DNA of 64,000 nt, from assembly GCF_022012435.1 (NCBI RefSeq), contig NZ_JAKLUA010000001.1, positions 1,488,001-1,552,000 of the forward strand, in the 5' to 3' direction. Positions 1 to 64,000 of this stretch are shown here, piece by piece. This DNA comes from Bradyrhizobium zhengyangense. Its GTDB lineage: Bacteria; Pseudomonadota; Alphaproteobacteria; Rhizobiales; Xanthobacteraceae. The translations under genes were made by a program, and so were the position numbers. The notes below the pieces were generated by a model, which was not told where the DNA came from, did no database searches, and worked only from the letters and a program-made list of their open reading frames with translations. How positions within the stretch are numbered: position 1 is the first letter of the stretch; every line of letters starts with the position of its first letter.

Positions 1-779
1 GTGAGGAAGTCGCCCGCGATCTGCGAGACCTTTGGCGGATCAGTGAAATCGACCTGCTTCATCTTGATGTCGGGCCGGTTCGCCTTCATCCACTCCCGCA
101 CCCCCTTGGTGCGCTCGTTAGTGCTGAAATAGTCGACGCCGAAATTGACGAGACCAATGGTGCCGCCCTGCGGCATGCAGGACGCCAGGATCTGCGCTGC
201 GATTTGGCCGTTGCCCTGGCTATCCGCCGAGACCATCGTGGCATATTCCTCGGGATGCTTCAGGCCGGTCGGGATGCTGTCCATCAGCACGAGCTTGATG
301 CCGGCCTTGGCGATCTTCTTGTAGGTCGGCGCGGTCGCGGTGAAGTCGACCGGGATCGAGATGATGCCATCAGGATGCTGCTGGATGGTGTTCTCGATAT
401 CGGCGATCTGCTTGTCGACCTGATATTCGGCGGAGGCGACGCCGGTCACCGTCACGCCGTACTTCTTCAGCGTGTCGGTGATGCCCTGGATCTGGAGCTG
501 CGACCAGTCGAGGTTGACGGTCTGCATGGAGATGCCGACCTTGAAGTGCTTCTCCTTGATCTTCGCAACGTCGGCCTCCGACAGCGCGAGCACCTCGGGC
601 GAAGCCGCCTTCTCGCCGTGGGGGCCCTGGCCGACGATCGATTTTGGTCCGAGCGTTGCGAGATCGACGCCCTTGACGCAGGTCGCGGGCACTTCAGCGC
701 GGGCCGACGGGATCGTCGCGACGGCCGCAGTGGCCATCAACACGGTCAAAGGCAAGGCGTGTCGCAAGATTGGTTTCAT
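1..779 (-). CDS. Sugar ABC transporter substrate-binding protein (RbsB-like), C-terminus beyond window
   Basis: Periplasmic binding protein of a ribose/polyol-type ABC importer; it should capture a sugar or polyol and deliver it to the permease encoded just upstream. 259 residues are visible and the 3' end lies outside the window. Residues 1-28 form a Sec signal peptide ending in SARA. The type-1 periplasmic-binding fold (Peripla_BP_4 class) begins near residue 80 with VGISMQTVNLDWSQLQ. An unusually long linker, about residues 29-75 with a cysteine at 34, separates the two. The ATG at 779 is preceded by a strong GGAGG. It is the third gene of an ATPase-permease-binding protein operon. The substrate cannot be read from sequence; the neighbouring dihydroxyacetone kinase hints at a small polyol or ketose. 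Confidence 0.85.
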   Translation of the reverse strand, partial: MKPILRHALPLTVLMATAAVATIPSARAEVPATCVKGVDLATLGPKSIVGQGPHGEKAASPEVLALSEADVAKIKEKHFKVGISMQTVNLDWSQLQIQGITDTLKKYGVTVTGVASAEYQVDKQIADIENTIQQHPDGIISIPVDFTATAPTYKKIAKAGIKLVLMDSIPTGLKHPEEYATMVSADSQGNGQIAAQILASCMPQGGTIGLVNFGVDYFSTNERTKGVREWMKANRPDIKMKQVDFTDPPKVSQIAGDFL

Positions 780-882
780 TTGTTTCCTCCATGTTGGTCG
801 CCGATTACCGGAGGGCCAGCGACCTTGCCCCTACCCACGCGGCGCAATGAACCAGTGGCTCATGCGCCGCGCCTGACTCTGG

Positions 883-1875
883 CTAGCGTTTCGTGAAGGC
901 AACCGCGGCCACGATGATCGCGCCCTTGATCACGAGCTGCATCGGCGAGCTCACGCCGAGCAGAACGAGGCCGTTATTGAGGGTGCCGATGATCAGGCTG
1001 CCAAACAGCGTTCCCAGGATGTAGCCGCGCCCGCCGAACAGGCTGCAGCCGCCGAGGATCACGGCAGCGATGACGTCGAGCTCCATGCCCTGCACGACAT
1101 CGGGTCGCGCGGCATGTGAGCGCGCGGACAGCACCAGCGCGGCGAGGCCCGCGAGCGTGCCGGTGAGGACGAAGGCCGCCGTCGTGATCCGCTTGGTGTT
1201 GATGCCGGAATAGAGCGCCGCGGTCGGGTTGCCGCCGACGGCATAGATGCGACGGCCAAACACGTTGTAGTGTAGCAGCAGGATGCCGACGATCATCGCC
1301 GCCAATGTCCAGGCAATCGGAACCGGTACGCCGAGGAATGTGCCTTCGCCGAAGATCGCGAAATAGGTTTCGTTGGTGATGATGACGGGCTTGGTGTTGG
1401 TCACCATCATCGCCAGTCCCCGCGCCATGCTCAGTGAGCCCAGCGTCACCAGGAAGGATGGAATCGACAGTTGCGTGGTCAGGATGCCGTTGATCAGCCC
1501 GACCAGCGCGCCGGTGCCAAGCCCGGCGACGGCGCCGACGATCCAGCTGTTGTTGATCTGGCTCATCGCCAGAGCCGCCGCCATGCCTGACAGCGCCAGC
1601 GTCGATGCGACCGACAGATCGATCTGACGCGCGATGATAATGAAGGTCATGCCGACTGCGATGATCGACACCAGCGTGGTCTGCCGTCCGATGTTCAGGA
1701 AGTTGTCGACCGAGAGGAACCAGGGCGAGGACAGGCTGAACACGACCAGCAGGATCACGAAGGCGATGTACAGCATGTACGGCCTCTCGCCCCGCAGCAG
1801 ATTCTGGACAATTCTACGGCGCCGGTCGGACCGGGTCGACGAAGCGACGACGTTGGGAGCGGTCAGTTCGGTCAT
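883..1875 (-). CDS. Sugar ABC transporter permease (RbsC family)
   Basis: Inner-membrane permease of the RbsC/BPD_transp_2 family, 330 residues, the usual length. It begins with a basic cytoplasmic tail (about residues 15-30) followed by a run of hydrophobic helices. The family hallmark RQIDLSVASTLALSG sits near residue 85-100, equivalent to the GIDLSVGS motif of RbsC. Its start overlaps the end of the ATPase gene by 4 bases (ATGA), so the two are translationally coupled. It should form the channel used by the binding protein encoded at 1-779. Substrate is unknown. Confidence 0.9.
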   Translation of the reverse strand: MTELTAPNVVASSTRSDRRRRIVQNLLRGERPYMLYIAFVILLVVFSLSSPWFLSVDNFLNIGRQTTLVSIIAVGMTFIIIARQIDLSVASTLALSGMAAALAMSQINNSWIVGAVAGLGTGALVGLINGILTTQLSIPSFLVTLGSLSMARGLAMMVTNTKPVIITNETYFAIFGEGTFLGVPVPIAWTLAAMIVGILLLHYNVFGRRIYAVGGNPTAALYSGINTKRITTAAFVLTGTLAGLAALVLSARSHAARPDVVQGMELDVIAAVILGGCSLFGGRGYILGTLFGSLIIGTLNNGLVLLGVSSPMQLVIKGAIIVAAVAFTKR

Positions 1876-3452
1876 GCGGACAACTCTTGCGATGTGCTCA
1901 GCCCGGAGGCCTGGTAGATTTGGAGGAGATGGTGCAGCTCTTCGGCGTCATCGATCTCGCCGCGCACCAGCGTTCGAGCGACGCGCCCATTGACGATCAC
2001 GGAGATGCGGTCGCAGAGCTCGATCAATTCGACGAGGTCGGACGAGACGACCAGAACGCCGCTGCCGTCGCGGGCGGCATTCCGGATCACGGCGTAGATC
2101 TCCTCACGCGCGCCGACGTCGACGCCAACGGTCGGTTCGTCCAGCAGCAGCACGCGCGGCCGCGGATCATTCCATTTTCCGAACACGACCTTCTGCTGGT
2201 TACCGCCCGAGAGCGTCCTGACCAGGCTGGAGGCGCCTTGCGCTTTCACCGAAAGCCTTGCGACCGCACTTTCCGCACGCCTGGCTGCGGCGCGTTGCTG
2301 CATCCAGCCCCAGCGCGAGAAATGCGGAATCCGCGGCAAGGTGACGTTTCGTTCGATCGAATGATCGAGGACCAGGCCCTGCACGTGCCGGTCCTCCGGC
2401 ACCAGCGCGACGCCCTGCTCGATCGCATCGGCCGGCCCGGCCGGCAGCCAGCGGCGGCCTTCGATTTCGATTGCGCCGCTCTCGAGCGGTCGCAGGCCGA
2501 ACACCGTCTCCAAAATCTCCGTGCGTCCGCTCCCGATCAGCCCGGCAAGACCGTGGATCTCGCCCTTCCGCACGGACAAATCGACCGCGCGAAGCCGGTC
2601 GTTGGATACGTTCGACAGCGACAAAACCGGCGACGGATCCAACTCACGCTTCACGGCAGGCTCAGTGCGCGAGCCTGTCAATACCGATCGATCTGACCCG
2701 ACGATGGCGTTCACCAGCCGCTTCATGTCGGTCTCGGCGGTGATGAACGTGCCGGCGTTGGCGCCATCGCGCAGCACAGTGACGCGCTGCGAGATCTCGA
2801 AGACCTCGTTCAGCCGATGGGTCACATAGATCACGCCGACGCCGCGGCGCGTCGCCTTCCCGATCGCGTCGAACAGGATCCGGACCTCATCCGATGTCAG
2901 CGACGACGTCGGCTCGTCGAGGATCAGCAGCCGGACCTCGCCCATCAGCGCCTTTGCGATCTCCGTCATCTGGCGGTAGGCGAACGGCAGCGAGCCGACA
3001 GTCGCGCGCGTATCCAGGGGAATGCCCAGCTCTTTCAGGAACGCCTCGGCCCTGACCATCAGCGCGCGCTTCCGGACAAAGCCGAAAGCTGTGCGCGGCT
3101 CGCGACCGAGCAGCAAATTGTCCGCAACACTCAAGGATTCGACGAGGCTGAGGTCCTGGTAGACAACGGCGATCCCCGCCTCGCGCGACTTCGCCGGGCT
3201 GTCGAATTCCACGGGAATGCCAGCGATCTCGATCGTGCCGCTGTCGAGGCTATGAACTCCACTGAGGATCTTGATCAGCGTGGATTTTCCGGCGCCGTTC
3301 TCGCCGAGCAGCGCATGCACCTCGCCGGCGCGAACCTGGAGGTCGACGTCGCGGAGCGCCCGCACGCCGCCAAAACGCTTGTTGATGGCACTGACCATCA
3401 CAAGCGAGGTCGACGGCAGGGATTCTGCTGCAACCGAACCGGACAATTCCAA
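1872..3452 (-). CDS. Sugar ABC transporter ATP-binding protein, double NBD (RbsA family)
   Basis: Fused two-domain ATPase of 526 residues that powers the RbsC-type permease encoded downstream. The first domain has Walker A GENGAGKS (about 50-57) and a degenerate signature (LPFAYRQMTEIAKAL), common in the first half of RbsA proteins. The second has a modified P-loop (GLIGSGRTE) and an intact signature LSGGNQQKVVFGKW. Walker B and the following Glu (LLILDEPTSS, LLLDEPTVGVD) are present in both. It is the first gene of a three-gene operon. Upstream lies an AT-rich island with direct repeats near 3500-3530. The real start could lie a few codons downstream. Confidence 0.9.
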   Translation of the reverse strand: MELSGSVAAESLPSTSLVMVSAINKRFGGVRALRDVDLQVRAGEVHALLGENGAGKSTLIKILSGVHSLDSGTIEIAGIPVEFDSPAKSREAGIAVVYQDLSLVESLSVADNLLLGREPRTAFGFVRKRALMVRAEAFLKELGIPLDTRATVGSLPFAYRQMTEIAKALMGEVRLLILDEPTSSLTSDEVRILFDAIGKATRRGVGVIYVTHRLNEVFEISQRVTVLRDGANAGTFITAETDMKRLVNAIVGSDRSVLTGSRTEPAVKRELDPSPVLSLSNVSNDRLRAVDLSVRKGEIHGLAGLIGSGRTEILETVFGLRPLESGAIEIEGRRWLPAGPADAIEQGVALVPEDRHVQGLVLDHSIERNVTLPRIPHFSRWGWMQQRAAARRAESAVARLSVKAQGASSLVRTLSGGNQQKVVFGKWNDPRPRVLLLDEPTVGVDVGAREEIYAVIRNAARDGSGVLVVSSDLVELIELCDRISVIVNGRVARTLVRGEIDDAEELHHLLQIYQASGLSTSQELSA

Positions 3453-3923
3453 ACTTTCCTCCCGTCGCCCCCGCGAGATGCTGGTACGATGGTGACATAT
3501 TGTTATTTTTGCAACTTATCTTGTTATAATTCTATCATCCCGGGCGACCTGTCAATGGGAGATCCCGCCTTCCCGAGCCGGTTCGAACGGCCGCTGGCGC
3601 CGTCCCAGGTCGTCCGACTGCGGCGGCGGCAAGGGCGGCCGGTGCTTTCAGGGAATTTGCCTAAAGTGGAGGACGGGGCACGATTGCTCCGACGCCACGT
3701 TCCTCGTCCAGCGACAGAAATTGCTTCCGCAACCAGACGCCCGCGGGTCGCACACATCGTGCGAGGCTGGCCAAAGCCAGCTCATACCGACTGCGATCGG
3801 CTTCTATTGAAGCTCCCGTGGGCGCATCGTGCACACGCTATCTTGCAAGACCCAACCCTCGCCCCAATCCGTCATCGAGCGACGTGAGCCATGTCGTTGG
3901 TGATCGAGCCTGGTTTCCGCCAA
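3453..3923. other. Intergenic region upstream of the RbsABC-type operon
   Basis: 471 bases between the end of dhaK and the start of the ATPase gene. The part next to the ATPase gene (about 3495-3540) is markedly AT-rich in a GC-rich background and is the likely promoter/operator zone. The rest shows GC-rich open frames on both strands (for example 3524-3757 minus) with no ribosome binding site or recognisable protein, which I do not regard as genes. I see no convincing terminator for dhaK here. Confidence 0.5.
3500..3530 (-). promoter_or_regulatory. Putative operator: TTGTTAT direct repeats in an AT-rich island
   Basis: TTGTTAT occurs at 3500-3506 and again at 3521-3527, 21 bases apart (two helical turns), inside a roughly 40-base AT-rich island 50-80 bases before the ATPase start at 3452. 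This looks like a repressor or activator site for the sugar ABC operon, but no adjacent regulator gene identifies the protein, and I could not assign -35 and -10 boxes with confidence. Confidence 0.35.
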
Positions 3924-4913
3924 TCACATGCGCCAGCGAAGCGCGGCGGTATGCACCGGCGCGTCCCACAATTCCTTCGATTGACCATCGAGCACGGAGA
4001 CAGTGATCGACGTACCGGCCATGTCGAGGGAGGTCACATAGGAGCCGATAAGAAAACGCGTGGCCGTAACTCCCGCCCCGTCCAGGATGCGCTTGGCGCT
4101 ATTGGCCATCAGATAGAGCTCGATCAGCGGCGTCGCACCGAACCCGTTGATCAGAAGCAGGACTTCGCTGCCTTTGCTCGGTTCGAGATCATCCAGGATC
4201 GCGCCAAGTATGTCGGCTGCAATCGCATCGGCAGAGGCCAGCGGCACCCTGCGTCGCCCCGGCTCGCCGTGAATGCCGACGCCCATCTCCATTTCGTTGT
4301 CGGCCAGCGTGAAGTTCGGCCGGCCCACCGCCGGCACGGTGCACGGCAACAGCGCGACGCCCATCGAGCGGGTGCGCCTGTTCACATCGTCACCGAGCGT
4401 CTTGAGCGCGGCGAGCGGCATGCCCTTTTCGGCCGCAGCGCCAACCATCTTTTCCACAATCAGCGTGCCCGCGACGCCGCGACGACCAGTCGTGTAGGTC
4501 GATTTCTCGACCGCGACGTCGTCATTGGTGACCACGCTTGCAACCTCGCGCCCGGCCATCTCGGCGGCCATGGTGAAATTCATCACATCGCCCTCGTAAT
4601 TCTTGACGATGAAGAGCACGCCTGCCCCGGTATCGACGGCCTCCGCCGCCTCGATCATCTGATCCGGCGTCGGCGAGGTGAAGACCTGCCCCGGACAGGC
4701 AGCATCGAGCATGCCGTGGCCGACAAAACCCGCATGGAGCGGTTCGTGCCCGGAGCCACCGCCCGAGATCAGCGCAACCTTGCCAGGCTTCAGATTGCGG
4801 CGGCGCACGAACTTCCTGTCAGCACCGAGCAGCAGGATATCGGCATGGGCTGCCGCCAATCCGTCGAGACTCTCTTCGAGCACCGTGTCGGCGCTGTTGA
4901 TCAGCTTTTTCAT
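3924..4913 (-). CDS. dhaK: Dihydroxyacetone kinase subunit DhaK
   Basis: Substrate-binding subunit of the phosphotransferase-dependent dihydroxyacetone kinase, 329 residues. It holds dihydroxyacetone or a related short ketose as a hemiaminal on a histidine while DhaL transfers phosphate. Key residues are visible: H56 in GGGSGHEPLHAG, D109 in NYEGDVMNF, and the covalent histidine H215 in GVGIHGEPG. Last gene of the 12-gene operon, 36 bases after the HTH-like gene. In enterobacteria dhaK precedes dhaL and dhaM; here it is separated from them by HPr, EI and a small regulator-like gene. L-erythrulose and similar sugars are alternative substrates for relatives of this family. Confidence 0.95.
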   Translation of the reverse strand: MKKLINSADTVLEESLDGLAAAHADILLLGADRKFVRRRNLKPGKVALISGGGSGHEPLHAGFVGHGMLDAACPGQVFTSPTPDQMIEAAEAVDTGAGVLFIVKNYEGDVMNFTMAAEMAGREVASVVTNDDVAVEKSTYTTGRRGVAGTLIVEKMVGAAAEKGMPLAALKTLGDDVNRRTRSMGVALLPCTVPAVGRPNFTLADNEMEMGVGIHGEPGRRRVPLASADAIAADILGAILDDLEPSKGSEVLLLINGFGATPLIELYLMANSAKRILDGAGVTATRFLIGSYVTSLDMAGTSITVSVLDGQSKELWDAPVHTAALRWRM

Positions 4914-4949
4914 GGCGTCCTCCCGGTTATCTTTTGCGTTACGAATTCG

Positions 4950-5381
4950 TCAGCCGATGCTTTCGGCGTAGCGGGCGAGCTGGGCAGCGAAGTCGACGAT
5001 GAGCTGCTCGAGCGCACGATTTTTCTTGTCGTCACCGAGATCGGGCACCGTCACCGTCACGACGCGCGTGCGCGCCTCGCGATGGGCGCCGCGCAGCCGC
5101 CCCGGATGCGCGCGCCCATAGGCTTCGAGGAACGCCGCACGCTCGGTGCCGGAGAGATGGCAGACCTCGAAAATGATCGCGACATGCTTTGCAGGGATCG
5201 GCACCAGATAGGCCGGATTGGTGATCTGGCTGACGAAGGAGCGGTTCTTGCCGAGCGCGGCCGCGAGCTTCAACCGCGTCCCCGAGGGCCGGTTGTCGAG
5301 CGCCCGCCGCAGGATGAGCTTGTAATCCGCGACGTTGCTGTCGCCCGGCCGGCTCGCGTCTTCGCCTGCATCGTCACTCAT
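4950..5381 (-). CDS. Small HTH-like protein inside the Dha operon, function unknown
   Basis: 143 residues, no signal peptide or membrane segment. Residues 20-60 look like a compact helix-turn-helix: YKLILRRALDNRP, then LKLAAALGKNRSFVSQITN, resembling an XRE/lambda-repressor recognition pair (LAAALG then SFVSQ). Residues 62-92 continue with helices (IPAKHVAIIFEVCHLS, ERAAFLEAYGRAHP), and the C-terminus 120-143 is amphipathic and helical. The start overlaps the EI stop by 4 bases. Position between EI and dhaK suggests it is made with the kinase and could regulate this operon or bind the phosphotransferase proteins. No experimental family function is known to me. Confidence 0.6.
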   Translation of the reverse strand: MSDDAGEDASRPGDSNVADYKLILRRALDNRPSGTRLKLAAALGKNRSFVSQITNPAYLVPIPAKHVAIIFEVCHLSGTERAAFLEAYGRAHPGRLRGAHREARTRVVTVTVPDLGDDKKNRALEQLIVDFAAQLARYAESIG

Positions 5382-6976
5382 GCGGTCACCCCGGCGATGG
5401 CAGCCTTGAGCCGGGCTACAGCGATCGGCGAGACCGAGAGGATCGTCAGGCCCGTCGCCAGCAGCGCATTCGTCAAGCGCGTATCGGCGGCGGCATCGCC
5501 GCAGAGCGAGACCTCGACGCCACGCTTAAGCCCGGCCTCGACCGTCCGCGCGATCAGCGCCAGCACCGCGGGATGGCCGGCGTCGTTGAGATCCGCGACA
5601 GCGCCGATGTCGCGCGCCGCGGCCATTGTGTATTGAGTGAGGTCGTTGGACCCGATGGAATAAAACGCCGCGTCGAAATCGTCGGCGCAGAGTGCGGCCG
5701 AGGGGACCTCGACCATGATGCCGAGCGGCGGCCGGGCGCAGGCAATGCCCTCTGCGCTGAGAGCCGCAAACTCTGCGCCCAGCATGGCGTTGGCGCGGTC
5801 GAGCTCGGAGGGGACAGCGACCATCGGCAGCATCACCTTCAGTGTCCCATGCACGGCCGCGCGGCAGAGCGCGCGCAACTGCACGCGAAACACCTCCGGT
5901 CGCGCCAGAGAGAGCCGGATTCCGCGCAGGCCCAGGAATGGATTGCGCTCGCCATCGACCGTCACGCCGGGAATCGGCTTATCGCCGCCAGCGTCGAGCG
6001 TGCGAATCGTCACGGGCCGCTCTTCGGCCCATTCGAGAATGCGCCGATAGACCTGATATTGCGCATCCTCGCCCGGAAGCCCTCTCGATCCCTCGAACAG
6101 AAACTCCGTCCGTACGAGGCCGATGCCGTCGCAGATGGCGGGATCGAGACTCGCCAGCTCTTCCGGCGCGGCGACATTGAGCATGACGGCGATGCGCTTT
6201 CCATCGGCGGTCAGCGCGGGTTTGAGGCGACCAGCATCGACAGCAATCTGCGCGGCAGTCGCGGCTGCCATCCGGTGCTCGAACAGGCGGCGCGTTTCAG
6301 GCTGGGGATCGAAGATCACGGTGCCGGCGTCACCGTCGACCAGCGCCAGTGACGGCGGCTGTCCGTTCCATGGCAACGGCCCCAACCCGACCACCATCGG
6401 AGCGCCCCGCGATCGCGCGAGCATCGCAACATGCGATGACGGCGATCCGCTGGCGAGCGCAATTGCGCCGCCGCGGGTCCAGTCGACAGCGAGGAACGTC
6501 GATGGCGAAATATCATCACCCGTGACGATGGAATCGCCGGAAATCTCAGAGATCGTGTTTGCACCGTTCAGGCCCGCGAGGACGCGATCGCGAATGTCGA
6601 CGAGATCGGCAGCACGCGCCCGAAAATATTCCTCGTCCGCCGCGCGATAGCCTGATATCTCGGCTTCGAGCGCCGCGCGCCAGGCCTCATCGGCGGCCGT
6701 ACCGCCCGCGACGGCCTCGTAAGCGCCTTCTGCAAGCGCATCATCGCCGAGCATCGCAACCTGGAACTCCAGGATCTCCGCGGCCTCGCCGTGAACCGTC
6801 GCGATCAGATCGGCGAGCTCCGCTGCTGCACCTTCAATCGCTGCCTTCAGCGCCGCGGCCTCCTGTGCCGGATCGCCCTTCTCAGCCCTGCCCGCCACTT
6901 CTGTCGTCAGCACCGCGACCGGCCCGATGGCGAGGCCGGGCGAAGCGGGATGGCCGGTGAGATGGATCTCGCCCAC
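5378..6976 (-). CDS. ptsP: PTS enzyme I of the dihydroxyacetone phosphotransferase chain
   Basis: Phosphoenolpyruvate-protein phosphotransferase, 532 residues, close to the usual 550-580 of a stand-alone EI. It takes phosphate from PEP and passes it to the HPr encoded next door, then DhaM and DhaL. The phosphorylated histidine is H182 in SGSPSSHVAMLARSRGAP. The PEP-binding half shows GLVRTEFLF, RTLDAGGDKP, the SNDLTQYTMA motif and the active-site cysteine motif SLCGDAAAD near the C-terminus. It starts 3 bases after the HPr stop and overlaps the HTH-like gene by 4. In E. coli the HPr and partial EI domains are fused into DhaM; here they are separate genes. The symbol is approximate. Confidence 0.92.
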   Translation of the reverse strand: MGEIHLTGHPASPGLAIGPVAVLTTEVAGRAEKGDPAQEAAALKAAIEGAAAELADLIATVHGEAAEILEFQVAMLGDDALAEGAYEAVAGGTAADEAWRAALEAEISGYRAADEEYFRARAADLVDIRDRVLAGLNGANTISEISGDSIVTGDDISPSTFLAVDWTRGGAIALASGSPSSHVAMLARSRGAPMVVGLGPLPWNGQPPSLALVDGDAGTVIFDPQPETRRLFEHRMAAATAAQIAVDAGRLKPALTADGKRIAVMLNVAAPEELASLDPAICDGIGLVRTEFLFEGSRGLPGEDAQYQVYRRILEWAEERPVTIRTLDAGGDKPIPGVTVDGERNPFLGLRGIRLSLARPEVFRVQLRALCRAAVHGTLKVMLPMVAVPSELDRANAMLGAEFAALSAEGIACARPPLGIMVEVPSAALCADDFDAAFYSIGSNDLTQYTMAAARDIGAVADLNDAGHPAVLALIARTVEAGLKRGVEVSLCGDAAADTRLTNALLATGLTILSVSPIAVARLKAAIAGVTA

Positions 6977-6979
6977 GAC

Positions 6980-7294
6980 TTACGCCTCGCCGAAACCGTC
7001 ATGCACCAGCGCCAGCATGGCCGCGAGCGCGGCCTCGGCATCAGGACCGTTGACGCGGAAATGGAGCGTTGCGCCCTGCGGCGCCTTCACACGCATGACC
7101 TTCACAGGGCTCTTGGCGTCAGTCCAGGGTCCCTCCGCCGCAAGCGCAATTTCGATCTTCGCGGTAAAGCCCTTTGCCAGTTGCGTAAGCTTCACCGATG
7201 GTCGCGCGTGCAGGCCGACCGGGTTGACGAGAACCGCGGAGGCGGTCAGCGGCGCGAACGACTGAGCCGCCCGGTTGGCGTTGGCATCATGCAT
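6980..7294 (-). CDS. HPr family phosphocarrier protein
   Basis: 104-residue phosphocarrier between EI and DhaM. The HPr signature is clear: NPVGLHARPSVKLTQLAKGF with the phosphorylated histidine at 29, and a C-terminal helix region DAEAALAAMLALVHDGFGEA. There is an N-terminal extension of about 18 residues. I chose the ATG at 7294 because GGAGG lies 6 bases before it and it overlaps the dhaM stop by 8 bases; upstream in-frame codons encode sequence unlike HPr. The region around the regulatory serine is divergent (TDAKSPVKVM), so HPr kinase control is uncertain. It probably serves the Dha kinase rather than sugar uptake. Confidence 0.9.
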   Translation of the reverse strand: MHDANANRAAQSFAPLTASAVLVNPVGLHARPSVKLTQLAKGFTAKIEIALAAEGPWTDAKSPVKVMRVKAPQGATLHFRVNGPDAEAALAAMLALVHDGFGEA

Positions 7295-7673
7295 AGAATT
7301 CCTCCGCGCTGCGCTTGACGGCGGCAAGCGATGAGCCGCCCGAAGATTCGGTCGCAGCAATCACCGCCCCCTCGACCACCGGGGCATTGCAAACCAGCAC
7401 GCGCGCGCGACGATCTTCGGGGAGCATCTCCACCGCCATCTCCGAATTGGTCTCGGCGCCGCCGAGATCGACGAGGATCGCAACACCCGCCGGCGACCAG
7501 GCGGTCTCGATCGCCTCGAGGATTCCGGCAACGTTCGTACCTAACCCGCCATCGACATCGCCGCCGGTCCAGGCCAGCGGCACTGCTTCACCGACCATCT
7601 GGCGCACCATATCGGCCGCGCCTTCCGCGATCTTCGGCGAATGCGACACGATGACAATTCCGACGTTGCTCAT
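7287..7673 (-). CDS. dhaM: Dihydroxyacetone kinase phosphotransfer subunit DhaM (EIIA-Man-like)
   Basis: 128-residue EIIA-mannose-like domain. It receives phosphate from HPr on a histidine near the N-terminus (VGIVIVSHSPKIAEG, H11) and regenerates ATP on DhaL. GGDVDGGLGTN and the AILVDLGGAETNSE strand-loop typical of DhaM are present. The protein stops right after the EIIA domain, whereas E. coli DhaM continues into HPr and partial EI domains; those functions are supplied by the next two genes. Overlaps dhaL by 4 bases at its start and the HPr gene by 8 at its end. Confidence 0.93.
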   Translation of the reverse strand: MSNVGIVIVSHSPKIAEGAADMVRQMVGEAVPLAWTGGDVDGGLGTNVAGILEAIETAWSPAGVAILVDLGGAETNSEMAVEMLPEDRRARVLVCNAPVVEGAVIAATESSGGSSLAAVKRSAEEFYA

Positions 7674-8284
7674 GGATTGACCTCGAATTCCAATATCTCA
7701 ACTGCCGCGCCGATCAGAAGGGATGCCGAGCGCGAGCCCGGGTCCATATGACCGATGGAGCGTTCACCAAGGAACGATGCGCGGCCGCGAATCGCCAGCA
7801 TCGGCGTGGTGCGATCGGCCGCCTGCACAGCTTCAGCCGCAATGGCCTTGGCATCACCGCCGCCTGCCAGAATGGCGTGAACCGGTACCAGGACATCCAG
7901 CAGCGTCTTCTGCCCCGCCTCGGAACGACCGCGCGCCTTGACGGCCTCGATCGCCTTGTCCGTCGCCGCGACCAGATCAGACCGGCTCGGCTGTTCCGGA
8001 AGAGACTTACCCAGCTCCATGAAGAAAGTTCCGACCAACGGCCCTGACGCACCGCCGACTTTCATTACCAACGTCATTCCAATCGCCTTCAGCATGTCGG
8101 GCAGCGACTTGTCGGCAAGGCCCGGCAATGCCGCGAGCACCGCCTCGAAACCGCGCTTCATGTTCAGCCCGTGATCCCCATCGCCAATCGCCTGGTCGAG
8201 GCTCGTCAATTCGTCCGCGTGCTCGATCACTGAACATGCCAGCGCTCGCACCAGTCTTTCCCTGGCTACCCGATCAAGGCTCAT
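7670..8284 (-). CDS. dhaL: Dihydroxyacetone kinase ADP-binding subunit DhaL
   Basis: 204-residue all-helical nucleotide-binding subunit. It keeps a tightly bound ADP that is rephosphorylated by DhaM and donates phosphate to the ketose on DhaK. Magnesium ligands D30, D35 and D37 lie in SLDQAIGDGDHGLNMKRG, and the glycine-rich GGASGPLVGTFF nucleotide loop follows near residue 75. Length is normal for the family. Coupled by 4-base overlaps to the preceding ATPase gene and to dhaM. This direct coupling to transporter genes argues that the imported substrate is a ketose, or becomes one. Confidence 0.94.
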   Translation of the reverse strand: MSLDRVARERLVRALACSVIEHADELTSLDQAIGDGDHGLNMKRGFEAVLAALPGLADKSLPDMLKAIGMTLVMKVGGASGPLVGTFFMELGKSLPEQPSRSDLVAATDKAIEAVKARGRSEAGQKTLLDVLVPVHAILAGGGDAKAIAAEAVQAADRTTPMLAIRGRASFLGERSIGHMDPGSRSASLLIGAAVEILEFEVNP

Positions 8285-9288
8285 GCCGCCACCCTCCAGC
8301 CATTCGCATCGAAAAACAGCGGCTTGTTCAGACGGAGCGACACGACATCGCCGGCGCCAAAGCCCGCCTCGGGATCCGCCAGGGTCACAACCGGTCGGCC
8401 GGCAAGGTCGAGATGGAGATGGCTCTGGTCGCCGAGATGCTCGACCCGCCTGACGGTTGCCGAGACATCGCCGCCGCCGCGCGCAATCGTCAGATGCTCG
8501 GTCCGAGCGCCGACCGTCTCGGCACCGGCAGGCGCGCGACCGAACAGGGCCGCTGGCAGCAGATTGATCGTCGGCTGGCCCAGCCTTGCGGCGACATGCG
8601 CGTTGATCGGGTTCTCGTAGATCTCGCGCGGCGAGCCGATCTGCAACAGCCGTCCGCCCTCGATCACGCCGATGCGCGAGGCCATGGTCATCGCCTCGGT
8701 CTGATCGTGGGTGACATAGAGGATCGTCGCGCCGAGATCGACCTGGATCCGCTTCAGCTCGAGGCGGAGTTCGCCGCGCAGCTTGGCATCCAGCGAGGAC
8801 AGCGGCTCGTCCATCAGATAGATCGAAGGCGAACGCACCAGCGCCCGACCGATCGCGACGCGCTGCATCTGCCCGCCCGATAGCTGCGTCGCCTTGTTGT
8901 CGAGCTTGGTCTCGATATGAAGCAGACGCGCGACCTCCTGCACTTTCGTGCGGATATCGGCTTCGCCTACGCGGCGGGTTGGCGCCCGCAACGCAAAGGC
9001 CATGTTCTCAAACACGGTGAGATGCGGATACAGCGAATATTGCTGGAAGACGAAGGCAACGTCGCGGTCCGCGGGAGCATCGCCGGTGACGTCGCGCCCG
9101 TCGATGCGGATCGAGCCGCCATCCGGCTGCTCCAACCCGGCAATCAAACGCAGCGCGGTGGTCTTGCCGGCACCGGTCGGCCCGAGCAGTGCGACGAATT
9201 CGCCGTCACCTATCGTCAGCGACAAGTCGCTCAGCGCCTGCGTCTTGCCGAAGGCCTTGGAGACGGAGATGATCTCAACCTCAGCCAT
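8281..9288 (-). CDS. Carbohydrate ABC transporter ATP-binding protein (CUT1/UgpC type), second ATPase
   Basis: 335-residue MalK/UgpC-like ATPase with a C-terminal TOBE-type regulatory domain (about 240-335). Walker A is LLGPTGAGKTTALR, signature LSGGQMQRVAIGRALVR, Walker B IYLMDEPLSSLDAK, followed by the switch histidine TILYVTHDQTEAM. I chose ATG at 9288, 6 bases after AAGGAG; a TTG two codons upstream would also give an open frame. It overlaps the previous ATPase by 8 bases. Paired non-identical ATPases next to two permeases resemble the rhizobial glycerol importer GlpST arrangement; that family parallel is knowledge, the glycerol/dihydroxyacetone substrate is inference. Confidence 0.9.
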   Translation of the reverse strand: MAEVEIISVSKAFGKTQALSDLSLTIGDGEFVALLGPTGAGKTTALRLIAGLEQPDGGSIRIDGRDVTGDAPADRDVAFVFQQYSLYPHLTVFENMAFALRAPTRRVGEADIRTKVQEVARLLHIETKLDNKATQLSGGQMQRVAIGRALVRSPSIYLMDEPLSSLDAKLRGELRLELKRIQVDLGATILYVTHDQTEAMTMASRIGVIEGGRLLQIGSPREIYENPINAHVAARLGQPTINLLPAALFGRAPAGAETVGARTEHLTIARGGGDVSATVRRVEHLGDQSHLHLDLAGRPVVTLADPEAGFGAGDVVSLRLNKPLFFDANGWRVAA

Positions 9289-10378
9289 GCACAACTCCTT
9301 CGTGCAGCGCGGTGCGAATGGCCCGACCCGACGCCTTGTCGAAGATCGACAGCGTATCGGGCCGGAAGTCGAGCCCGACAGTCTCGCCCGTCCGAAACGA
9401 TCTGCTGCTGGGTGAGCGGGCCTTGAGCGCGCCGTAGCTCGTCGCCACCGTCACGATCTGCGTCGTGCCCAGATATTCCGTGCCATAGACCTCGCCGCGC
9501 ACCATGCCGCGATCCGTGAAACGTATGTGCTCGGGCCGCACCCCAAGCACGAGCTCGCTCTCCGCCATCGCCTCGCGCGCAGCCGGAATCGCAACGTCCC
9601 GTTCGCCGAGTCGGATCGCCTCCGCACCGGTCTGCAAGCCGCCACGGAACGGCAGGAAGTTCATCGGCGGCGAGCCGATGAAGTCCGCAACGAACAGCGA
9701 AGCCGGCCGGTCATAGATGTCGCGCGGGCTTGCGACCTGTTCGACCACACCATTGTTCATCACCGCAATCCTGTCGGCCATCGCCATGGCCTCAAGCTGG
9801 TCATGGGTGACGTAGACGGTCGTGGCGCCGAGCCGGTCATGCAGAGAACGCAGCTCATGAATCATGGCCTCGCGCATCTCGGTATCGAGCGCGCCGAGCG
9901 GCTCGTCCATCAGAAAACATTTTGGCTTGCGCACGATCGCCCGCCCCAGCGCCACGCGCTGCCGGTCGCCGCCCGCAAGGCCCGAGACGGAACGGTCGAG
10001 CAGATGCGAGATCCGCAGGATGCGCGCGGCCTCGACCACCCGCCGGTTGCGCTCGGCCGCACCCATGCCCTCGCATTTCAGGGGAAAGCCGATGTTGCGC
10101 CGGACGTTCATGTGCGGATAGAGCGCGAAGAGCTGGAACACGAAGGCGATGTCGCGGGCCGACGCGCGATTCATCGTCACGTCTTCGCCGTCGAGCCGGA
10201 TAGTCCCTGCCGTCGGCAGCTCCAGTCCCGCGATCATGCGGAGCGTCGTGGTCTTGCCGCAGCCGGAAGGCCCGAGCAGGCAGAGAAACTGCCCATTCTC
10301 CACAGTGAAGCTGGCGGACTTGACTGCATGAAACGCACCGAAAGATTTGTCGAGCGCCTCGACCTTGATCTGTGCCAT
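9281..10378 (-). CDS. Carbohydrate ABC transporter ATP-binding protein (CUT1/UgpC type), first ATPase
   Basis: 365-residue MalK/UgpC-type ATPase with TOBE domain in the last 120 residues. Walker A LLGPSGCGKTTTLRM and Walker B CFLMDEPLGALDTE are standard, as is VYVTHDQLEAMAMADR. The signature loop is LAGGDRQRVALGRAIVR, where LSGGQ is expected: Ser is replaced by Ala and Gln by Asp. In a heterodimer with the second ATPase this could make one ATP site weak or regulatory. Starts 6 bases after the small membrane-protein gene. Adjacent duplicated ATPases suggest a heterodimeric importer. Confidence 0.9.
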   Translation of the reverse strand: MAQIKVEALDKSFGAFHAVKSASFTVENGQFLCLLGPSGCGKTTTLRMIAGLELPTAGTIRLDGEDVTMNRASARDIAFVFQLFALYPHMNVRRNIGFPLKCEGMGAAERNRRVVEAARILRISHLLDRSVSGLAGGDRQRVALGRAIVRKPKCFLMDEPLGALDTEMREAMIHELRSLHDRLGATTVYVTHDQLEAMAMADRIAVMNNGVVEQVASPRDIYDRPASLFVADFIGSPPMNFLPFRGGLQTGAEAIRLGERDVAIPAAREAMAESELVLGVRPEHIRFTDRGMVRGEVYGTEYLGTTQIVTVATSYGALKARSPSSRSFRTGETVGLDFRPDTLSIFDKASGRAIRTALHEGVVHG

Positions 10379-10384
10379 CGCGCC

Positions 10385-10597
10385 CTACTCCCGCACCTTG
10401 GACACGATGGTGAACATCACCGTGCCGAACAGGGTTGTCGCAAACGACCAGGAATACAGTGTCAGCGAGAACGGCTGCATCAGCATCACGACGCCGGCGG
10501 CGATGATTGTCGTCGCGATGGCTTCGAGCGGGCCGCGACGCAGAACACGGTCGGCGAGACCACGACGTGCAATGGCTGGGGTGACATCGAGGCTCAT
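10385..10597 (-). CDS. Small two-helix membrane protein of the ABC operon
   Basis: 70 residues with two predicted membrane segments, about 27-44 (AIATTIIAAGVVMLMQPF) and 47-63 (LYSWSFATTLFGTVMFT), and a short basic tail. It overlaps the upstream permease gene by 4 bases and precedes the first ATPase by 6, so it is almost certainly translated. Small membrane proteins of unknown role (GlpU-like) also sit inside rhizobial glycerol ABC operons. It may be an accessory subunit of the importer; I know of no defined function. Confidence 0.7.
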   Translation of the reverse strand: MSLDVTPAIARRGLADRVLRRGPLEAIATTIIAAGVVMLMQPFSLTLYSWSFATTLFGTVMFTIVSKVRE

Positions 10598-11547
10598 TTG
10601 CGGACAGCTCCAAAGGTGATGCCGCGCAACAGATGCTTGCGCAGAAGCACCGTGAACACCACGATCGGCACCAGGAACAGCGTCGTGCCGGCGGCCACTG
10701 CGGGCCAGTCCTGTCCGCCCTCGCCGATGATGATCGGAATGAACGGCGGGGCCGTCTGCGCATTGCCCGAGGTGAGAAGCACCGCGAAAGCGTATTCGTT
10801 CCAGGCGAAGATCAGGCAGAAGATCGCCGTTGCCGCGATTCCCGTGGTGGCCTGCGGCAGCACCACCTTCACGAAGGCCTGGAAGCGGGTATAGCCGTCG
10901 ATCATCGCGGCTTCCTCGTATTCGCGCGGAATTTCGTCGATGAAGCCCTTGAGCAGCCAGACCGCGAGCGAGACGTTGACCGAGGTATAGAGCAGGATCA
11001 TTCCGAGTCTCGTGTCCGACAATCCGATGGTGCGATACATCAGATAGATCGGGATCGCGACCGCGATCGGCGGCATCATCCGGGTCGACAAAATGAAGAA
11101 CAGCAGATCATCCTTCAGAGGCACGCGGAACCGCGAGAAGCCGTAAGCCGACAAGGTGCCGAGCGCGACAGCGAGCACGGTCGAGCCGAACGCGATGATC
11201 AGCGAGTTGATGAAGCGCGGCACATAATTCGAAGGACCGGCGACCACCATGTTGCGGTCGCGCGCGATGCTGTCGCACATCCCCTGCGGCGGTCCCAACG
11301 AGCGGATGAACTCTGGCGTCTGGCGCGAGCGTGTCGTAAACAGATTGCAGAAGCCTTCGAGCGACGGCCTGAACAGCACCTTGGGCGGATAGGAGATCGC
11401 ATCGTCAGGCGACTTGAACGCGGTGAGCATGATCCAGACCAGCGGGATCATGGTGATGACAGCGTAGAGCACGACCAGCGAGCCGGCAAAACGCCGCGTC
11501 GTGGCCGACGGCTCGACGACAGAATGGGCTGTGGTGGCTGATGTCAT
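10594..11547 (-). CDS. Carbohydrate ABC transporter permease (MalG type)
   Basis: 317-residue inner-membrane permease. The ATPase-contact EAA loop is EYEEAAMIDGYTRFQAFVKVVLPQ, in the last third as expected. The N-terminal helix RFAGSLVVLYAVITMIPLVW is typical of MalG-class subunits. An insertion of about 50 residues between helices 1 and 2 includes CDSIARDRNMVVAGPSNYVP, as in related polyol permeases. Start at 11547 gives the ATGA overlap with the previous permease stop; longer in-frame sequence upstream only shadows that gene. Partner of the permease encoded at 11544-12503. Confidence 0.9.
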   Translation of the reverse strand: MTSATTAHSVVEPSATTRRFAGSLVVLYAVITMIPLVWIMLTAFKSPDDAISYPPKVLFRPSLEGFCNLFTTRSRQTPEFIRSLGPPQGMCDSIARDRNMVVAGPSNYVPRFINSLIIAFGSTVLAVALGTLSAYGFSRFRVPLKDDLLFFILSTRMMPPIAVAIPIYLMYRTIGLSDTRLGMILLYTSVNVSLAVWLLKGFIDEIPREYEEAAMIDGYTRFQAFVKVVLPQATTGIAATAIFCLIFAWNEYAFAVLLTSGNAQTAPPFIPIIIGEGGQDWPAVAAGTTLFLVPIVVFTVLLRKHLLRGITFGAVRK

Positions 11548-12503
11548 CGGCTTTTCACCCTGTTCAGCGCCTTGACATAGATGTTGGCGAGGCCGAAGAC
11601 CGTCACGAACAGGATGATCGCGAAGGCCGAGGAGTAGCCGGTGCGCCAGCTCTCGAACGCTGCTCGCTTGAGTGTGATCGAGGCAACTTCCGTGGTCGAT
11701 CCCGGCCCGCCGCCGGTAAGCAGGTTGACCATGTCGAACATCTTGAAATTCTCGATGCCGCGGAACAGCACCGCCAACATGATGAACGGCAGCGCCATCG
11801 GCAGCGTGATCGACCAGAACTGCCGCCATTTCGACGCGCGATCGACTTCGGCGGCTTCATAGATGTAATCCGGGATCGACCGCAGGCCGGCGAGACAAAT
11901 CAGCATCACATAAGGCGTCCACATCCAGGCATCGACGATGACGATGGCCCAGGGGCTCAGCGTGACGTCGCCGAGCATCTGGAAGGACGAGGCCGCGCGT
12001 CCCGTGAAAAAGGCGACCACATAATTGAACAAGCCGATCTGGGGTTGGTAGAGGAACGTCCAGAAATTGCCGACGACCGCGGGCGACAGCATCATCGGTA
12101 GCAGGATGATCGTGGTCCACATGCCGTGGCCGCGGAATTTCTTGTCGATGAGGTAGGCAAGGCCAAATCCGAGAACGGTCTCGATCACAACAGTCCAGAT
12201 CACGAAATGCGCCGTGACCTGCATTGCCGCCCAGATGTCCGGATCGGTCAGGATCGACTGGTACCAGTCGGCACCCAGCCAGATAGTCGGTACATTGGCC
12301 CGGTTGGCGCGATAGTTCGTGAACGACAGATAGATCGTCCAGAGCAGCGGAAAGATATTGATCGCCAGCAGCAACACGATCGTCGGCGTGATGAAGAGCC
12401 AGGCGAGTGTCTTGTCCGACAGGCCGCGGACACGACGCGCCACACTGGGCCGGACCATGACGGCCCGATAGGTGATCCGCGAAGAGGCACTCAATTCATT
12501 CAT
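11544..12503 (-). CDS. Carbohydrate ABC transporter permease (MalF/UgpA type)
   Basis: First permease of the CUT1-type importer, about 319 residues from the ATG at 12503. About six membrane helices, starting with WLFITPTIVLLLAINIFPLLW, and the EAA loop YIYEAAEVDRASKWRQFWSITLP. Family: BPD_transp_1, UgpA-like. The start is uncertain: 12503 has only a weak ribosome binding site, and an ATG at 12458 is another possibility. It lies 102 bases downstream of the binding-protein gene, a gap often seen where the binding protein is made in excess. Confidence 0.88.
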   Translation of the reverse strand: MNELSASSRITYRAVMVRPSVARRVRGLSDKTLAWLFITPTIVLLLAINIFPLLWTIYLSFTNYRANRANVPTIWLGADWYQSILTDPDIWAAMQVTAHFVIWTVVIETVLGFGLAYLIDKKFRGHGMWTTIILLPMMLSPAVVGNFWTFLYQPQIGLFNYVVAFFTGRAASSFQMLGDVTLSPWAIVIVDAWMWTPYVMLICLAGLRSIPDYIYEAAEVDRASKWRQFWSITLPMALPFIMLAVLFRGIENFKMFDMVNLLTGGGPGSTTEVASITLKRAAFESWRTGYSSAFAIILFVTVFGLANIYVKALNRVKSR

Positions 12504-12605
12504 TGCAGCGACCGATCCTGGCACCCGGGCCGTCGCGTGGCGACAGATCCCGGTCATCTCGAAGGAAAGCCCGGAGCGCGAGCGCACGCGCTCCGGGTAT
12601 CAACC

Positions 12606-13949
12606 TCAGAACTTCTTGCCTTCTTCCTTGAAGATCGCCTTCCAGTCCTTGACCAGACCGTCGAGCGCTTCCTGTGCGGTGCCCTTGTCGGCCACCACAT
12701 AATCATGCACGCGCTTCTGTTCCGCCTGCAGCAGCTGGGCGTAGGACGGCTCGGCCCAGAAGTCGACCACCATGCCCATCGACTGCAGGAACTCCTTGGC
12801 AAAGGGCGCGCTACCAGGGAAGCTCGGATCGTTCAACACGGACTTGGCGCAGGAATAGCCGCCGAGCGCCCACCACTTCTTCTGGACGTCGCCGCCGGAG
12901 AACCACTTGATGTATTGCAGCGCCTCGGCCTGGTTCTTCGAGTAGGAGACCACCGAGATGCCCTGTCCGCCGAGTTGCGTCGCCTGCGCGGCGGGACCGG
13001 CCGGATTGACGAAGAAGCCGATCTTGTCGCCGCCGACATTCGGGTCCTTGTAGAGGCCCGGGAAGAACGCGAAGAAGTTCATCTGCAGCGCGACCTGACC
13101 GGACTTGAAGGCGTCAAGCCCTTCCGACATGTAGGAGTTGGAGGCGCCGGGCGGCGTGCAGCACTTGTAGAGCTCCTTGTAGGCTTCGAGTCCCTTCACC
13201 GCATTGGCCGAGTTCACGAATCCGTCCATCGCATAAGGCTTCTTCGGATCGTCGTATTTGAAGCCGTAATCGTAGAGGTAATTCGAGACGCCCATGGTGA
13301 TGCCTTCCGAGCCACGCTCGGTATAGATCGAGGCACCATAGACCTTCTTGCCGTCGATCTCGCGGCCCTGGAAGAATTGCGCGATGTCCTTCAGCTCGGC
13401 AAGCGTCTTCGGCACGCCGATCTCGCGACCGTACTTGGCCTTGAAGTCCTTCTGCACGTCAGGCCGCGCGAACCAGTCCTTGCGATAGGTCCAGCCCACC
13501 GCATCGCCCATCGCGGGCAACGCCCAATAGTTCGGCGTGTTCTTCGGCCACTCGGAATAACCGACCACCGTCGCCGGCATGTAGTCGTCCATGCTGATTC
13601 CTTCCTTCTTGAAGAAATCGTTGAGCTTGACGTACTGGCCGTTCTCCGCGGCGCCTCCGATCCATTGTGAATCGCCGATGATGAGGTCGCACAGCGAGCC
13701 ATGCGAATTGAGTTCGTTCAGGAAGCGATCGGCGTAATTGGTCCACGGCACGAATTCGAACTTCATACCGATACCCGATTTGGCGGTGAAGTCCTTCGAC
13801 AATTCGACCAATGCGTTGGCGGGGTCCCATGCGGCCCAGCACAGCGTAATGGTCTTTCCTTGCGCGTGCGCGGGCGTGGTGCCCGCGCCGACACTGAGCG
13901 CGGCGGCGACTGCCGCGCATGCCACTACAAGCGTCTTCGTTCGTTTCAT
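12606..13949 (-). CDS. ABC transporter extracellular solute-binding protein, family 1
   Basis: 447-residue periplasmic binding protein, first gene of the ABC-Dha operon. Residues 1-29 are a Sec signal peptide ending in THPAHA-like TTPAHA. The mature part starts QGKTITLCWAAWDPANAL and has the family-1 fold (CDLIIGDSQWIGG, GYSEWPKNTPNYWALP, an SGGDVQKKWW segment late in the protein). The ATG at 13949 follows GGAGGG with good spacing. Ligand is not readable; the attached dihydroxyacetone kinase points to a C3-C4 polyol or ketose. Upstream region 13950-14214 carries the likely operator. Confidence 0.9.
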   Translation of the reverse strand: MKRTKTLVVACAAVAAALSVGAGTTPAHAQGKTITLCWAAWDPANALVELSKDFTAKSGIGMKFEFVPWTNYADRFLNELNSHGSLCDLIIGDSQWIGGAAENGQYVKLNDFFKKEGISMDDYMPATVVGYSEWPKNTPNYWALPAMGDAVGWTYRKDWFARPDVQKDFKAKYGREIGVPKTLAELKDIAQFFQGREIDGKKVYGASIYTERGSEGITMGVSNYLYDYGFKYDDPKKPYAMDGFVNSANAVKGLEAYKELYKCCTPPGASNSYMSEGLDAFKSGQVALQMNFFAFFPGLYKDPNVGGDKIGFFVNPAGPAAQATQLGGQGISVVSYSKNQAEALQYIKWFSGGDVQKKWWALGGYSCAKSVLNDPSFPGSAPFAKEFLQSMGMVVDFWAEPSYAQLLQAEQKRVHDYVVADKGTAQEALDGLVKDWKAIFKEEGKKF

Positions 13950-14047
13950 TACACGTTCCCTCCGAGTGGGCCGGCCATCGACATGGCGCGGCTTTCCTAC
14001 CCGCTCGAATGCTTCGAGCAGAGCGACACAGTCCACGACGAGCTGAG

Positions 14048-14133
14048 TAACTAAACTGGTGTTTCCTCGCGCCACCCGGATTCTATAGGCCCGGCAGGCT
14101 CGATTTGTTTAGTAATGCACGGTTTACTAAACA
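14048..14133 (-). promoter_or_regulatory. Inverted-repeat operator and extra half-site upstream of the ABC-Dha operon
   Basis: A perfect 10-base inverted repeat TGTTTAGTAA (14106-14115) / TTACTAAACA (14124-14133) with an 8-base spacer lies about 157 bases before the binding-protein start. A near copy of one arm, TAACTAAAC, is at 14048-14056. The symmetrical arrangement and position suggest a dimeric repressor or activator site for the whole operon. No regulator gene is adjacent, except the HTH-like gene inside the operon. Confidence 0.6.
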
Positions 14134-14214
14134 TTGCAAGCGCAGTTCGTGGGCCACCGGCATCGGGCCCGCAGAGATTGTACGACGCCTCCAACACACG
14201 AAACGCCGGCGCGC

Positions 14215-15204
14215 TTACAGCGCTTGAAGCCCGATTGATTTGATCACCGGCGCAAGACTTGCCGAAGTGGCATCGACAGTCTGCTGGAATTTCTCCGGAC
14301 CCGAATCGCTGTCGGGCTCCATCCCCTGCGCGCGATAATTCGCCAGCAGTGCCGGATCGGCCATCGCCACCCGTGTTGCCTGCGCGATGCGATCAATGAT
14401 CGCGTCGTCAGTCTTTTTCGGAGCGAAAAGACCGAACCATCCCTCGTAGCTGAGATCAGGCATGCCGGACTCGATCGCGGTCGGAATCTCCGGCGCGCCG
14501 CTCAACCGTCTGTCGGTCGTGACCGCAAGCAACCTCACCTTGCCGGCCCGGCCCAGTTGCTGCAATTGAACCGACATGACGGCAATGACGAGAGATATCT
14601 GACCGCTCACGAGGTCGTTGGTGGCCTGTGCGATGCCGCGATAGGGAACGTGGACGATATCCAGGGCTCCGGCCTGCTGCTTGAACAGTTCCCCCACGAG
14701 GTGATTGCCGGTGCCGATGCCCGGAGTTCCATAGGACAGCGTACCCGGTTTGCTCCTGGCATAGGCGATCAGGCCTTGCAGGTCTGTGGCAGGCAGCGAT
14801 GGATGGACGGCGAAAACCAGCGCACTGCTGATCAGGCGATAGATCGCCCGGAAATCCCCGATGGAATACGAGGGATTTGGCGTCGTCAGGGGGATGATGA
14901 CCTGCGTGCTGCCGTTTCCCAGCAGCAGCGAATAGCCATCGGGCTTCTCGCGCGCCACCGCTGACGTCCCGATCGCGCCGCCCGCACCGCCGACATTGTC
15001 CACAAACGTCGGGCCAAGTTGAGATGACATCTTCTCGACCCAGGGGCGCCCGATCTGATCGCCCGAGCCGCCGGCCGCATAGGGAATCACAAGCCGAATG
15101 GGGCGCGATGGATAATCAGCGGCTTTCCCGCCGCGCGAAAGTCCGGCGAGCGCAACGGCAAACGTGGCCGCATTGACGAAATCTCGTCGCGAGAGCGAAG
15201 ACAT
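14215..15204 (-). CDS. Tripartite tricarboxylate transporter substrate-binding protein (TctC/Bug family)
   Basis: 329-residue periplasmic Bug-family protein that binds carboxylates or similar small molecules. The start at 15204 gives an N-terminus SSLSRRDFVNAATFAVALAG resembling a TAT signal (SRRDF). The mature protein shows the family hallmarks YPSRPIRLVIPYAAGGSGDQIGR, VDNVGGAGGAIGTSAVAREKPDGYSLL and VPYRGIAQATNDLVSGQI. There is no TctA or TctB membrane gene nearby, so it is an orphan, as are many Bug proteins in related bacteria. Transcribed away from the large regulator at 15581. Confidence 0.88.
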   Translation of the reverse strand: MSSLSRRDFVNAATFAVALAGLSRGGKAADYPSRPIRLVIPYAAGGSGDQIGRPWVEKMSSQLGPTFVDNVGGAGGAIGTSAVAREKPDGYSLLLGNGSTQVIIPLTTPNPSYSIGDFRAIYRLISSALVFAVHPSLPATDLQGLIAYARSKPGTLSYGTPGIGTGNHLVGELFKQQAGALDIVHVPYRGIAQATNDLVSGQISLVIAVMSVQLQQLGRAGKVRLLAVTTDRRLSGAPEIPTAIESGMPDLSYEGWFGLFAPKKTDDAIIDRIAQATRVAMADPALLANYRAQGMEPDSDSGPEKFQQTVDATSASLAPVIKSIGLQAL

Positions 15205-15580
15205 GTCCTGTTCCGAACGTCGTAAGCTTTGATCAGAGAAGGGACCGGCTCCCAAGCCTCCATACGCAGCAGCAACCGGCCATCGTCAACGGCACAGTCG
15301 ATCAGCGAGGCATTCGCGGTTCGTGCGCAAAATGAGAGTGTCCATCCGTTTTTCGACTACGATCCCTGCGCAAGACGGACAGCTCAGCGAATGACCAACC
15401 TCATCCACTAGCCTAAACCGTTCATCTGACAGCAATATTTCAAAATGCCCCTGATCCAGTCAATGCAACAGCGCGCACACCTCAAGCCGCTCCCGCTGCT
15501 TTCGTCCAGTTTACTGTACGCTTCGTTCTGATAGGAAAAAGTCAAACAATTTTGACTCCCCGCAGCGGGGGCGATGGCGC
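15205..15580. other. Divergent intergenic region, TctC-like gene / large regulator
   Basis: 376 bases holding the 5' regions of two divergent genes. Nothing in it looks like a gene. The end next to the regulator carries the inverted repeat at 15540-15557 and a short GC hairpin (CCCCG-cag-CGGGG, 15558-15570) immediately before the GTG start. Confidence 0.5.
15540..15557 (+). promoter_or_regulatory. Inverted repeat at the start of the first winged-helix regulator gene
   Basis: AGTCAAA (15540-15546), CAAT spacer, TTTGACT (15551-15557): a perfect 7-base palindrome ending 23 bases before the GTG start, followed directly by a small GC-rich hairpin. Its position over the translation start suggests autorepression or a structured mRNA leader. 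The paralogous gene at 28016 lacks it. Confidence 0.4.
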
Positions 15581-18418
15581 GTGTCAGACAACAACCAGGA
15601 CTCGGCCATTTCTTTTGGGCCATTTCGTCTATTTCCAAGGTCGCGACTCCTGGAAAAGGACGGCGCGCATCTTCATGTCGGCGGCCGCGCGCTCGACATC
15701 TTGATCTTCCTGGCCGAGCGGCCCGGCGAAGTCGTCGACAAGCGCGAGCTCGTCAAGCGTGTCTGGGCAGACGTGAATGTCGACGATGGCAGCCTCCGCT
15801 TCCACATCGCAGCCTTGCGCAAGGCACTCGGCGACACCGGCAAGTCGGCCCGCTATGTCGTCAACGTCCCCGGGCGCGGCTATTGCTTCGTCGCATCTCT
15901 CACCCAGGTTGCTCCCGCCCCTCCTGCTCGCCCGACTGATATCCCTCTACCGCGTTTCCTTCCCGCCCCGCTCGCGCGCGTGATCGGGCGAGACGACGTC
16001 ATCGAGAAGATTTCGACCGGGCTCGCGATGCATCGTTTCGTGACAGTGGTCGGCCCCGGTGGCATCGGCAAGACCGCAGTGGCCGTGACCGTCGGCCATC
16101 GCCGGCTTGCCCATTTCGACGGGCATGTGTTCTTCGTCGACTTCGGACCGGTGCGGAAGCCTGAACTCGCAGCAATCACCATCGCATCGACGCTCGGGCT
16201 ATCCATCAATGCGGAGGATCCGGTCCCGGCGCTGCTGACGCACCTGCAGACGAAACCGACGCTGCTGATCTTCGACAGCTGCGAGCACGTGCTGGAGACG
16301 CTCGCGCCGCTGGTCGAGCGCCTGGTTCGCGAAGCACCGCGACTGCATGTGCTGGCAACCAGCCGGGAATCCTTTCGCAGCGAAGGCGAACGGATCTTTC
16401 GGCTGTTCCCGCTGGATTGTCCGCCCCGGCGCGACGACCTCGCCGTGGCCGACGTCCTTGCCTATCCGGCGGCCCAGCTCTTCGTCGAACGTATCGCGCA
16501 GAGCTCCGGACCATTTCAGCTGAGCGCAGAAGAAGCACCGCTGGTGGCTGACATCTGCCGCCGCCTCGACGGCATCGCGCTTGCGATCGAGCTCGCAGCA
16601 GGGCGCGTCAACGCCTATGGCATCGCCGGCACGGCATCCCTGCTCGACAGCCGCTTTTCGCTGCAATGGCGCGGGCGGCGCACGGCCATCCCGCGACATC
16701 AGACGCTCGGCGCCGCGCTCGACTGGAGCTACGACCTGCTTCCCGCATCCGAGAGCGCCATTTTGCGGAGACTTTCCGTGTTCGCCGGGCCGTTCACGCC
16801 GGAGGCGGCTGCTGCCGTCGCCTCGGGCGACGGGCTCAGCGCCGCCGCGACCATGGAGGCGATCGACAATCTCGTCACAAAGTCGCTGATCGCACCATCA
16901 GGTGCGCGAACATTGCGCTATCGCCTGCTGGACACCACGCGCACTTATGCGCTCGGCAAGCTGAGCGAAGCCAATGAAGCGAAGCGGATCGCACAGCGGC
17001 ATGCCGAATATTTTCACGGCCTGTTCGAACGCGCTGAAGCCGAAACCTCCTCCCCATTGTCGGACTGGCTTGGCGCCTACGGCGCCGAATTGGACAATTT
17101 GCGCGCTGCGCTGGACTGGGCCTTTTCGCCTGAAGGCGATGCACGGCTTGGTATCGCCCTGACGGCGGTGGCCGTGACGCTCTGGATTCGGCTTTCGTTG
17201 TTCGCAGAGTGTCGCGAGCGCGCCAGGACCGCGCTTGCCGCGCTGGCAGACCATGACGAGGAGCGCGTACGCATGCAGCTCCTGGCAGCGCTCGGCTGGT
17301 CGCTGATGTATGGCGAAGGCCGGGCACGCGAGGCCCGCCCGATCCTCGAGTCCACGCTCGAATTGGCCGAGAAGCTCGACGACAAGGATTTCCGGTTACG
17401 GGCTCTCTGGGGCTTGTGCATCGATCAGTTCAACAACGGGGCGTTTGGCAAGGCGCGCGCGCTCGCCGATCGTTTCACCGAAGCCGCCGCGAATTCGTCC
17501 GACAAGACTGATCTCATGCTGGCGGACCGGTTGATGGCCGTCGCACTGCATTATCTCGGAGACCAGAGCGAGGCACGGGTCCGTATCGACCGGGTCAATG
17601 CCTCGCTGCATGTATTGGCCGAGAAGCCCAAGATCTTCCCGCTCGATCTGCGGATATCGACGCAATACTTTCGCGCCCGCATCCTGTGGCTGCAGGGTCA
17701 TGCCGATCAGGCTTTGGCGTTGGCCGAACAGAATATCCACGAAGGTCGGGCCAACGGCCATGCGCTGACCTTCTGCAGCGTGCTGGGACAGGCCGCCTGC
17801 CCGATTGCCTTCCTGGCTGGCGACTACGACGCCGCCGAGCGCTACGGGACCGAATTGCTGGAGCATGCTGATCGCCACGCCATCCGACTCTGGGGGCTAT
17901 GGGCCCGCGCGTTCAACGCGCTGGTCGCTGCAAAGCGCACAGACGTCGAGACCGGCTTGCCGCTGTTGCGAGACGAGCTCAATCGCGCCGGCGATGCCCG
18001 CTTCCTGCCGCGCTTCCTTCCCCTGCTTGGCGAGCTAGCCGCCTGCTTCGGACAAGCCAATCAGGTTCATCATGGCTTCGACACGATCGAGAACGTGTTG
18101 GCGCGCTGCAACGACAGGCAGGAGCGTTGGTATCTGCCGGAGCTACTCCGCATCAAGGGTGAGCTGTTGCTGAGGGAGTCACCGCAATCGGAAGCCGCCG
18201 ACGCCTGCTTTCACGAAGCCATGGATCTAGCAACACAGCAAGGCGCGCATTTCTGGCAGCTGCGCTGCGCGATCAGCATTGCGCAGCTCAGGATCGGACA
18301 AGGCCAGCGCGCTGAGGCACGCGCGGTTCTGGAGAGGGCATGCAATGCGATGACCGAAGGATCCGGGATCGCGGATATGCGGTTCGCGCGCGACCTGATT
18401 GCGGACCTGCAAACATGA
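15581..18418 (+). CDS. Winged-helix / NTPase / TPR-like transcriptional regulator, 945 aa (paralog 1)
   Basis: Large regulator with three parts. Residues 10-105 are an OmpR/PhoB-type winged helix (SFGPFRLFPRSRLLEKDG, ELVKRVWADVNVDDGSLRFH, RYVVNVPGRGYCF). Residues 130-400 are a STAND/NB-ARC-like ATPase with Walker A GPGGIGKT (158-165), Walker B LLIFDSCEHV, the sensor-like LATSRESFRSEGERIF and RRLDGIALAIELAAGRV. Residues about 450-945 are helical repeats of TPR type. There is no receiver domain, so signal sensing probably occurs in the repeats. The start is GTG at 15581; an ATG at 15574 is out of frame. A paralog of identical length lies at 28016-30853. Target genes are unknown. Confidence 0.88.
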   Translation: MSDNNQDSAISFGPFRLFPRSRLLEKDGAHLHVGGRALDILIFLAERPGEVVDKRELVKRVWADVNVDDGSLRFHIAALRKALGDTGKSARYVVNVPGRGYCFVASLTQVAPAPPARPTDIPLPRFLPAPLARVIGRDDVIEKISTGLAMHRFVTVVGPGGIGKTAVAVTVGHRRLAHFDGHVFFVDFGPVRKPELAAITIASTLGLSINAEDPVPALLTHLQTKPTLLIFDSCEHVLETLAPLVERLVREAPRLHVLATSRESFRSEGERIFRLFPLDCPPRRDDLAVADVLAYPAAQLFVERIAQSSGPFQLSAEEAPLVADICRRLDGIALAIELAAGRVNAYGIAGTASLLDSRFSLQWRGRRTAIPRHQTLGAALDWSYDLLPASESAILRRLSVFAGPFTPEAAAAVASGDGLSAAATMEAIDNLVTKSLIAPSGARTLRYRLLDTTRTYALGKLSEANEAKRIAQRHAEYFHGLFERAEAETSSPLSDWLGAYGAELDNLRAALDWAFSPEGDARLGIALTAVAVTLWIRLSLFAECRERARTALAALADHDEERVRMQLLAALGWSLMYGEGRAREARPILESTLELAEKLDDKDFRLRALWGLCIDQFNNGAFGKARALADRFTEAAANSSDKTDLMLADRLMAVALHYLGDQSEARVRIDRVNASLHVLAEKPKIFPLDLRISTQYFRARILWLQGHADQALALAEQNIHEGRANGHALTFCSVLGQAACPIAFLAGDYDAAERYGTELLEHADRHAIRLWGLWARAFNALVAAKRTDVETGLPLLRDELNRAGDARFLPRFLPLLGELAACFGQANQVHHGFDTIENVLARCNDRQERWYLPELLRIKGELLLRESPQSEAADACFHEAMDLATQQGAHFWQLRCAISIAQLRIGQGQRAEARAVLERACNAMTEGSGIADMRFARDLIADLQT

Positions 18419-18501
18419 TCCGAACGCATCTCGCTCCGGAGATTCCGATCCAAAAAGTCAAAGCTGATCGTGGTCATGGAACGCGGCTCAGGTCATTCCG
18501 T

Positions 18502-19440
18502 TCATTCGGCCCTCGGAATAAAGCCGGGTACACCGGTCTCAACTACCGAGTTGAACCTGATGTTCGTCTTGATCTGCTCTTTTATCTCCCGCATGGCGTC
18601 CTCAGGTAGAGCCGAGATATCGAAGTTTTCCCGGATGCGCCGAGGATTCGTCGAGGTGGTCAGGAAGGCAGAGCCGCGTTGTACGGCCCACGCGAGCGCA
18701 ATCTGAGCCGGCGTCTTATGCAGGCGCTCCGCGATAGCTGTGATCACAGGATCGGCCAGGACGTTCGGCTTCATGGCGTGTCCAAGTGCCGCAAACGCTT
18801 GCAGCACAATTCCATGCTCGCGGCAGAAGTCGAGCAACTCCCATTCCGGCAAATACGGATGGGATTCGACCTGCACCATGGCGGGCCTGATCCGCGCGAC
18901 TGCGACGATCTCGCGCAGCTTCTCCAAAGTGATGTCCGAAAGGCCGATCGACCTGCAGTGGCCCTCGTCAACGAGCCGCTCCATTGCCTCCCATGTCTCC
19001 GCCAACGTGACTCCAGAGTCATAGATGACCCGCCCGCGCTCGTCCCTCGGGTCCTGCTCGTCGCCAGGTTGAAAGGCAAAGGGCGTGTGAATGATGTAGC
19101 AGTCGATGTCGTCGAGTTTCAGCCGCCTGCGGCTCGCGTCAAATGCGGGTTTCACCCGCTCCGGCCGATGGTTGGTGTTCCATAGCTTGGTCGTAACGAA
19201 GAGGTCCCGACGCCGAAGCTTCTCCGTTGCGAACACCTCCTGCATCGCGTCGCCGACCGCTTCTTCGTTGCGGTAGCGCTCGGCGCAATCGAGATGTCGA
19301 AACCCCGCCTCCAAAGCAGCCTTCGTGGCCTGCCTCGTCACGACCGGATCCGGGATCAGCGTGCCAAATCCCACGGCGGGGACGGAGCCGGACGCGTGTG
19401 TGGGAATCCTCGTGTCACGAAGCGAATCGGACGTCGTCAT
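18502..19440 (-). CDS. Aldo/keto reductase
   Basis: 312-residue NAD(P)H-dependent aldo/keto reductase with an intact catalytic tetrad: D51 and Y56 in LDCAERYRNEEAVG, K85 in TTKLWNTNH, H118 in CYIIHTPF. Predicted (beta/alpha)8 barrel; the cofactor-binding end is recognisable in ALAWAVQRGSAFLTTSTNPRRIRENF. Reduces aldehydes or ketones, substrate unknown. ATG at 19440 follows AAGGAG. It stands between the first large regulator (convergent) and the efflux operon, same strand as the latter, separated by 93 bases. Confidence 0.92.
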   Translation of the reverse strand: MTTSDSLRDTRIPTHASGSVPAVGFGTLIPDPVVTRQATKAALEAGFRHLDCAERYRNEEAVGDAMQEVFATEKLRRRDLFVTTKLWNTNHRPERVKPAFDASRRRLKLDDIDCYIIHTPFAFQPGDEQDPRDERGRVIYDSGVTLAETWEAMERLVDEGHCRSIGLSDITLEKLREIVAVARIRPAMVQVESHPYLPEWELLDFCREHGIVLQAFAALGHAMKPNVLADPVITAIAERLHKTPAQIALAWAVQRGSAFLTTSTNPRRIRENFDISALPEDAMREIKEQIKTNIRFNSVVETGVPGFIPRAE

Positions 19441-19533
19441 GCTGATACTCCTTTGCTTGTCCCCGACTCCCGCACCTGCGCGGGACGAAATGATTGAAGT
19501 TGAAGATGAGATGCGACTTTCTGTCTCGCGCCC

Positions 19534-21030
19534 TTAACCGGAGGGCCGAGGCTTGCGGAGAAAGAAGACCAGCGGGATCACGGCGAGCATGGCGAACATC
19601 AGGATCTCGAACTGATCGATAACTGCAACGGTGGCCGCCTGGCGCGTGACAATGCCATTGAGAGCGGCGAGGCTCGGCTTCGCGATCGAACCTACCGTAT
19701 TCGCCGCCACACGGAACGGTGTGAGGTGCTTGGCGAGGGCTATGTGCACGGCCTGCGTGTTGGCATAGAAGAACAGCTGGACCACGGCAATGCCGATGGT
19801 GCTGCCATAGAGCCGCGACAGGTTGATCAGAGCGCTACCTTCAGGGCGAAACTTCGGATCAAGGGTTCCGAACGCCGCTCTCGCGAGCGCCGCCAGCGAC
19901 ATGCCGAGACCTGCACCCTGAAGGAAACCGGCTTCGACAATCGGCCGCCAATCCATCCCCGGCGAATAGCCGAGCATCAACCAATTGGCATAGACCACGA
20001 GCACCATTCCACCCATGAGGAACGGCCGATAGTCTAACTGGCTCGGAGCAAGGCTCGTCAGTACCAGGGCTCCCACCAACGCCACGCCGCGGGGAACACT
20101 CATGTAGCCGGTGGTGTCGACTGGGTAATTGAGCAATTCCTCCAGCATCGGAGACGTCAATGCCAATGTCGGCAACAGGACGAAACCGAGCACGAAGGAA
20201 ATCACCGTCGCGAGGAGAAGATTGCGGTCCCTGAACAGCACCGTGCGCAGAAAATGCTCCTTTCTCGTCAAAACGTGCACGGTGAAGAGATAGAAGCCGA
20301 GAACCGCGGCGATCGCTTCGACCCAGATTTCCTTCGAGGCGAACCATTCCAGGCGCTCGCCTCGATCAAGCAGCATCTGTAGCCCGATCATGCCAACGGA
20401 AAAGGTCGTCAGCCCGAAGAAGTCGAACGCCTGGCCTCGGTCTTGACGCTTCTCTCCCAGCAACTGAGCCATCGTCACGAAGATGATGGCCGTCATCGGC
20501 ACACTGACGTTGAAGATCGACGGCCAACCGTAATATTCGCTGAGCCAGCCGCCAATCGCGGGACCCGTACTGATGCCGAGCAGCGAGCAGGCCGTCGCGG
20601 CCAGACCCATGCGCGCACGCTGCTCTGCCGGCGTCACCTCGAGCAGAATTGCCAATGAGAGCGGCACCAGCGGCCCGCTCGCCGCTCCCTGGAGAATCCG
20701 GGCCAGCACGAACTGGATCGACGTCGTCGCCAGCGTATCGAAGACGAGACCTAGGCCGAATGTGATCAGCGCCGCCTGATATATCGCCTTCCGCCCATAC
20801 CGTCCCGCCAGCCATTGTGTGATCGACATGGTCACGGCACTTGCAGCGATATACGAGGAGAACACCCAGCCGACCTCGTCATTGGCCATCGAGAGCGTCG
20901 CCTGGATGTGCGGTAGCGCCGCGTTCGGCAGGGAAATGTTCACCGCCTGCAAATAGGTTGCCATAAGGGCCGCCGCGGAGATTGCATAACGACCGCCGGC
21001 CCCCGATGTCGATGGGATGGGCCTACTCAT
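19534..21030 (-). CDS. DHA2-family MFS efflux transporter (EmrB/QacA type)
   Basis: 498-residue major facilitator with about 14 membrane helices, as expected for the DHA2 drug-proton antiporters. Motif A is seen as QWLAGRYGRKAIYQAALI and motif C-like sequence as LLGISTGPAIGGWLSEYYGWPSIFNV. Starts inside the last codons of the HlyD-family adaptor gene (4-base overlap), the usual emrA-emrB arrangement. Together they should pump a drug, dye or lipophilic acid across the inner membrane; an outer-membrane channel would have to come from elsewhere. Confidence 0.92.
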   Translation of the reverse strand: MSRPIPSTSGAGGRYAISAAALMATYLQAVNISLPNAALPHIQATLSMANDEVGWVFSSYIAASAVTMSITQWLAGRYGRKAIYQAALITFGLGLVFDTLATTSIQFVLARILQGAASGPLVPLSLAILLEVTPAEQRARMGLAATACSLLGISTGPAIGGWLSEYYGWPSIFNVSVPMTAIIFVTMAQLLGEKRQDRGQAFDFFGLTTFSVGMIGLQMLLDRGERLEWFASKEIWVEAIAAVLGFYLFTVHVLTRKEHFLRTVLFRDRNLLLATVISFVLGFVLLPTLALTSPMLEELLNYPVDTTGYMSVPRGVALVGALVLTSLAPSQLDYRPFLMGGMVLVVYANWLMLGYSPGMDWRPIVEAGFLQGAGLGMSLAALARAAFGTLDPKFRPEGSALINLSRLYGSTIGIAVVQLFFYANTQAVHIALAKHLTPFRVAANTVGSIAKPSLAALNGIVTRQAATVAVIDQFEILMFAMLAVIPLVFFLRKPRPSG

Positions 21031-22172
21031 TTGACCTCCGTCGCGCTCGCGGGTTGGAGCAGTTGTATCCAGCTTCGGCGACGGCCCGTGTCGACGCGCG
21101 CCGTCACGCTGATGCCGGAGAACAATGGTCGGCTCGGATCGGTATCGTCGAGTTCCAGACGCACTGGCAGTCTTTGGACCACCTTGACCCAGTTGCCGGT
21201 CGCGTTTTCCGGCGGCAGAACCGAGAAGTCCGACCCGGTGCCGGGGCTCATGCTGACGATATGCGCCTCGAATTTGCGGTCCGGATAGGCGTCGACATCA
21301 ATCATCGCCGCCTGGCCCGGACGCATGTGGGTCAGGCCTGTCTCACGGAAATTGGCTTCGATCCACACGTCCCGGCTCGACATCAGCGAGAACGTGGGCG
21401 CCCCCGCGGAAACGAACCCACCAACCTGCAGGTCGTCGACCTTCGTAACGACACCGTCGTCGGGCGCCCTCACGGTCGCGTAGGAAAGATCGAGCCGTGC
21501 ACGGTCGAGCTGCGCCTTGGCCGCACGAACCGTCGGGTGGCGGTCGATGTCGGTATCAGGATCGCCATTGAGCGCGACGACCGTGTTTGCAATCTGCTGT
21601 TCGATCGACGCCGTGCGTTGACGCGCGACCTTGAGATCGGTTTCAGCCCGCTCGTAGACCGCGCGCGGCGTGAAGTCGGAAGCGACCAGCATTTTCTTGC
21701 GATCGAACTCGTGCTCGTCGAAGGCAGCAGCGTCCCTCGCCGATTGCAGTTCAGCCTGCTGCTGGCGGTAGGTCGCCTTGAGCGATTCGATCTGGAGCCG
21801 CGCGCTGGCGAGCCGGGCCTCGGCCTGGTCGACGGCAATCTGATAAGGCTCCGGATCTATCCGAAACAGGACCTGGCCCTGCCGAACGCGCTCGTTGTCG
21901 TGCACGGCGATCTCGACCGCCTGACCGGACACGCGTGCATTGATGGTCACTTTCGCGGCGCGCACGAATGCGTCATCCGTCGAGATAAAGCGTTCCTGCA
22001 CCAGATACATGTAGGCGCCGAACATGGCAGCCGCGGCCGGCAGCACAACCATCAGGGGCAGGCGCAGCCGCTCGGCAAGATCCATTCCGAACAAAGGCTC
22101 AGTTGCTCCGCTCCCGCGGGAGCGCCTGCGATCACCCAGCCAGCCGGTGATTGGCGCAAAGTTCAGACTCAT
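21027..22172 (-). CDS. HlyD-family efflux adaptor (EmrA type)
   Basis: 381-residue membrane-fusion protein. One N-terminal membrane anchor (LRLPLMVVLPAAAAMFGAYMYL, about 36-57), then a barrel-sandwich lipoyl half (VTINARVSGQAVEIAVHDNERVRQGQ), a long alpha-helical hairpin (about 110-200, RLASARLQIESLKATYRQQQ), and the second half (YATVRAPDDGVVTKVDDLQVG). Connects the MFS pump to the periplasm or an outer-membrane channel. ATG at 22172 with upstream AAGGA. Divergent from a TetR regulator that most likely controls it. Confidence 0.92.
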   Translation of the reverse strand: MSLNFAPITGWLGDRRRSRGSGATEPLFGMDLAERLRLPLMVVLPAAAAMFGAYMYLVQERFISTDDAFVRAAKVTINARVSGQAVEIAVHDNERVRQGQVLFRIDPEPYQIAVDQAEARLASARLQIESLKATYRQQQAELQSARDAAAFDEHEFDRKKMLVASDFTPRAVYERAETDLKVARQRTASIEQQIANTVVALNGDPDTDIDRHPTVRAAKAQLDRARLDLSYATVRAPDDGVVTKVDDLQVGGFVSAGAPTFSLMSSRDVWIEANFRETGLTHMRPGQAAMIDVDAYPDRKFEAHIVSMSPGTGSDFSVLPPENATGNWVKVVQRLPVRLELDDTDPSRPLFSGISVTARVDTGRRRSWIQLLQPASATEVK

Positions 22173-22195
22173 AGAAGTTGTCCTTATCTCATTTA

Positions 22196-22278
22196 ATAAC
22201 GTTCGTTACAAATATTGTACCTCCATATGGTGATCAAGATGGCCCGCCATTGATTTTTATAACGATCCATACAAATAT
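22196..22278. promoter_or_regulatory. Twin operator in the emrA-like / tetR-like divergent region
   Basis: Two direct copies of a 20-base element, at 22196-22215 and 22259-22278, agree at 17 of 20 positions (pattern ATAACG-TC-TACAAATAT). The first contains the perfect palindrome TAACGTTCGTTA (22197-22208); in the second the palindrome is imperfect. They lie 63 bases apart in the 140-base divergent intergenic region, the first next to the efflux operon and the second 35 bases before the tetR-like ATG. This is the expected layout for TetR repression of the pump plus autorepression. Confidence 0.65.
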
Positions 22279-22312
22279 ACGTGTAGACCGTCGCAACCAG
22301 GATCATGCTGAC

Positions 22313-22972
22313 ATGGCACGGAAGAAGAACGACACGAGCCCGTCGCGCCGCGGACGCCCCCCCGCCTACGACGCAGAAACGGCCCTCAAACGGGCCACGG
22401 AAGCGTTCTGGAGGACCGGCTATTCCGGCACATCTCTCGACAAGGTCGCCGCCGTGACCGGCATGAGCCCGCCGAGCCTCTATGCGGTGTTCGGTAACAA
22501 GCACGCGCTCTATCTTGAGGCGCTCGCGCACTATTGGGAGACGAGCCTGGCCGCCACGCGCGAGGCCCTCGCAGGGGACCATCCCTTGGACGAAGCCTTG
22601 ATGCTGGCCTATGAGGCAGCGCTCTCGATCTATTTTTCCGGCAGGGGAACCACGCGCGGCTGCTTCGTGGTCGGAACCGCCGTAACCGAAGTCGCGGAAG
22701 ATGCGGAGATCCGCAACAGCGTCTCGGCCGGACTGCGCGCAATCGATGCCGATTTCGAAGCTCGCTTCCGCCGCGCGCGGGACGAGGGCGAGCTGAAACC
22801 GGACGTCGACCCTGCCGCACTCGCAATCCTTGCTGCTGCCACGATGCAGACGATTGCCATTCGCGCGCGTGCTGGCACCCGCCGCGCCGAACTGCGAGAA
22901 CTCGCCCGGAAGGCCGTCGACGCGATCTGCGGATGCCGGCCGGAGGCGCGCCAAGACGCGACGCCCGCCTGA
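22313..22972 (+). CDS. TetR/AcrR family transcriptional regulator
   Basis: 219 residues. N-terminal DNA-binding domain: RRGRPPAYDAETALKRATEAFW, then the helix-turn-helix TSLDKVAAVTGMSPPSLYAVFGNKHALY (about 43-70). The C-terminal ligand domain resembles the TetR_C class with a cysteine in TTRGCFVVGTAV. ATG at 22313 fits the conserved RxGRP start; the frame is open further upstream but that sequence covers the operator. Probable repressor of the divergent EmrAB-type pump, released by the pump substrate. Confidence 0.9.
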   Translation: MARKKNDTSPSRRGRPPAYDAETALKRATEAFWRTGYSGTSLDKVAAVTGMSPPSLYAVFGNKHALYLEALAHYWETSLAATREALAGDHPLDEALMLAYEAALSIYFSGRGTTRGCFVVGTAVTEVAEDAEIRNSVSAGLRAIDADFEARFRRARDEGELKPDVDPAALAILAAATMQTIAIRARAGTRRAELRELARKAVDAICGCRPEARQDATPA

Positions 22973-23130
22973 GATCAAGCCCTTTACCGGCCGAGCCGGT
23001 TGGCAACCAACGCTGCTGGCAATGCGGCGAGGATGGCTTGCGCATTTCCGCCCGCCTTCTCGTTAGAGTTTAGCGACCGTTCTCAAATCAAGCACCAGCG
23101 CGATTCGGTTCGAGTTCGCACCGCCGCCCC

Positions 23131-23424
23131 TCACTCCAGTCCTTCGATGATCCGGACATCCCGCTCGCAGGCATTGCCGAGCGTCTTCAGCGCCTCCTGA
23201 TAGGCAGGGCTGTCGTGTGCCGCCACCGCGAGTTCGAGGCTGTCAAACTCGGTCACCGTGGTGCGCTGGGCGATGCCCTGCTCATAGACCTTCGCAGCAA
23301 CGCCGCGGGCGAGGAAGCGACCACCGTGGGCAATAATCGCGGGCCCCGCGAGCTTCGCGTAGGCCGCCAGCGCCTCTGGATCGGAAATCGAACGATAGAG
23401 GGTGATCCAGTAGCCCTTGGCCAT
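23131..23424 (-). CDS. DUF1330 family protein
   Basis: 97-residue ferredoxin-fold (dimeric alpha-beta barrel) protein of the DUF1330 family: KGYWITLYRSISDPEALAAYAKLAGPAI, then GGRFLARG, and SPAYQEALKTLGNACERDVRIIEG at the end. Function is unknown for the family; fold relatives include small monooxygenases and cyclases. ATG at 23424 follows GGAGG, 2 bases after the msrA stop, so both are probably cotranscribed in an oxidative-stress group. Confidence 0.85.
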   Translation of the reverse strand: MAKGYWITLYRSISDPEALAAYAKLAGPAIIAHGGRFLARGVAAKVYEQGIAQRTTVTEFDSLELAVAAHDSPAYQEALKTLGNACERDVRIIEGLE

Positions 23425-23426
23425 CG

Positions 23427-23942
23427 CTAGCCTCCGGCGACGGCCGCGCGCCGCGGCAGTTTCCAGTTCGGCCGAATGAAGTGACACGTGTAGCCCTCAG
23501 GGTAACGCTCGAGATAGTCCTGATGCTCGGGCTCGGCTTCCCAGAATTCGCCGGCTGGAGCAACTTCGGTCACTACCTTGCCGGGCCACAGGCCAGACGC
23601 TTCGACATCTGCGATGGTATCTTCCGCCGCACGCTTCTGCTCATCTGACGTGTAGAAAATCGCTGAGCGGTAGCTGGTCCCCAAATCATTGCCCTGGCGA
23701 TTGAGCGTCGTCGGATCGTGAATCTGGAAGAAGAACTCCAGCATGGTCCGGAAGGTGGTCTTCGCAGGATCGAAGATGATCTCGATCGCTTCGGCATGGC
23801 CATCGTGGTTACGATAGGTGGCGTTCTTCACCCGTCCGCCGGTGTAGCCTACGCGCGTGGAGATCACGCCCGACTGCTTGCGGATGAGATCCTGCATGCC
23901 CCAGAAGCAACCTCCCGCCAAAACCGCGCGCTCTGTCGTCAT
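23427..23942 (-). CDS. msrA: Peptide-methionine (S)-S-oxide reductase MsrA
   Basis: 171-residue MsrA that repairs methionine-S-sulfoxide. The catalytic cysteine is C12 in the invariant GGCFWGMQD motif, followed by [12 protein letters not shown] and the [11 protein letters not shown] segment. Downstream [26 protein letters not shown] is the substrate-binding region. Length is normal for the cytosolic enzyme. GGGAGC precedes the ATG. First gene of a pair with the DUF1330 gene. Confidence 0.95.
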
Positions 23943-24030
23943 TTGTCAGCTCCCGTCATGCTAGGGACGTCCTTCCGGTTTCAGCCTCTTGGCGAAGGAC
24001 CGGATGGCCAATCTATTCGAAGCGGTCCGA

Positions 24031-24453
24031 CTAGACCAGCTTGGCGTCGAGGCTGATTTCGGCATTGAGAACCTTGGAAACCGGACAGTTCTTCTCGGCC
24101 TCGCCGGCAATGTGGGCGAAGCCGGCATCGTCGAGATTAGGCACCTTGGCGCGCAGCGTGAGAGCGGACTTGCTGATCTTGAATCCCTTGCCTTCCGGTT
24201 CGAGCGAGACTGCGGCCTCGGTCGACAGCTCCGTCGGCGTGAACCCGGCGAGCTGGAGGCCGAACGCCAGGGCCATGGTGAAGCAGCCGGCATGTGCGGC
24301 CGCGATCAATTCCTCGGGATTGGTGCCCTTCTCAGTCTCGAAACGGGTCTTGAACGAATAAGGGGTCGCGGCGAGCACGCCGGATTCGCTCGACAGATGA
24401 CCAGTGCCATCGCGGCCCGTGCCCTGCCAAACTGCCTTTGCCTTGCGGATCAT
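24031..24453 (-). CDS. OsmC family peroxiredoxin
   Basis: 140-residue OsmC/Ohr-fold thiol peroxidase that reduces organic hydroperoxides. Two redox cysteines are in place: C57 in ELIAAAHAGCFTMAL and C123 in EKNCPVSKVL. The sequence is closer to OsmC than to Ohr (NPEELIAAAHAGC). ATG at 24453 has AAGGAG just upstream. Neighbours msrA and DUF1330 share the strand and support an oxidative-stress role. Confidence 0.92.
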   Translation of the reverse strand: MIRKAKAVWQGTGRDGTGHLSSESGVLAATPYSFKTRFETEKGTNPEELIAAAHAGCFTMALAFGLQLAGFTPTELSTEAAVSLEPEGKGFKISKSALTLRAKVPNLDDAGFAHIAGEAEKNCPVSKVLNAEISLDAKLV

Positions 24454-24583
24454 CTCACTTCTCCTTGTTGGGGGCGGATCGACCAGCGGCGCTCCGCACC
24501 GGTGGAAGGGCGGCGCCGCTGGCATTGCGTGGGACACTTCAGGATTTGCACCGCCGAAGTGTCTTTTGAAGGGCGGGACACGC

Positions 24584-24619
24584 CTTGCCGGCCTGCCTCA
24601 ACTTGCCGGCCTGCCTCAA
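24584..24619. repeat. 18-bp perfect tandem duplication at the epoxide hydrolase stop codon
   Basis: CTTGCCGGCCTGCCTCAA occurs twice in a row (24584-24601 and 24602-24619). The second copy contains the stop codon of the epoxide hydrolase gene (24616-24618), so the duplication adds only 3' untranslated sequence. Probably a replication-slippage duplication. Confidence 0.8.
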
Positions 24620-25929
24620 ATCGACTGGCGCAACGAGCGGAACGCGGTGCGCACCTCCGCGCAGAACAGCACGGGCTGTTCCCATGCCGCGAAGTGGCCG
24701 CCCTTGTCGAGCCGGTTGTAATGGATCAGCTTGGGATAGGCTTTTTCGGCCCAGCTGCGCGGCGCGGCATAGATCTCGTCGGGGAAAACGCTGACAGCGA
24801 CCGGAATCTTCACGTGCTTGGGCGCGAAGAACGCCAGCTTGTTCTCCCAGTACAGACGCGCCGAAGACACCGCCGTGTTGGTCAGCCAGTAGAGCGTGAT
24901 GTTATCGATGACATCATCGCGCGACAATCCTTCGGACTTGCCGTCGAAGGCTCGTGTAATCATCGCTGTGCTGCGGGCGTCGTGGTCGAGCATCCAGGAC
25001 GCCAGACCTGCCGGCGAATCCACGAGGCCATAGAGCGTCTGCGGCCGGTTCGACATTTCGATCGCATAGCCGAGGCCATGTTTGTAGAAATCGTCGAGCT
25101 GATCGTAGGCAAGGTTCTCGTCGGCCATGAGGCCCGACGGCTTTGCCCCACCGGGCTGGAGTGCCTCGGCGATCTCGTCCGGAACGGTCGCGGGCATATT
25201 GGTGTGGATGCCGAGCAACTGCGGAGGCGCCAGCAGCGCCATTTGCTCCGTGATCGCGTTACCCCAATCGCCGCCCTGGGCGACGTACCTGCTGTAGCCG
25301 AGCCGCTCCATGAGCACGACCCAGGCCCTTGCAACACGCTGCGGATCCCAGCCAAGGGCCGCGGGCTTGCCGGAGAAGCCGTATCCCGGGAGCGACGGGA
25401 TCACGAGGTGAAACGCATCTGCGGCTGCTGCGCCATGCGCGGTCGGATCGGTCAGCGGACCGACGATCTTCATCTGCTCGATGACCGAGCCGGGCCAGCC
25501 ATGCGTGACGATCATCGGGAGCGCGCTGTCATGCTTCGAACGCACGTGGATGAAGTGAATGTCGACGCCGTCAATCTCGGTGACGAATTGCGGGAGCGCA
25601 TTCAGGCGGGCCTCCATCTTGCGCCAGTCGTAGTCTGTCTGCCAGTGGCGAACGAGCTGCTGGACGGTCGACAGCTGCACGCCCTGCGACTGATCGGCGA
25701 CAATCTCGCGATCCGGCCACCGCGTCGCGGCGAGACGGCGGCGCAGGTCGAGTAGATCCTCCTCAGGCACGCTGACGTGGAACGGGCGGATTGCATCGCT
25801 CGCGGCGGCCTTGACCGAACCCGCCGGAAACAGGCTCGCCGTGCCTGCAGCAACAGCCATCATCGCGGCCTGACCCAGCAATTGGCGGCGGTCCGGGTTG
25901 ATGATGTCGACTCGTGTCTGCGTTGTCAT
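24616..25929 (-). CDS. Epoxide hydrolase family protein, exported
   Basis: 437-residue alpha/beta hydrolase with an N-terminal EHN domain (from about residue 46: AIRPFHVSVPEEDLLDLRRR). The oxyanion-hole motif is HGWPG (143-147), the nucleophile D221 in GGDWG, and a further conserved block is PSLPGYGFSGKP. Residues 1-42 look like an export signal (DRRQLLGQAAMMAVAAGTAS), possibly TAT-like although only RR is present. Expected to open epoxides in the periplasm. ATG at 25929 follows GGGAGA. The upstream region carries three CTAAC-type repeats at 10-base intervals. Confidence 0.88.
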   Translation of the reverse strand: MTTQTRVDIINPDRRQLLGQAAMMAVAAGTASLFPAGSVKAAASDAIRPFHVSVPEEDLLDLRRRLAATRWPDREIVADQSQGVQLSTVQQLVRHWQTDYDWRKMEARLNALPQFVTEIDGVDIHFIHVRSKHDSALPMIVTHGWPGSVIEQMKIVGPLTDPTAHGAAAADAFHLVIPSLPGYGFSGKPAALGWDPQRVARAWVVLMERLGYSRYVAQGGDWGNAITEQMALLAPPQLLGIHTNMPATVPDEIAEALQPGGAKPSGLMADENLAYDQLDDFYKHGLGYAIEMSNRPQTLYGLVDSPAGLASWMLDHDARSTAMITRAFDGKSEGLSRDDVIDNITLYWLTNTAVSSARLYWENKLAFFAPKHVKIPVAVSVFPDEIYAAPRSWAEKAYPKLIHYNRLDKGGHFAAWEQPVLFCAEVRTAFRSLRQSI

Positions 25930-26029
25930 TACGCATCTCCCTGGTTCTGGTCCGTGACGTTGACCGAAACTCGAAATCGAGATCGGCTCGTCCTTGATCT
26001 AGATTGGCTCAGAGACAGTCCATTGGCTC

Positions 26030-26054
26030 GTTATGGATTGTTAGGGCGCGTTAG
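26030..26054 (-). promoter_or_regulatory. CTAAC decamer repeats (site E), upstream of epoxide hydrolase
   Basis: On the minus strand: CTAAC (26054-26050), 5 bases, CTAAC (26044-26040), 5 bases, ATAAC (26034-26030). The repeats are exactly 10 bases apart and end 100 bases before the ATG at 25929. A -10-like TCTAGAT lies about 27 bases downstream. Same pattern as four other sites in this region. Confidence 0.6.
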
Positions 26055-26187
26055 CCTTTGCGAGTTGTCGCGACGCAAGCTCGAAAGGTGAAGCATGATC
26101 ATCACAAGATGCGCCGTGCAAACGCATTACGGCGCGAGATCGGCTATCGCGCGCCGTGAATGCCGACCTATCGGCTAAGGTCGTAAG

Positions 26188-26877
26188 TCAGGTCGGCAGC
26201 GGCTGACCGGCTTGCTCGCGCACGATGTAATCGGCGTACCAGACCGGCCAGTTCTCGTCGTGTCCGCCAGTCAGCTTCTCGTGTTCGCCATGCGCCGCTG
26301 CCGCGCGCCGCAGCGCGCCTGCAAGTTCGCTTGACGAGGTGAACGTGGTGTCCGTGGCCTCGATCCGACCCGGCAGCCGCGTCGTGATCTCCTGAAACAG
26401 CCAGCCGTTGCCATCTGGATCTCTGAAGGAGGCAAACGAGCTGTAGCTGCCGCGTTTTGGATCAGCACCGTTGAGCCTGATACTGCCGAACAGGTATGGC
26501 TCGTCCGTGCCGGCGTGAACATCGCCGCCACCGTGAAAGGGTTCGCTGATCTTGACGCCACGCGCGAGCAGATCCTGTCGTGCGGCTTCGAGGTCGGAGA
26601 CGATCAGATACAGGCCTTGCGCCGAGCCGGGCTCCGCTGACGTGACGTTCTTGCCGAAGATCACCGAACAGGCTGAGCCCGGCGGTGTGAACTGAATGAC
26701 GCGCCAGCCGTCGGCAGAGGCGAAATCCGCATCCAGCCTCCAGCCAAGACTGGCATAAAATGCCTTGGCGCGATCCACATCCGACACGGGGATCACGACG
26801 ACCTCGAGCTTGAGGTCGACGGCACGCGATTTCGCCGGGTTGGCGGCGGCTGTGTGATTCATCCCGGCGATGGTCAT
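26188..26877 (-). CDS. VOC family protein (glyoxalase/bleomycin-resistance fold)
   Basis: 229 residues; the first half (about 22-145) is a vicinal-oxygen-chelate domain: LKLEVVVIPVSDVDRAKAFYASLGWRLDADF, then WRVIQFTPPGSACSVIFG, and RDPDGNGWLFQEITTRLPG. The remaining 80 residues are helical (SSELAGALRRAAAAHGEHEK) and end in WYADYIVREQAGQPLPT, found in a subset of VOC proteins. Enzymatic activity is unknown; metal ligands are not all obvious. GGGAG precedes the ATG at 26877. Upstream lies site D of the CTAAC repeats. Confidence 0.85.
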   Translation of the reverse strand: MTIAGMNHTAAANPAKSRAVDLKLEVVVIPVSDVDRAKAFYASLGWRLDADFASADGWRVIQFTPPGSACSVIFGKNVTSAEPGSAQGLYLIVSDLEAARQDLLARGVKISEPFHGGGDVHAGTDEPYLFGSIRLNGADPKRGSYSSFASFRDPDGNGWLFQEITTRLPGRIEATDTTFTSSSELAGALRRAAAAHGEHEKLTGGHDENWPVWYADYIVREQAGQPLPT

Positions 26878-26963
26878 GTCGCACTCCCTGATTTGAGATA
26901 CGGGCTCGGCACCGAGACCGTTTGTGACACCACGAGTTTTGCGCGAACGATGAAATAGTGCTC

Positions 26964-26988
26964 GCTATCGGTTGTTATGCTTCGTTAG
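26964..26988 (-). promoter_or_regulatory. CTAAC decamer repeats (site D), upstream of the VOC gene
   Basis: On the minus strand: CTAAC (26988-26984), 5 bases, ATAAC (26978-26974), 5 bases, ATAGC (26968-26964). 10-base period, ending 86 bases before the ATG at 26877. Located in the 129-base gap between the histidine kinase stop and the VOC gene. Confidence 0.55.
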
Positions 26989-27006
26989 CGAATGTGCGCC
27001 ACTTCC

Positions 27007-27681
27007 TCACGCAGCAGCGAGCGGCATGGCGATGGTGACACGTGTGCCGCCCCGCCCGGCTTCGCCATGCATCCGGGCACAGATGCTGCGCGCCAAGCCC
27101 TCGAGGATCCGGCTGCCGGCCCCTTGAAGCGGTCCGGTCGCGCCGACGCCATTGTCGGCCACTGCGCAAAGCCAGCTGCCCTCGCGGTTCACAACCTCGA
27201 TGCGGATCAGCGCGCCGTTCTTGCATGGAAAGGCATGCTTTGCCGCATTCGTAATCAGTTCCGTCAACATCAGCGCGAGCCGGTGGCACTGCCAGGCCGG
27301 CAGCGCCCCGTTTTCGACCGATGCTTCGCAGCGGATGCCGGCCGGTTCCAGCACCGCTTCGGAAAGCGCACCACAGAGCTTTTCGAAGAAGGCTCCGACG
27401 GAGATCTCCGAGAGGTCGTCATTGTCGGACAAGAGCTGATAGAGCCTGCCGAAGGCGACAATCCGCCGCTCCAGCCGCTCCACCGCAACCGACATGTCCC
27501 GGCCTCCGGCCCGCGTGAAGTCGTGACGGACTGACGCGCCCAGCAGCGTCAGCGTGTTTTTCATACGATGGTGAGACTCACGCAGGACGAGTTCCCAGTC
27601 GCGCGAGACGTCGTCCAGATTGGCGACATAATGTGATCGAACGCCCCTGTCGTTCGGCCGAGCGCTGATATCGGGCATCAT
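27007..27681 (-). CDS. Sensor histidine kinase, HWE/HisKA_2 type
   Basis: About 224 residues, no membrane segment and no PAS or GAF domain, so it is a minimal cytosolic kinase. H-box ELVLRESHHRMKNTLTLLGA with the phospho-acceptor histidine at 37 or 38; N-box LMLTELITNAAKHAF; G-box VADNGVGATG; C-terminal GRGGTRVTIAMPL. ATG at 27681 is favoured because GGGGGAAG lies just before it; the in-frame ATG at 27693 is upstream of that site. No response regulator gene is adjacent. Upstream region has site C of the CTAAC repeats, placing it in the proposed regulon. HWE kinases often act in general stress response or light signalling. Confidence 0.88.
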   Translation of the reverse strand: MMPDISARPNDRGVRSHYVANLDDVSRDWELVLRESHHRMKNTLTLLGASVRHDFTRAGGRDMSVAVERLERRIVAFGRLYQLLSDNDDLSEISVGAFFEKLCGALSEAVLEPAGIRCEASVENGALPAWQCHRLALMLTELITNAAKHAFPCKNGALIRIEVVNREGSWLCAVADNGVGATGPLQGAGSRILEGLARSICARMHGEAGRGGTRVTIAMPLAAA

Positions 27682-27693
27682 AGCTTCCCCCAT

Positions 27694-28015
27694 TGAAATT
27701 GGGCCTAACTCGAAGCCTATACTGATGCAGACCCGCCGCTCACGCTCGTTAGACGTTGCAAGATTGTGTTATGATTGCATGGCGCGTGATATCTTCGGGC
27801 CATGGCACAAGCTTCAGCCTGAAGCACTCTGATATTTCCCGCTTCCCGCATAAGCCGTTCGCGTTTAAACAAAATTCGCGGCGTTTCATCCCAACGCTTT
27901 CGACCCGGTCCTATGCCTGTTGCTCGATTTCGCCGCTTTCGGCCGGTTTACTCTCGGTAACGTTCTGGTAGATCAAACAGACAGCAGCTCTTTCCTTTCG
28001 CTGGAACCATGGCGC
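27694..28015. other. Divergent intergenic region, histidine kinase / second large regulator
   Basis: About 320 bases between the kinase gene and the GTG start of the paralogous regulator. It holds the CTAAC-type repeats at 27748-27772 with a -10-like TATAGG (minus strand, 27721-27716) 26 bases beyond the last CTAAC. The part near the regulator shows no second set of repeats and no gene; a 71-codon open frame at 27756-27971 overlaps the repeats and looks accidental. Confidence 0.5.
27748..27772 (-). promoter_or_regulatory. CTAAC decamer repeats (site C), upstream of the histidine kinase
   Basis: On the minus strand: ATAAC (27772-27768), CTTGC (27762-27758), CTAAC (27752-27748), with 5-base spacers, so a 10-base period; a weaker TGAGC follows at 27742-27738. 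The CTTGCAAC-CTAAC segment is also found in site B. Ends about 66 bases before the kinase ATG. Confidence 0.55.
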
Positions 28016-30853
28016 GTGCCGGACACTAACGACCAGGACTCAGCCATTTCCTTCGGGGCCTTCCGGCTGTTTCCGCGGTCCAGGCTGCTCGAAAAGGATG
28101 GCGTGCCGCTGCATCTCGGCGGCCGCGCGCTCGACATTCTGATCTTTCTCGCCGAGCGTGCCGGCGAGGTCGTCGACAAGCGGGAATTGGTCAAGCGGGT
28201 CTGGGCCGATGTGAATGTCGATGAGGGCAGCCTGCGATTTCACATCACGTCGCTTCGCAAGGCGCTGGGCGATGCCGGCGAAGGCTCCCGCTATGTGGTC
28301 AACGTGCCTGGCCGGGGCTATTGTTTCACGGCGCCGCTGCTCCGCGCGGCACCTGCAGAGATCAGGACCGGCGCGGTTGTTTCCGCACTTCGCTCCCTGC
28401 CCGCCCCGCTTGCGAAGATGATCGGCCGCGACGACGCGGTCGAGAAGATCGGAGCCGAACTTTCCCTGCATCGGTTCGTCACCATCGTCGGCCCCGGCGG
28501 CATCGGCAAGACCTCCGTCGCGCTCGCCGTGGCGCATGGCCAGTATGCGGCCTTCGACGGCCAGGTCTGCTTCGTCGATTTTGGCGCGCTGACGGACCCT
28601 CAGCTCGTCCCTGGCACGATCGCCGCAGCCCTTGGCCTGACCGTCAGTTCCGACGACCCGCTACCGGGGCTGCTGCAGTCGCTGAGCAGCCGCCCGATGC
28701 TGCTGGTGTTCGACAGCTGCGAGCATATCATCGACGAGCTCGCCCCCCTGGCAGAGCGCATCGTGCGGGAAGCCCCTGAGCTGCATATTCTCACCACCAG
28801 TCGGGAATCCTTCCGCACCGAAGGCGAACGGGTATACCGGCTGTTTCCGCTGGATTGTCCGCCGCAACGCGACGGACTGAGCGTGGCCGACGTCCTTGCC
28901 TATCCGGCCAGCCAGCTTTTCGTCGAGCGGATCGCCGAGAGCCTCAGCGAATTCGAACTCAGCGAGGAGGATGCGCCTCTCGTCGCCGATATCTGCCGGC
29001 GCCTGGACGGCATTGCGCTCGCGATCGAGCTTGCCGCCGGGCGAGTCAATGCCTACGGCATCGCCGGCACGGCATCGCTGCTCGACAGCCGTTTCTCGCT
29101 GCTTTGGCGGGGACGTCGCACCGCTATACCCCGGCACCAGACGCTGAGCGCGGCGCTGAGCTGGAGCTACGATCTTCTCCCCGTGGCGGAGAGCGCGACC
29201 TTGCGCGGATTGTCGATCTTCGTCGGACCATTCACGCTGGAAGCTGCACTCGCGGTCGCCGCAAGTCAGAGCATCGACGAAGCCGAGGCGGTCGAAGCGA
29301 TCACTAATCTGCTCTCGAAATCTCTCATTGCGACCTCGCCTGCGGAACGTCGGCTGAGATACCGCCTGCTCGATACGACTCGCGCATTTGTCGGCGACAA
29401 GCTCGTCGAGAGCGGAGAATCGGCCCGCGTCGCGCGCGCCCACGCCGAATATTTCCGCGATTTCCTGCACAACATCTCGGCGAAATCGACGGGCATGCAG
29501 AGCGCGGGCGGTTTCCTGCCCTATGCCGATCATCTGCCCAATGTGCGCGCCGCGCTAACGTGGAGCTTCTCGGAAAGTGGCGACCGCACGGTCGGCGTGG
29601 ACCTGGCCGCGTCAGCCGCGCAGTTCTTCCTCGAGCTGACCTTGCTGACGGAATGCCATAGCTGGACCCAGCAGGCGCTTGCATCTGCGGATACCATCGA
29701 CCGCCGCAAGGAAATGGCCTTGCAGGCGGCCCACGGCGTGTCCGTGATGTTCACCCAGGGCAATGCGGAAGGGGTCCGCTCCGCATTCACGCGCAGCCTG
29801 CAACTGGCCGAGGAACTCGACGATCTGCACTGGCAGCTCTGGCTGTTGCGCGGGCTGCATATCTATCTCACCCGGGTCGGCGATTTTCACGGTGCGCTCG
29901 GCACCGGCGAACAAGGCCAGGCCGTCGCCAGGAAGCTGAACGACCCGACCAGCACGCTGAACGTCGAGTGGATGCTGGGGGTGGCCCATCATCTGATCGG
30001 CAACCAGGACAAGGCTGTTCAGTTCTGCGAGAGCGCGATGGTGGACAATCCGGGCTCACAGCGGCTGAATATCGGCCATCTTGGCTATGACGACCGCATT
30101 GTCGCGCTGGTGGCTCTGGCGCGAGGGCTCTGGCTCAGCGGCCGGCCCGATCGCGCCATCGAGGCGGCGCGCTACACCGTGAGGGAAGCCGAGCAGCTCG
30201 AGCAACCGCTGACGCTCGGCATTTCCCTGATCTGGACCATCTACGTGTTTCTGTGGGTCGGTGACTGGACCAGCGCCGAGAGCCTGATCGAGCGGCTGAT
30301 CGATCACGCCGCGCGGCATTTTCTCGGCCCCTATCACGCGGTCGGTATCGGCCAGAAGGGCGAGCTTCTGCTCCGCCGCGGGGATATCGCCGGAGGCATC
30401 GAGCATCTTCGCCGCAGCCAGGCGACCTTGTACGCCACGCGGCACCGGATCATGACGACGGTGTTCGCAACGGCGCTCGCGGAGGGGCTTGCGGCCCAGA
30501 ACCAGGCTGATGAGGCGTTGCGCACGATCGATGAGGCCATCGCCCAGATCGGCGATCACGGCGAATCCTTCGACATGCCGGAAATGCTCCGGGTCAAGGC
30601 GGACATTCTGGTGCAATCCGCCCGGGCGACGGAAGCCGAAGCCTGGCTCCAGCAATCGCTCGCCTTGTCGCGCCGGCAATGCGCGCGCGGCTGGGAGCTG
30701 CGGGGGGCGATGAGCCTCGCTCGCGTCTGGCTGCAGGCCGGTCGAAAGAGCGACGCCCAGGCCCTGCTGGCGCCGATCGTCGCGCACTATCAGGAAGGCC
30801 TGTCGAGCCGCGACCTGGTCGCCGCCAAAGGGCTGCTGAGCACCCTGAATTAG
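28016..30853 (+). CDS. Winged-helix / NTPase / TPR-like transcriptional regulator, 945 aa (paralog 2)
   Basis: Paralog of the regulator at 15581-18418 with the same architecture and, from the GTG start, exactly the same length. Winged helix at about 10-105 (SFGAFRLFPRSRLLEKDG, KRVWADVNVDEGSLRFH), NTPase at 130-400 with GPGGIGKT and LLVFDSCEH, then TPR-like helices. The N-terminal 450 residues are highly similar between paralogs; the C-terminal sensor halves diverge strongly. The sequence ATGGCGCGTG directly around the start is shared by both genes, and in this copy the ATG frame hits a stop after six codons, confirming GTG at 28016. Prime candidate for binding the CTAAC repeats around it. Confidence 0.88.
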   Translation: MPDTNDQDSAISFGAFRLFPRSRLLEKDGVPLHLGGRALDILIFLAERAGEVVDKRELVKRVWADVNVDEGSLRFHITSLRKALGDAGEGSRYVVNVPGRGYCFTAPLLRAAPAEIRTGAVVSALRSLPAPLAKMIGRDDAVEKIGAELSLHRFVTIVGPGGIGKTSVALAVAHGQYAAFDGQVCFVDFGALTDPQLVPGTIAAALGLTVSSDDPLPGLLQSLSSRPMLLVFDSCEHIIDELAPLAERIVREAPELHILTTSRESFRTEGERVYRLFPLDCPPQRDGLSVADVLAYPASQLFVERIAESLSEFELSEEDAPLVADICRRLDGIALAIELAAGRVNAYGIAGTASLLDSRFSLLWRGRRTAIPRHQTLSAALSWSYDLLPVAESATLRGLSIFVGPFTLEAALAVAASQSIDEAEAVEAITNLLSKSLIATSPAERRLRYRLLDTTRAFVGDKLVESGESARVARAHAEYFRDFLHNISAKSTGMQSAGGFLPYADHLPNVRAALTWSFSESGDRTVGVDLAASAAQFFLELTLLTECHSWTQQALASADTIDRRKEMALQAAHGVSVMFTQGNAEGVRSAFTRSLQLAEELDDLHWQLWLLRGLHIYLTRVGDFHGALGTGEQGQAVARKLNDPTSTLNVEWMLGVAHHLIGNQDKAVQFCESAMVDNPGSQRLNIGHLGYDDRIVALVALARGLWLSGRPDRAIEAARYTVREAEQLEQPLTLGISLIWTIYVFLWVGDWTSAESLIERLIDHAARHFLGPYHAVGIGQKGELLLRRGDIAGGIEHLRRSQATLYATRHRIMTTVFATALAEGLAAQNQADEALRTIDEAIAQIGDHGESFDMPEMLRVKADILVQSARATEAEAWLQQSLALSRRQCARGWELRGAMSLARVWLQAGRKSDAQALLAPIVAHYQEGLSSRDLVAAKGLLSTLN

Positions 30854-30887
30854 AAGCGTCTTCAACGGGATACCGCAAAATCACGTT

Positions 30888-30912
30888 CTTGCAACTCCTA
30901 ACAACTTCTAAC
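30888..30912 (+). promoter_or_regulatory. CTAAC decamer repeats (site B), upstream of the 235-aa gene
   Basis: CTTGC (30888-30892), CTAAC (30898-30902) and CTAAC (30908-30912), spaced exactly 10 bases, ending 60 bases before the ATG at 30972 in the 118-base gap after the large regulator. Confidence 0.55.
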
Positions 30913-30971
30913 ACGCCAAGCCGCCCGCGCCCCGCCATGGTGACGACAATTCATGGTGGATGCAGTGAGAC

Positions 30972-31679
30972 ATGGCACTTCTTGATGATGCGATCGACGC
31001 CTGCGGGGGACTGGCCCGCTGGGACAGCTTGAGCCGGTTCACTCTGCATCTGTCGGTCGGCGGTAGCCTGTTTTCCGACGCCGGACATGCCCGCGAATTC
31101 AAGGATGTGACCGCGGAAGGATCGACGCGCACACAATCGGTCCGTTTCACTGGAATCACCGGCGGCGAGCAGTCCGGCGCCTTTCAGGCGGACGCGATCA
31201 CGATCGAGAGCCTGGATGGCCAGGTGCTGCGAACCTGGCGAAACCCAAGCCTTGACTTCCCGACCAACGGCACGCATGCGCTGGCGGACGAACTGCATCT
31301 GGTGTTCTTCTGCGGCGTCCAGATCTGGACCTATCTCACGACACCATTCCTCCTCGCCCGTCCTGACGTCGTGGTGGAGGAGCTGCCGCCCTGGCAGGAG
31401 AACAGCGAGACGTGGCGATGCCTTCGCGCGCAATTCCCGTCGAGCCTCATCAACCTTGCGTCCGAGCAAATCTTCTATTTCGACGAGAACGCCTTGCAGC
31501 GACGAGCCGACCACGATCTCCTGGGCGCGCGTGTCGCGCACTATTCGTGGGCCCACGAGAATTTCTGCGGCATCGTGGTGCCAACCCTCCGACGCACATT
31601 GACGCGACAGCCTGACGCGGCCGTGATTGCCAAACCCGTGCTGATCGACGTCGAGATCTTCGATGCCGTCTTCGAGTGA
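30972..31679 (+). CDS. Conserved-looking hypothetical protein, 235 aa
   Basis: 235 residues without signal peptide or membrane helix. Beta-rich in the first two thirds (WDSLSRFTLHLSVGGSLF, TQSVRFTGITGGEQSG, AITIESLDGQVLRTWRNP), then HLVFFCGVQIWTYLTTPFLLARPDVVVEELPPW and a C-terminal section EQIFYFDENALQRRADHDLL. The pattern of alternating beta strands recalls LolA-like or lipid-binding antiparallel sheets, but I cannot assign a family. It follows the second large regulator by 118 bases on the same strand and has its own repeat site B, so it is a likely direct target. Function unknown. Confidence 0.7.
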   Translation: MALLDDAIDACGGLARWDSLSRFTLHLSVGGSLFSDAGHAREFKDVTAEGSTRTQSVRFTGITGGEQSGAFQADAITIESLDGQVLRTWRNPSLDFPTNGTHALADELHLVFFCGVQIWTYLTTPFLLARPDVVVEELPPWQENSETWRCLRAQFPSSLINLASEQIFYFDENALQRRADHDLLGARVAHYSWAHENFCGIVVPTLRRTLTRQPDAAVIAKPVLIDVEIFDAVFE

Positions 31680-31756
31680 CCGATAAGTCCCTGACATATT
31701 GGCTTAAGTTGAGGTCGCTGCGACTGGCCGCGGCATCCGATCCACCCCCACATAAT

Positions 31757-31781
31757 CTAACAGATCCTAATCACCCCTAAC
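31757..31781 (+). promoter_or_regulatory. CTAAC decamer repeats (site A), upstream of the AraC gene
   Basis: CTAAC (31757-31761), CTAAT (31767-31771), CTAAC (31777-31781): three repeats at a 10-base period, ending 97 bases before the ATG at 31879. A -10-like TATCCT at 31805-31810 lies 24 bases downstream, so the repeats overlap or abut the -35 position, typical of an activator site. Confidence 0.6.
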
Positions 31782-31878
31782 GGGCGTCCGAGCCTGCCCA
31801 GGCCTATCCTGTGAGCATGCCGAGGATGCGTCTCCACCGATCCTCGCGAACGATCGCGCAGCTCAGAAGGAACAGGCA

Positions 31879-32871
31879 ATGCTGACCGAATTGCAGAGGG
31901 CCCACGCCCGGATCAATCTTCCGGCCGGTCGGGGGAATCACGAAGCGCCCCGCGCCGCCAAGGCGATCACCCGGGAAAACGAGTGGCGTCAGATCGCTTG
32001 CAGCGCGCAGACCGAGCTAGACGACATCACGATTTCGCGGTGGGAGAATTCCCGCGAGACCTCCTGGCATTCAGCGACGACGCCGTCCGATCGCTATTTT
32101 GTCGGCATTGCGCTGAAGACGACGCGGGCCACCTTGACCAGGGGCCGCCGGATCATCTTCGACGGCACCATGCCGTCAGGCACGCTATTTGTCAGCGCGC
32201 CGTCGCGGCAACTGAGCGCACAATTCCAGTCGCCTTGCGCCTTCCTGCACCTCCACATCTCCGCCGAGCAATTCCCGACGCGGTGGTCCGTAGCCGCAGC
32301 CGAAGGTCTCGACGACCTCATTCTGCTGCGCGATCCACTCGCTGCGGGACTGGCCAGAGCGCTCGCCGAGCAAGGCGACGCTGCCGGACATCAATTCGCG
32401 CATTGCATTGGCCAGATTCTGGCGATGCATCTGGCCCGGCCCGAATTGCCGCGCGCCAAGGTCAATGCCTTGCCAAAATGGCGCCTGCGGCGCGTCGAAC
32501 AACACATCGCCGCTCATTTCGAACGCGGCATCAGCCTGTCCGAGCTCGCCGGCGTCGCGGGCCTTTCCAGGATGCATTTCGCCGCGCAGTTCCGTGCAGC
32601 GACCGGATATCGTCCGCGTGAATATCTGCTCAATCATCGCATCGAACAGGCGAAGTCGCTGTTGACGACGACCGAGAGACCGTTGGCGGAGATCGCTCTG
32701 GCAGTCGGCTTCAGCACGCAGGCGCACTTTTCGACCGTCTTCAAGCGCGTCAGCGGCGAGACCCCGGCGCGCTGGCGTGCGGCCAGCAAGAACCACCGGC
32801 CTGACGTTGAAGCGATGCCACGACGACGCCCGTCATGGGATCAGGACCACATCGTGAGCACGGCTGCATGA
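31879..32871 (+). CDS. AraC family transcriptional regulator
   Basis: 330 residues. The C-terminal 100 residues are a classic double helix-turn-helix: VEQHIAAHFERGISLSELAGVAGLSRMHFAAQFRAATG, then AKSLLTTTERPLAEIALAVGFSTQAHFSTVFKRVSGETP. The N-terminal 200 residues are a divergent sensor domain with a jelly-roll-like stretch (RRIIFDGTMPSGTLFVSAPS). AAGGAA precedes the ATG. Promoter carries site A; an AraC protein with its two recognition helices one turn apart could itself bind 10-base-spaced repeats, so autoregulation is possible. Followed by an intrinsic terminator at 32958. Confidence 0.92.
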   Translation: MLTELQRAHARINLPAGRGNHEAPRAAKAITRENEWRQIACSAQTELDDITISRWENSRETSWHSATTPSDRYFVGIALKTTRATLTRGRRIIFDGTMPSGTLFVSAPSRQLSAQFQSPCAFLHLHISAEQFPTRWSVAAAEGLDDLILLRDPLAAGLARALAEQGDAAGHQFAHCIGQILAMHLARPELPRAKVNALPKWRLRRVEQHIAAHFERGISLSELAGVAGLSRMHFAAQFRAATGYRPREYLLNHRIEQAKSLLTTTERPLAEIALAVGFSTQAHFSTVFKRVSGETPARWRAASKNHRPDVEAMPRRRPSWDQDHIVSTAA

Positions 32872-32957
32872 CAACACCGTCGATACCGCTCTTCGCGTAA
32901 GTGCCCTGCCGCTTGCGCCGGCTCGCGCCCTCCTCCTCCCGGGCCTACGAGCCTCTT

Positions 32958-32995
32958 GGGGCCGCCCTGCCCCCAACAGGACGGCCTCTTTTTTA
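32958..32995 (+). terminator. Intrinsic terminator after the AraC gene
   Basis: Stem GGCCGCCCT (32960-32968) pairs with AGGACGGCC (32978-32986) with one mismatch and a 9-base loop, followed by TCTTTTTT (32987-32994). It lies 87 bases after the AraC stop and before the convergent Dpp-type operon. Confidence 0.75.
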
Positions 32996-33023
32996 TGGCT
33001 GCGTTCAGCATCACGACTGCGCC

Positions 33024-34000
33024 CTATCCCGCCGGCAGCGCATCCAGATGACAGGCGACCCATTGCTCGCCTTCTGAACGAAGGTGCGGCTCTTCGGTCC
33101 GGCAACGATCGAACACAAACGGGCAGCGCGTATGGAAACGGCAGCCTTTTGGAGGATTGATCGGGCTCGGCACGTCCCCGCCGAGAATGATGGGATTGCG
33201 CTTGGCCCCGGGCTCCGGCAGCGGCACCGCCGAGAGCAGCGCTTTGGTATAGGGATGTCGGGGTGCTGCAAAGATCTCACGGCGTGGCGCAATCTCGACG
33301 ATCTTGCCGAGATACATCACCGCGACGCGGTGGGTCATGTGTTCGACGATTGCGAGATCATGGCTGATGAACAGCAATGCAAGGCCAAACTCGCGCTGCA
33401 GATCCTGCAGCAAATTGACGATCTGCGCCTTGACCGAGACGTCGAGCGCAGAGACAGCCTCGTCGCAGACGATCAGCTCGGGCTCAGCCGCGAGCGCCCG
33501 GGCGATGCCGATGCGCTGGCGCTGGCCACCGGAGAACTCGTGCGGTCTGCGGTTCAGCGCCTCGCGCGGCAGGCGCACCGTGTCCATCAGCGCGGTCACG
33601 CGCGTCTCGAGATCGGTTGCCGATTTGGCGAGGCCGAAATTGCGGATCGGCTCGGCCAGAATGTCGCGCACCCGCATGCGCGGATTGAGGCTGGAGAATG
33701 GATCCTGAAAGACGACCTGAATGCGTTGCCGCAGCTGGCGCATCGTGCTCGGATGTGCGTCGTCGATACGCTGACCGTCGAGGACAACCTGGCCCGAGGT
33801 CACATCGAACAGCCGCAGGATCGCGCGGCCGACCGTCGACTTGCCGCAGCCGGATTCGCCGACCAGCGACAGCGTCTCGCCACGCGCAATCTCGAACGAC
33901 ACGCCGTCCACGGCATAAACGAATTCGGTTTGTCGCCCGAACAGGCCCTTGTTGACTGGAAAATGTTTCTTGAGGTCGTTGACCTGGAGCAGAGGGACAC

Positions 34001-34004
<4 letters not shown>
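33024..34004 (-). CDS. Oligopeptide/dipeptide-type ABC transporter ATP-binding protein (DppF type)
   Basis: 326-residue ATPase with the oligopeptide C-terminal extension that holds four cysteines or similar metal ligands ([21 protein letters not shown]). Walker [16 protein letters not shown], signature [16 protein letters not shown], Walker [18 protein letters not shown] at 34004 overlaps the DppD-type stop by 4 bases. Last gene of the hydantoinase-importer operon. The substrate need not be a peptide, because such systems also move nickel, opines, sugars and small heterocycles. Confidence 0.92.
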
Positions 34005-34990
<986 letters not shown>

Positions 34991-35005
34991 CGCGATCAGC
35001 CCCCG

Positions 35006-35929
35006 TCAGAGACGCTTGGCCATGCGCGGATCGAGCGCATCGCGAAGGCCATCGCCGAGCAGATTCACGGCGAGCACGGTGATCGACAGGAACGCCGCCG
35101 GGAAGAACACGATGTAGGGCTTGACCTGCCATAGTGCGCGCCCCTCGGCCATGATGTTGCCCCAGGACGGAATGGTGGGTGGCGTGCCGGCGCCAATGAA
35201 GGACAGGATCGCCTCGGTGATCATGGCGCTGGCGCAGATATAGGTCGCCTGCACCAGCATCGGCGCGACCGTGTTGGGCAGGATGTGGCGCACGATGATC
35301 ATCGGCGCGCGCGTGCCGCATGCGACCGCCGCATCCACATAAGGCTGCTCGCGCAGTGACAGTACCACGCTGCGGACGAGGCGCGAGACGCGCGGGATCT
35401 CGGCGACGGTGATTGCCAGGATGACGTTGCCGACGCTGCCGCGCGTCAGCGCCATCAGCGCGATCGCGAGCAGGATCGGCGGGATCGACATCAAGCCGTC
35501 CATGAAGCGCATCAAGATGCCGTCGGCCCAGCGGACGAAGCCCGAGACCATGCCGATGGCAAGACCGGCCGCGGAGGCGAAGATCGCGACCGACAGCCCG
35601 ACCGTCAGCGAGACCCGTGCGCCGAACAGCACGCGTGAATAGATATCGCGGCCCAGCGCGTCGGTGCCGAACCAGAAGACTGCCGACGGCGCCCTCGTGC
35701 GCTTGGCAGGCGCGAGCGCAGTCGGGTCGACCGTCCACAGATACGGCGCAAAAACCGCGATCAGGACGAGCATCAGCAGCAGCACGCCGCCGATTGCGAC
35801 GGTGGGATGGCTGCGCAAGAACCCGATAAAGCCACGGCGGATCGTGACCGGCCGGAGGATGTCAGGCAATTGCGGCGCAAGCACGAGGCCGGCCGGCAGC
35901 ACCTGCGGATTGACGGTCGTGTCGGTCAA
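35006..35929 (-). CDS. Oligopeptide/dipeptide-type ABC permease (DppC type)
   Basis: 307-residue inner-membrane permease. N-terminal helix VAIGGVLLLMLVLIAVFAPYLW, the GTDALGRDIYSRVLFGARVSL motif typical of DppC/OppC, and the EAA loop YVDAAVACGTRAPMIIVRHILPN. Overlaps the DppB-type gene by 4 bases. Confidence 0.92.
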   Translation of the reverse strand: MTDTTVNPQVLPAGLVLAPQLPDILRPVTIRRGFIGFLRSHPTVAIGGVLLLMLVLIAVFAPYLWTVDPTALAPAKRTRAPSAVFWFGTDALGRDIYSRVLFGARVSLTVGLSVAIFASAAGLAIGMVSGFVRWADGILMRFMDGLMSIPPILLAIALMALTRGSVGNVILAITVAEIPRVSRLVRSVVLSLREQPYVDAAVACGTRAPMIIVRHILPNTVAPMLVQATYICASAMITEAILSFIGAGTPPTIPSWGNIMAEGRALWQVKPYIVFFPAAFLSITVLAVNLLGDGLRDALDPRMAKRL

Positions 35930-36867
35930 TAGCGGATCCTCGGGTCAACGAGCGTGTAGGTGACGTCGATCATCAGATTGACAAGGACGTAGACAAAGCT
36001 GAACAGCAGCACGATGCCCTGAATGACCGGATAGTCGCGCCGCAGGATCGCATCGATGGTGAGGCGGCCGAGGCCTGGGATCGCGAACACGCTCTCGGTC
36101 ACGACCGCGCCACCGATCAGTAGCGCGATGCCGATGCCGATCACGGTGACGATCGGTACCGCAGCGTTCTTCAGCGCGTGAATGAACAGGATGCCGCCCT
36201 GCCCGAGGCCCTTCGCCTTGGCGGTGCGGATATAGTCCTGCTGCAATACTTCGAGCATGGCGGCACGGGTGATGCGCGCGACCAGCGCGATATAGACGCA
36301 GCCGAGTGCGATTGCCGGCAGGATCAAATTCTGCAGCCAGGGCCAGAAGCCCCGGTTGAGCGGCGTATAGCCCTGCACGGGGAGCCATTCGAGCTGGAGC
36401 GCGAAGACATAGGCCAGGAAGTAGCCGACGACGAAGACAGGCAGCGAGAAGCCGAACACGGCAAAGCCCATGATGGCCCGATCGATGAAGCTGCCGGCCT
36501 TCCACGCCGCGACGACGCCTAGCGGCACCGCGACGACGATCGTGAGCAGCAGCGTGACCATCATCAAAGACAGTGTCGGTCCGAGACGCTGCCCGATCAT
36601 CGTGGACACCGGCAGGTTGGTGAAGATCGAGGTGCCGAGATCGCCGTGCATAAGACGCCACACCCAGCTTCCGAACTGGATCAGGAACGGCCGGTCGAGG
36701 CCAAGGCTCTGGCGGATGCGCTCCACATCCTCCGGGCTCGCCTGGTCGCCCGCGATCACCACGGCCGGATCACCCGGCGCGATGTAAAGCAGGCCGAACA
36801 CGAACAGTGCGACAATCGCCATCACCGGCAAGGTGGCGACGATGCGCCGGAGGATGTAGGAGAGCAT
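35926..36867 (-). CDS. Oligopeptide/dipeptide-type ABC permease (DppB type)
   Basis: 313-residue permease with the DppB N-terminus MLSYILRRIVATLPVMAIVALFVF, the GDLGTSIFTNLPV periplasmic motif and the EAA loop YIRTAKAKGLGQGGILFIHALKN. Six predicted helices. Follows the binding-protein gene by 17 bases, and its end overlaps the DppC-type gene by 4 bases. Confidence 0.92.
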   Translation of the reverse strand: MLSYILRRIVATLPVMAIVALFVFGLLYIAPGDPAVVIAGDQASPEDVERIRQSLGLDRPFLIQFGSWVWRLMHGDLGTSIFTNLPVSTMIGQRLGPTLSLMMVTLLLTIVVAVPLGVVAAWKAGSFIDRAIMGFAVFGFSLPVFVVGYFLAYVFALQLEWLPVQGYTPLNRGFWPWLQNLILPAIALGCVYIALVARITRAAMLEVLQQDYIRTAKAKGLGQGGILFIHALKNAAVPIVTVIGIGIALLIGGAVVTESVFAIPGLGRLTIDAILRRDYPVIQGIVLLFSFVYVLVNLMIDVTYTLVDPRIRY

Positions 36868-36884
36868 CTGGCCTCAGCGCAGGA

Positions 36885-38489
36885 TCATGCGGTCTTCGAC
36901 ACGCCCCAGAAGAACGGCAGCGGCCCCTTGGTGACACCGGACACGTTCTTGCGCCACGCGGTGTAGCTCAGGAAGAAACCGGTCGGCGCGTAGACGACGT
37001 CATCCATCGCCGCCTTGTTAAGACGGCCGATTGCGGCCTTCTCCTCGTCGAAATTCTTGGCTTCGAACCAGGACGTGACCTCCTTCTCCGTGCCGGCACT
37101 GGTCGGCCAGCCGAACCAGGCCTTGTCGCCATTGGCCCGAATGGCGGTGTAGGGCGCAGGATTGATGCAGTCCGCGCCTGCATGCCAAGTGTGGAACATG
37201 TTCCAGCCGCCCTGTCCCGGCGGCGTCTTCTGTGCGCGGCGCGAGCCGACCGTGCCCCAATCCGTCGCCACGAAGTCGACATTCATGCCGAGCTTCTTCA
37301 AAAGATCGGCCGTCACATCGCCCATCGCCTTGGTGATCGGCTGGTCCTGCGCGACGAGACACGTCACCGGCTGACCGGAATAGCCGCTCTCCGCAAGCAG
37401 CTTCTTGGCGGCATCAAGGTCACGCTTGCCCTTCAGGATGTCACCGCCCATTTCGGTGTAAAGCGGCGTACCTGGCGTGAAGAAGCCGGGCAGCGGCTTC
37501 CACAGCGAGTCGTCGTCGCCAACGAGCGCACGCATGTAGTCTTCCTGGCTCATCGCCATCAGCACGGCGCGCCGCGCGCGCACGTCGTTGAAGGGCGGAT
37601 ACAGGAAGTTCATGCGGAAGGAGCCGATATTGCCGAGGGGGTCGCCGATATCGACATTGATGTTCTTGTTCTTCTTCAGCACCGGAACGAGATCGGCGAT
37701 CGGGTTTTCCCACCAGTCGATCTCGCCATTCTGCAACGCCGCCGCTGCGGTTGCCGGATCCGGCATGATCACCCATTCGACGCGATCGACAAGGATCTGC
37801 TTGCCGCCCGCGAGCCAGGACGCTTTCTCTTGCCGCGGCGCATAGTCGGCGAATTTTTCGAACACCGCTTTCGCGCCCGGCACCCACTCGCCCGTCAAGA
37901 ACTTCATCGGGCCGGAGCCGACATAATCCGAGATCTGCTTGAACGGATCGGTCTGCGCGATGCGCTCCGGCATGATGAAGGCGCAAGGCGAATTGTTCTT
38001 GGCAAGCGCATAGAGCATCTTCGGAAAGGGTTGCTTCAGGACCCATTTGAAGGTGCGGTCGTCGACGGCTGTGAGCTCCTGCTGGATCGCCTTGAGCATC
38101 AGGCCCATGGGATCGCGCGCAGCCCAGCGATTGAGGCTCGCGACGACGTCCTTGCTCAGCACCGGCTCGCCGTCATGGAATTTCAGGCCCGAACGCAACT
38201 TGAACGTCCAGGTCATGCCGTCGTCGGTCACTTCCTCGGATTCGACCATCTGGCGTTGTGGTACGAGCGAGGAATCGACGCCGTAGAGCGTGTCCCAGAC
38301 CAGGGCCGCCGCATTGCGCACGACATATTGGGTGCCCCAGATGGGATCGAAATTGGCGAGATTGGCCTGCGGCACGAAACGCAGGGTGCGGGCTGAGGCG
38401 CCTTGCGCGATCGCCGGAGCCGAGAGGCCACCGGTCAACGCCAGACCGCTCGCGCCGGCCAGTCCCTTCAATACGGTCCTGCGATCCAT
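36885..38489 (-). CDS. ABC transporter substrate-binding protein, family 5 (peptide/nickel/opine type)
   Basis: 534-residue SBP_bac_5 protein. ATG at 38489 follows GGGAGG and gives a TAT-like signal (MDRRTVLKGLAGASGLALTGG, cleavage near AIAQ). The mature part shows TLRFVPQANLANFDPIWGTQYVVRNAA, the cluster motif LKFHDGEPVLSKDVVASLNRW and YVGSGPMKFLTGEW. The 179-base gap after the hydantoinase gene may contain its own promoter, but the shared strand and order suggest one functional unit. The ligand may be a hydantoin, carbamoyl amino acid or related compound; that is inference from context. Confidence 0.9.
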   Translation of the reverse strand: MDRRTVLKGLAGASGLALTGGLSAPAIAQGASARTLRFVPQANLANFDPIWGTQYVVRNAAALVWDTLYGVDSSLVPQRQMVESEEVTDDGMTWTFKLRSGLKFHDGEPVLSKDVVASLNRWAARDPMGLMLKAIQQELTAVDDRTFKWVLKQPFPKMLYALAKNNSPCAFIMPERIAQTDPFKQISDYVGSGPMKFLTGEWVPGAKAVFEKFADYAPRQEKASWLAGGKQILVDRVEWVIMPDPATAAAALQNGEIDWWENPIADLVPVLKKNKNINVDIGDPLGNIGSFRMNFLYPPFNDVRARRAVLMAMSQEDYMRALVGDDDSLWKPLPGFFTPGTPLYTEMGGDILKGKRDLDAAKKLLAESGYSGQPVTCLVAQDQPITKAMGDVTADLLKKLGMNVDFVATDWGTVGSRRAQKTPPGQGGWNMFHTWHAGADCINPAPYTAIRANGDKAWFGWPTSAGTEKEVTSWFEAKNFDEEKAAIGRLNKAAMDDVVYAPTGFFLSYTAWRKNVSGVTKGPLPFFWGVSKTA

Positions 38490-38668
38490 AAAATCCTCCC
38501 AATCATGCCGTGATGCCGGCCGTTCATTGGCCAAAGCGAGGTGAAACAGAGCCCATTGGCTTGCAAATGGTATGCCAGCAACCGTTCCTCGCTAGCAGGA
38601 TATTGGCGACTTCCGGCTGTCGCTGCGCAGCTGCACGGACAACGATCTTCATCGCGCGGGGCGCGCGA

Positions 38669-40138
38669 TCACAGCAGTCTGGCTCCGAAATTCCGCTCCG
38701 GATCCATGTCCGCGACGAGCCGGCCGGTCGGCTTCGCCGCCTCGCCGCCGCTGCGCGCCAGGAATTGGCCACTGCCCGCACTGGCGAGGCATTTGCCGCC
38801 GTCGACGATCAGCCGGCCGCGTGACAGCACCGACACCGGCCAGCCTTTCAGCTTGCGTCCAGCGAACGGCGTGTAGCCGGCGAGATCGTGCATCATCTCG
38901 TCGGCGATGACGGTCTCGCGATTGGGATCCCAGATCGCGATATCGGCATCGGCGCCGACAGCGATCGAGCCTTTGCGCGGATGCAGATTGTAGATCTTGG
39001 CGGGCGCCGTCGCGGTCAGCTCGACGAATTTTTCGAGACCCAGGCGTCCTTTCGAGACCATCGCGTCGAACAGCAGCGGCAAGCGCAGCTCGAGTCCCGG
39101 CAGGCCATTGGCGACCTGCTTGAAGTTCGGATTGGGGCCGGCGCGCAGCTTGCCGGTCTCGTCAAAGCGATACGGCGCGTGATCCGACGAAATGGTCTGG
39201 AGATCGCCGAGCGACAATGCCTGCCACAGCGCTTCCTGGTCGGCATGCGTGCGCGGCGGCGGGCTGCACATCCACTTCGCGCCTTCCGCGCCGGGCTTGT
39301 CGAGATCGCCAGCAGTGAGGAACAGATATTGCGGACAGGTCTCCGCGAACACCTTCAACCCCTGCCCGCGCGCATCACGGATCACCCTGGCACCCTCAGC
39401 GGTCGAGACATGGAAGATCATGATCGGCTGGTCGAGCAGCGCCGCCATGCCGATCAGCCGCGTGAAGGCTTCTGCTTCCGACACGCGGGCGTGGCTGACG
39501 GCATGGTATTTCGGCATCGTGTAGCCGCGTGCAAGCAGGCGCTTCACCATCCAGGCGATGATGCCGTGGTTCTCCGCATGCGCACACAGCATCGCGCCGG
39601 ACTGGCGCGCCGCCAGGAGAATATCGAGCAGCGGCTCGTCATCGACCTTGAGCCGGTCATAGGTCATGAAGATCTTGATCGACGCATGCCCCTGCTTCAC
39701 CAGCGCGGGAATGTGCTCTTCGACCGTTTCCTTGGTCGCGTCCGCGATGATCATGTGAAAGGCGTAGTCGATCACGGCGCCCTTCCTGGCGAGCGCGTGA
39801 TAGTCCTCCACCACCTGCGGCAGCTTCATCCCGACATGCTGGGCCGCGAATGGAATCACCGTGGTGGTGCCGCCAAAGGCTGCCGATACGGTCGCGCTCT
39901 CAAACGTGTCGGCATTCATGATTCCGGCCGCAGAGAGCTGCTCGATATGCGCGTGGCTGTCGACGCCACCCGGCAGCACCAGCTTGCCCCGCGCATCGAT
40001 CTCGCGCTTGGCTGGCGGCAAGCCGCGGCCCATCGCAGCGATGGCCTCGCCGGAGATGGCGACGTCGGCCTCGAACACGTCGGTCGTGGTGGCGACGCGC
40101 CCGCCGCGGATGATGAGGTCGTAGGTGGGTTCTGTCAC
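38669..40138 (-). CDS. Dihydropyrimidinase / D-hydantoinase
   Basis: Zinc amidohydrolase, 489 residues, that opens cyclic ureides (dihydropyrimidines, 5-substituted hydantoins) to N-carbamoyl amino acids. Metal ligands H62 and H64 in PGGVDSHAHIE and the carboxylated lysine K155 in ASIKIFMTY are in place; later ligands include a histidine in LCAHAENHG and the aspartate in TISSDHAPYRF. I favour the GTG at 40138, which has GGAG 6 bases upstream; an ATG four codons earlier lacks a ribosome binding site. The adjacent D-specific carbamoylase argues for hydantoinase function over pyrimidine catabolism, whose usual partner is a different beta-ureidopropionase. Confidence 0.9.
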   Translation of the reverse strand: MTEPTYDLIIRGGRVATTTDVFEADVAISGEAIAAMGRGLPPAKREIDARGKLVLPGGVDSHAHIEQLSAAGIMNADTFESATVSAAFGGTTTVIPFAAQHVGMKLPQVVEDYHALARKGAVIDYAFHMIIADATKETVEEHIPALVKQGHASIKIFMTYDRLKVDDEPLLDILLAARQSGAMLCAHAENHGIIAWMVKRLLARGYTMPKYHAVSHARVSEAEAFTRLIGMAALLDQPIMIFHVSTAEGARVIRDARGQGLKVFAETCPQYLFLTAGDLDKPGAEGAKWMCSPPPRTHADQEALWQALSLGDLQTISSDHAPYRFDETGKLRAGPNPNFKQVANGLPGLELRLPLLFDAMVSKGRLGLEKFVELTATAPAKIYNLHPRKGSIAVGADADIAIWDPNRETVIADEMMHDLAGYTPFAGRKLKGWPVSVLSRGRLIVDGGKCLASAGSGQFLARSGGEAAKPTGRLVADMDPERNFGARLL

Positions 40139-40183
40139 GGGGCACTCCATCGTGGTCGTCAGCTTGCGGGAAGACCGGTGGCG

Positions 40184-41116
40184 TCACTTCGCCGGTGGCG
40201 GCACCGCGCCGGTCCGGCTGGTGATCAGGCCGTAATGCTCGATGCGGCGGTGCCGGGCGAAATCGAAGATCGTGGTCTTGCCGAAGGTGGTGGCATCGAG
40301 GTCGCAAGCATGGACCAGAACCTCATCACCGTCGGTCTTTGCTTCAGCGACGATCTCGCCATTGGGATCGACGATCAGGCTGCCGCCGAACAGCGCATGC
40401 CCGTCCTCGACGCCGGCCTTGGCGACGGCAACCACCCAGGTCGCGTTCTGATAGGCGCCGGCCTGCACGGAGAGGCGGTTGTGAAACAGGCGCTTCTCGA
40501 CACCCTCCTCGCCTCGCTCCGCATTCACCGACGGCGTGTTGTAGCCGATCAGCACCATCTCGACGCCCTGCAAGCCCATGACGCGATAGGTCTCGGGCCA
40601 GCGGCGATCGTTGCAAATCGCCATGCCAATGATGCCGCCGAGCTCGCGCCAGACATTGAAGCCGAGATCGCCCGGCTCGAAATAGCGCTTCTCCAGATGC
40701 TGATGCGATCGATGTGCCTCGTATTCGACATGACCGGGCAAATGGACCTTGCGATATTTGCCGACGATCTTGCCGGATTTGTCGGTCAGAACGGCCGTGT
40801 TGAAGTGGTGGCCATCGGGCGTCAGCTCGGCATAGCCGAAATTCATCGCGATTCTGTGCTGCGCCGCGCGCTCGAACAGCGGCTTGGTCGCCGCATTCGG
40901 CATCTCGCGCTCGAACCAGTTGTCGAATGCCGCGCGGTCCTCGACATACCAGCGCGGGAAGAATGTCGTCAGCGCCAGTTCCGGATAGACGATGAGATCA
41001 GCACCCCTAGCTTTCGCCTCGTCCATCAGCGCGATCATGCGCTTGACCACGGCCTCGCGGCTGTCGGCCTTCTGAATCGGGCCCATCTGGGCGGCGGCAA
41101 CTGTGACGAGACGCAT
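40184..41116 (-). CDS. N-carbamoyl-D-amino acid hydrolase (D-carbamoylase), nitrilase superfamily
   Basis: 310 residues with strong resemblance to the Agrobacterium D-carbamoylase. Catalytic triad E46 (VYPELALTTFFPRW), K123 (KYRKVHLPGH) and C168 (MAICNDRRWPE). Shared D-carbamoylase features include EYEAHRSHQHLEKRYFEPGD, VMGLQGVEMVLIGYNTP and the C-terminal FARHRRIEHYGLI. It hydrolyses N-carbamoyl-D-amino acids to D-amino acid, ammonia and CO2. First gene of the operon, 45 bases before the hydantoinase start. Confidence 0.92.
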   Translation of the reverse strand: MRLVTVAAAQMGPIQKADSREAVVKRMIALMDEAKARGADLIVYPELALTTFFPRWYVEDRAAFDNWFEREMPNAATKPLFERAAQHRIAMNFGYAELTPDGHHFNTAVLTDKSGKIVGKYRKVHLPGHVEYEAHRSHQHLEKRYFEPGDLGFNVWRELGGIIGMAICNDRRWPETYRVMGLQGVEMVLIGYNTPSVNAERGEEGVEKRLFHNRLSVQAGAYQNATWVVAVAKAGVEDGHALFGGSLIVDPNGEIVAEAKTDGDEVLVHACDLDATTFGKTTIFDFARHRRIEHYGLITSRTGAVPPPAK

Positions 41117-41795
41117 CAGCGATATCCTGATTTCTTGACGACTTTTTTTGGCGAGGCTGACGATCGCAGCTTCAATGGCGGGTCGGCGCGCAGCATAACG
41201 TGGCCGAGCGACGCTTTTCCAGCCAAGCAGCTTTCATGCCGTCCGCCTTTCCCGTTTGGCACCTGCAGCCGCACCACAATAAACCCTCGGGCGCGGAGAT
41301 GATGATGCACGCCTAGAAGGTGCGGCTCGCGACCATCACGGCGGGCCGAACTGCCCGCGGAATGAGCACGCAAGTGTAGGGAGAAACGTGCAGCGCGCCA
41401 CGGATTTTTCCGTGCGAATAGCGACTTTCGCCGCGCCGCACTCGGAGCAAACGAACCGTTTGGCTAATTTGCAGGCGCTCGAATCGCGATATCCGATCGT
41501 CGGATGCCTACGAGCTATGCACAGCGGTCAGCGCAGCTTCCATTTATTTGTGCCCCTAGGGTCCATCACCGCCATCCGCGGCTCGCGCGACGGCCGATAT
41601 ATGCGACAAATCCGAACTTCGGTAAAATGGAATGTTCTGATGTGCGGGGGTTGACCGAGCAGGTGACCGCGCAAGGAACGACATCACAATGATACAAAAC
41701 GTCAACTCACCGCGCTGCCGGAACTCTGGCCTTCGCTTCCCGTTGATGATCTAAGCACACCCCTCACCCGCGCGCTTCCCTCCCGGAGTCCATCG
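41117..41795. other. Long intergenic region between hydantoin operon and MFS gene
   Basis: 679 bases between divergent genes, the longest gap in the window. It must hold the promoters of the carbamoylase-led operon and of the MFS gene. Small palindromes are visible, ATCCGA-tcg-TCGGAT (41491-41505) and CCGAACTTCGG near 41608, but no strong promoter pair. An 88-codon frame at 41388-41654 lacks a ribosome binding site and protein-like composition. No regulator gene for the hydantoin operon is present. Confidence 0.4.
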
Positions 41796-42932
41796 ATGAC
41801 CTCAGCCGACCGGCCAGCGACGCGGCTCGCCACGCGCCTCTCGTTCCTGGTCGCCGGATTTGGCCTTGCGTGCTGGGCGCCGCTGGTCCCGTTCGCGAAG
41901 GCGCGGCTCGCGGTCGACGACGCCGTCCTCGGCCTGCTGCTGCTCAGCCTCGGCATCGGCTCGGTCCTCGCGATGCTCGCGACCGGTATCCTGAGCGCAC
42001 GTTACGGCACCAAGCCGATCATCATCGCCGGCGGGATCGGCCTTGCCCTGATCTTGCCGCTGCTGATCGTCGCCGGCACGCCCGTGGCATTGGCGCTGAC
42101 GCTGCTCGCGTTCGGTGGTGCGCTCGGCTCGATCGATGTCGCCATGAACATTCATGCTGTCGAGGTCGAACGCGCGGCGAGCGAGCCTTTGATGTCGGGC
42201 TTCCATGCACTCTTCAGCATTGGCGGCTTCGCCGGATCCGCGGTGATGACGGCGCTGTTGTCGCTGCATCTTGGGCCGCTCGGAAGCGCCCTGATCTGTT
42301 CCGCGCTGATGCTGATCGCGATGGCGATAACCTGGCCGCGCCTCCTGCGAAGGGCTCAGGCGCAGGAAGGCCCGCTATTCGTGCTGCCGCACGGCATCGT
42401 GCTGTTGCTGGCGCTACTCGCGGCCGTCACCTTCCTGATCGAAGGCGCAATGCTCGACTGGGGCGCACTGCTCGTCATCGACGCAGGCCTCGTCAGCGAG
42501 GCGCGAGGCGGCATCGGCTACATCGTGTTCTCGATCGCGATGACCACCGGCCGGCTTGGCGGCGATGCCGTCGTGGCACGGATTGGCGATCGGGCGACAC
42601 TGATCGGGGGAAGCCTGCTTGCGGTCGCGGGCCTTGCCGTGCTGCTGCTGGCACAGAGCGCGTCCGTTGCCATCGCCGGCTTCCTGCTGATCGGCCTCGG
42701 CGCGTCGAACCTCGTGCCGGTGCTGTTCCGCGGCGCGGCGCGGCAAACGGCCATGCCCACCGGGCTCGCGGTGGCGTCGATCACCACCGCCGGCTATGCC
42801 GGCGTTCTGATTGGCCCTGCCGGCATCGGTTTTGTCGCCCATGCCGTCGGATTGCCGGCGGCGTTCTGGATGCTCGCCGCGCTGATGTGCGTCGTTACGC
42901 TGTCGGCGCGCGCCGTGACCCGAAACACTTAA
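41796..42932 (+). CDS. MFS transporter
   Basis: 378-residue major facilitator with 12 predicted helices. N-terminus RLSFLVAGFGLACWAPLVPFAKARL, motif-A-like LSARYGTKPIIIAGG between helices 2 and 3, and a central basic loop (RLLRRAQAQEG). Similar small MFS proteins (FucP/YbjJ-like group) handle sugars or metabolites; the substrate here is unknown. It converges with the PepSY gene, 7 bases apart, and is not obviously part of the cobalamin set. Confidence 0.85.
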   Translation: MTSADRPATRLATRLSFLVAGFGLACWAPLVPFAKARLAVDDAVLGLLLLSLGIGSVLAMLATGILSARYGTKPIIIAGGIGLALILPLLIVAGTPVALALTLLAFGGALGSIDVAMNIHAVEVERAASEPLMSGFHALFSIGGFAGSAVMTALLSLHLGPLGSALICSALMLIAMAITWPRLLRRAQAQEGPLFVLPHGIVLLLALLAAVTFLIEGAMLDWGALLVIDAGLVSEARGGIGYIVFSIAMTTGRLGGDAVVARIGDRATLIGGSLLAVAGLAVLLLAQSASVAIAGFLLIGLGASNLVPVLFRGAARQTAMPTGLAVASITTAGYAGVLIGPAGIGFVAHAVGLPAAFWMLAALMCVVTLSARAVTRNT

Positions 42933-42939
42933 TGGCGCG

Positions 42940-44382
42940 TCATGCCGCTTTGGTCGCAAATGTCGCCCGCAAACGGCGCCAGCCGATCGCGATGCCGGTG
43001 ACGGAAAACACCAGGCCCAGTGCGCAAAGTCCGACGATCAGGCCATCGCGCAGGCGCGGATGCGCCATGAGAACGGGGAGATCGAGCGTGTGCAGCGCGC
43101 TGTAGGCCCAGCGATAGGCCCGCCGCGAGGCATCGAGCCGCTGCACGATGCTGCCATCGGCACCATCGATGTCGAACCAGAGATCGCCGCAGCGGGAGCG
43201 ATAGACGGGCGCACCGGGGACGATGGGACGGGCGGGATAGGCGTCGTTGTCGGCAAGAACGGACGCCGCGTCACATCCGGCCGCCAAACGTGGTGTCAGG
43301 CTGGAGACGTCCTGCTCCTCCAGGAATGCCATCTGCCGATCGCGGGCTGGCTCGCCTGCTTTGATCAGGGTCTGGCTGCCAAGGTCTGTCCGATCGCGCC
43401 GATAGGCGCTGCCGTTGAAGGCGAACCATTCGACTTCACGGGATGACGTCGATAGCGGCCGCTGATCGAAAGATGGAGCCGAGCGCCAGTCCGGCACCGC
43501 ATTCGTCACGCTCGCCTCAGCCGCGGTCAATTGCCCGCGTGAGAACAGCCGGCCGTGATCCATGGAGAGCCAGCCGCTGAAGATCCAGGCCAACACGAAC
43601 ATAGTCGAAAAGAGCCCGATGATGTGGTGCAGCGCGTGCCAGCCGCGGTAAGGCGACGAGATCTGGCGTCCGCGAATCCTGATCCTGATCACACCGAGCA
43701 CCGCGCCGAACATTGCCCCGATCAAGGCCAACAGCGACAGCGTCCAGATCACGCGATCCCACAGCGCCCAGTTGCTCCTGAGAACCGTTGGATAGATCCA
43801 GTGCAGGACGCTGCCGACCCAATTCCAGCCACGCTCGCTGCGGGTTGTGTCCAGTACGACCTCACCGGTGCGCGACGACACGTAGACTTCCGTTCCGGCC
43901 GCATCGCCGAGAGCGATGCGGAACAGCGGCCGGTGGCGATCGAAGCCGTTGGGGACGCTCCATTGATCGTAGTCCGCGCGCGCAACGATCGTGGCGCGTG
44001 CGGCATCGAGCCCGCGTCGGCGGGCATGGTCTTGCGCAATGGCGAGCGCGGTATCGGGAAACTCCACCGACGCGGCGGCCCCGTCTGACGAATGGACAGC
44101 CCGCACGCGCGACGGTCCCGACACGACATAGACCGACCCGTCGCCGCGCTGGATCAAGCGAACGCGCGTGGCGCCGGTGATTCCGCTCGCGGTCACGGCA
44201 TCGGCAACAGCCATGACGGCCGGCCCGCGCTCCACCGGCGCCAGGCCGGCAAGGCGCTCCGCCTCGGTCAACGACGGAAACGGAACGAAATGCATCACGA
44301 TTCCGCTCGCAAACCACATCGCGAACATCAGGCAGAACGCGATCCCAAGCCAGCGGTGCAAGAGGACAATCGCGGCCATCAT
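42940..44382 (-). CDS. PepSY-associated transmembrane protein (PiuB type)
   Basis: 480-residue inner-membrane protein of the PepSY_TM family. Membrane helix at 3-30 (IVLLHRWLGIAFCLMFAMWFASGIVMHF), long periplasmic PepSY-like region (VRLIQRGDGSVYVVSG; AGTEVYVSSRTGEVVLDTTRSERG), then helices around 200-270 (WTLSLLALIGAMFGAVLGVIRIR; HALHHIIGLFSTMFVLAWIFSGWL) and one at the C-terminus. Histidines in HRWLG, HALHHIIG and HTLDLP could bind heme or metal, as proposed for siderophore-reducing members. Starts 12 bases after the TonB receptor stop, hence under the same cobalamin riboswitch. Confidence 0.85.
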   Translation of the reverse strand: MMAAIVLLHRWLGIAFCLMFAMWFASGIVMHFVPFPSLTEAERLAGLAPVERGPAVMAVADAVTASGITGATRVRLIQRGDGSVYVVSGPSRVRAVHSSDGAAASVEFPDTALAIAQDHARRRGLDAARATIVARADYDQWSVPNGFDRHRPLFRIALGDAAGTEVYVSSRTGEVVLDTTRSERGWNWVGSVLHWIYPTVLRSNWALWDRVIWTLSLLALIGAMFGAVLGVIRIRIRGRQISSPYRGWHALHHIIGLFSTMFVLAWIFSGWLSMDHGRLFSRGQLTAAEASVTNAVPDWRSAPSFDQRPLSTSSREVEWFAFNGSAYRRDRTDLGSQTLIKAGEPARDRQMAFLEEQDVSSLTPRLAAGCDAASVLADNDAYPARPIVPGAPVYRSRCGDLWFDIDGADGSIVQRLDASRRAYRWAYSALHTLDLPVLMAHPRLRDGLIVGLCALGLVFSVTGIAIGWRRLRATFATKAA

Positions 44383-44394
44383 GCGTTTATGGCC

Positions 44395-46752
44395 TCACCA
44401 TTTGAACGCAGCGGAGATCTCGTAGGTCCGCGGTGCGCCCAAGAGGACCTGGTCGGGATAGAACGGGTCGCCCCAGATCGCGTAGTGCTTGTCGGTGAAG
44501 TTACGCACCCGGAAGGTCAGGCGGGCCTGGTCGACGGCATTGAAGACCGCCTTGGGAATATCGACGAAGGCGTAGAGGTCTCCCACCGTGTACGCATTCA
44601 TCGTCACGGTGTTGGCGTCGCTGTTGGTGCGATCGCCAACATGACGACCGGTGATGCCGATCTCCACCGGCCATGGCGTGAGGAACCGCCAGGACGCGCC
44701 GGCATTGGCGACAATGCGCGGTACGTTCGGCGGCGTGTTGCCCGAGAACGAGCCGCCGACGAAATCATAGTCGGCATAGCGCGCATCGACATAGGCGATG
44801 TTGCCCCACAGACGCAAAGGCTCGATCGGGCGGATCGATCCGGCGAGCTCGACGCCCTTTGAGTCCTGCCGTCCCGCGATGTTGAGCGTCTGGCCGCCGG
44901 CTGCGGCATAGACATTTTTGCGCACGATATCGTAGGCCGAGAATGACCACTCCGCCCTGTTATCCCAGAGCACATGCTTGACGCCGGTCTCATAGGTGCG
45001 CGCGGTGGTGAGGTCGAGCGGTTGGGTCGGTCCCAGCAGGAAGATGTTGTTGGCCGAGATGTCGGCGCCGGTGGCGTACTGGCTGAAGAACGTCAGGCCC
45101 GGAACCGCTTCCCAGGTGTAGCCGATGCGCCCCGTGACGGGTGCCCACGATTTCGGGAACGGAAAGCCGGCGTTCTCCAGACCGACGACGTCGGTCGAGT
45201 TGCGATCGAGCCCGATATGCTCGACGCGCAGGCCGCCGATCAGCGCAAAAGTCCGTGTCAGCTTCAGCCGGTCCTCGAACGACAGGGCCTCGTTGTCGAT
45301 ACGCGCAGTCTGCTCTTTGGTCGTGAGCAGGCCGTAGAAGCCGCGATCGGGATCGACGAGATCGACGGAATCGCCAGGAAAATTGGCCGCACCGGGCCGG
45401 ACAAAATCGAGATAGCTCGACGAGAGCGTCGTGACGAGACGATTGTCGAGGCCAGCAATGTTCGAGTCCCAGGTCAGGTCGGTGATGTTGCCGACCAAGC
45501 GCTGGCTGTGCGCGACATAGAAACGGCTGCGATCCACTGTATTCGTCGTGGCGTTGAACGCCTCGACCTCATTGTTGAACCACGATCGCTCCGCGCCGTA
45601 AGCATAGGCCTGGCTCTTTAATGTCAGGTCGGGTGCCAGCTTCAGCTCGAAGCCGCCGCGCAGCCAGACTTCCTGTGCCACGTTGCGGTTGTCGAGCACG
45701 TTGTAATTGGTATTTAAGGTGCGATCATCGATCGTAACGGGGCCGAGATTGGTTCCGTTGGAGTTCGAGACATAAGTGCCCGAGACGATGCCTGCCGTCG
45801 CATGCGAGCTGCTAAAGGCCACGGGTACTAGCGGCGCGCCCCAATAGGCCTTGCCGCGGTCCTCGCGATACTCGATCGCGCCCCAGACCTTGAGGCTGTC
45901 GGAGATGCGGTAATTGAGCTGGCCCGAGACGTCGAACGTCTTGGTGTTGGTGTCGTCGGCAAAGCCGTTGAGCGAGGAACGGCTGACGTCGAAGCGATAG
46001 TCCAGCCCCTGCACATTGGTGCTGCCGCCCGAGCCGTAATGCGCGCGGAACGAGTTCAGCGAGTCGTACGAGAAATCGGCTTCGTTCCGGATCGGCCCCG
46101 TGTGCGGCTGCTTGGTGACGAAATTGATTGCGCCGCCGGCGGCACCCTCGCCCGATATCAGAGAGGCCGGGCCTTTGAGAATCTCCACGGCTTCAAGGTT
46201 GGCCGTGTCCATGATCCGCGAAGTCATGTTCTGCGGGCCGATCTTGATGCCGTTGTAGAGCGTGTTGATCTGGCTGTTGGTGAAGCCGCGCATCGAGAAG
46301 GCCGAGGGCTCGGCAGGATTGTCGCCGGCGGTGACGCCGACCGCGCCTTGCGCAACGTCGGAGACGGTGCGGTAGCCCTGCTCGCGCATGGTCTCGGCGG
46401 AGATCACCTCGACGGTCGCAGGCGTCTGCCGCACCGTCAGGCCGAGGCGCGAAGCGCTCTCGGCAACGGCGTTGCTATTGAGCGGCGTCGGCACCGCAGC
46501 GTTCGGCGCAACTGGCTTTGCCACCGCCGCTACGGCGACAGGCCTGCGCGCAGTCGCGCGGCGTCCGCTTGCCGCGTCCCGCGCCGGCGGTTTTGCCTGC
46601 TTGCGGGATTGCGGGGGCGACACCTCCACCGGTGGCAGAGATTGGCCGGCCTGCTGCGCGAGCGCAGCGGGCATATCGGCGGCGGCAAGAGATGTGAGAG
46701 CGGCGGACGCCAGCAGAAAGCGGCGCGGTCGTACGATACGGATGGAAGACAC
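44395..46752 (-). CDS. TonB-dependent receptor under cobalamin riboswitch control
   Basis: 785-residue outer-membrane receptor. Export signal at 1-32 (ending AALAQ), TonB-box-like LPPVEVSPP near 38, a low-complexity Ala/Pro/Arg linker to about 95, plug domain about 100-215 (TVEVISAETMREQGYRTVSDVAQG; GPASLISGEGAAGGAINFVTKQPH), then a 22-strand barrel ending with FKW. By sequence it resembles siderophore receptors (FhuA/FpvA class). GTG start at 46752 is supported by GAGGT upstream and the signal peptide. The cobalamin riboswitch upstream argues that it imports a corrinoid or cobalt/nickel complex. Confidence 0.9.
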   Translation of the reverse strand: MSSIRIVRPRRFLLASAALTSLAAADMPAALAQQAGQSLPPVEVSPPQSRKQAKPPARDAASGRRATARRPVAVAAVAKPVAPNAAVPTPLNSNAVAESASRLGLTVRQTPATVEVISAETMREQGYRTVSDVAQGAVGVTAGDNPAEPSAFSMRGFTNSQINTLYNGIKIGPQNMTSRIMDTANLEAVEILKGPASLISGEGAAGGAINFVTKQPHTGPIRNEADFSYDSLNSFRAHYGSGGSTNVQGLDYRFDVSRSSLNGFADDTNTKTFDVSGQLNYRISDSLKVWGAIEYREDRGKAYWGAPLVPVAFSSSHATAGIVSGTYVSNSNGTNLGPVTIDDRTLNTNYNVLDNRNVAQEVWLRGGFELKLAPDLTLKSQAYAYGAERSWFNNEVEAFNATTNTVDRSRFYVAHSQRLVGNITDLTWDSNIAGLDNRLVTTLSSSYLDFVRPGAANFPGDSVDLVDPDRGFYGLLTTKEQTARIDNEALSFEDRLKLTRTFALIGGLRVEHIGLDRNSTDVVGLENAGFPFPKSWAPVTGRIGYTWEAVPGLTFFSQYATGADISANNIFLLGPTQPLDLTTARTYETGVKHVLWDNRAEWSFSAYDIVRKNVYAAAGGQTLNIAGRQDSKGVELAGSIRPIEPLRLWGNIAYVDARYADYDFVGGSFSGNTPPNVPRIVANAGASWRFLTPWPVEIGITGRHVGDRTNSDANTVTMNAYTVGDLYAFVDIPKAVFNAVDQARLTFRVRNFTDKHYAIWGDPFYPDQVLLGAPRTYEISAAFKW

Positions 46753-46768
46753 GGTCCTGGACCTCGGT

Positions 46769-46789
46769 GTGACGTCAGTGGCACGTCAC
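46769..46789 (-). promoter_or_regulatory. Hairpin just upstream of the TonB receptor ribosome binding site
   Basis: On the minus strand GTGACGT (46789-46783), 7-base loop, ACGTCAC (46775-46769): a perfect 7-bp stem directly before GAGGT (about 46766-46762) of the GTG start. Probably part of the riboswitch expression platform. Confidence 0.4.
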
Positions 46790-46880
46790 CGCGAACCAAG
46801 GTCCCATCATCAGGCTATAAGCCCTCCGATGAAGCCGAATGTCTGTACTCCCCGACCGACATCTTCGCGTGTGACCACGG

Positions 46881-47065
46881 CTGACGGCAGGTCTCCTGGC
46901 TCGCGGGTCGTGACCGCTTCGTCGCCTTCCCGGGACCGAGGACCCAGTGGCTTGTGACGAAGGATTCACCGCTTACAGTTGCGGGGGCAGCTGCGGCGTT
47001 GGGGACAACGTCCCCGCACCGCATTCCCTTTTCATCCCCTTTCGGGGAAACCGTCGCGAGCATCT
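46881..47065 (-). promoter_or_regulatory. Cobalamin riboswitch 1 (upstream of TonB receptor and PepSY genes)
   Basis: On the minus strand the conserved cobalamin aptamer elements occur in order: GGGAATGCGGTGCGGGG, CTGCCCCCGCAACTGTAAGC, CCACTGGG, CGGGAAGGCG and the B12-box end CAGGAGACCTGCC (near 46898-46886). The leader reads into the TonB receptor 130 bases downstream. Bound adenosylcobalamin is expected to switch the receptor off. The promoter must lie in the 77 bases up to the divergent gene at 47143. Confidence 0.93.
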
Positions 47066-47142
47066 AGGATTACGGCAAAGACAGAGTCAATGTGCCGATG
47101 CGGCGATATTGCCGCAGCGGCCAATTTCCCCGGGAGATCTGC

Positions 47143-47715
47143 ATGGAAGGCGAGACCTTCCTCTGGCTGATACGGCATGCCCCCGTCGACGGCATCGCAG
47201 GGGCCATCCACGCCAATGACGCGCCCGCCGACCTCGGCGATCACGCGCAGCTGGAGGCGCTGCGTCTGTGCCTGCCGCGCGATGCGGCGAGCTATGCGAG
47301 CCCGGCCCGACGCACGGTCGAGACGGCGCGGGCGCTGGGGCTCGCGCCCGAGCTGGTGGCTGAATTCAGCGAGCAGGATTTTGGCGATTGGACCGGCCGG
47401 CGGCATGACGAGCTCGCTCGCAGCGGTGGCGAGGCCTATGCGCGGTTCTGGAGCGATCCCGCAAAAGGACGGCCGCCGGGCGGTCAAAGCTTTGAGGATC
47501 AGATCGCGCGCGTCCGGCTGGGTCTCGCACGGATCGGCGCGGGTTCGGCAGCGCTGGTCGTGCATTCCGGCACCATCCGCGCCGCGCTCTGCATCGCGCT
47601 CGACCTGACGCCGCCAGCCGCCTTGCGCTTCGTGATCGATCCGCTGTCGCTAACCAGGATCGACCGGCTCGCGACCGGCTGGCGTGTCGTGTCGGTCAAT
47701 CAGCGAGTCAGCTAG
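47143..47715 (+). CDS. Histidine phosphatase family protein, probable CobC-type alpha-ribazole phosphatase
   Basis: 190-residue phosphoglycerate-mutase-like phosphatase. Catalytic histidine in FLWLIRHAP (residue 11), second motif YASPARRTVETARAL, acid block FSEQDFGDWTGRRHDEL, and the second histidine in ALVVHSGTIRAAL. ATG at 47143 with GGGAG upstream. It converges with cobT (8-base overlap). Position in the cobalamin locus suggests removal of phosphate from alpha-ribazole phosphate or adenosylcobalamin phosphate (enteric CobC activity). The CobC name is used differently in Pseudomonas denitrificans. Confidence 0.85.
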   Translation: MEGETFLWLIRHAPVDGIAGAIHANDAPADLGDHAQLEALRLCLPRDAASYASPARRTVETARALGLAPELVAEFSEQDFGDWTGRRHDELARSGGEAYARFWSDPAKGRPPGGQSFEDQIARVRLGLARIGAGSAALVVHSGTIRAALCIALDLTPPAALRFVIDPLSLTRIDRLATGWRVVSVNQRVS

Positions 47716-48760
47716 GCCTGTCAGGCACATTGGCCTGCGCGAACGTTGCCATGTCGTTGTGGAGCGCGCAGGCCGATCGCACCAGCGGCAACGCGATCGC
47801 GGCGCCCGAGCCCTCGCCAAGCCTGAGATCGAGGCTGATCAAGGGCTGCACGTTTAGTGCGCGCAGCACCAGCCGATGCCCCTGCTCCGCCGATTGATGC
47901 GACGGCAGCAGGAACGGCTGGCACGACGGGTTGAGCCGCACTGCTGCCAGTGCTGCGACCGAGACGATGAAACCGTCGATCAGCACGGGAATGCGCGCCT
48001 GCGCGGCCGCGATGATCGCGCCGGAAATGGCCGCGATCTCGAGGCCGCCGACGGCACACAGGATCTTCTCGGGCGAGGTGCCCGCCACGCCATGACGCGC
48101 GATCGCGGCCTCGATCACGCGCACCTTGTGCGCGCGGCCCGCCGCATCGACGCCGGTACCACTGCCCGCGATCTCCTCGGCGCTGATGCCGAGCAGGCTT
48201 GCGGCCATCGCCGCAGACGTTGTGGTGTTACCGATGCCCATTTCACCGAAGATCAGCAGATCGGGCTGACTGGCCTTCACCCGCGCTACTGCGCGCTGGC
48301 CGGCCTCGAAGGCAAATGCCAGCTCCGCCGGCGTGAGCGCAGGCTCAACGCTGAAATCGCGCGTGCCGTGGCGCGGCTTGTCGGTGACGATGCCCGGCAA
48401 CGCGTCCTCGGCCAGCGTGCCGGCGTCGACCACTTCCAGGCTGGAGCCCAGCTCACGCGCCAGCACCGAGATTGCAGCACCTCCGGACGCAAAGTTCGCC
48501 ATCATCGCGATGGTAACGGCTTGCGGATAGGCCGACACGCCCTGTGCGACGATGCCGTGATCGCCGGCGAAGATGATGATCGGCACGCGCGTCGCGCGCG
48601 GACGTTCGCTCGCCTGCAGGCCCGCAAGCTCGATCGCGAGCTGCTCGAGCCGGCCGAGCGCCCCGGTCGGTTTCGTCAGTTGCGCCTGCCGCGCGATGGC
48701 CGCCTCGCGATGATCAGCGGAGATCTCGGGGCATTTCTGGGTGATCCATTCGGGGAGCAT
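47708..48760 (-). CDS. cobT: Nicotinate-nucleotide--dimethylbenzimidazole phosphoribosyltransferase CobT
   Basis: 350 residues. Makes alpha-ribazole phosphate for the lower ligand of cobalamin. The catalytic glutamate is E316 in DLRLGEGSGAA; other family signatures are KPTGALGRLEQLA, FAGDHGIVAQGVSAYP and GEMGIGNTTTSAA. ATG at 48760 has GCGAGGCAGC-like purines upstream; an in-frame extension to 48844 lacks support. Enteric and PGAP naming; not the CobT cobaltochelatase subunit. Follows cobF by 10 bases at the end of the minus-strand cob operon. Confidence 0.95.
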   Translation of the reverse strand: MLPEWITQKCPEISADHREAAIARQAQLTKPTGALGRLEQLAIELAGLQASERPRATRVPIIIFAGDHGIVAQGVSAYPQAVTIAMMANFASGGAAISVLARELGSSLEVVDAGTLAEDALPGIVTDKPRHGTRDFSVEPALTPAELAFAFEAGQRAVARVKASQPDLLIFGEMGIGNTTTSAAMAASLLGISAEEIAGSGTGVDAAGRAHKVRVIEAAIARHGVAGTSPEKILCAVGGLEIAAISGAIIAAAQARIPVLIDGFIVSVAALAAVRLNPSCQPFLLPSHQSAEQGHRLVLRALNVQPLISLDLRLGEGSGAAIALPLVRSACALHNDMATFAQANVPDRPS

Positions 48761-48770
48761 GCTGCCTCGC

Positions 48771-49520
48771 TTATGGCCTGCGCTTGAGAATGTAGCTGTC
48801 CATGATCCAGCCATGACGCTCGCGCGCGTCTTGCCGCGCGGCAACGATGCGCGAGCCCACTTCGGCCAGCGTGCCGGACAGAATGATCTGGTCGGTCATA
48901 CCGAGATAGGCACCCCACCAGATGTGAAGGCCTTCAGGATCCAGCGACTGAAACGCCGTGCCGCCGTCGAGCATCACAACGACGGTATCGACGCCTTGAG
49001 GCCAGCCGCCTTCGCGCAAGCGCCGCCCCGTCGTCACCAGAAACGGCTCGCCGATATCGTTGAGCGGCAGCGCATGCGCCGCGCACAGCGCCTGGATCGA
49101 GGTGATGCCCGGCACGACCTCGATGTTTGGCAACGGATTGAGCCGCCGCGCGATGCGCAGCGACGAATCGTAGAGCGAGGGATCGCCCCAGATCAGCAGC
49201 GCGGCCTTGCCCTCACCGCCGAGATGATGGGCGATCGTCTGCGACCAGCTCGCGGCGACCGCGTCGTGCCAATCGTCCACGCCCTTGCGGTAGTCAGCCT
49301 CGCTGGCGTCACGCACAGGAAGATCGAACTCGGCGATCCGCGTGGTGGCGTTGGTGAGCACATCGGCGCAAATTGTTCGCCTGAGATCGGCGAGATCGGA
49401 TTTTGCGGCGCCCTTGCGTGGGATCAGGACCAGATCTGCCGCGTTGATCGCGCCAATCGCAGCCTGCGTGAGCTGCGCGGGATCGCCGCAACCGATGCCG
49501 ATCAGAGACAGCTTCATCAT
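48771..49520 (-). CDS. cobF: Precorrin-6A synthase (deacetylating) CobF
   Basis: 249-residue SAM-dependent methyltransferase of the tetrapyrrole methylase fold that methylates C1 of precorrin-5 with loss of acetate. GIGCGDPAQLT near the N-terminus, LIWGDPSLYDSSLRIARRL at the SAM site, VVPGITSIQALCAAHALPL. CobF is specific for the aerobic route. Starts with a 4-base overlap with cobA. Confidence 0.94.
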   Translation of the reverse strand: MMKLSLIGIGCGDPAQLTQAAIGAINAADLVLIPRKGAAKSDLADLRRTICADVLTNATTRIAEFDLPVRDASEADYRKGVDDWHDAVAASWSQTIAHHLGGEGKAALLIWGDPSLYDSSLRIARRLNPLPNIEVVPGITSIQALCAAHALPLNDIGEPFLVTTGRRLREGGWPQGVDTVVVMLDGGTAFQSLDPEGLHIWWGAYLGMTDQIILSGTLAEVGSRIVAARQDARERHGWIMDSYILKRRP

Positions 49521-50248
49521 GACGATGCGCCCTCCGCCAGCGCGCCGAACATGATGACCGCGGCCGTGGAGGCCGCACCGCCGCGGCTCAGCTGATCGGC
49601 CAGCTCGACAATAGTGGTGCGGACCAGGCGCTCATCGGCACGGCCGAGAGATTCCGCGAACAATGCCGGCGTGCTCGGCGAGAGGCCATGCTCGATCAGC
49701 TTCGCGACCAGCGCCGGAAAGGTTCTCCGGCCCATATAGACCACGGTCGTCGCATCGGGATCGGCCAGCGCGGTCCAGTTCAGATTTGGGGGCAGCTCGC
49801 CGGTGACATCGGCACCGGTCATGAATTGCACCCGGCGCGAGGTGTGACGACGTGTCAGCGGGATGCCAGCTTGCGCGGCGGCGACGCAGGCCGAGGTGAC
49901 GCCGGGAATGATCTCATAGCCGACGCCGGCCTCGCGCAGCGTCTCCAGCTCCTCCTCAAGTCGACCAAAGATGCCGGCATCGCCCGATTTCAGCCGCACG
50001 ACGCGGACGCCCGTGGCTGCGTAGTCAACCAGCAGGCGGTTGACATGATGCTGCTTCGTCGACGGCCGCCCTGCCCGCTTCCCGACAGCGACGAGGTTGG
50101 CCCCGGGTCGCACCAAATCGAGGATCGCGCCGGAGGCAAGATCGTCATAGAGCACGACATCCGCCTCGCGCAGCCGCGCAGCGCCCTTGAGCGTGAGCAA
50201 TTCAGGATCGCCGGGGCCGGCGGAGACGAAGGAAACAAAGCCGCTCAC
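49517..50248 (-). CDS. cobA: Uroporphyrinogen-III C-methyltransferase CobA
   Basis: 243 residues; makes precorrin-2 from uroporphyrinogen III using two SAM, the branch point into cobalamin. VSAGPGDPELLTLKGAARLREADVVLYDDL, GKRAGRPSTKQHHVNRLL and RLKSGDAGIFGRLEEELETL are diagnostic of the SUMT family. It has no CysG-type siroheme domain. Four-base overlaps to cobB and cobF. Not to be confused with the enteric CobA adenosyltransferase; that function is cobO here. Confidence 0.94.
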   Translation of the reverse strand: MSGFVSFVSAGPGDPELLTLKGAARLREADVVLYDDLASGAILDLVRPGANLVAVGKRAGRPSTKQHHVNRLLVDYAATGVRVVRLKSGDAGIFGRLEEELETLREAGVGYEIIPGVTSACVAAAQAGIPLTRRHTSRRVQFMTGADVTGELPPNLNWTALADPDATTVVYMGRRTFPALVAKLIEHGLSPSTPALFAESLGRADERLVRTTIVELADQLSRGGAASTAAVIMFGALAEGASS

Positions 50249-51558
50249 CGGTCCTCCGCGATCAGATGAAAGAACGTGCCGGTGGCGTGGCCGCGCCGCG
50301 AGCCGGTCTCGGCGATGACCGCGCCGGTTGCGTCGTGCACGACCGCCAGCGGCGTGTCTGGCTGGGCCAGGATCGTCGAATAGTGAAATTCATGGCCGCG
50401 CAAACGCGCGCCAACCTGATGCCCCGGCATCGGCGCCGCGAGCGCGGCAAGGCGATAGCCCAGATGCATGCGGCGCTTGGCAAAGCTCGTCTCCAGACCG
50501 AGCAGGCCCGTCATCTCATGACGGATACCCTCGGCATCGGTCAAAGCAGTGCCGAGCACCATATACCCCCCGCATTCGCCGTGCACCGGTCGCGTCTCGG
50601 CGAAGGCGCGCAGGCCGCTGCGGAAGCGCATGTTCGCCGCGATCTTTCCGGCGTGAAGCTCGGGATAGCCGCCGGGGAGCCAGCACACATCGGCGCTGGC
50701 GTCGGGCTCTTCATCCGCCAGCGGCGAGAAGGTCGAGATCTCCGCGCCGGCCGCGCGCCAGGCTTCCAGCATGTGCGGATAGACGAAGGAGAACGCGGCA
50801 TCGCGGGCGAGCGCGATGCGTTGGCCGGGCGGCATCACGTTCAGGCCATTCGTTACGCCTTGCGGCGACCTGGAAGTCGCCGACCGCAGCACCGCATCGA
50901 GATCCACATGCTCGGAGACAAAGCGCGCGGCCTCGTCGATCAGCTTGCCGATCTCCGCCTGCTCCTCGGCCTGCACAAGGCCAAGATGCCGCTTCGGCAG
51001 GCTGATCTCCGCATGGCGCGGCAGCGCGCCGAACACGGCGATGCCGGCCTCGTTGAGCGCGCGCCGCACAAGGTCTTCGTGACGCGGGCTGGCGACGCGA
51101 TTGAGCACGACGCCCGCAAGGCGCACGCCGGCGCGATAATCGCGAAGACCCGCGGCGATCGCCGCGGCCGTCTGCGCCTGCCCGGAGGGATCGATCACCA
51201 ACACCACCGGCCAGCCCAGCATCTCCGCGATATCAGCGGTGGCGCCGGTGCCGGTGACACCGCGCGCGGCGACGCCGTCGAACAGGCCCATCGAGCCCTC
51301 GGCGAGCACGATGTCGGCGTCGCTGCCACGGCTCACCAAATGTTCGATCGTCGCGCGGTCCATCGCCCAGCTATCGACGTTGACCGAAGCACGGCCTGTG
51401 GCGGCTGCGTGGAAGGCCGGATCGATATAATCTGGGCCGCTCTTGAAACACTGCACGTTCAAGCCGCGATGGCGCCAGGCGCGCGCGAGCGCCAGCGTCA
51501 GCGTGGTCTTGCCGACGCCGGAGGCCGGCGCGGAGATGACAAGGCCTGCCGCCATCAC
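50245..51558 (-). CDS. cobB: Cobyrinate (hydrogenobyrinate) a,c-diamide synthase CobB
   Basis: 437 residues: N-terminal dethiobiotin-synthetase-like ATPase ([21 protein letters not shown]-loop about 9-17; [18 protein letters not shown]) and C-terminal class-I glutamine amidotransferase with the cysteine in [12 protein letters not shown] and histidine in GHEFHYS. Amidates the a and c side chains in the aerobic path on hydrogenobyrinic acid. Overlaps cobM and cobA by 4 bases each. Confidence 0.94.
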
Positions 51559-52337
51559 GACGCCTCCGGAAAGCGCGGCTCAGCGCCGACGGGCCGGTAG
51601 CGCCGGTCGTATTCAGCAGCATAAAGCCGGCTCTCGTCGAAATCCGCGGTGCCAAGTGTCCTGCCGACCAGGATCAGCGCGGTGCGTTCCATCTCGGCAG
51701 CTACAATGGCATCGAGCGTTGCCAGTGTGGCGCGGACGATGCGCTGGTCCGGCCAGCTCGCGCGCCAGACGATCGCGACCGGGCAATCCCCGCCATAATG
51801 CGGGGTGAGTTCGGCAACGACCTTGTCGAGCAGATGAATCGACAGGTGAATGGCGAGCACGGCGCCGGTCGCGGCGAAGGCCGCGAGCTTCTCGCCCTCG
51901 GGCATTGCGCTGGCCCGGCCCGGTGTGCGCGTCAGCACGACTGACTGGGCAAGACCGGGCAGTGTCAGTTCGGTTTCGAGCGCCGCGGCGGCCGCGGAGA
52001 AGGACGGCACGCCGGGCGTGACCGTGACCGGAATGCCGAGCGCGCGCAGACGGCGAAGCTGCTCGCCCATCGCCGACCAGATCGAGAGATCGCCGGAATG
52101 CAGCCGTGCGACATCCTTGCCCTCGGCATGGGCGGCGGCAATCTCGGCCATGATCTCGTCGAGCGACAGCGGCGCGGTGTTGACGATACGCGCACCCGGC
52201 GGGCAATGCGCCAGCACGCCCTCGGGCACCAGCGAGCCCGCATAGAGGCAGACCGGACAGGACGCGATCAGATCGCGCCCCCGCAGCGTGAGAAGATCGG
52301 CTGCGCCCGGCCCGGCGCCGATGAAGTGCACCGTCAT
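51555..52337 (-). CDS. cobM: Precorrin-4 C11-methyltransferase CobM
   Basis: 260-residue tetrapyrrole methylase. N-terminal [35 protein letters not shown] is diagnostic of CobM/CbiF, with [20 protein letters not shown] and [25 protein letters not shown] further on. Transfers a methyl from SAM to C11 of precorrin-4. Linked by 4-base overlaps to cobE and cobB. Confidence 0.94.
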
Positions 52338-52702
52338 GGGCCGTCTCCTTCCGCGATCGCGGCGGTCGCGGTGCGATCCTGCGAGATCGCGCGCGTCGCG
52401 ATCAATCGCGCGCGGACGCCGGCGGCCGCGAGAGCTGCTGCCTCAGCGACCGATCCTGTGCCGAACGTTTCGGCGATCCGCTTCGACTGCGTCGGCGTTT
52501 CGATGGATGCCAGCACGTCGGCTGGCACAGCCTTGATCGGAACGCCACACTCGTGCGCCAGCTGCTTCAGCACCTCCGCGTCAGCCTTGTCGCTGATGGT
52601 CGCTACGGCCGCGAGGCCGCCTGGGCCGCCTGCGGCCACGAGCGCTTCGCGCAATGAGGCCAGCGTCGCTTCCTTCTTGAATCCGAGCCCGGCGACCTTC
52701 AT
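52334..52702 (-). CDS. cobE: CobE (CbiG C-terminal domain-like) cobalamin biosynthesis protein
   Basis: 122 residues: [68 protein letters not shown]-like segments (the real text begins [20 protein letters not shown]). Matches the CobE/CbiG_C family, needed in the ring-contraction section but with a poorly defined reaction. ATG at 52702 overlaps the cobL stop by 4 bases. A longer in-frame extension upstream only shadows cobL. Confidence 0.88.
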
Positions 52703-53892
52703 CGGACCGTACTCCATTGCACCATCGGACGCGTCGTCTCCCACGCGCGGTAACGGCCGAGCGGAGCGGCATGCGCAATCTCGACCCGCATCAGCTCGCC
52801 GCCATGCTGTTGATGCAGTTCGCCGAGCAATGCCTCCGTCTCCAGCGTCACGGAATGTGCAACCAGCCGTGTCCCCGGCGCAAGTCGCGACCAGACGGCA
52901 TCGAACATTGCGCGATCGAGACCGCCACCAATGAAAACAGCATCCGGCGCGTCCAAGGTTGCGAGCGCTTCGGGCGCAGTGCCTGCGATGACCGTGATCT
53001 TGTGTTCCAATCCGAACGCTTCCGCATTGCTGCGGATGTTGGCGGCACGATCCTCGCGCGCCTCGACAGCGATCGCAGACCCGCCGCCCAATGCCCATTC
53101 CACCGAGATTGATCCAGAACCCGCACCGATGTCCCACAACCTCCTGCCAGGACACGGCCCGAGCACTGAGAGCGCCAAGGCGCGCACCGGCCGTTTTGTG
53201 ATCTGACCGTCGTGGGCAAAAAGAGCGTCCGGGAGGCCTGAGCCGCGAGACAGCCCGTCCGCCCCCCTCGCCTCGAAGGCGACAGCAACCAGATTTACAG
53301 TGGGAGCACGCGTATAGGTCTCCGCGTGATACTTGCCGACTTTTTCATGGGGTCCGCCAAGCGCGGCGAGAGTCCAGAATGGCGAGACACCCCATCCGCG
53401 CTCCGTCAGCCATCGCGCCAGATCGCCGGCAGCTTTGCCGTCTCGCACGAGACAAATGATCCGAGCGCCGTCCGCCAGATGCGGCACAAGACGTTCGAAC
53501 GGCGCAGCATGAAGACCGAGGCAGATGACGGATTCGAGCCGCCAGCCCAGCCGCGCGGCGGCGAGCGAGAAGGTCGACGGTGCGGGATGTGCGATCCACT
53601 CGCCGCCGCCGAGTTTTTCGGCGAGGCCTGCACCTGCGCCGTACCAGAAGGGATCGCCGGAAGCCAGCACCGCAGTCGGCCGGCCGCGGCAACTGAGCAC
53701 GACATCAGAATCAAATGGCACTGGCCAGGTGCGGCCACGGCTCCCCGCATTCGCGAGCGCTAGATGGCGCTCACCGCCGAACACGGTTTCCGCGCCAGCA
53801 AGCGCCTTTCGGCTTGCTTCCGACAGCCCGGCAAGGCCATCTTCGCCGATACCGATGATGGTCAGCCAGGGATCAGCCAAGGAATCAGCCAT
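52699..53892 (-). CDS. cobL: Precorrin-6Y C5,15-methyltransferase (decarboxylating) CobL
   Basis: 397-residue fusion of a CbiE-like tetrapyrrole methylase (residues 1-200, LTIIGIGEDGLAGLSEASRK, VLASGDPFWYGAGAGLAEKL) and a CbiT-like Rossmann methyltransferase (from about 215, LWDIGAGSGSISVEWALGGG). Methylates C5 and C15 and decarboxylates. Its ATG (53892-53890) shares two bases with the ATG of cobK on the opposite strand (CATG at 53890-53893), a head-to-head overlap; a TTG four codons in is an alternative start. Confidence 0.94.
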   Translation of the reverse strand: MADSLADPWLTIIGIGEDGLAGLSEASRKALAGAETVFGGERHLALANAGSRGRTWPVPFDSDVVLSCRGRPTAVLASGDPFWYGAGAGLAEKLGGGEWIAHPAPSTFSLAAARLGWRLESVICLGLHAAPFERLVPHLADGARIICLVRDGKAAGDLARWLTERGWGVSPFWTLAALGGPHEKVGKYHAETYTRAPTVNLVAVAFEARGADGLSRGSGLPDALFAHDGQITKRPVRALALSVLGPCPGRRLWDIGAGSGSISVEWALGGGSAIAVEAREDRAANIRSNAEAFGLEHKITVIAGTAPEALATLDAPDAVFIGGGLDRAMFDAVWSRLAPGTRLVAHSVTLETEALLGELHQQHGGELMRVEIAHAAPLGRYRAWETTRPMVQWSTVR

Positions 53893-54637
53893 GATGCGCG
53901 CCCTTATTCTGGGCGGGATTGCCGATGCGAGCCTGCTCGCCGCGGAGATCGCGCGCGCAGGGATTGATGCGGTGTATTCCTACGGTGGGCGCACGCGCGC
54001 GCCTGCCGATCAGCCGCTGCCGACCCGCATCGGCGGCTTTGGCGGCGTGAGCGGACTTGCTGATTATATCCGTAGCGAACGCATCACCCATGTGATCGAC
54101 GCGACGCATCCCTTTGCCGCCGAGATGAGCCGTCATGCCATCGACGCGTGCGCGGAGACCGGTACGCCGCTGATCGCGCTGGAGCGCGCTTCTTGGGTGA
54201 AAGCACCCGGCGACATCTGGATTGAAGTCGGCGATGTCAACGCAGCGGCCGCCGCGCTGCCCGAGGCGCCGGCCAACGTGTTTCTCGCCATCGGCCGTCA
54301 GCACATCGCGCCGTTCGCAACGAAGCCACAGCACGCCTACACGCTGCGGTTCGTCGATCCGCCCGAAGCGCCCCTGCCCTTCGCCGCGGATGTGATCGTA
54401 TCGCGCGGACCGTTCACGCTTGACGGCGAATTGGAGATGATGCGCACGCGCGGCATCGCCTCGATCGTCGCCCGCAATTCCGGCGGCGACGGCGCCCGCG
54501 CCAAGATCGATGCGGCCCGCATCCTCGGCCTGCCCGTGATCATGATCTCGCGACCGAAGCTGCCTGAACGGCTGCGGGTGGAGAGCGTCGCTGAGGTGAT
54601 GCAGTGGCTCGGTCATCGGACCTGCCTCGGCGCATAG
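53891..54637 (+). CDS. cobK: Precorrin-6A reductase CobK
   Basis: 248-residue NADPH-dependent reductase: RALILGGIADASLLAAEIARAG at the N-terminus, VSGLADYIRSERITHVIDATHPFAAEMS, ALERASWVKAPGD and VARNSGGDGARAKIDAARILGLPVIMISRP at the C-terminus. It is the only plus-strand gene inside the cob cluster. Its start overlaps the cobL start, and its end overlaps cobJ by 25 bases. A second ATG at 53894 is equally plausible. Confidence 0.93.
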   Translation: MMRALILGGIADASLLAAEIARAGIDAVYSYGGRTRAPADQPLPTRIGGFGGVSGLADYIRSERITHVIDATHPFAAEMSRHAIDACAETGTPLIALERASWVKAPGDIWIEVGDVNAAAAALPEAPANVFLAIGRQHIAPFATKPQHAYTLRFVDPPEAPLPFAADVIVSRGPFTLDGELEMMRTRGIASIVARNSGGDGARAKIDAARILGLPVIMISRPKLPERLRVESVAEVMQWLGHRTCLGA

Positions 54638-55347
54638 ACCCAGTGGCCGACGCGCCGCGTCTGGGAATTGCCGACGATGACCAGCGTGCGCATATCGGCC
54701 ATCTCAGGCGTCGCGTCATTCAGCGTCACGGTCGCGATCTTCTCGTCGGAAGCGCTGATCGCGCGCGCGAAGATCACGAGGCGCTCGCCGCAACCAGCCT
54801 CCTTCAACACGGCCAGCGCGCGGCCAAATCCTTCCGGCCGGCTTGCCGAGCGCGGATTATACATCGCAATCGAAAAATCCGCTTCCGCGGCAAGCCGCAG
54901 CCGCTTCTCGATCACCGTCCACGGCTTCAGATTATCGGAGAGATTGATCGCACAGAAATCATGGCCCAGCGGCGCACCGGCGCGCGCGGCGGCGGCCAGC
55001 ATCGCGGTGATGCCAGGCAGCACGCGGATCGGCAGATCCTGATAGTGCGGCGCCCGTTCGAGCGCCTCGAACACGGCCGAGGCCATCGCGAAGACGCCGG
55101 GGTCGCCGGAGGAGACGATAACGACCTGGCCGCCTTCGGCCGCGAGCCTTAATGCTTCAGCCGCACGCTGGAGCTCCTCGCGATTGTCGGAGGGATGCAG
55201 GGTGAGCCCGGGTCGCGCCGGCACACGCGCAACATAGGGCGCGTAACCCAAGATATCGGTCGCGGCAGCGAGCGCGGCGGACACCTCCGGCGTCACCAGC
55301 GCCTCGCTACCCGGGCCGAGGCCCGCGATGGTCAGCGTGCCCGTCAT
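54613..55347 (-). CDS. cobJ: Precorrin-3B C17-methyltransferase CobJ
   Basis: 244 residues; catalyses ring contraction and C17 methylation. TLTIAGLGPGSEALVTPEVSAAL, ILGYAPYVARV, VVIVSSGDPGVFAMASAVFE, CAINLSDNLKPW and SIAMYNPRSASRPEGFGRAL are typical CobJ/CbiH blocks. ATG at 55347 overlaps the cobI stop by 4 bases. Converges with cobK. Confidence 0.94.
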   Translation of the reverse strand: MTGTLTIAGLGPGSEALVTPEVSAALAAATDILGYAPYVARVPARPGLTLHPSDNREELQRAAEALRLAAEGGQVVIVSSGDPGVFAMASAVFEALERAPHYQDLPIRVLPGITAMLAAAARAGAPLGHDFCAINLSDNLKPWTVIEKRLRLAAEADFSIAMYNPRSASRPEGFGRALAVLKEAGCGERLVIFARAISASDEKIATVTLNDATPEMADMRTLVIVGNSQTRRVGHWVYAPRQVR

Positions 55348-56075
55348 TCGGCGGCGTCCGGAAGCCGGCCCTTGCCGTGCACCAATACGATCGCGAAGTA
55401 AGGACACTCAGCGGCTTCGATCTCCGCAAGCCGCGCGACGCGCTCGCCCGGCATGGTGCCGCGCTCGACCAGCCAGGCATCGTTGAGCCGCCCGGCGGAC
55501 GCGAGCGCGCGCCGCACTTTTGCAAGATTACGTCCGGTCTTCATGATCACAACCGCATCGGAATCGCGCATGCGGCGTTCGAGCTCGGCTTCAGGAAGCG
55601 TGCCCATCAGCACCGTCGTCACGTCGTCGCCGAGGGCAATCGGCTGGCCGACGCCATTCCAGCAGCCGACCATGCCGGGAATGCCGGCAATCACCTCGAT
55701 CTCGACGCGGCCCTGCAGGCGCGTGTGGAGGTGCATGAAGGAGCCGTAAAAATAGGGATCGCCCTCGCAGAGCACGACCACGTCGACGGCACGCGAAAGC
55801 CGCGCCAGGCGCTCCGCCCATTCGTCGTAGAAGCCGGCGAGAAGCTGGACATAGTCCGGGCTGTCGAAGGCAATCTCGGTCGTGACAGGGTATTCCATGG
55901 GATATTCAGTGACGTCGCCAGCCAGCATCCCCTCGACAATGCGCCGCGCCTGCCCGGGCCGACCCTTCTTGCGGAAATAGGCAACGTGCTTGGCGCCACG
56001 CACCGTGCGATCGGCGCGCACGCTCATCAGATCAGGATCGCCAGGGCCGAGACCGCAGCAGATGATGCGTCCCAT
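55344..56075 (-). CDS. cobI: Precorrin-2 C20-methyltransferase CobI
   Basis: 243 residues: CGLGPGDPDLMSVRADRTVRGAKHVAYFRK, VVLCEGDPYFYGSFMHLHTRLQG and VIAGIPGMVGCWNGVGQPIALGDD match the CobI/CbiL family. Transfers a methyl to C20 of precorrin-2. Starts 2 bases after the cobH stop. Confidence 0.94.
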   Translation of the reverse strand: MGRIICCGLGPGDPDLMSVRADRTVRGAKHVAYFRKKGRPGQARRIVEGMLAGDVTEYPMEYPVTTEIAFDSPDYVQLLAGFYDEWAERLARLSRAVDVVVLCEGDPYFYGSFMHLHTRLQGRVEIEVIAGIPGMVGCWNGVGQPIALGDDVTTVLMGTLPEAELERRMRDSDAVVIMKTGRNLAKVRRALASAGRLNDAWLVERGTMPGERVARLAEIEAAECPYFAIVLVHGKGRLPDAAE

Positions 56076-56077
56076 GG

Positions 56078-56707
56078 CTATTCGCTCCGGTTCGCCAGTG
56101 CATTCACGGCAGCGACCGTGATCGCGGAGCCGCCGAGGCGGCCTTCAACGGTGAGTGCCGGCACTGGCGGATCAGCCATCAACGCGGCCTTTGACTCAGC
56201 CGCGCCGACGAAGCCGACGGGACAGCCGATGATCGCCGCCGGCCGCGGACAGTCGCGATCTTCAAGCATGTTGAGCAGATGAAACAGCGCGGTCGGCGCA
56301 TTGCCGATCGCGACGATCGCGCCGTCGAGATGCGGCCGCCACAACTCCAGTGCCGCGGCCGAGCGGGTGTTGCGCATGGATCGCGCCAGCGCGGCAACGG
56401 TCTCATCGGCAAGCGTGCAGATCACGGCATTTGCCGCAGGCAATCTGGCGCGCGTAATTCCCTCAGACACCATCCGCGCATCGCACAGGATCGGCGCGCC
56501 CTTCTGCAAGGCCGCGCGCGCGGCGATTGCCATGCCCGGCGTGAAGCGGATATGTGCCTCGAGGCCGACCATGCCGGCGGCATGGATCATCCGCACCACG
56601 ACCTGCTCCTCCTCAGGCGTGAAGCGCGCCAGATCGGCCTCGGCCCGTATAGTGGCAAAGGATTGTCGGTAGATCGCCGCACCATCGGTCTCGTAAATAT
56701 GCGGCAT
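56078..56707 (-). CDS. cobH: Precorrin-8X methylmutase CobH
   Basis: 209 residues; moves the C11 methyl to C12, giving hydrogenobyrinate. The catalytic histidine region is VVRMIHAAGMVGLEAHIRF (H42). Others: ILCDARMVSEGITRARLP, LFHLLNMLED and IIGCPVGFVGAAESKAAL. The ATG at 56707 overlaps the cobG stop by one base (TGATG). A much longer upstream extension in frame is antisense-like sequence inside cobG and is not used. Confidence 0.94.
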   Translation of the reverse strand: MPHIYETDGAAIYRQSFATIRAEADLARFTPEEEQVVVRMIHAAGMVGLEAHIRFTPGMAIAARAALQKGAPILCDARMVSEGITRARLPAANAVICTLADETVAALARSMRNTRSAAALELWRPHLDGAIVAIGNAPTALFHLLNMLEDRDCPRPAAIIGCPVGFVGAAESKAALMADPPVPALTVEGRLGGSAITVAAVNALANRSE

Positions 56708-57867
56708 CAGTGCCCTCCCATCAGAATGGAGGGATCGCGAACGATGTCGTCGCGGTCGAGCCCGCGCAGGATCGGCTCGTCGCGCGTCGAGCCGCCGCGC
56801 ACGAGATCGAATCCCTTGGCCGTCGCGACCAGCGTGATCGCGGCCGCGCCGGAATGGGCGCAGCCCTTGGCGCAGCCCGAAACGTGAAGCTGCGCGGCCC
56901 CACCGATGTTTTGCGCAAGCGCCGCCGCCAGCCCCCGCGTATCGGCATGGGCCTCGCGGCAGCGTGGTGCGCCGCTGCAGGCAATGACGCGCAGCGCCGG
57001 ATCGTAAGGCTCCGTGAGCAAGCCAGGGGCCGATGGCATCGTCCGCTTGCCCTCGCTCAAAACCATCCGCCACGGCGTCATCCGCAGCGCATGCCCGCAA
57101 GCAGAGAGCTGATTGAGCGTCGTATGCAGCATCTGACCGAAGGCGACACCGACCATAGCCCCTTGCGGATAGAGGCCAGGACGCGCCGCGGCCATGATCG
57201 GCGCAGGCTCCGCCTCGCCGCGCAGCGCCTCAGGCAATTTTGCCCCGGTCGCAAGATGCGTTGCCATGCGCCCTCGCCCGTCCCTGACGCCTGATGCGAC
57301 GAACCAGTGCGCGACAGCAAGTGCGGCGCTCACGGCCTCGCCACGCGCGACGCTGCGACCGAGCGCGGCGCCATCTGCGCGCACGAGGAGGCCGCCGGCT
57401 GCGTCACGCTCGATCCGTACATCGGCGGAGTTGCCCGCGAGCACGCGCGAGGTGCCGTCATCGATGGCGAAGCCGAATTTCGTCGGCAGCTCGAGCGCAG
57501 AGCCCGCCAATGCCTCTTCGAGCTCGGCGGCGAGCGCCTGGGTCTCATCGCCCTCGCGCCAGAACGGCGTGACCAGGATGTTGCGCCGGGATTCAGTCTC
57601 GGCATCGGGATCGAGCAGCGTCAGTTGTGCGAGCCCGTCGACCAGCAGCCGGTGGCTGGCCTCGCTGACGCCCCTGATCTGGAGATTGGCGCGGCTGGTC
57701 ACGTCGATCAAACCATTGCCGTGGCGCTCGGCGAGATGCGCGAGCCCGGAAATCTGGGTGGCATCGAGCCGGCCGCCGAACGGGCGAACGCGGACCACGA
57801 GCCCATCGCCCGATTGCATCGGCCGCAGCGCGCCGGGACACCAGCCCTTCACCGACGCCGCGCTCAT
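56707..57867 (-). CDS. cobG: Precorrin-3B synthase CobG
   Basis: 386-residue sulfite/nitrite-reductase-like monooxygenase that uses O2 to hydroxylate C20 and form the lactone. The four [4Fe-4S] ligands are visible: C297 and C303 (CSGAPRC), C332 and C336 (CAKGC). Duplicated ferredoxin-like halves start near 10 and 215. CobG marks the aerobic pathway. Coupled to cobN by a 4-base overlap. Confidence 0.94.
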   Translation of the reverse strand: MSAASVKGWCPGALRPMQSGDGLVVRVRPFGGRLDATQISGLAHLAERHGNGLIDVTSRANLQIRGVSEASHRLLVDGLAQLTLLDPDAETESRRNILVTPFWREGDETQALAAELEEALAGSALELPTKFGFAIDDGTSRVLAGNSADVRIERDAAGGLLVRADGAALGRSVARGEAVSAALAVAHWFVASGVRDGRGRMATHLATGAKLPEALRGEAEPAPIMAAARPGLYPQGAMVGVAFGQMLHTTLNQLSACGHALRMTPWRMVLSEGKRTMPSAPGLLTEPYDPALRVIACSGAPRCREAHADTRGLAAALAQNIGGAAQLHVSGCAKGCAHSGAAAITLVATAKGFDLVRGGSTRDEPILRGLDRDDIVRDPSILMGGH

Positions 57868-60800
57868 GACGCCTCCTTCAGCGCCGCCGCAATCGAATTG
57901 CGGCGCGTCCGCCAGAGCGAGGCCTCGTGCAGGCGCGTGAAGCAGGTTTCCATTACGGCAAGCGCCGCCGGATTCTCGCGGGCCAAGAAGGCGCGGACAT
58001 CGCAGTCGCCGAGCGTCGCATCATAGTAGAGATCGAACAGATGCGGCGGCACGGCGCCGGCGAGATGAGCAAAGGTGGCCATATGCTCCAGCGTCGCTGA
58101 TAGCTCGGCTGCCCCGCGAAAACCGTGGCGCATCATGCCGGCGATCCAGGCCGGATTGGCGGCGCGGGCACGGACGACGCGGGAAATTTCTTCGGTGAGT
58201 GTGCGCGCATGCGGCTCGTCGGGGCGCGTCGTGTCGAGATGATAGAGCGAGGGCCCTGATGCGCCGAGATGCGTGGCCGCTGCCGCGACCCCGGCTTCGT
58301 GCGCGGCATAATCGGCGGCAAGCAATAGATCGGTCTCGGGTAGATCCTGGGCGTGGACGAACGCATCGGCAGACGCGAGCCGCCGCTCGATACCGGCACG
58401 ATCCGGCCTGATCTCGCCATCGGCGGAGAACGCCCACGACGATGCCGATAGCCAGGCTTCGCCGGCCGCATCGCGCGTCTCCGATGTGAACGCATCGGGG
58501 ATGGCCGAAAGGCCGACGCCGTATTGTCCGGGGCGCGGCGCGAACACACGGGAAGCGCGATGGCGATAAGGATTTTCGTCGCCCTCTTCCTCGCGCGATG
58601 CGAGCGCTTCGGAAGCAGCTTCGAACAATTGCGCCAGGCCCGCGAATACATCGCGGAACAGGCCGGATACGCGTAGCGTCACGTCGATTCGGGGACGGCC
58701 GAGCTCAGCCGGCGCGATGATGTCGTAGCCGGTGACGCGGCCGGAGGCATGATCCCAGTGCGGCGCGAGGCCGGCCAGATGCAGCGCCATCGCGAACTCC
58801 TCGCCCGCGGTGCGCATCGTCGCCGAGCCCCAGAGATCGACCACGAGGCCGTTCGGCCAGTCGCCATGATCCTGCAAATGACGACGCAGCAGCTCTTCGG
58901 CGAGCTTGATGCCCTGCGCATGCGCTGAGGGCGTCGGCACGGCGCGCGGATCGACGGCGAAGAGATTGCGTCCCGTCGGCAGCACGTCCTGGCGTCCGCG
59001 ATAGGGCGAGCCGGACGGGCCCGGCGCCACGCGTTGTCCTGCGAGCGCGATGCGTAGCGCATCCCGCTCAGCATCGCCACAGGCCCCGCGGCCGAACACG
59101 TGCAGGCCCTCGCCGAACTGGCTTTCCTTGAGATCGCAGACGAAGCGATCGATCCGCGGGATGGCTTCGGCTGGCGCAGCCGAGGCTACAATACCAAGAT
59201 CGTCTTCGAGGCCGGCCGCCCGCGCCTCGTCGCGGATCGCGGCGATCAGGCGCTGACGGCGGGCGGGGTCGAGACCATCGGCGGTCGAATATTCGTCGAG
59301 CAGGCGTTCGAGCCGGCGAAGGCCTTCCGGTATCGCGGATTGTTCGAGCGGCGGCGGCAGATGGCCGATGGTGGCGGCGCCGATCCGCCGCTTGGCCTGC
59401 GCAGCCTCGCCGGGATCATTGACGATGAAGGGATAGATCACAGGGAGATCGCCGATCAGCGCTTCCGGCCAGCACGCGGATGAAAGGGCCACGGATTTCC
59501 CCGGCAGCCATTCCAGCGTGCCATGCGCGCCCATATGCACAACAGCATCGATCCCCTGCCCGCGGAGCCAGAGATAGAATGCAACATAGGCATGGCGCGG
59601 CGTGCGGGCGAGATCGTGATAGTCGCCATCGCGTGTCGCCGCATCGCCCCGCTCGGGCTGGACCGCGATGATCGATCGGCCGCTTGCGATGGCTGCGAAG
59701 TGGAAAGCGCCATCGCGGCAGCTCGGATCGTTCTCCGCCGCGCCCCAGGCTTGCGCGAGATCGTCCTGCAAACCTTGCGGAAGCTGCGAGAGCGCCGCGC
59801 GGTAGTCTGCGACACTCCATGTCAATTTCTGCTTCAGCAACGTCTCGCCGAGTGCATGCACCGGCGCAACATCAAAGCCGGCCTCCCCGAGATCGGCCAC
59901 CAGCGCTTCGACCGACGCCAGCGCATCGAGACCGACCGCATGTGCGATCTGATGCGGACGCCCGGGATAGTTCGACAGGACGATGGCCAACCGCTTCACG
60001 GCCGCCGGCTTCCAGGCAAGCCTTCGCCAAGCAGCGACGCGGGCGACAACCGCTTTCACACGCTCCTCATCCGGCCTATGGGCCAGATGCGAGATCTGCA
60101 GATCGGGATCGCGTTCCGCGGCCGACTTGAAACTCACCACGCCGGCGAACAGGCGGCCGTCGACCTCAGGCAGCACTACATGCATGGCGAGATCGCCAGG
60201 CGACAGGCCGCGCAGCGATTCCGCCCAGTCCTCGCGCCGCGCCGAGGAGAGCGCGACCTGGAAGATGGGACACGGCGCAGCGTCGAACGGCGTCGTGCCG
60301 TCGTCGCCCATCGCCGAGAACGCCGTCGCGTTGACGATCGCGGCTGGCGGATTTTGCGCGAGATGCGCGCGAAGCCAATCTCCGACGCCTGCCGCCTTTA
60401 GCGACGTGACGAAGGCCCCATAGGCGTCAAAACCCTTCTCGCGCAACGCGGCGATCAGCGTATCGACGGGACCGGTGTCGGCAGCCGTGAGATAGGAGCG
60501 ATAGAACGTCACGAGCGTGAGGGGCTTCCGCTCGCGCGGCGTCGGCGCGGCAATGACACCACGCGCAGGGTCGTAAAAGCCCATTTCGGGCACGTTCATC
60601 TCGCCGACAACAGGCCCGGCATAAAGGCCTGAGGCCAGCGCGAGCTGCGCAATCGCGGCTTGCGCCGCGACGGGACCGCCTGTGTCGCAGAGCGCTTTGA
60701 GCCGGCGCAGCGTCGAAACCGGCAAGGTCGAGTACGCATCCAGCCTGATGTCGTCGCGGCCGTCGGCCGGCAGCACGGCGAGAACGATATTGCGGTCTTT

Positions 60801-61112
60801 GGCCAGTTGCTGGAGCGCCGCCAGCCCGTATGGCCAGTAGGATTCACCGCCGATGAGGCGCACCAGAATGCCGCGCGCCTGCGACAGCGTGCGCTCGATA
60901 TAGGTGTCGACCGAGAGAGGATGACGCAGTTCCGCGAGATTGGCGAGCCGCAGCGACGGCAGGCTGTCCTGGCCACGCCGCCAGCCCGCCGCGAATGCCG
61001 CAAGGTCGGAATCCGAGAACGAGAGTACCACGAGATCGGCCGGGTCCTGGCCGATGTCCCTTGGCGTCGTGGTCTCCTCGAGACCGCGGCTCTCGCGGAA
61101 GACGACGTGCAT
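57864..61112 (-). CDS. cobN: Aerobic cobaltochelatase subunit CobN
   Basis: 1082-residue large subunit that binds hydrogenobyrinate a,c-diamide and inserts cobalt. Diagnostic blocks: RRLAIVLSNYPGRPHQIAHAVGLDA, VAFYLWLRGQGIDAVVHMGAHGTLEWLPGKSVALS, YPFIVNDPGEAAQAKRRIGA, VDLWGSATMRTAGEEFAMALHLAG. Somewhat shorter than the roughly 1250-1275 residues I recall for the Pseudomonas denitrificans protein, with the core intact. Its partners CobS and CobT (chelatase ATPase subunits) are not in this window. Starts one base into the cobW stop. Confidence 0.95.
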   Translation of the reverse strand: MHVVFRESRGLEETTTPRDIGQDPADLVVLSFSDSDLAAFAAGWRRGQDSLPSLRLANLAELRHPLSVDTYIERTLSQARGILVRLIGGESYWPYGLAALQQLAKDRNIVLAVLPADGRDDIRLDAYSTLPVSTLRRLKALCDTGGPVAAQAAIAQLALASGLYAGPVVGEMNVPEMGFYDPARGVIAAPTPRERKPLTLVTFYRSYLTAADTGPVDTLIAALREKGFDAYGAFVTSLKAAGVGDWLRAHLAQNPPAAIVNATAFSAMGDDGTTPFDAAPCPIFQVALSSARREDWAESLRGLSPGDLAMHVVLPEVDGRLFAGVVSFKSAAERDPDLQISHLAHRPDEERVKAVVARVAAWRRLAWKPAAVKRLAIVLSNYPGRPHQIAHAVGLDALASVEALVADLGEAGFDVAPVHALGETLLKQKLTWSVADYRAALSQLPQGLQDDLAQAWGAAENDPSCRDGAFHFAAIASGRSIIAVQPERGDAATRDGDYHDLARTPRHAYVAFYLWLRGQGIDAVVHMGAHGTLEWLPGKSVALSSACWPEALIGDLPVIYPFIVNDPGEAAQAKRRIGAATIGHLPPPLEQSAIPEGLRRLERLLDEYSTADGLDPARRQRLIAAIRDEARAAGLEDDLGIVASAAPAEAIPRIDRFVCDLKESQFGEGLHVFGRGACGDAERDALRIALAGQRVAPGPSGSPYRGRQDVLPTGRNLFAVDPRAVPTPSAHAQGIKLAEELLRRHLQDHGDWPNGLVVDLWGSATMRTAGEEFAMALHLAGLAPHWDHASGRVTGYDIIAPAELGRPRIDVTLRVSGLFRDVFAGLAQLFEAASEALASREEEGDENPYRHRASRVFAPRPGQYGVGLSAIPDAFTSETRDAAGEAWLSASSWAFSADGEIRPDRAGIERRLASADAFVHAQDLPETDLLLAADYAAHEAGVAAAATHLGASGPSLYHLDTTRPDEPHARTLTEEISRVVRARAANPAWIAGMMRHGFRGAAELSATLEHMATFAHLAGAVPPHLFDLYYDATLGDCDVRAFLARENPAALAVMETCFTRLHEASLWRTRRNSIAAALKEAS

Positions 61113-62146
61113 CAGACTCCCAGTCCCGCTCTAATCGCGACCTCGTCAATATCGCCGTGCTCGCCGATCACGACGAGCTTTGATTGCCTGTTGCCTGCAC
61201 CCCAGGGCTTGTCGAACTGGTGGCGCACGCGTTCACCGACCGCTTGCAGCAGCAGCCGCATCGGCTTGCCCGCGACGGCGATGTAGCCTTTGACGCGAAG
61301 CACGTTTTGCTCGCGCGAAAGACGCTGCACCGACGCGACCAGCACATCGATGTCGGTGACCTCAGGAAGATCGATCACGACGGAGGCAAAATCGTCGTGC
61401 TCGTGGTCGTCCTCACCATCATGATGCGAGGGACGCGCGGCGAGATCGTTCTCGGCGGCAGCGCCGAGGCCGAGGATCACGCGCGCGTCGATGGCACCGT
61501 CAGTGATCGACAGCATCGGCACGCGGCGCGGCATCTCGGCGGTGATCAACGCCTTGGCGGCCTCGATGCCCGCGGCGCCTGCGAGATCGGCCTTGGTTAG
61601 CAGCACGATATCGGCGCAGGCGATCTGGTCCTCGAACACTTCTGACAGCGGCGTCTCGTGATCGAGATTCCCATCCGCCGCGCGCTGCGCTTCGACGGCA
61701 GCCGGGTCCGGCGCGAAACGACCGGCGGCCACCGCCTCGGCATCGGCCAGCGCAATCACGCCATCGACCGTGATGCGCGAGCGAATCTCCGGCCAGTCGA
61801 ACGCCTTCAGCAGCGGCTTTGGCAGTGCCAGGCCTGAGGTCTCGATCAGGATGTGATCGGGCCGCACTGGCCGTGCCAGCAGCTTCTCCATGGTCGGAAT
61901 GAAATCGTCGGCAACGGTGCAGCAGATGCAGCCATTGGCGAGTTCGACGATGTTCTCTTCCGGGCAGTTCTCATCGGCGCAGGACTTCAGGATCTCACCA
62001 TCGACACCTTCGCTACCGAACTCGTTGACAAGCACGGCGAGCTTCTTGCCATTGGGATTGCTGAGCAGATGCTGGATCAGCGTCGTCTTGCCCGAACCGA
62101 GAAAGCCGGTGACCACGGTCACAGGAACTTTTGCAAGCGAGTTCAT
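61112..62146 (-). CDS. cobW: CobW, COG0523-type GTPase metallochaperone
   Basis: 344 residues. P-loop GFLGSGKTT (14-22), metal-binding CxCC motif NGCICCTVADD (C73, C75, C76), GTPase guanine motif LLTKADLAG, and a histidine/aspartate-rich loop HHDGEDDHEHDD in the linker before the CobW_C domain. Thought to deliver cobalt to the CobNST chelatase; the adjacent cobN fits that. Start at 62146 (MNSLAKVPVTVV); 4-base overlap with the DUF1636 gene. Confidence 0.94.
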   Translation of the reverse strand: MNSLAKVPVTVVTGFLGSGKTTLIQHLLSNPNGKKLAVLVNEFGSEGVDGEILKSCADENCPEENIVELANGCICCTVADDFIPTMEKLLARPVRPDHILIETSGLALPKPLLKAFDWPEIRSRITVDGVIALADAEAVAAGRFAPDPAAVEAQRAADGNLDHETPLSEVFEDQIACADIVLLTKADLAGAAGIEAAKALITAEMPRRVPMLSITDGAIDARVILGLGAAAENDLAARPSHHDGEDDHEHDDFASVVIDLPEVTDIDVLVASVQRLSREQNVLRVKGYIAVAGKPMRLLLQAVGERVRHQFDKPWGAGNRQSKLVVIGEHGDIDEVAIRAGLGV

Positions 62147-62517
62147 TCGGCGGCCTCCGGCAACACGGCGATGGGGGGAATGCGCGCAAGCGATTGCTTG
62201 CGGAAGATTTCGGGGCGGCTGCGCCAGGGCACGAGGCCATCGGGCGCGGCAGCATAGGCGGCAGCGCCCGCAACCACGTCCCGCGCGTTGGCATCCGACA
62301 GGCGGCCATAGACATAGGACCAGCGACCGGGCGCGCTGAGCGCGACCGAGCAGCCCTGGCTGCATGCAGACAGGCACTCGACGGGAACCACGCTGACGCC
62401 CTCGGGCACGCCGGCTTCGAGAATCGCGCCGTGCAGGCGCTTGCCGGGCGTGGTCTCGTCTTCGCCCAGCGTCTGGCCGGCGCGGCAGGTGATGCAGACG
62501 TGCAGTGTGACAGTCAT
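62143..62517 (-). CDS. DUF1636 family protein, putative metal-binding thioredoxin-like ferredoxin
   Basis: 124 residues. Cysteines C8 and C11 (HVCITC) and C48, C52 and C56 (ECLSACSQGC) resemble the cysteine spacing of thioredoxin-like [2Fe-2S] ferredoxins. The C-terminus (GLVPWRSRPEIFRKQSLARIPP) is conserved-looking. First gene of the cob operon after the second riboswitch and coupled to cobW, so probably a metal donor or electron carrier for cobalt handling. Start ATG at 62517 has GGAAGAGG just upstream, which can be sequestered by leader RNA. Function is not established. Confidence 0.85.
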   Translation of the reverse strand: MTVTLHVCITCRAGQTLGEDETTPGKRLHGAILEAGVPEGVSVVPVECLSACSQGCSVALSAPGRWSYVYGRLSDANARDVVAGAAAYAAAPDGLVPWRSRPEIFRKQSLARIPPIAVLPEAAE

Positions 62518-62518
62518 C

Positions 62519-62581
62519 GCCTCTTCCAGAAGTATCAGCGGGAGGCGAAGAGGCTCACGGACCTTGCTTGCGAAGGTCCGT
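62519..62581 (-). promoter_or_regulatory. Leader hairpins sequestering the DUF1636 ribosome binding site
   Basis: Reading the minus strand 5' to 3': a perfect 9-bp hairpin ACGGACCTT / AAGGTCCGT (62581-62557, 7-base loop), then GCCTCTTC (62554-62547) which pairs with GAAGAGGC (62526-62519). The latter contains the Shine-Dalgarno just before the ATG at 62517. The same middle segment (CCTCTTCGCCT, 62553-62543) is also perfectly complementary over 11 bases to AGGCGAAGAGG at the riboswitch 5' edge (62796-62786), giving two mutually exclusive pairings. Confidence 0.55.
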
Positions 62582-62625
62582 TTCCCCGTCGCGGAACACC
62601 CCGTCCGCCGGTCCAAAAATCGTCC

Positions 62626-62816
62626 GCGCTGGCAGGTCTCCCGGCTTGCGGAGCAGGGTTTCCCCTTCGATCCCCGCCTTCCCGATCCCTGGGGGATCAG
62701 TGGCTTTGGGCATCTCTCCGGTCACGGTCGCGGGGGCGGCTGCATTTTGGACCCAAATCTTGCAGATTCGGACCCTATCGCATTCCCTCTTCGCCTGTCA
62801 TAGGACAGGAACCAAC
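62626..62816 (-). promoter_or_regulatory. Cobalamin riboswitch 2 (leader of the cob operon)
   Basis: On the minus strand the aptamer core elements appear in order: GAGGGAATGCGATAGGGTCC, GCCGCCCCCGCGACCGTGACC (variant of the CCCCGCAACTGTAA element), AAGCCACTGATCCC, GGGAAGGCGGGG and GGGAGACCTGCCAGC near 62640-62628. It precedes DUF1636-cobW-cobN by about 110 bases. Expected to lower expression when adenosylcobalamin is abundant. Its promoter must lie in the roughly 55 bases before divergent cobO, or overlap the cobO 5' end. Confidence 0.92.
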
Positions 62817-62871
62817 GCCGGGCCACCATTTGCCCCCGGCCGCCTCTTGTCAAGCCGAAGGACCGGATACG

Positions 62872-63531
62872 ATGACGACTGAACCGGAGACCCAAACGGC
62901 CGACGAAACCGACGCCAAGAATGACGCCAAGACTGACGCAAAGCACGCCGCCAAAATGGCGAAGATCAAGGTCGCCCGCGACAAGATCATGGCGACCAAG
63001 AGCGGCGAAAAAGGCCTCATCATCGTCCACACCGGCGCCGGCAAGGGCAAGTCCTCCTCCGCCTTCGGCATGATCGTGCGCTGTGTCGCCCATGGCTTCC
63101 CCTGCGCCGTGGTGCAGTTCATCAAGGGCGCCTGGGATACCGGCGAGCGGCGCCTGCTCACCGGCCATTTCGGCGAGCTCTGCCAGTTCCACGCCATGGG
63201 CGAAGGGTTCACCTGGGAGACGCAGGACCGCGCCCGCGACGTCGCGGCCGCGCGCGCCGGCTGGGAGAAGGCGAAGGAGCTGATATCAGATGAGAGCCTG
63301 CGCATGGTCGTGCTCGACGAGATCAACATCGCGCTGCGCTACGACTATCTCGACATCGCCGAAATCGTCGATTTCCTGAAGACCTCGAAGCCGCCGATGA
63401 CGCATGTCGTGCTCACCGGTCGCAATGCCAAGGACGAGCTGATCGAGATCGCCGATCTCGTCACCGAGATGACGCTGGTGAAACATCCGTTCCGCTCCGG
63501 CATCAAGGCGCAGCCCGGCGTCGAGTTCTGA
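62872..63531 (+). CDS. cobO: Cob(I)yrinic acid a,c-diamide adenosyltransferase CobO
   Basis: 219 residues. Adenosylates the corrin cobalt. P-loop [15 protein letters not shown] (Walker A about 55-62), [27 protein letters not shown] and [16 protein letters not shown]. The first 40 residues are a charged helix with repeats of the form DAK ([12 protein letters not shown]), longer than in many CobO proteins. ATG at 62872; an open frame extends far upstream through the riboswitch region but is not coding. Divergent from the riboswitch-led operon. Confidence 0.94.
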
Positions 63532-63536
63532 GATCA

Positions 63537-64000
63537 ATGACACGCACGCTGATGATCCAGGGGGCCGGCTCGGACGTGGGCAAGTCGCTCATCGTCGCCG
63601 GTCTCGCGCGGGCCTTCACACGGCGCGGATTGCGCGTGCTTCCCTTCAAGCCGCAGAACATGTCGAACAACGCGGCCGTCACCGTCGATGGGGGCGAGAT
63701 CGGCCGCGCCCAAGCGTTGCAAGCGCTCGCCGCCGGTGTCGAGCCGCATACCGACATGAATCCGGTGCTGCTGAAACCCGAGACTGATGTCGGCTCGCAG
63801 GTCATCGTGCACGGCAAGCGCATCGCAACCGCACGCGCGCGCGAATATGCGGCGATGAAACCATCGCTGATGGGCGCGGTGCTGGAGAGCTTTGAACGGC
63901 TGAAGGCGCGCGCTGATCTGGTGCTGGTCGAAGGCGCCGGCAGCCCGGCCGAGGTGAATTTGCGCAAGGCCGACATCGCCAATATGGGCTTTGCCCGCAA
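63537..64000 (+). CDS. cobQ: Cobyric acid synthase CobQ, N-terminal part (runs off window)
   Basis: The first 154 residues are present. N-terminal ATPase domain: [22 protein letters not shown] (P-loop near 9-16), [15 protein letters not shown] and the magnesium-site region [20 protein letters not shown]; the [16 protein letters not shown] block is characteristic of CobQ. Amidates four side chains of adenosylcobyrinate diamide. Starts 5 bases after the cobO stop, so both are cotranscribed. The glutaminase domain lies beyond the window. Confidence 0.94.

Follow-up and report, generated by a model that had tools for sequence, protein, structure and literature searches.

A stretch of 64 kb from the genome of Bradyrhizobium zhengyangense, in the following called the window, harbours a cluster of genes around regulator A, a protein with an N-terminal winged helix, a STAND NTPase and a TPR sensor, as well as a second regulator of related architecture. 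The relevant genes are as follows.

15581..18418, plus strand: regulator B, a chimera joining an A-type winged helix (wHTH) and NTPase (approximately residues 1-400) to a TPR sensor from a different clade; candidate second binder
24616..25929, minus strand: epoxide hydrolase gene (EHN plus alpha/beta hydrolase, 437 aa)
26188..26877, minus strand: VOC/glyoxalase-superfamily gene (229 aa)
27007..27693, minus strand: HisKA_2/HWE-type histidine kinase gene (228 aa)
28016..30853, plus strand: regulator A, with N-terminal OmpR-type wHTH, STAND NTPase and TPR sensor; candidate binder and activator
30972..31679, plus strand: gene of a 235-aa protein, family unassigned
31879..32871, plus strand: AraC-type regulator gene, read as a target of the arrays described below and not as their binder

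The GTG start of regulator A was chosen by analogy with regulator B, its frame being open from 27920, and the queries began at 28010, two codons upstream. The 235-aa protein matched no Pfam or NCBIfam family at E<=0.001.

Upstream of five of these genes, arrays of CTAAC-like pentamers had been described in a first-pass annotation of the window. All five were recovered in position and orientation, each 25 bp long with an exact step of 10 bp.

26030..26054, minus strand: array 1, CTAACgcgccCTAACaatccATAAC, with GAGC cap, upstream of the epoxide hydrolase gene; weak fourth repeat CTCGC at 26064-26060
26001..26006, minus strand: -10-like hexamer CAATCT of array 1, 23 bp past the last repeat; kept in orthologs
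26964..26988, minus strand: array 2, CTAACgaagcATAACaaccgATAGC, with GAGC cap, upstream of the VOC gene; conservation lowest among the arrays
26935..26940, minus strand: -10-like hexamer AAAACT of array 2
27748..27772, minus strand: array 3, ATAACacaatCTTGCaacgtCTAAC, with GAGC cap, upstream of the histidine kinase gene
27719..27724, minus strand: -10-like hexamer CAGTAT of array 3
30888..30912, plus strand: array 4, CTTGCaactcCTAACaacttCTAAC, with ACGC cap, before the gene of the 235-aa protein
30936..30941, plus strand: -10-like hexamer CATGGT of array 4
31757..31781, plus strand: array 5, CTAACagatcCTAATcacccCTAAC, with GGGC cap, before the AraC-type gene
31805..31810, plus strand: -10-like hexamer TATCCT of array 5

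Each window array consists of three pentamers placed head to tail, with a half-site consensus of approximately CT[AC]AC-AA, followed by a G[AG]GC-like cap and by a -10-like hexamer of the form nAnnnT, which in all five promoters begins exactly at base +24 past the last pentamer (23 bp between) and not, as initially annotated, 24-27 bases beyond it in three cases. The three repeats assigned to the epoxide hydrolase promoter were confirmed, while the weak fourth repeat, 10 bp further upstream, had been overlooked; equally, the distance from array end to start codon, formerly given as 60-100 bases, was measured as 54-100 bases. As the cap is found where a -35 element would be expected, the promoters look similar in layout to class II activator sites, and with start sites predicted from the hexamer the arrays would assume a class II position.

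Within the window, three copies of CTAAC at period 10 with a total of at most four mismatches gave nine overlapping matches, all inside the five arrays, while 15 other periods between 6 and 21 gave 0-5 matches, the five belonging to the harmonic period 20. With at most three mismatches, eight matches were found compared to a mean of 0.08 and a maximum of 2 in 100 simulated second-order Markov windows. By a weight matrix, the training sites of which included the window's own five arrays, these arrays score 31-38, and nothing more is detected in the 64-kb window down to a score of 6, in agreement with the previous observation that the other genes of the region lack such an element; the MsrA, OsmC, TetR, HlyD, MFS and aldo/keto reductase genes of the window have no array upstream by this matrix. 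The random-DNA check in the own genome consists of whole-genome pattern counts, in which the simple triple pattern is not enriched (6 matches versus 8 for the reversed control); its match at C23:151120 (L006) was discounted as a probable chance hit. The bare two-repeat pattern with one mismatch has 40 matches in the genome versus 499 for the reversed control, so that most lone two-repeat pairs are probably noise. The two-repeat matches include C10:97393 and C34:330449.

Conservation was assessed in 72 related loci, which derive from the best 80 of 130 stretches. An array scoring at least 20 is present in 71 of these 72 loci, and with at most two mismatches period 10 has 231 matches among the same loci from the best 80 of 130 stretches, while the other periods from 6 to 24 have 0-1 each, bar the harmonic 20 (60 matches), and periods 9 and 11 none. 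The arrays are kept upstream of orthologs, the absence of which would have spoken against the element, and equally precede the neighbouring genes for DJ-1, an alpha/beta hydrolase, a membrane-fusion protein and a nitrilase. Between orthologs, pentamer identity at the histidine kinase, epoxide hydrolase, AraC and DJ-1 promoters amounts to 94-100% versus 29-43% at 11-60 bp upstream, whereby the choice of ortholog sites for a matching array favours the identity of the pentamers, not that of the hexamer.

The cluster had originally been proposed as a probable local regulon. The conserved layout and the association with a regulator support the regulon, but at least three further arrays lie on other parts of the genome, before MOSC/reductase, molybdopterin oxidoreductase and alpha/beta-hydrolase genes, and a purely local regulon was therefore rejected. 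The kinds of targets, among them epoxide and alpha/beta hydrolases, glyoxalase-like proteins, OsmC, DJ-1, FMN reductase and efflux adaptors, leave the impression of mostly detoxification and stress enzymes. For the Bradyrhizobium japonicum epoxide hydrolase bll3418, a possible ortholog of the array-bearing gene, induction by H2O2 is reported in two studies (PMC3420878).

Regulators A (at residues 33-106) and B each match the PF00486 (Trans_reg_C) domain with 59.1 bits (gathering score 26.2), and among solved structures it is the DNA-binding domains of CadC, ToxR and PhoB-type regulators that come closest in sequence to the wHTH of A. The motifs GxGGIGKT and LxxDSCEH are invariant in 26 aligned proteins, the nSTAND_NTPase5 match of 24.8 stays below its gathering score of 34, and TPR_12 is matched in A with 46.6 bits, the predicted structure showing a helical superhelix for the TPR part. 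The wHTH sits at the N-terminus, and neither a BTA domain in A or B nor a LuxR-type HTH was matched at E<=0.001, nor any receiver domain. In a Foldseek comparison, the model matched PH0952 best (6mfv; E 9e-12, with a TM-score of just 0.25-0.33), followed by APAF1, also with a low TM-score; in the AlphaFold model, the winged helix is weak (pLDDT about 35-60). That regulator B shares the DNA-binding module was overlooked in the first-pass annotation; one comparison behind the assignment of B as a chimera covers regulators aligned over at least 850 query positions. Four loci (L155, L159, L160 and L161, the regulators of L159 and L160 being identical) combine the sensor clade of B with another wHTH and have no arrays. 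Many Bradyrhizobium genomes encode more than one such large wHTH-STAND-TPR protein, with three full-length copies in this genome and up to 14 matches in another.

In other genera and families, some diverged relatives of the regulator are likewise flanked by related arrays, with an unchanged distance to the -10, two other families being represented by L207 and L208. With a matrix trained on the 72 related loci, 44 matches scoring at least 12 were found in 40 regions (775 kb), nearly all around diverged regulators, versus 1 in 400 kb of random DNA (20 regions); these control regions were hand-picked, some on the same contig as a regulator and three of them on short contigs. The controls contain 1 array scoring at least 10 (17.3, in L200) and none scoring at least 20; almost no arrays thus occur in random DNA of related genomes, as opposed to the equal frequency that would have discredited the element. 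Leaving out L156 and L173, 31 arrays scoring at least 10 are distributed over 21 of 38 loci and 18 scoring at least 20 over 12 of 38. L156, an orthologous locus, was also excluded from the 39-locus paralog set and from the held-out arrays, while L173, fetched for an array already seen, was counted in both and is absent from the 38-locus counts only. In the held-out arrays, of which a 62% identity filter retained 21 out of 24, A at +25 recurs in 19 of 21 and T at +24 in 16 of 21, positions which lie outside the matrix; T at +29, as in the hexamers of the window, is not general (5 of the 24 held-out arrays). When mapped on a tree of regulators covering at least 600 query positions, calculated after omission of the DNA-binding domain, array presence clusters with 10 changes versus 28.5 when shuffled. 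Of 198 genomes of the family, 34 have a homolog (E<=1e-100), and strict arrays occur in 7 of these, while the other 164 have none. As 27 of these 34 genomes lack the strict pattern and 26 of 38 paralog loci lack an array scoring at least 20, some members of the family must rely on different sites or locations.

In our assessment, the arrays are likely operators of activators of the OmpR-type wHTH/STAND/TPR architecture, here of regulator A and very probably of its paralog B, as suggested by their co-distribution. Among 146 Bradyrhizobium genomes, 50 have both regulator A and strict arrays and 76 have neither, while the strict pattern is missing in 4 of 54 genomes with A and present in 16 of 92 without, a comparison in which Fisher's p treats kindred genomes as independent and the co-inheritance of one cluster inflates co-occurrence, since the regulator and most arrays adjoin. 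A STAND homolog (E<=1e-40; in one case, G574, a weak one) is encoded by 14 of the 16 A-less genomes which have the strict pattern, and G501 and G612 have the pattern but no STAND homolog at this threshold. The two binders initially considered had been regulator A and the AraC protein at 31879, whose two helix-turn-helix motifs might contact the arrays and which might activate the cluster including its own gene. It is encoded inside the cluster, its own promoter has an array, and 48 of 59 genomes with a homolog carry strict arrays, compared to 18 of 87 without (11 and 69 lacking them, respectively). On the other hand, 7 of the 11 genomes (out of 146) with an AraC homolog (E<=1e-80) but without regulator A lack strict arrays, and the other 4 each hold another STAND relative; one of the seven, G105, has a weaker array before the AraC gene, beside a STAND homolog (L151). 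Conversely, all six genomes with regulator A and no AraC homolog at E<=1e-80 have strict arrays. When these six were matched to named loci by equal regulator coordinates, L049, L052 and L062/L073 (three genomes) retained arrays with no AraC match at E<=1e-5 in the fetched DNA, while L031, L050 and L054 still hold a DNA-binding half resembling that of the AraC protein, so that the case against AraC is less firm. In G064, the matched part of the AraC homolog is that half alone. The arrays in two other families surround diverged STAND regulators, in regions selected around such regulators. Presence and absence thus favour regulator A as the best candidate binder, the arrays tracking the wHTH/STAND/TPR type better than the AraC protein, and make the latter appear unlikely.

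Binding by a widespread response regulator of the OmpR family, such as CtrA, appears even less credible. Direct repeats at a spacing of about one turn are indeed recognized by OmpR-type domains, and TAAC is part of the half-site, but CtrA-type regulators are, to our knowledge, nearly universal in the group, whereas strict arrays are missing in 76 of the 92 Bradyrhizobium genomes without A and in 191 of 198 family genomes; furthermore, the CtrA site, TTAA-N7-TTAA, has an 11-bp step, while the step here is 10 bp, periods 9 and 11 having no match at two mismatches or less. That regulator A alone uses the arrays, with B having different operators of its own, would agree with the finding that in 33 of 71 A-bearing loci (from the best 80 of 130 stretches) the fetched DNA contains no B ortholog (>=60%), although each of these 33 has arrays. 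The wHTH of B, however, is 82-84% identical to that of A, and six genomes holding B and no A keep arrays before the same genes; as these were picked for strict arrays, they demonstrate compatibility and not frequency. We therefore regard exclusive use by A as unlikely and B as an equally plausible binder. A non-regulatory nature of the repeats, by chance, codon-related or selfish, could be argued from the simplest genome-wide pattern, which is no more frequent than its reversed control, but is practically negligible in view of the strict period, the fixed -10 distance, the orientation with the gene, the conservation above the flanks and the rarity in control DNA.

In the preferred reading, with wHTH/STAND/TPR activators as binders, an inducer on the TPR sensor would switch the STAND NTPase to an oligomerising form, the winged helices would line up in the same direction along one side of the double helix, one on each half-site, spanning about -60 to -31 provided that the hexamer serves as the -10 element, and the bound regulators would recruit RNA polymerase to a promoter without a good -35. 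As A and B combine a common DNA-binding/NTPase module with different sensors, two signals probably feed one operator set. More tentatively, alphaproteobacterial STAND activators might swap TPR sensors by recombination while retaining one wHTH and NTPase output and one three-site operator, A and B binding the same promoters, perhaps in mixed assemblies, and pooling unrelated chemical signals on one detoxification regulon; the pair offers a way to examine sensor exchange and signal pooling in such activators. Through a defined operator and a constant promoter geometry, these proteins would become a testable family, with targets readable from sequence and inducers open to a search by array-reporter fusions, and the arrays would place a recurrent set of detoxification genes of these bacteria under a common regulatory code.

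Among regulators with OmpR-type domains, PhoB, AfsR and PimR are known to use direct-repeat operators. The PhoB/OmpR family, CadC and ToxR share the domain family PF00486 with regulator A, but two-component response regulators have an N-terminal receiver, none of which was matched in A, CadC and ToxR are membrane-bound where A has NTPase and TPR, and the half-site and spacing of the PhoB box are unlike those of the arrays. MalT carries its DNA-binding domain at the C-terminus and that of PH0952 is ArsR-like, and the operators of both differ from the arrays; equally, the C-terminal LuxR-type HTH of the MalT/LAL family has no match in A (E<=0.001). Like A, MalT and PH0952 combine a STAND NTPase with a TPR sensor, and MalT multimerises on inducer (PMC6468293). 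The large SARP AfsR of Streptomyces shares the OmpR-type wHTH at the N-terminus, the NTPase (NOD) and TPR with A and activates via head-to-tail repeats near a poor -35, but has a BTA domain after the wHTH, not matched in A or B (E<=0.001), an AfsR box of 11-bp repeats centred at -29.5 and, in SARPs, 3' repeats 8 bp from the -10 (PMC10936776). With a 10-bp step and 23 bp to the -10-like hexamer, the Bradyrhizobium arrays match neither the 11- or 22-bp step nor the 8-bp distance of SARPs, and the midpoint of the site would fall at about -40 to -45. The SARP-LAL PimR (PMC5930380) is similar in that it binds cooperatively to three direct repeats spaced by about one helical turn, with the main operator off the -35, and differs by heptamers CGGCAAG with 4-bp spacers and an 11-bp step, 10-bp units occurring in the secondary operator alone, and by its single target gene in antibiotic regulation of Actinobacteria. 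Among the titles and abstract openings of the open-access matches listed, neither a description of this element, in line with the first annotation, nor an operator or regulon of wHTH-STAND-TPR proteins in proteobacteria was found.

The five arrays of three head-to-tail CTAAC-like pentamers with a 10-bp period, claimed by the first-pass annotation before the genes for an epoxide hydrolase (EH), a VOC protein, a histidine kinase (HK), a 235-aa protein and an AraC-type protein, were all found in place, and a matrix scan of the window gave no sixth array, in agreement with its statement that the region's other genes lack one. With up to four mismatches in total, nine period-10 CTAAC triplets occur in the 64-kb window, all within the five arrays, and other periods from 6 to 21 yield zero to five each; at up to three mismatches there are eight triplets, where 100 Markov-simulated windows average 0.08 and never exceed 2. 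A weight matrix whose training set comprised related loci plus these same arrays gives the five arrays scores of 31-38. The idea of a purely local regulon had to be abandoned, as the window's genome has further arrays on distant sites:

C1:1269426, before a MOSC/ferredoxin-reductase gene
C2:83544, before a molybdopterin oxidoreductase gene
C23:285814, CTCAC-type, before an alpha/beta-hydrolase gene

The MOSC array recurs before the same gene in two other genomes (G187, G153) and the oxidoreductase array in one (G064). Six places in 8.8 Mb match a 29-base pattern when up to three mismatches are allowed; four lie in the window's cluster, and reversing the pattern as a control gave no match. The plain triple pattern was without enrichment genome-wide (six matches, four in the cluster, versus eight for the reversed control).

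Two paralogous regulators and the AraC-type protein are the proteins under consideration:

Window 15581-18418, forward strand: regulator B, paralog of A
Window 28016-30853, forward strand: regulator A, wHTH-STAND NTPase-TPR protein
Window 31879: AraC-type protein

A contig scan with the regulator as query gave 130 stretches, the best 80 of which form 72 loci (L007-L078), all titled Bradyrhizobium but L009. The latter, titled 'Frankia sp. RB7', is a Bradyrhizobium-type locus with a regulator 92% identical, and is probably mislabelled or contaminated. These 72 loci from the best 80 of 130 stretches hold 231 period-10 matches at up to two mismatches, versus zero or one at other periods from 6 to 24 save the harmonic 20 with 60, and one for the reversed consensus; 71 of the 72 have an array scoring at least 20, the exception (L078) being a 5.4-kb contig. 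Together with the window and locus L001 they contain 285 arrays at up to three mismatches.

Array loci per downstream gene (clustered)
235-aa gene: 69
Kinase: 57
AraC: 55
Epoxide hydrolase: 46
VOC: 20 (inflated, several being kinase or other arrays assigned to the VOC frame by automatic gene choice)
DJ-1: 13

Conservation upstream of orthologs, a check proposed by the first-pass annotation, is evident in the HK, EH, AraC and DJ-1 promoters, where mean pairwise identity is 0.94-1.0 in the pentamers versus 0.29-0.43 in the flank 11-60 bases upstream; it is 0.87-0.90 in the cap directly after the last pentamer, 0.57-0.68 in the 19 bases ahead of a downstream hexamer and 0.81-0.91 in the hexamer itself, the choice of sites by array match introducing a bias toward pentamers and cap and none toward the hexamer. 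The 235-aa promoter is conserved more throughout (upstream 0.61, pentamers 0.85-0.98) and the VOC promoter less (pentamers 0.75-0.90). This hexamer, nAnnnT, starts exactly at +24, counted from the last pentamer, in all five window promoters (CAATCT, AAAACT, CAGTAT, CATGGT, TATCCT). Its A (+25) and T (+29) recur in the consensus of orthologous promoters, in the DJ-1 promoter and, counted by eye, in the distant MOSC (CAGATT) and molybdopterin-oxidoreductase (AAACGT) promoters; the distant alpha/beta-hydrolase promoter has TAGGCA at +24. If the hexamer is a -10 box with a 17-bp spacer, the -35 hexamer (+1 to +6) would coincide with the cap, whose sequence (G[AG]GC in the window promoters, except ACGC before the 235-aa gene) is unlike TTGACA, and the array would span about -60 to -36.

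The strict array pattern occurs in 7 of 198 family genomes, five of which make up the full set of genomes whose regulator is at least 84% identical, the remaining two (G075, G114) having homologs at 45-47%. Genomes containing a homolog at E<=1e-100 number 34, of which 7 show the pattern and 27 lack it; it is found in 0 of 164 without one. Among 146 genus genomes, regulator A (E<=1e-275) is present in 54 and the pattern in 66 (50 with both, 4 with A only, 16 with the pattern only, 76 with neither; Fisher p 5e-20, overstated because the genomes are related). The four with A only (G521, G556, G564, G623) carry orthologs of 65-66%. Fourteen of the 16 with the pattern only have a STAND homolog, weak and partial in G574 and including paralog B in six; in G501 and G612 the genus scan found none. 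Alternatively, the AraC-type protein might bind the arrays, its homologs being associated with them in the same 146 genomes (48 with both, 11 with AraC only, 18 with arrays only, 69 with neither; p 2e-13). However, of 11 genomes with AraC and without A, strict arrays occur in four, all of which also carry a STAND relative, and a weaker array in a fifth (G105), whereas all six genomes with A and without AraC (E<=1e-80) have strict arrays. When the six were paired with loci by coordinates, an AraC-like DNA-binding half turned out to be retained in L031, L050 and L054, and none was found in the fetched DNA of L049, L052, L062 and L073. Because of the three halves, the case against AraC as binder is fair and not closed. 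In L230:6231-6605, L231:6090-6506, L234:13375-13794, L031:14038-14457 and L050:19004-19429 the AraC neighbour matches the window's only in the C-terminal helix-turn-helix part; its N-terminal sensor is diverged, replaced or missing, and an array is still near.

Between the two regulators, the wHTH of B is 82-84% identical to that of A, and residues 1-400 place B within the clade of A (support 99). Identity to A is 39% in residues 501-600 and 24-27% further on; over 501-900, B is 53-69% identical to, and groups with (support 100), another clade (L155_5636, L161_11534, L159_8966, L054_18158), whose wHTH is 35-39% identical to B's. Judged by these alignments, B is a recombinant of an A-type wHTH and NTPase output module with a TPR sensor from a different clade. 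Arrays precede the 235-aa gene in 6/6 and AraC in 5/6 of the genomes with B and without A (L230-L235, picked from genomes with strict arrays), plus other genes; no array was found in L155, L159, L160 and L161, which hold regulators of B's sensor clade. Arrays thus track the wHTH and NTPase module, not the sensor, and the predicted operators are probably common to the sensors of A and B. The first-pass proposal that the regulator at 28016 activates the five genes is partly supported by the association of arrays with A, but B shares the wHTH, and six genomes keep the arrays with B and without A. The regulators of L155, L159, L160 and L161 have a different wHTH (ESALRVHIAAIRK) and may use another operator.

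The arrays extend to diverged regulators. Forty regions, taken from other genomes and the window's own and nearly all surrounding homologs of 32-50% identity, gave 15 period-10 matches at up to two mismatches versus 0 or 1 at other periods. Rarity in random DNA, another check named at first pass, is in part borne out by matrix matches of at least 12, with 44 in the 40 regions versus one in 20 control regions drawn from these related genomes. Without L156, an orthologous cluster, and L173, chosen for an array already known, 31 arrays of at least 10 remain in 21/38 loci and 18 of at least 20 in 12/38, the controls having one and none. Among 12 loci outside the family, L207 has four arrays of 28-40, L208 has a weak array besides one of 34, and L212 has a single array of 20 (19.9); five control regions there had no matrix match of at least 12. 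Of 21 non-redundant held-out arrays scoring at least 20, 19 carry A at +25 and 16 carry T at +24, both positions lying outside the matrix, and T at +29 occurs in only 5/24 held-out arrays. Array presence clusters on the regulator tree (10 changes versus 28.5 in shuffles; 0/500 as low), which was built without the DNA-binding domain and on which paralogs of one locus share a label, favouring clustering.

In the neighbourhoods of the window's orthologs, arrays also precede DJ-1/PfpI, alpha/beta hydrolase, membrane-fusion protein and nitrilase genes, absent from the window's cluster. Near diverged regulators, epoxide hydrolase, VOC, OsmC, FMN reductase, short-chain dehydrogenase, alpha/beta hydrolase and membrane-fusion protein recur, along with relatives of the 235-aa and AraC proteins, some named by eye and others by scan. 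This target list suggests a stress or detoxification role; an epoxide hydrolase of B. japonicum, not matched to an array-bearing gene, is reported as H2O2-induced in PMC3420878. The 235-aa family (window 30972-31679; L152:11394-12107, by eye) is a recurrent array target beside these regulators and had no Pfam match, the window copy also no NCBIfam match. A sub-type with CTCAC half-sites (e.g. CTCACaacttCTCACaagtcCAAAC GGGT) precedes OsmC beside diverged regulators in L144-L147, L149 and L150. Between the two regulators, window 18502-24537 holds aldo/keto reductase, MFS and HlyD efflux, TetR, MsrA and OsmC genes (Pfam), which look stress- or detoxification-related, yet the matrix scan gave no array there.

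In regulator A, an OmpR-type wHTH (59 bits) is joined to a STAND-like NTPase and to TPRs. Invariance across 26 aligned proteins extends to the P-loop and to much the greater part of the putative recognition helix, assigned by homology. The top structural match of A's AlphaFold model (mean pLDDT 77, but weak for the wHTH) is the STAND-TPR protein PH0952, followed by APAF1, with low TM-scores. Most likely, an inducer would act on the TPR sensor, upon which the NTPase would open and oligomerise, as in MalT, and three winged-helix domains would occupy the array side by side, next to the vacant -35, and recruit polymerase. As the domain search matched no BTA, LuxR or receiver domain, A is not classed as SARP, LAL or response regulator. 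By analogy, AfsR and PimR would be closest to A in proposed working, but they differ from it in repeat step, half-site and promoter position.
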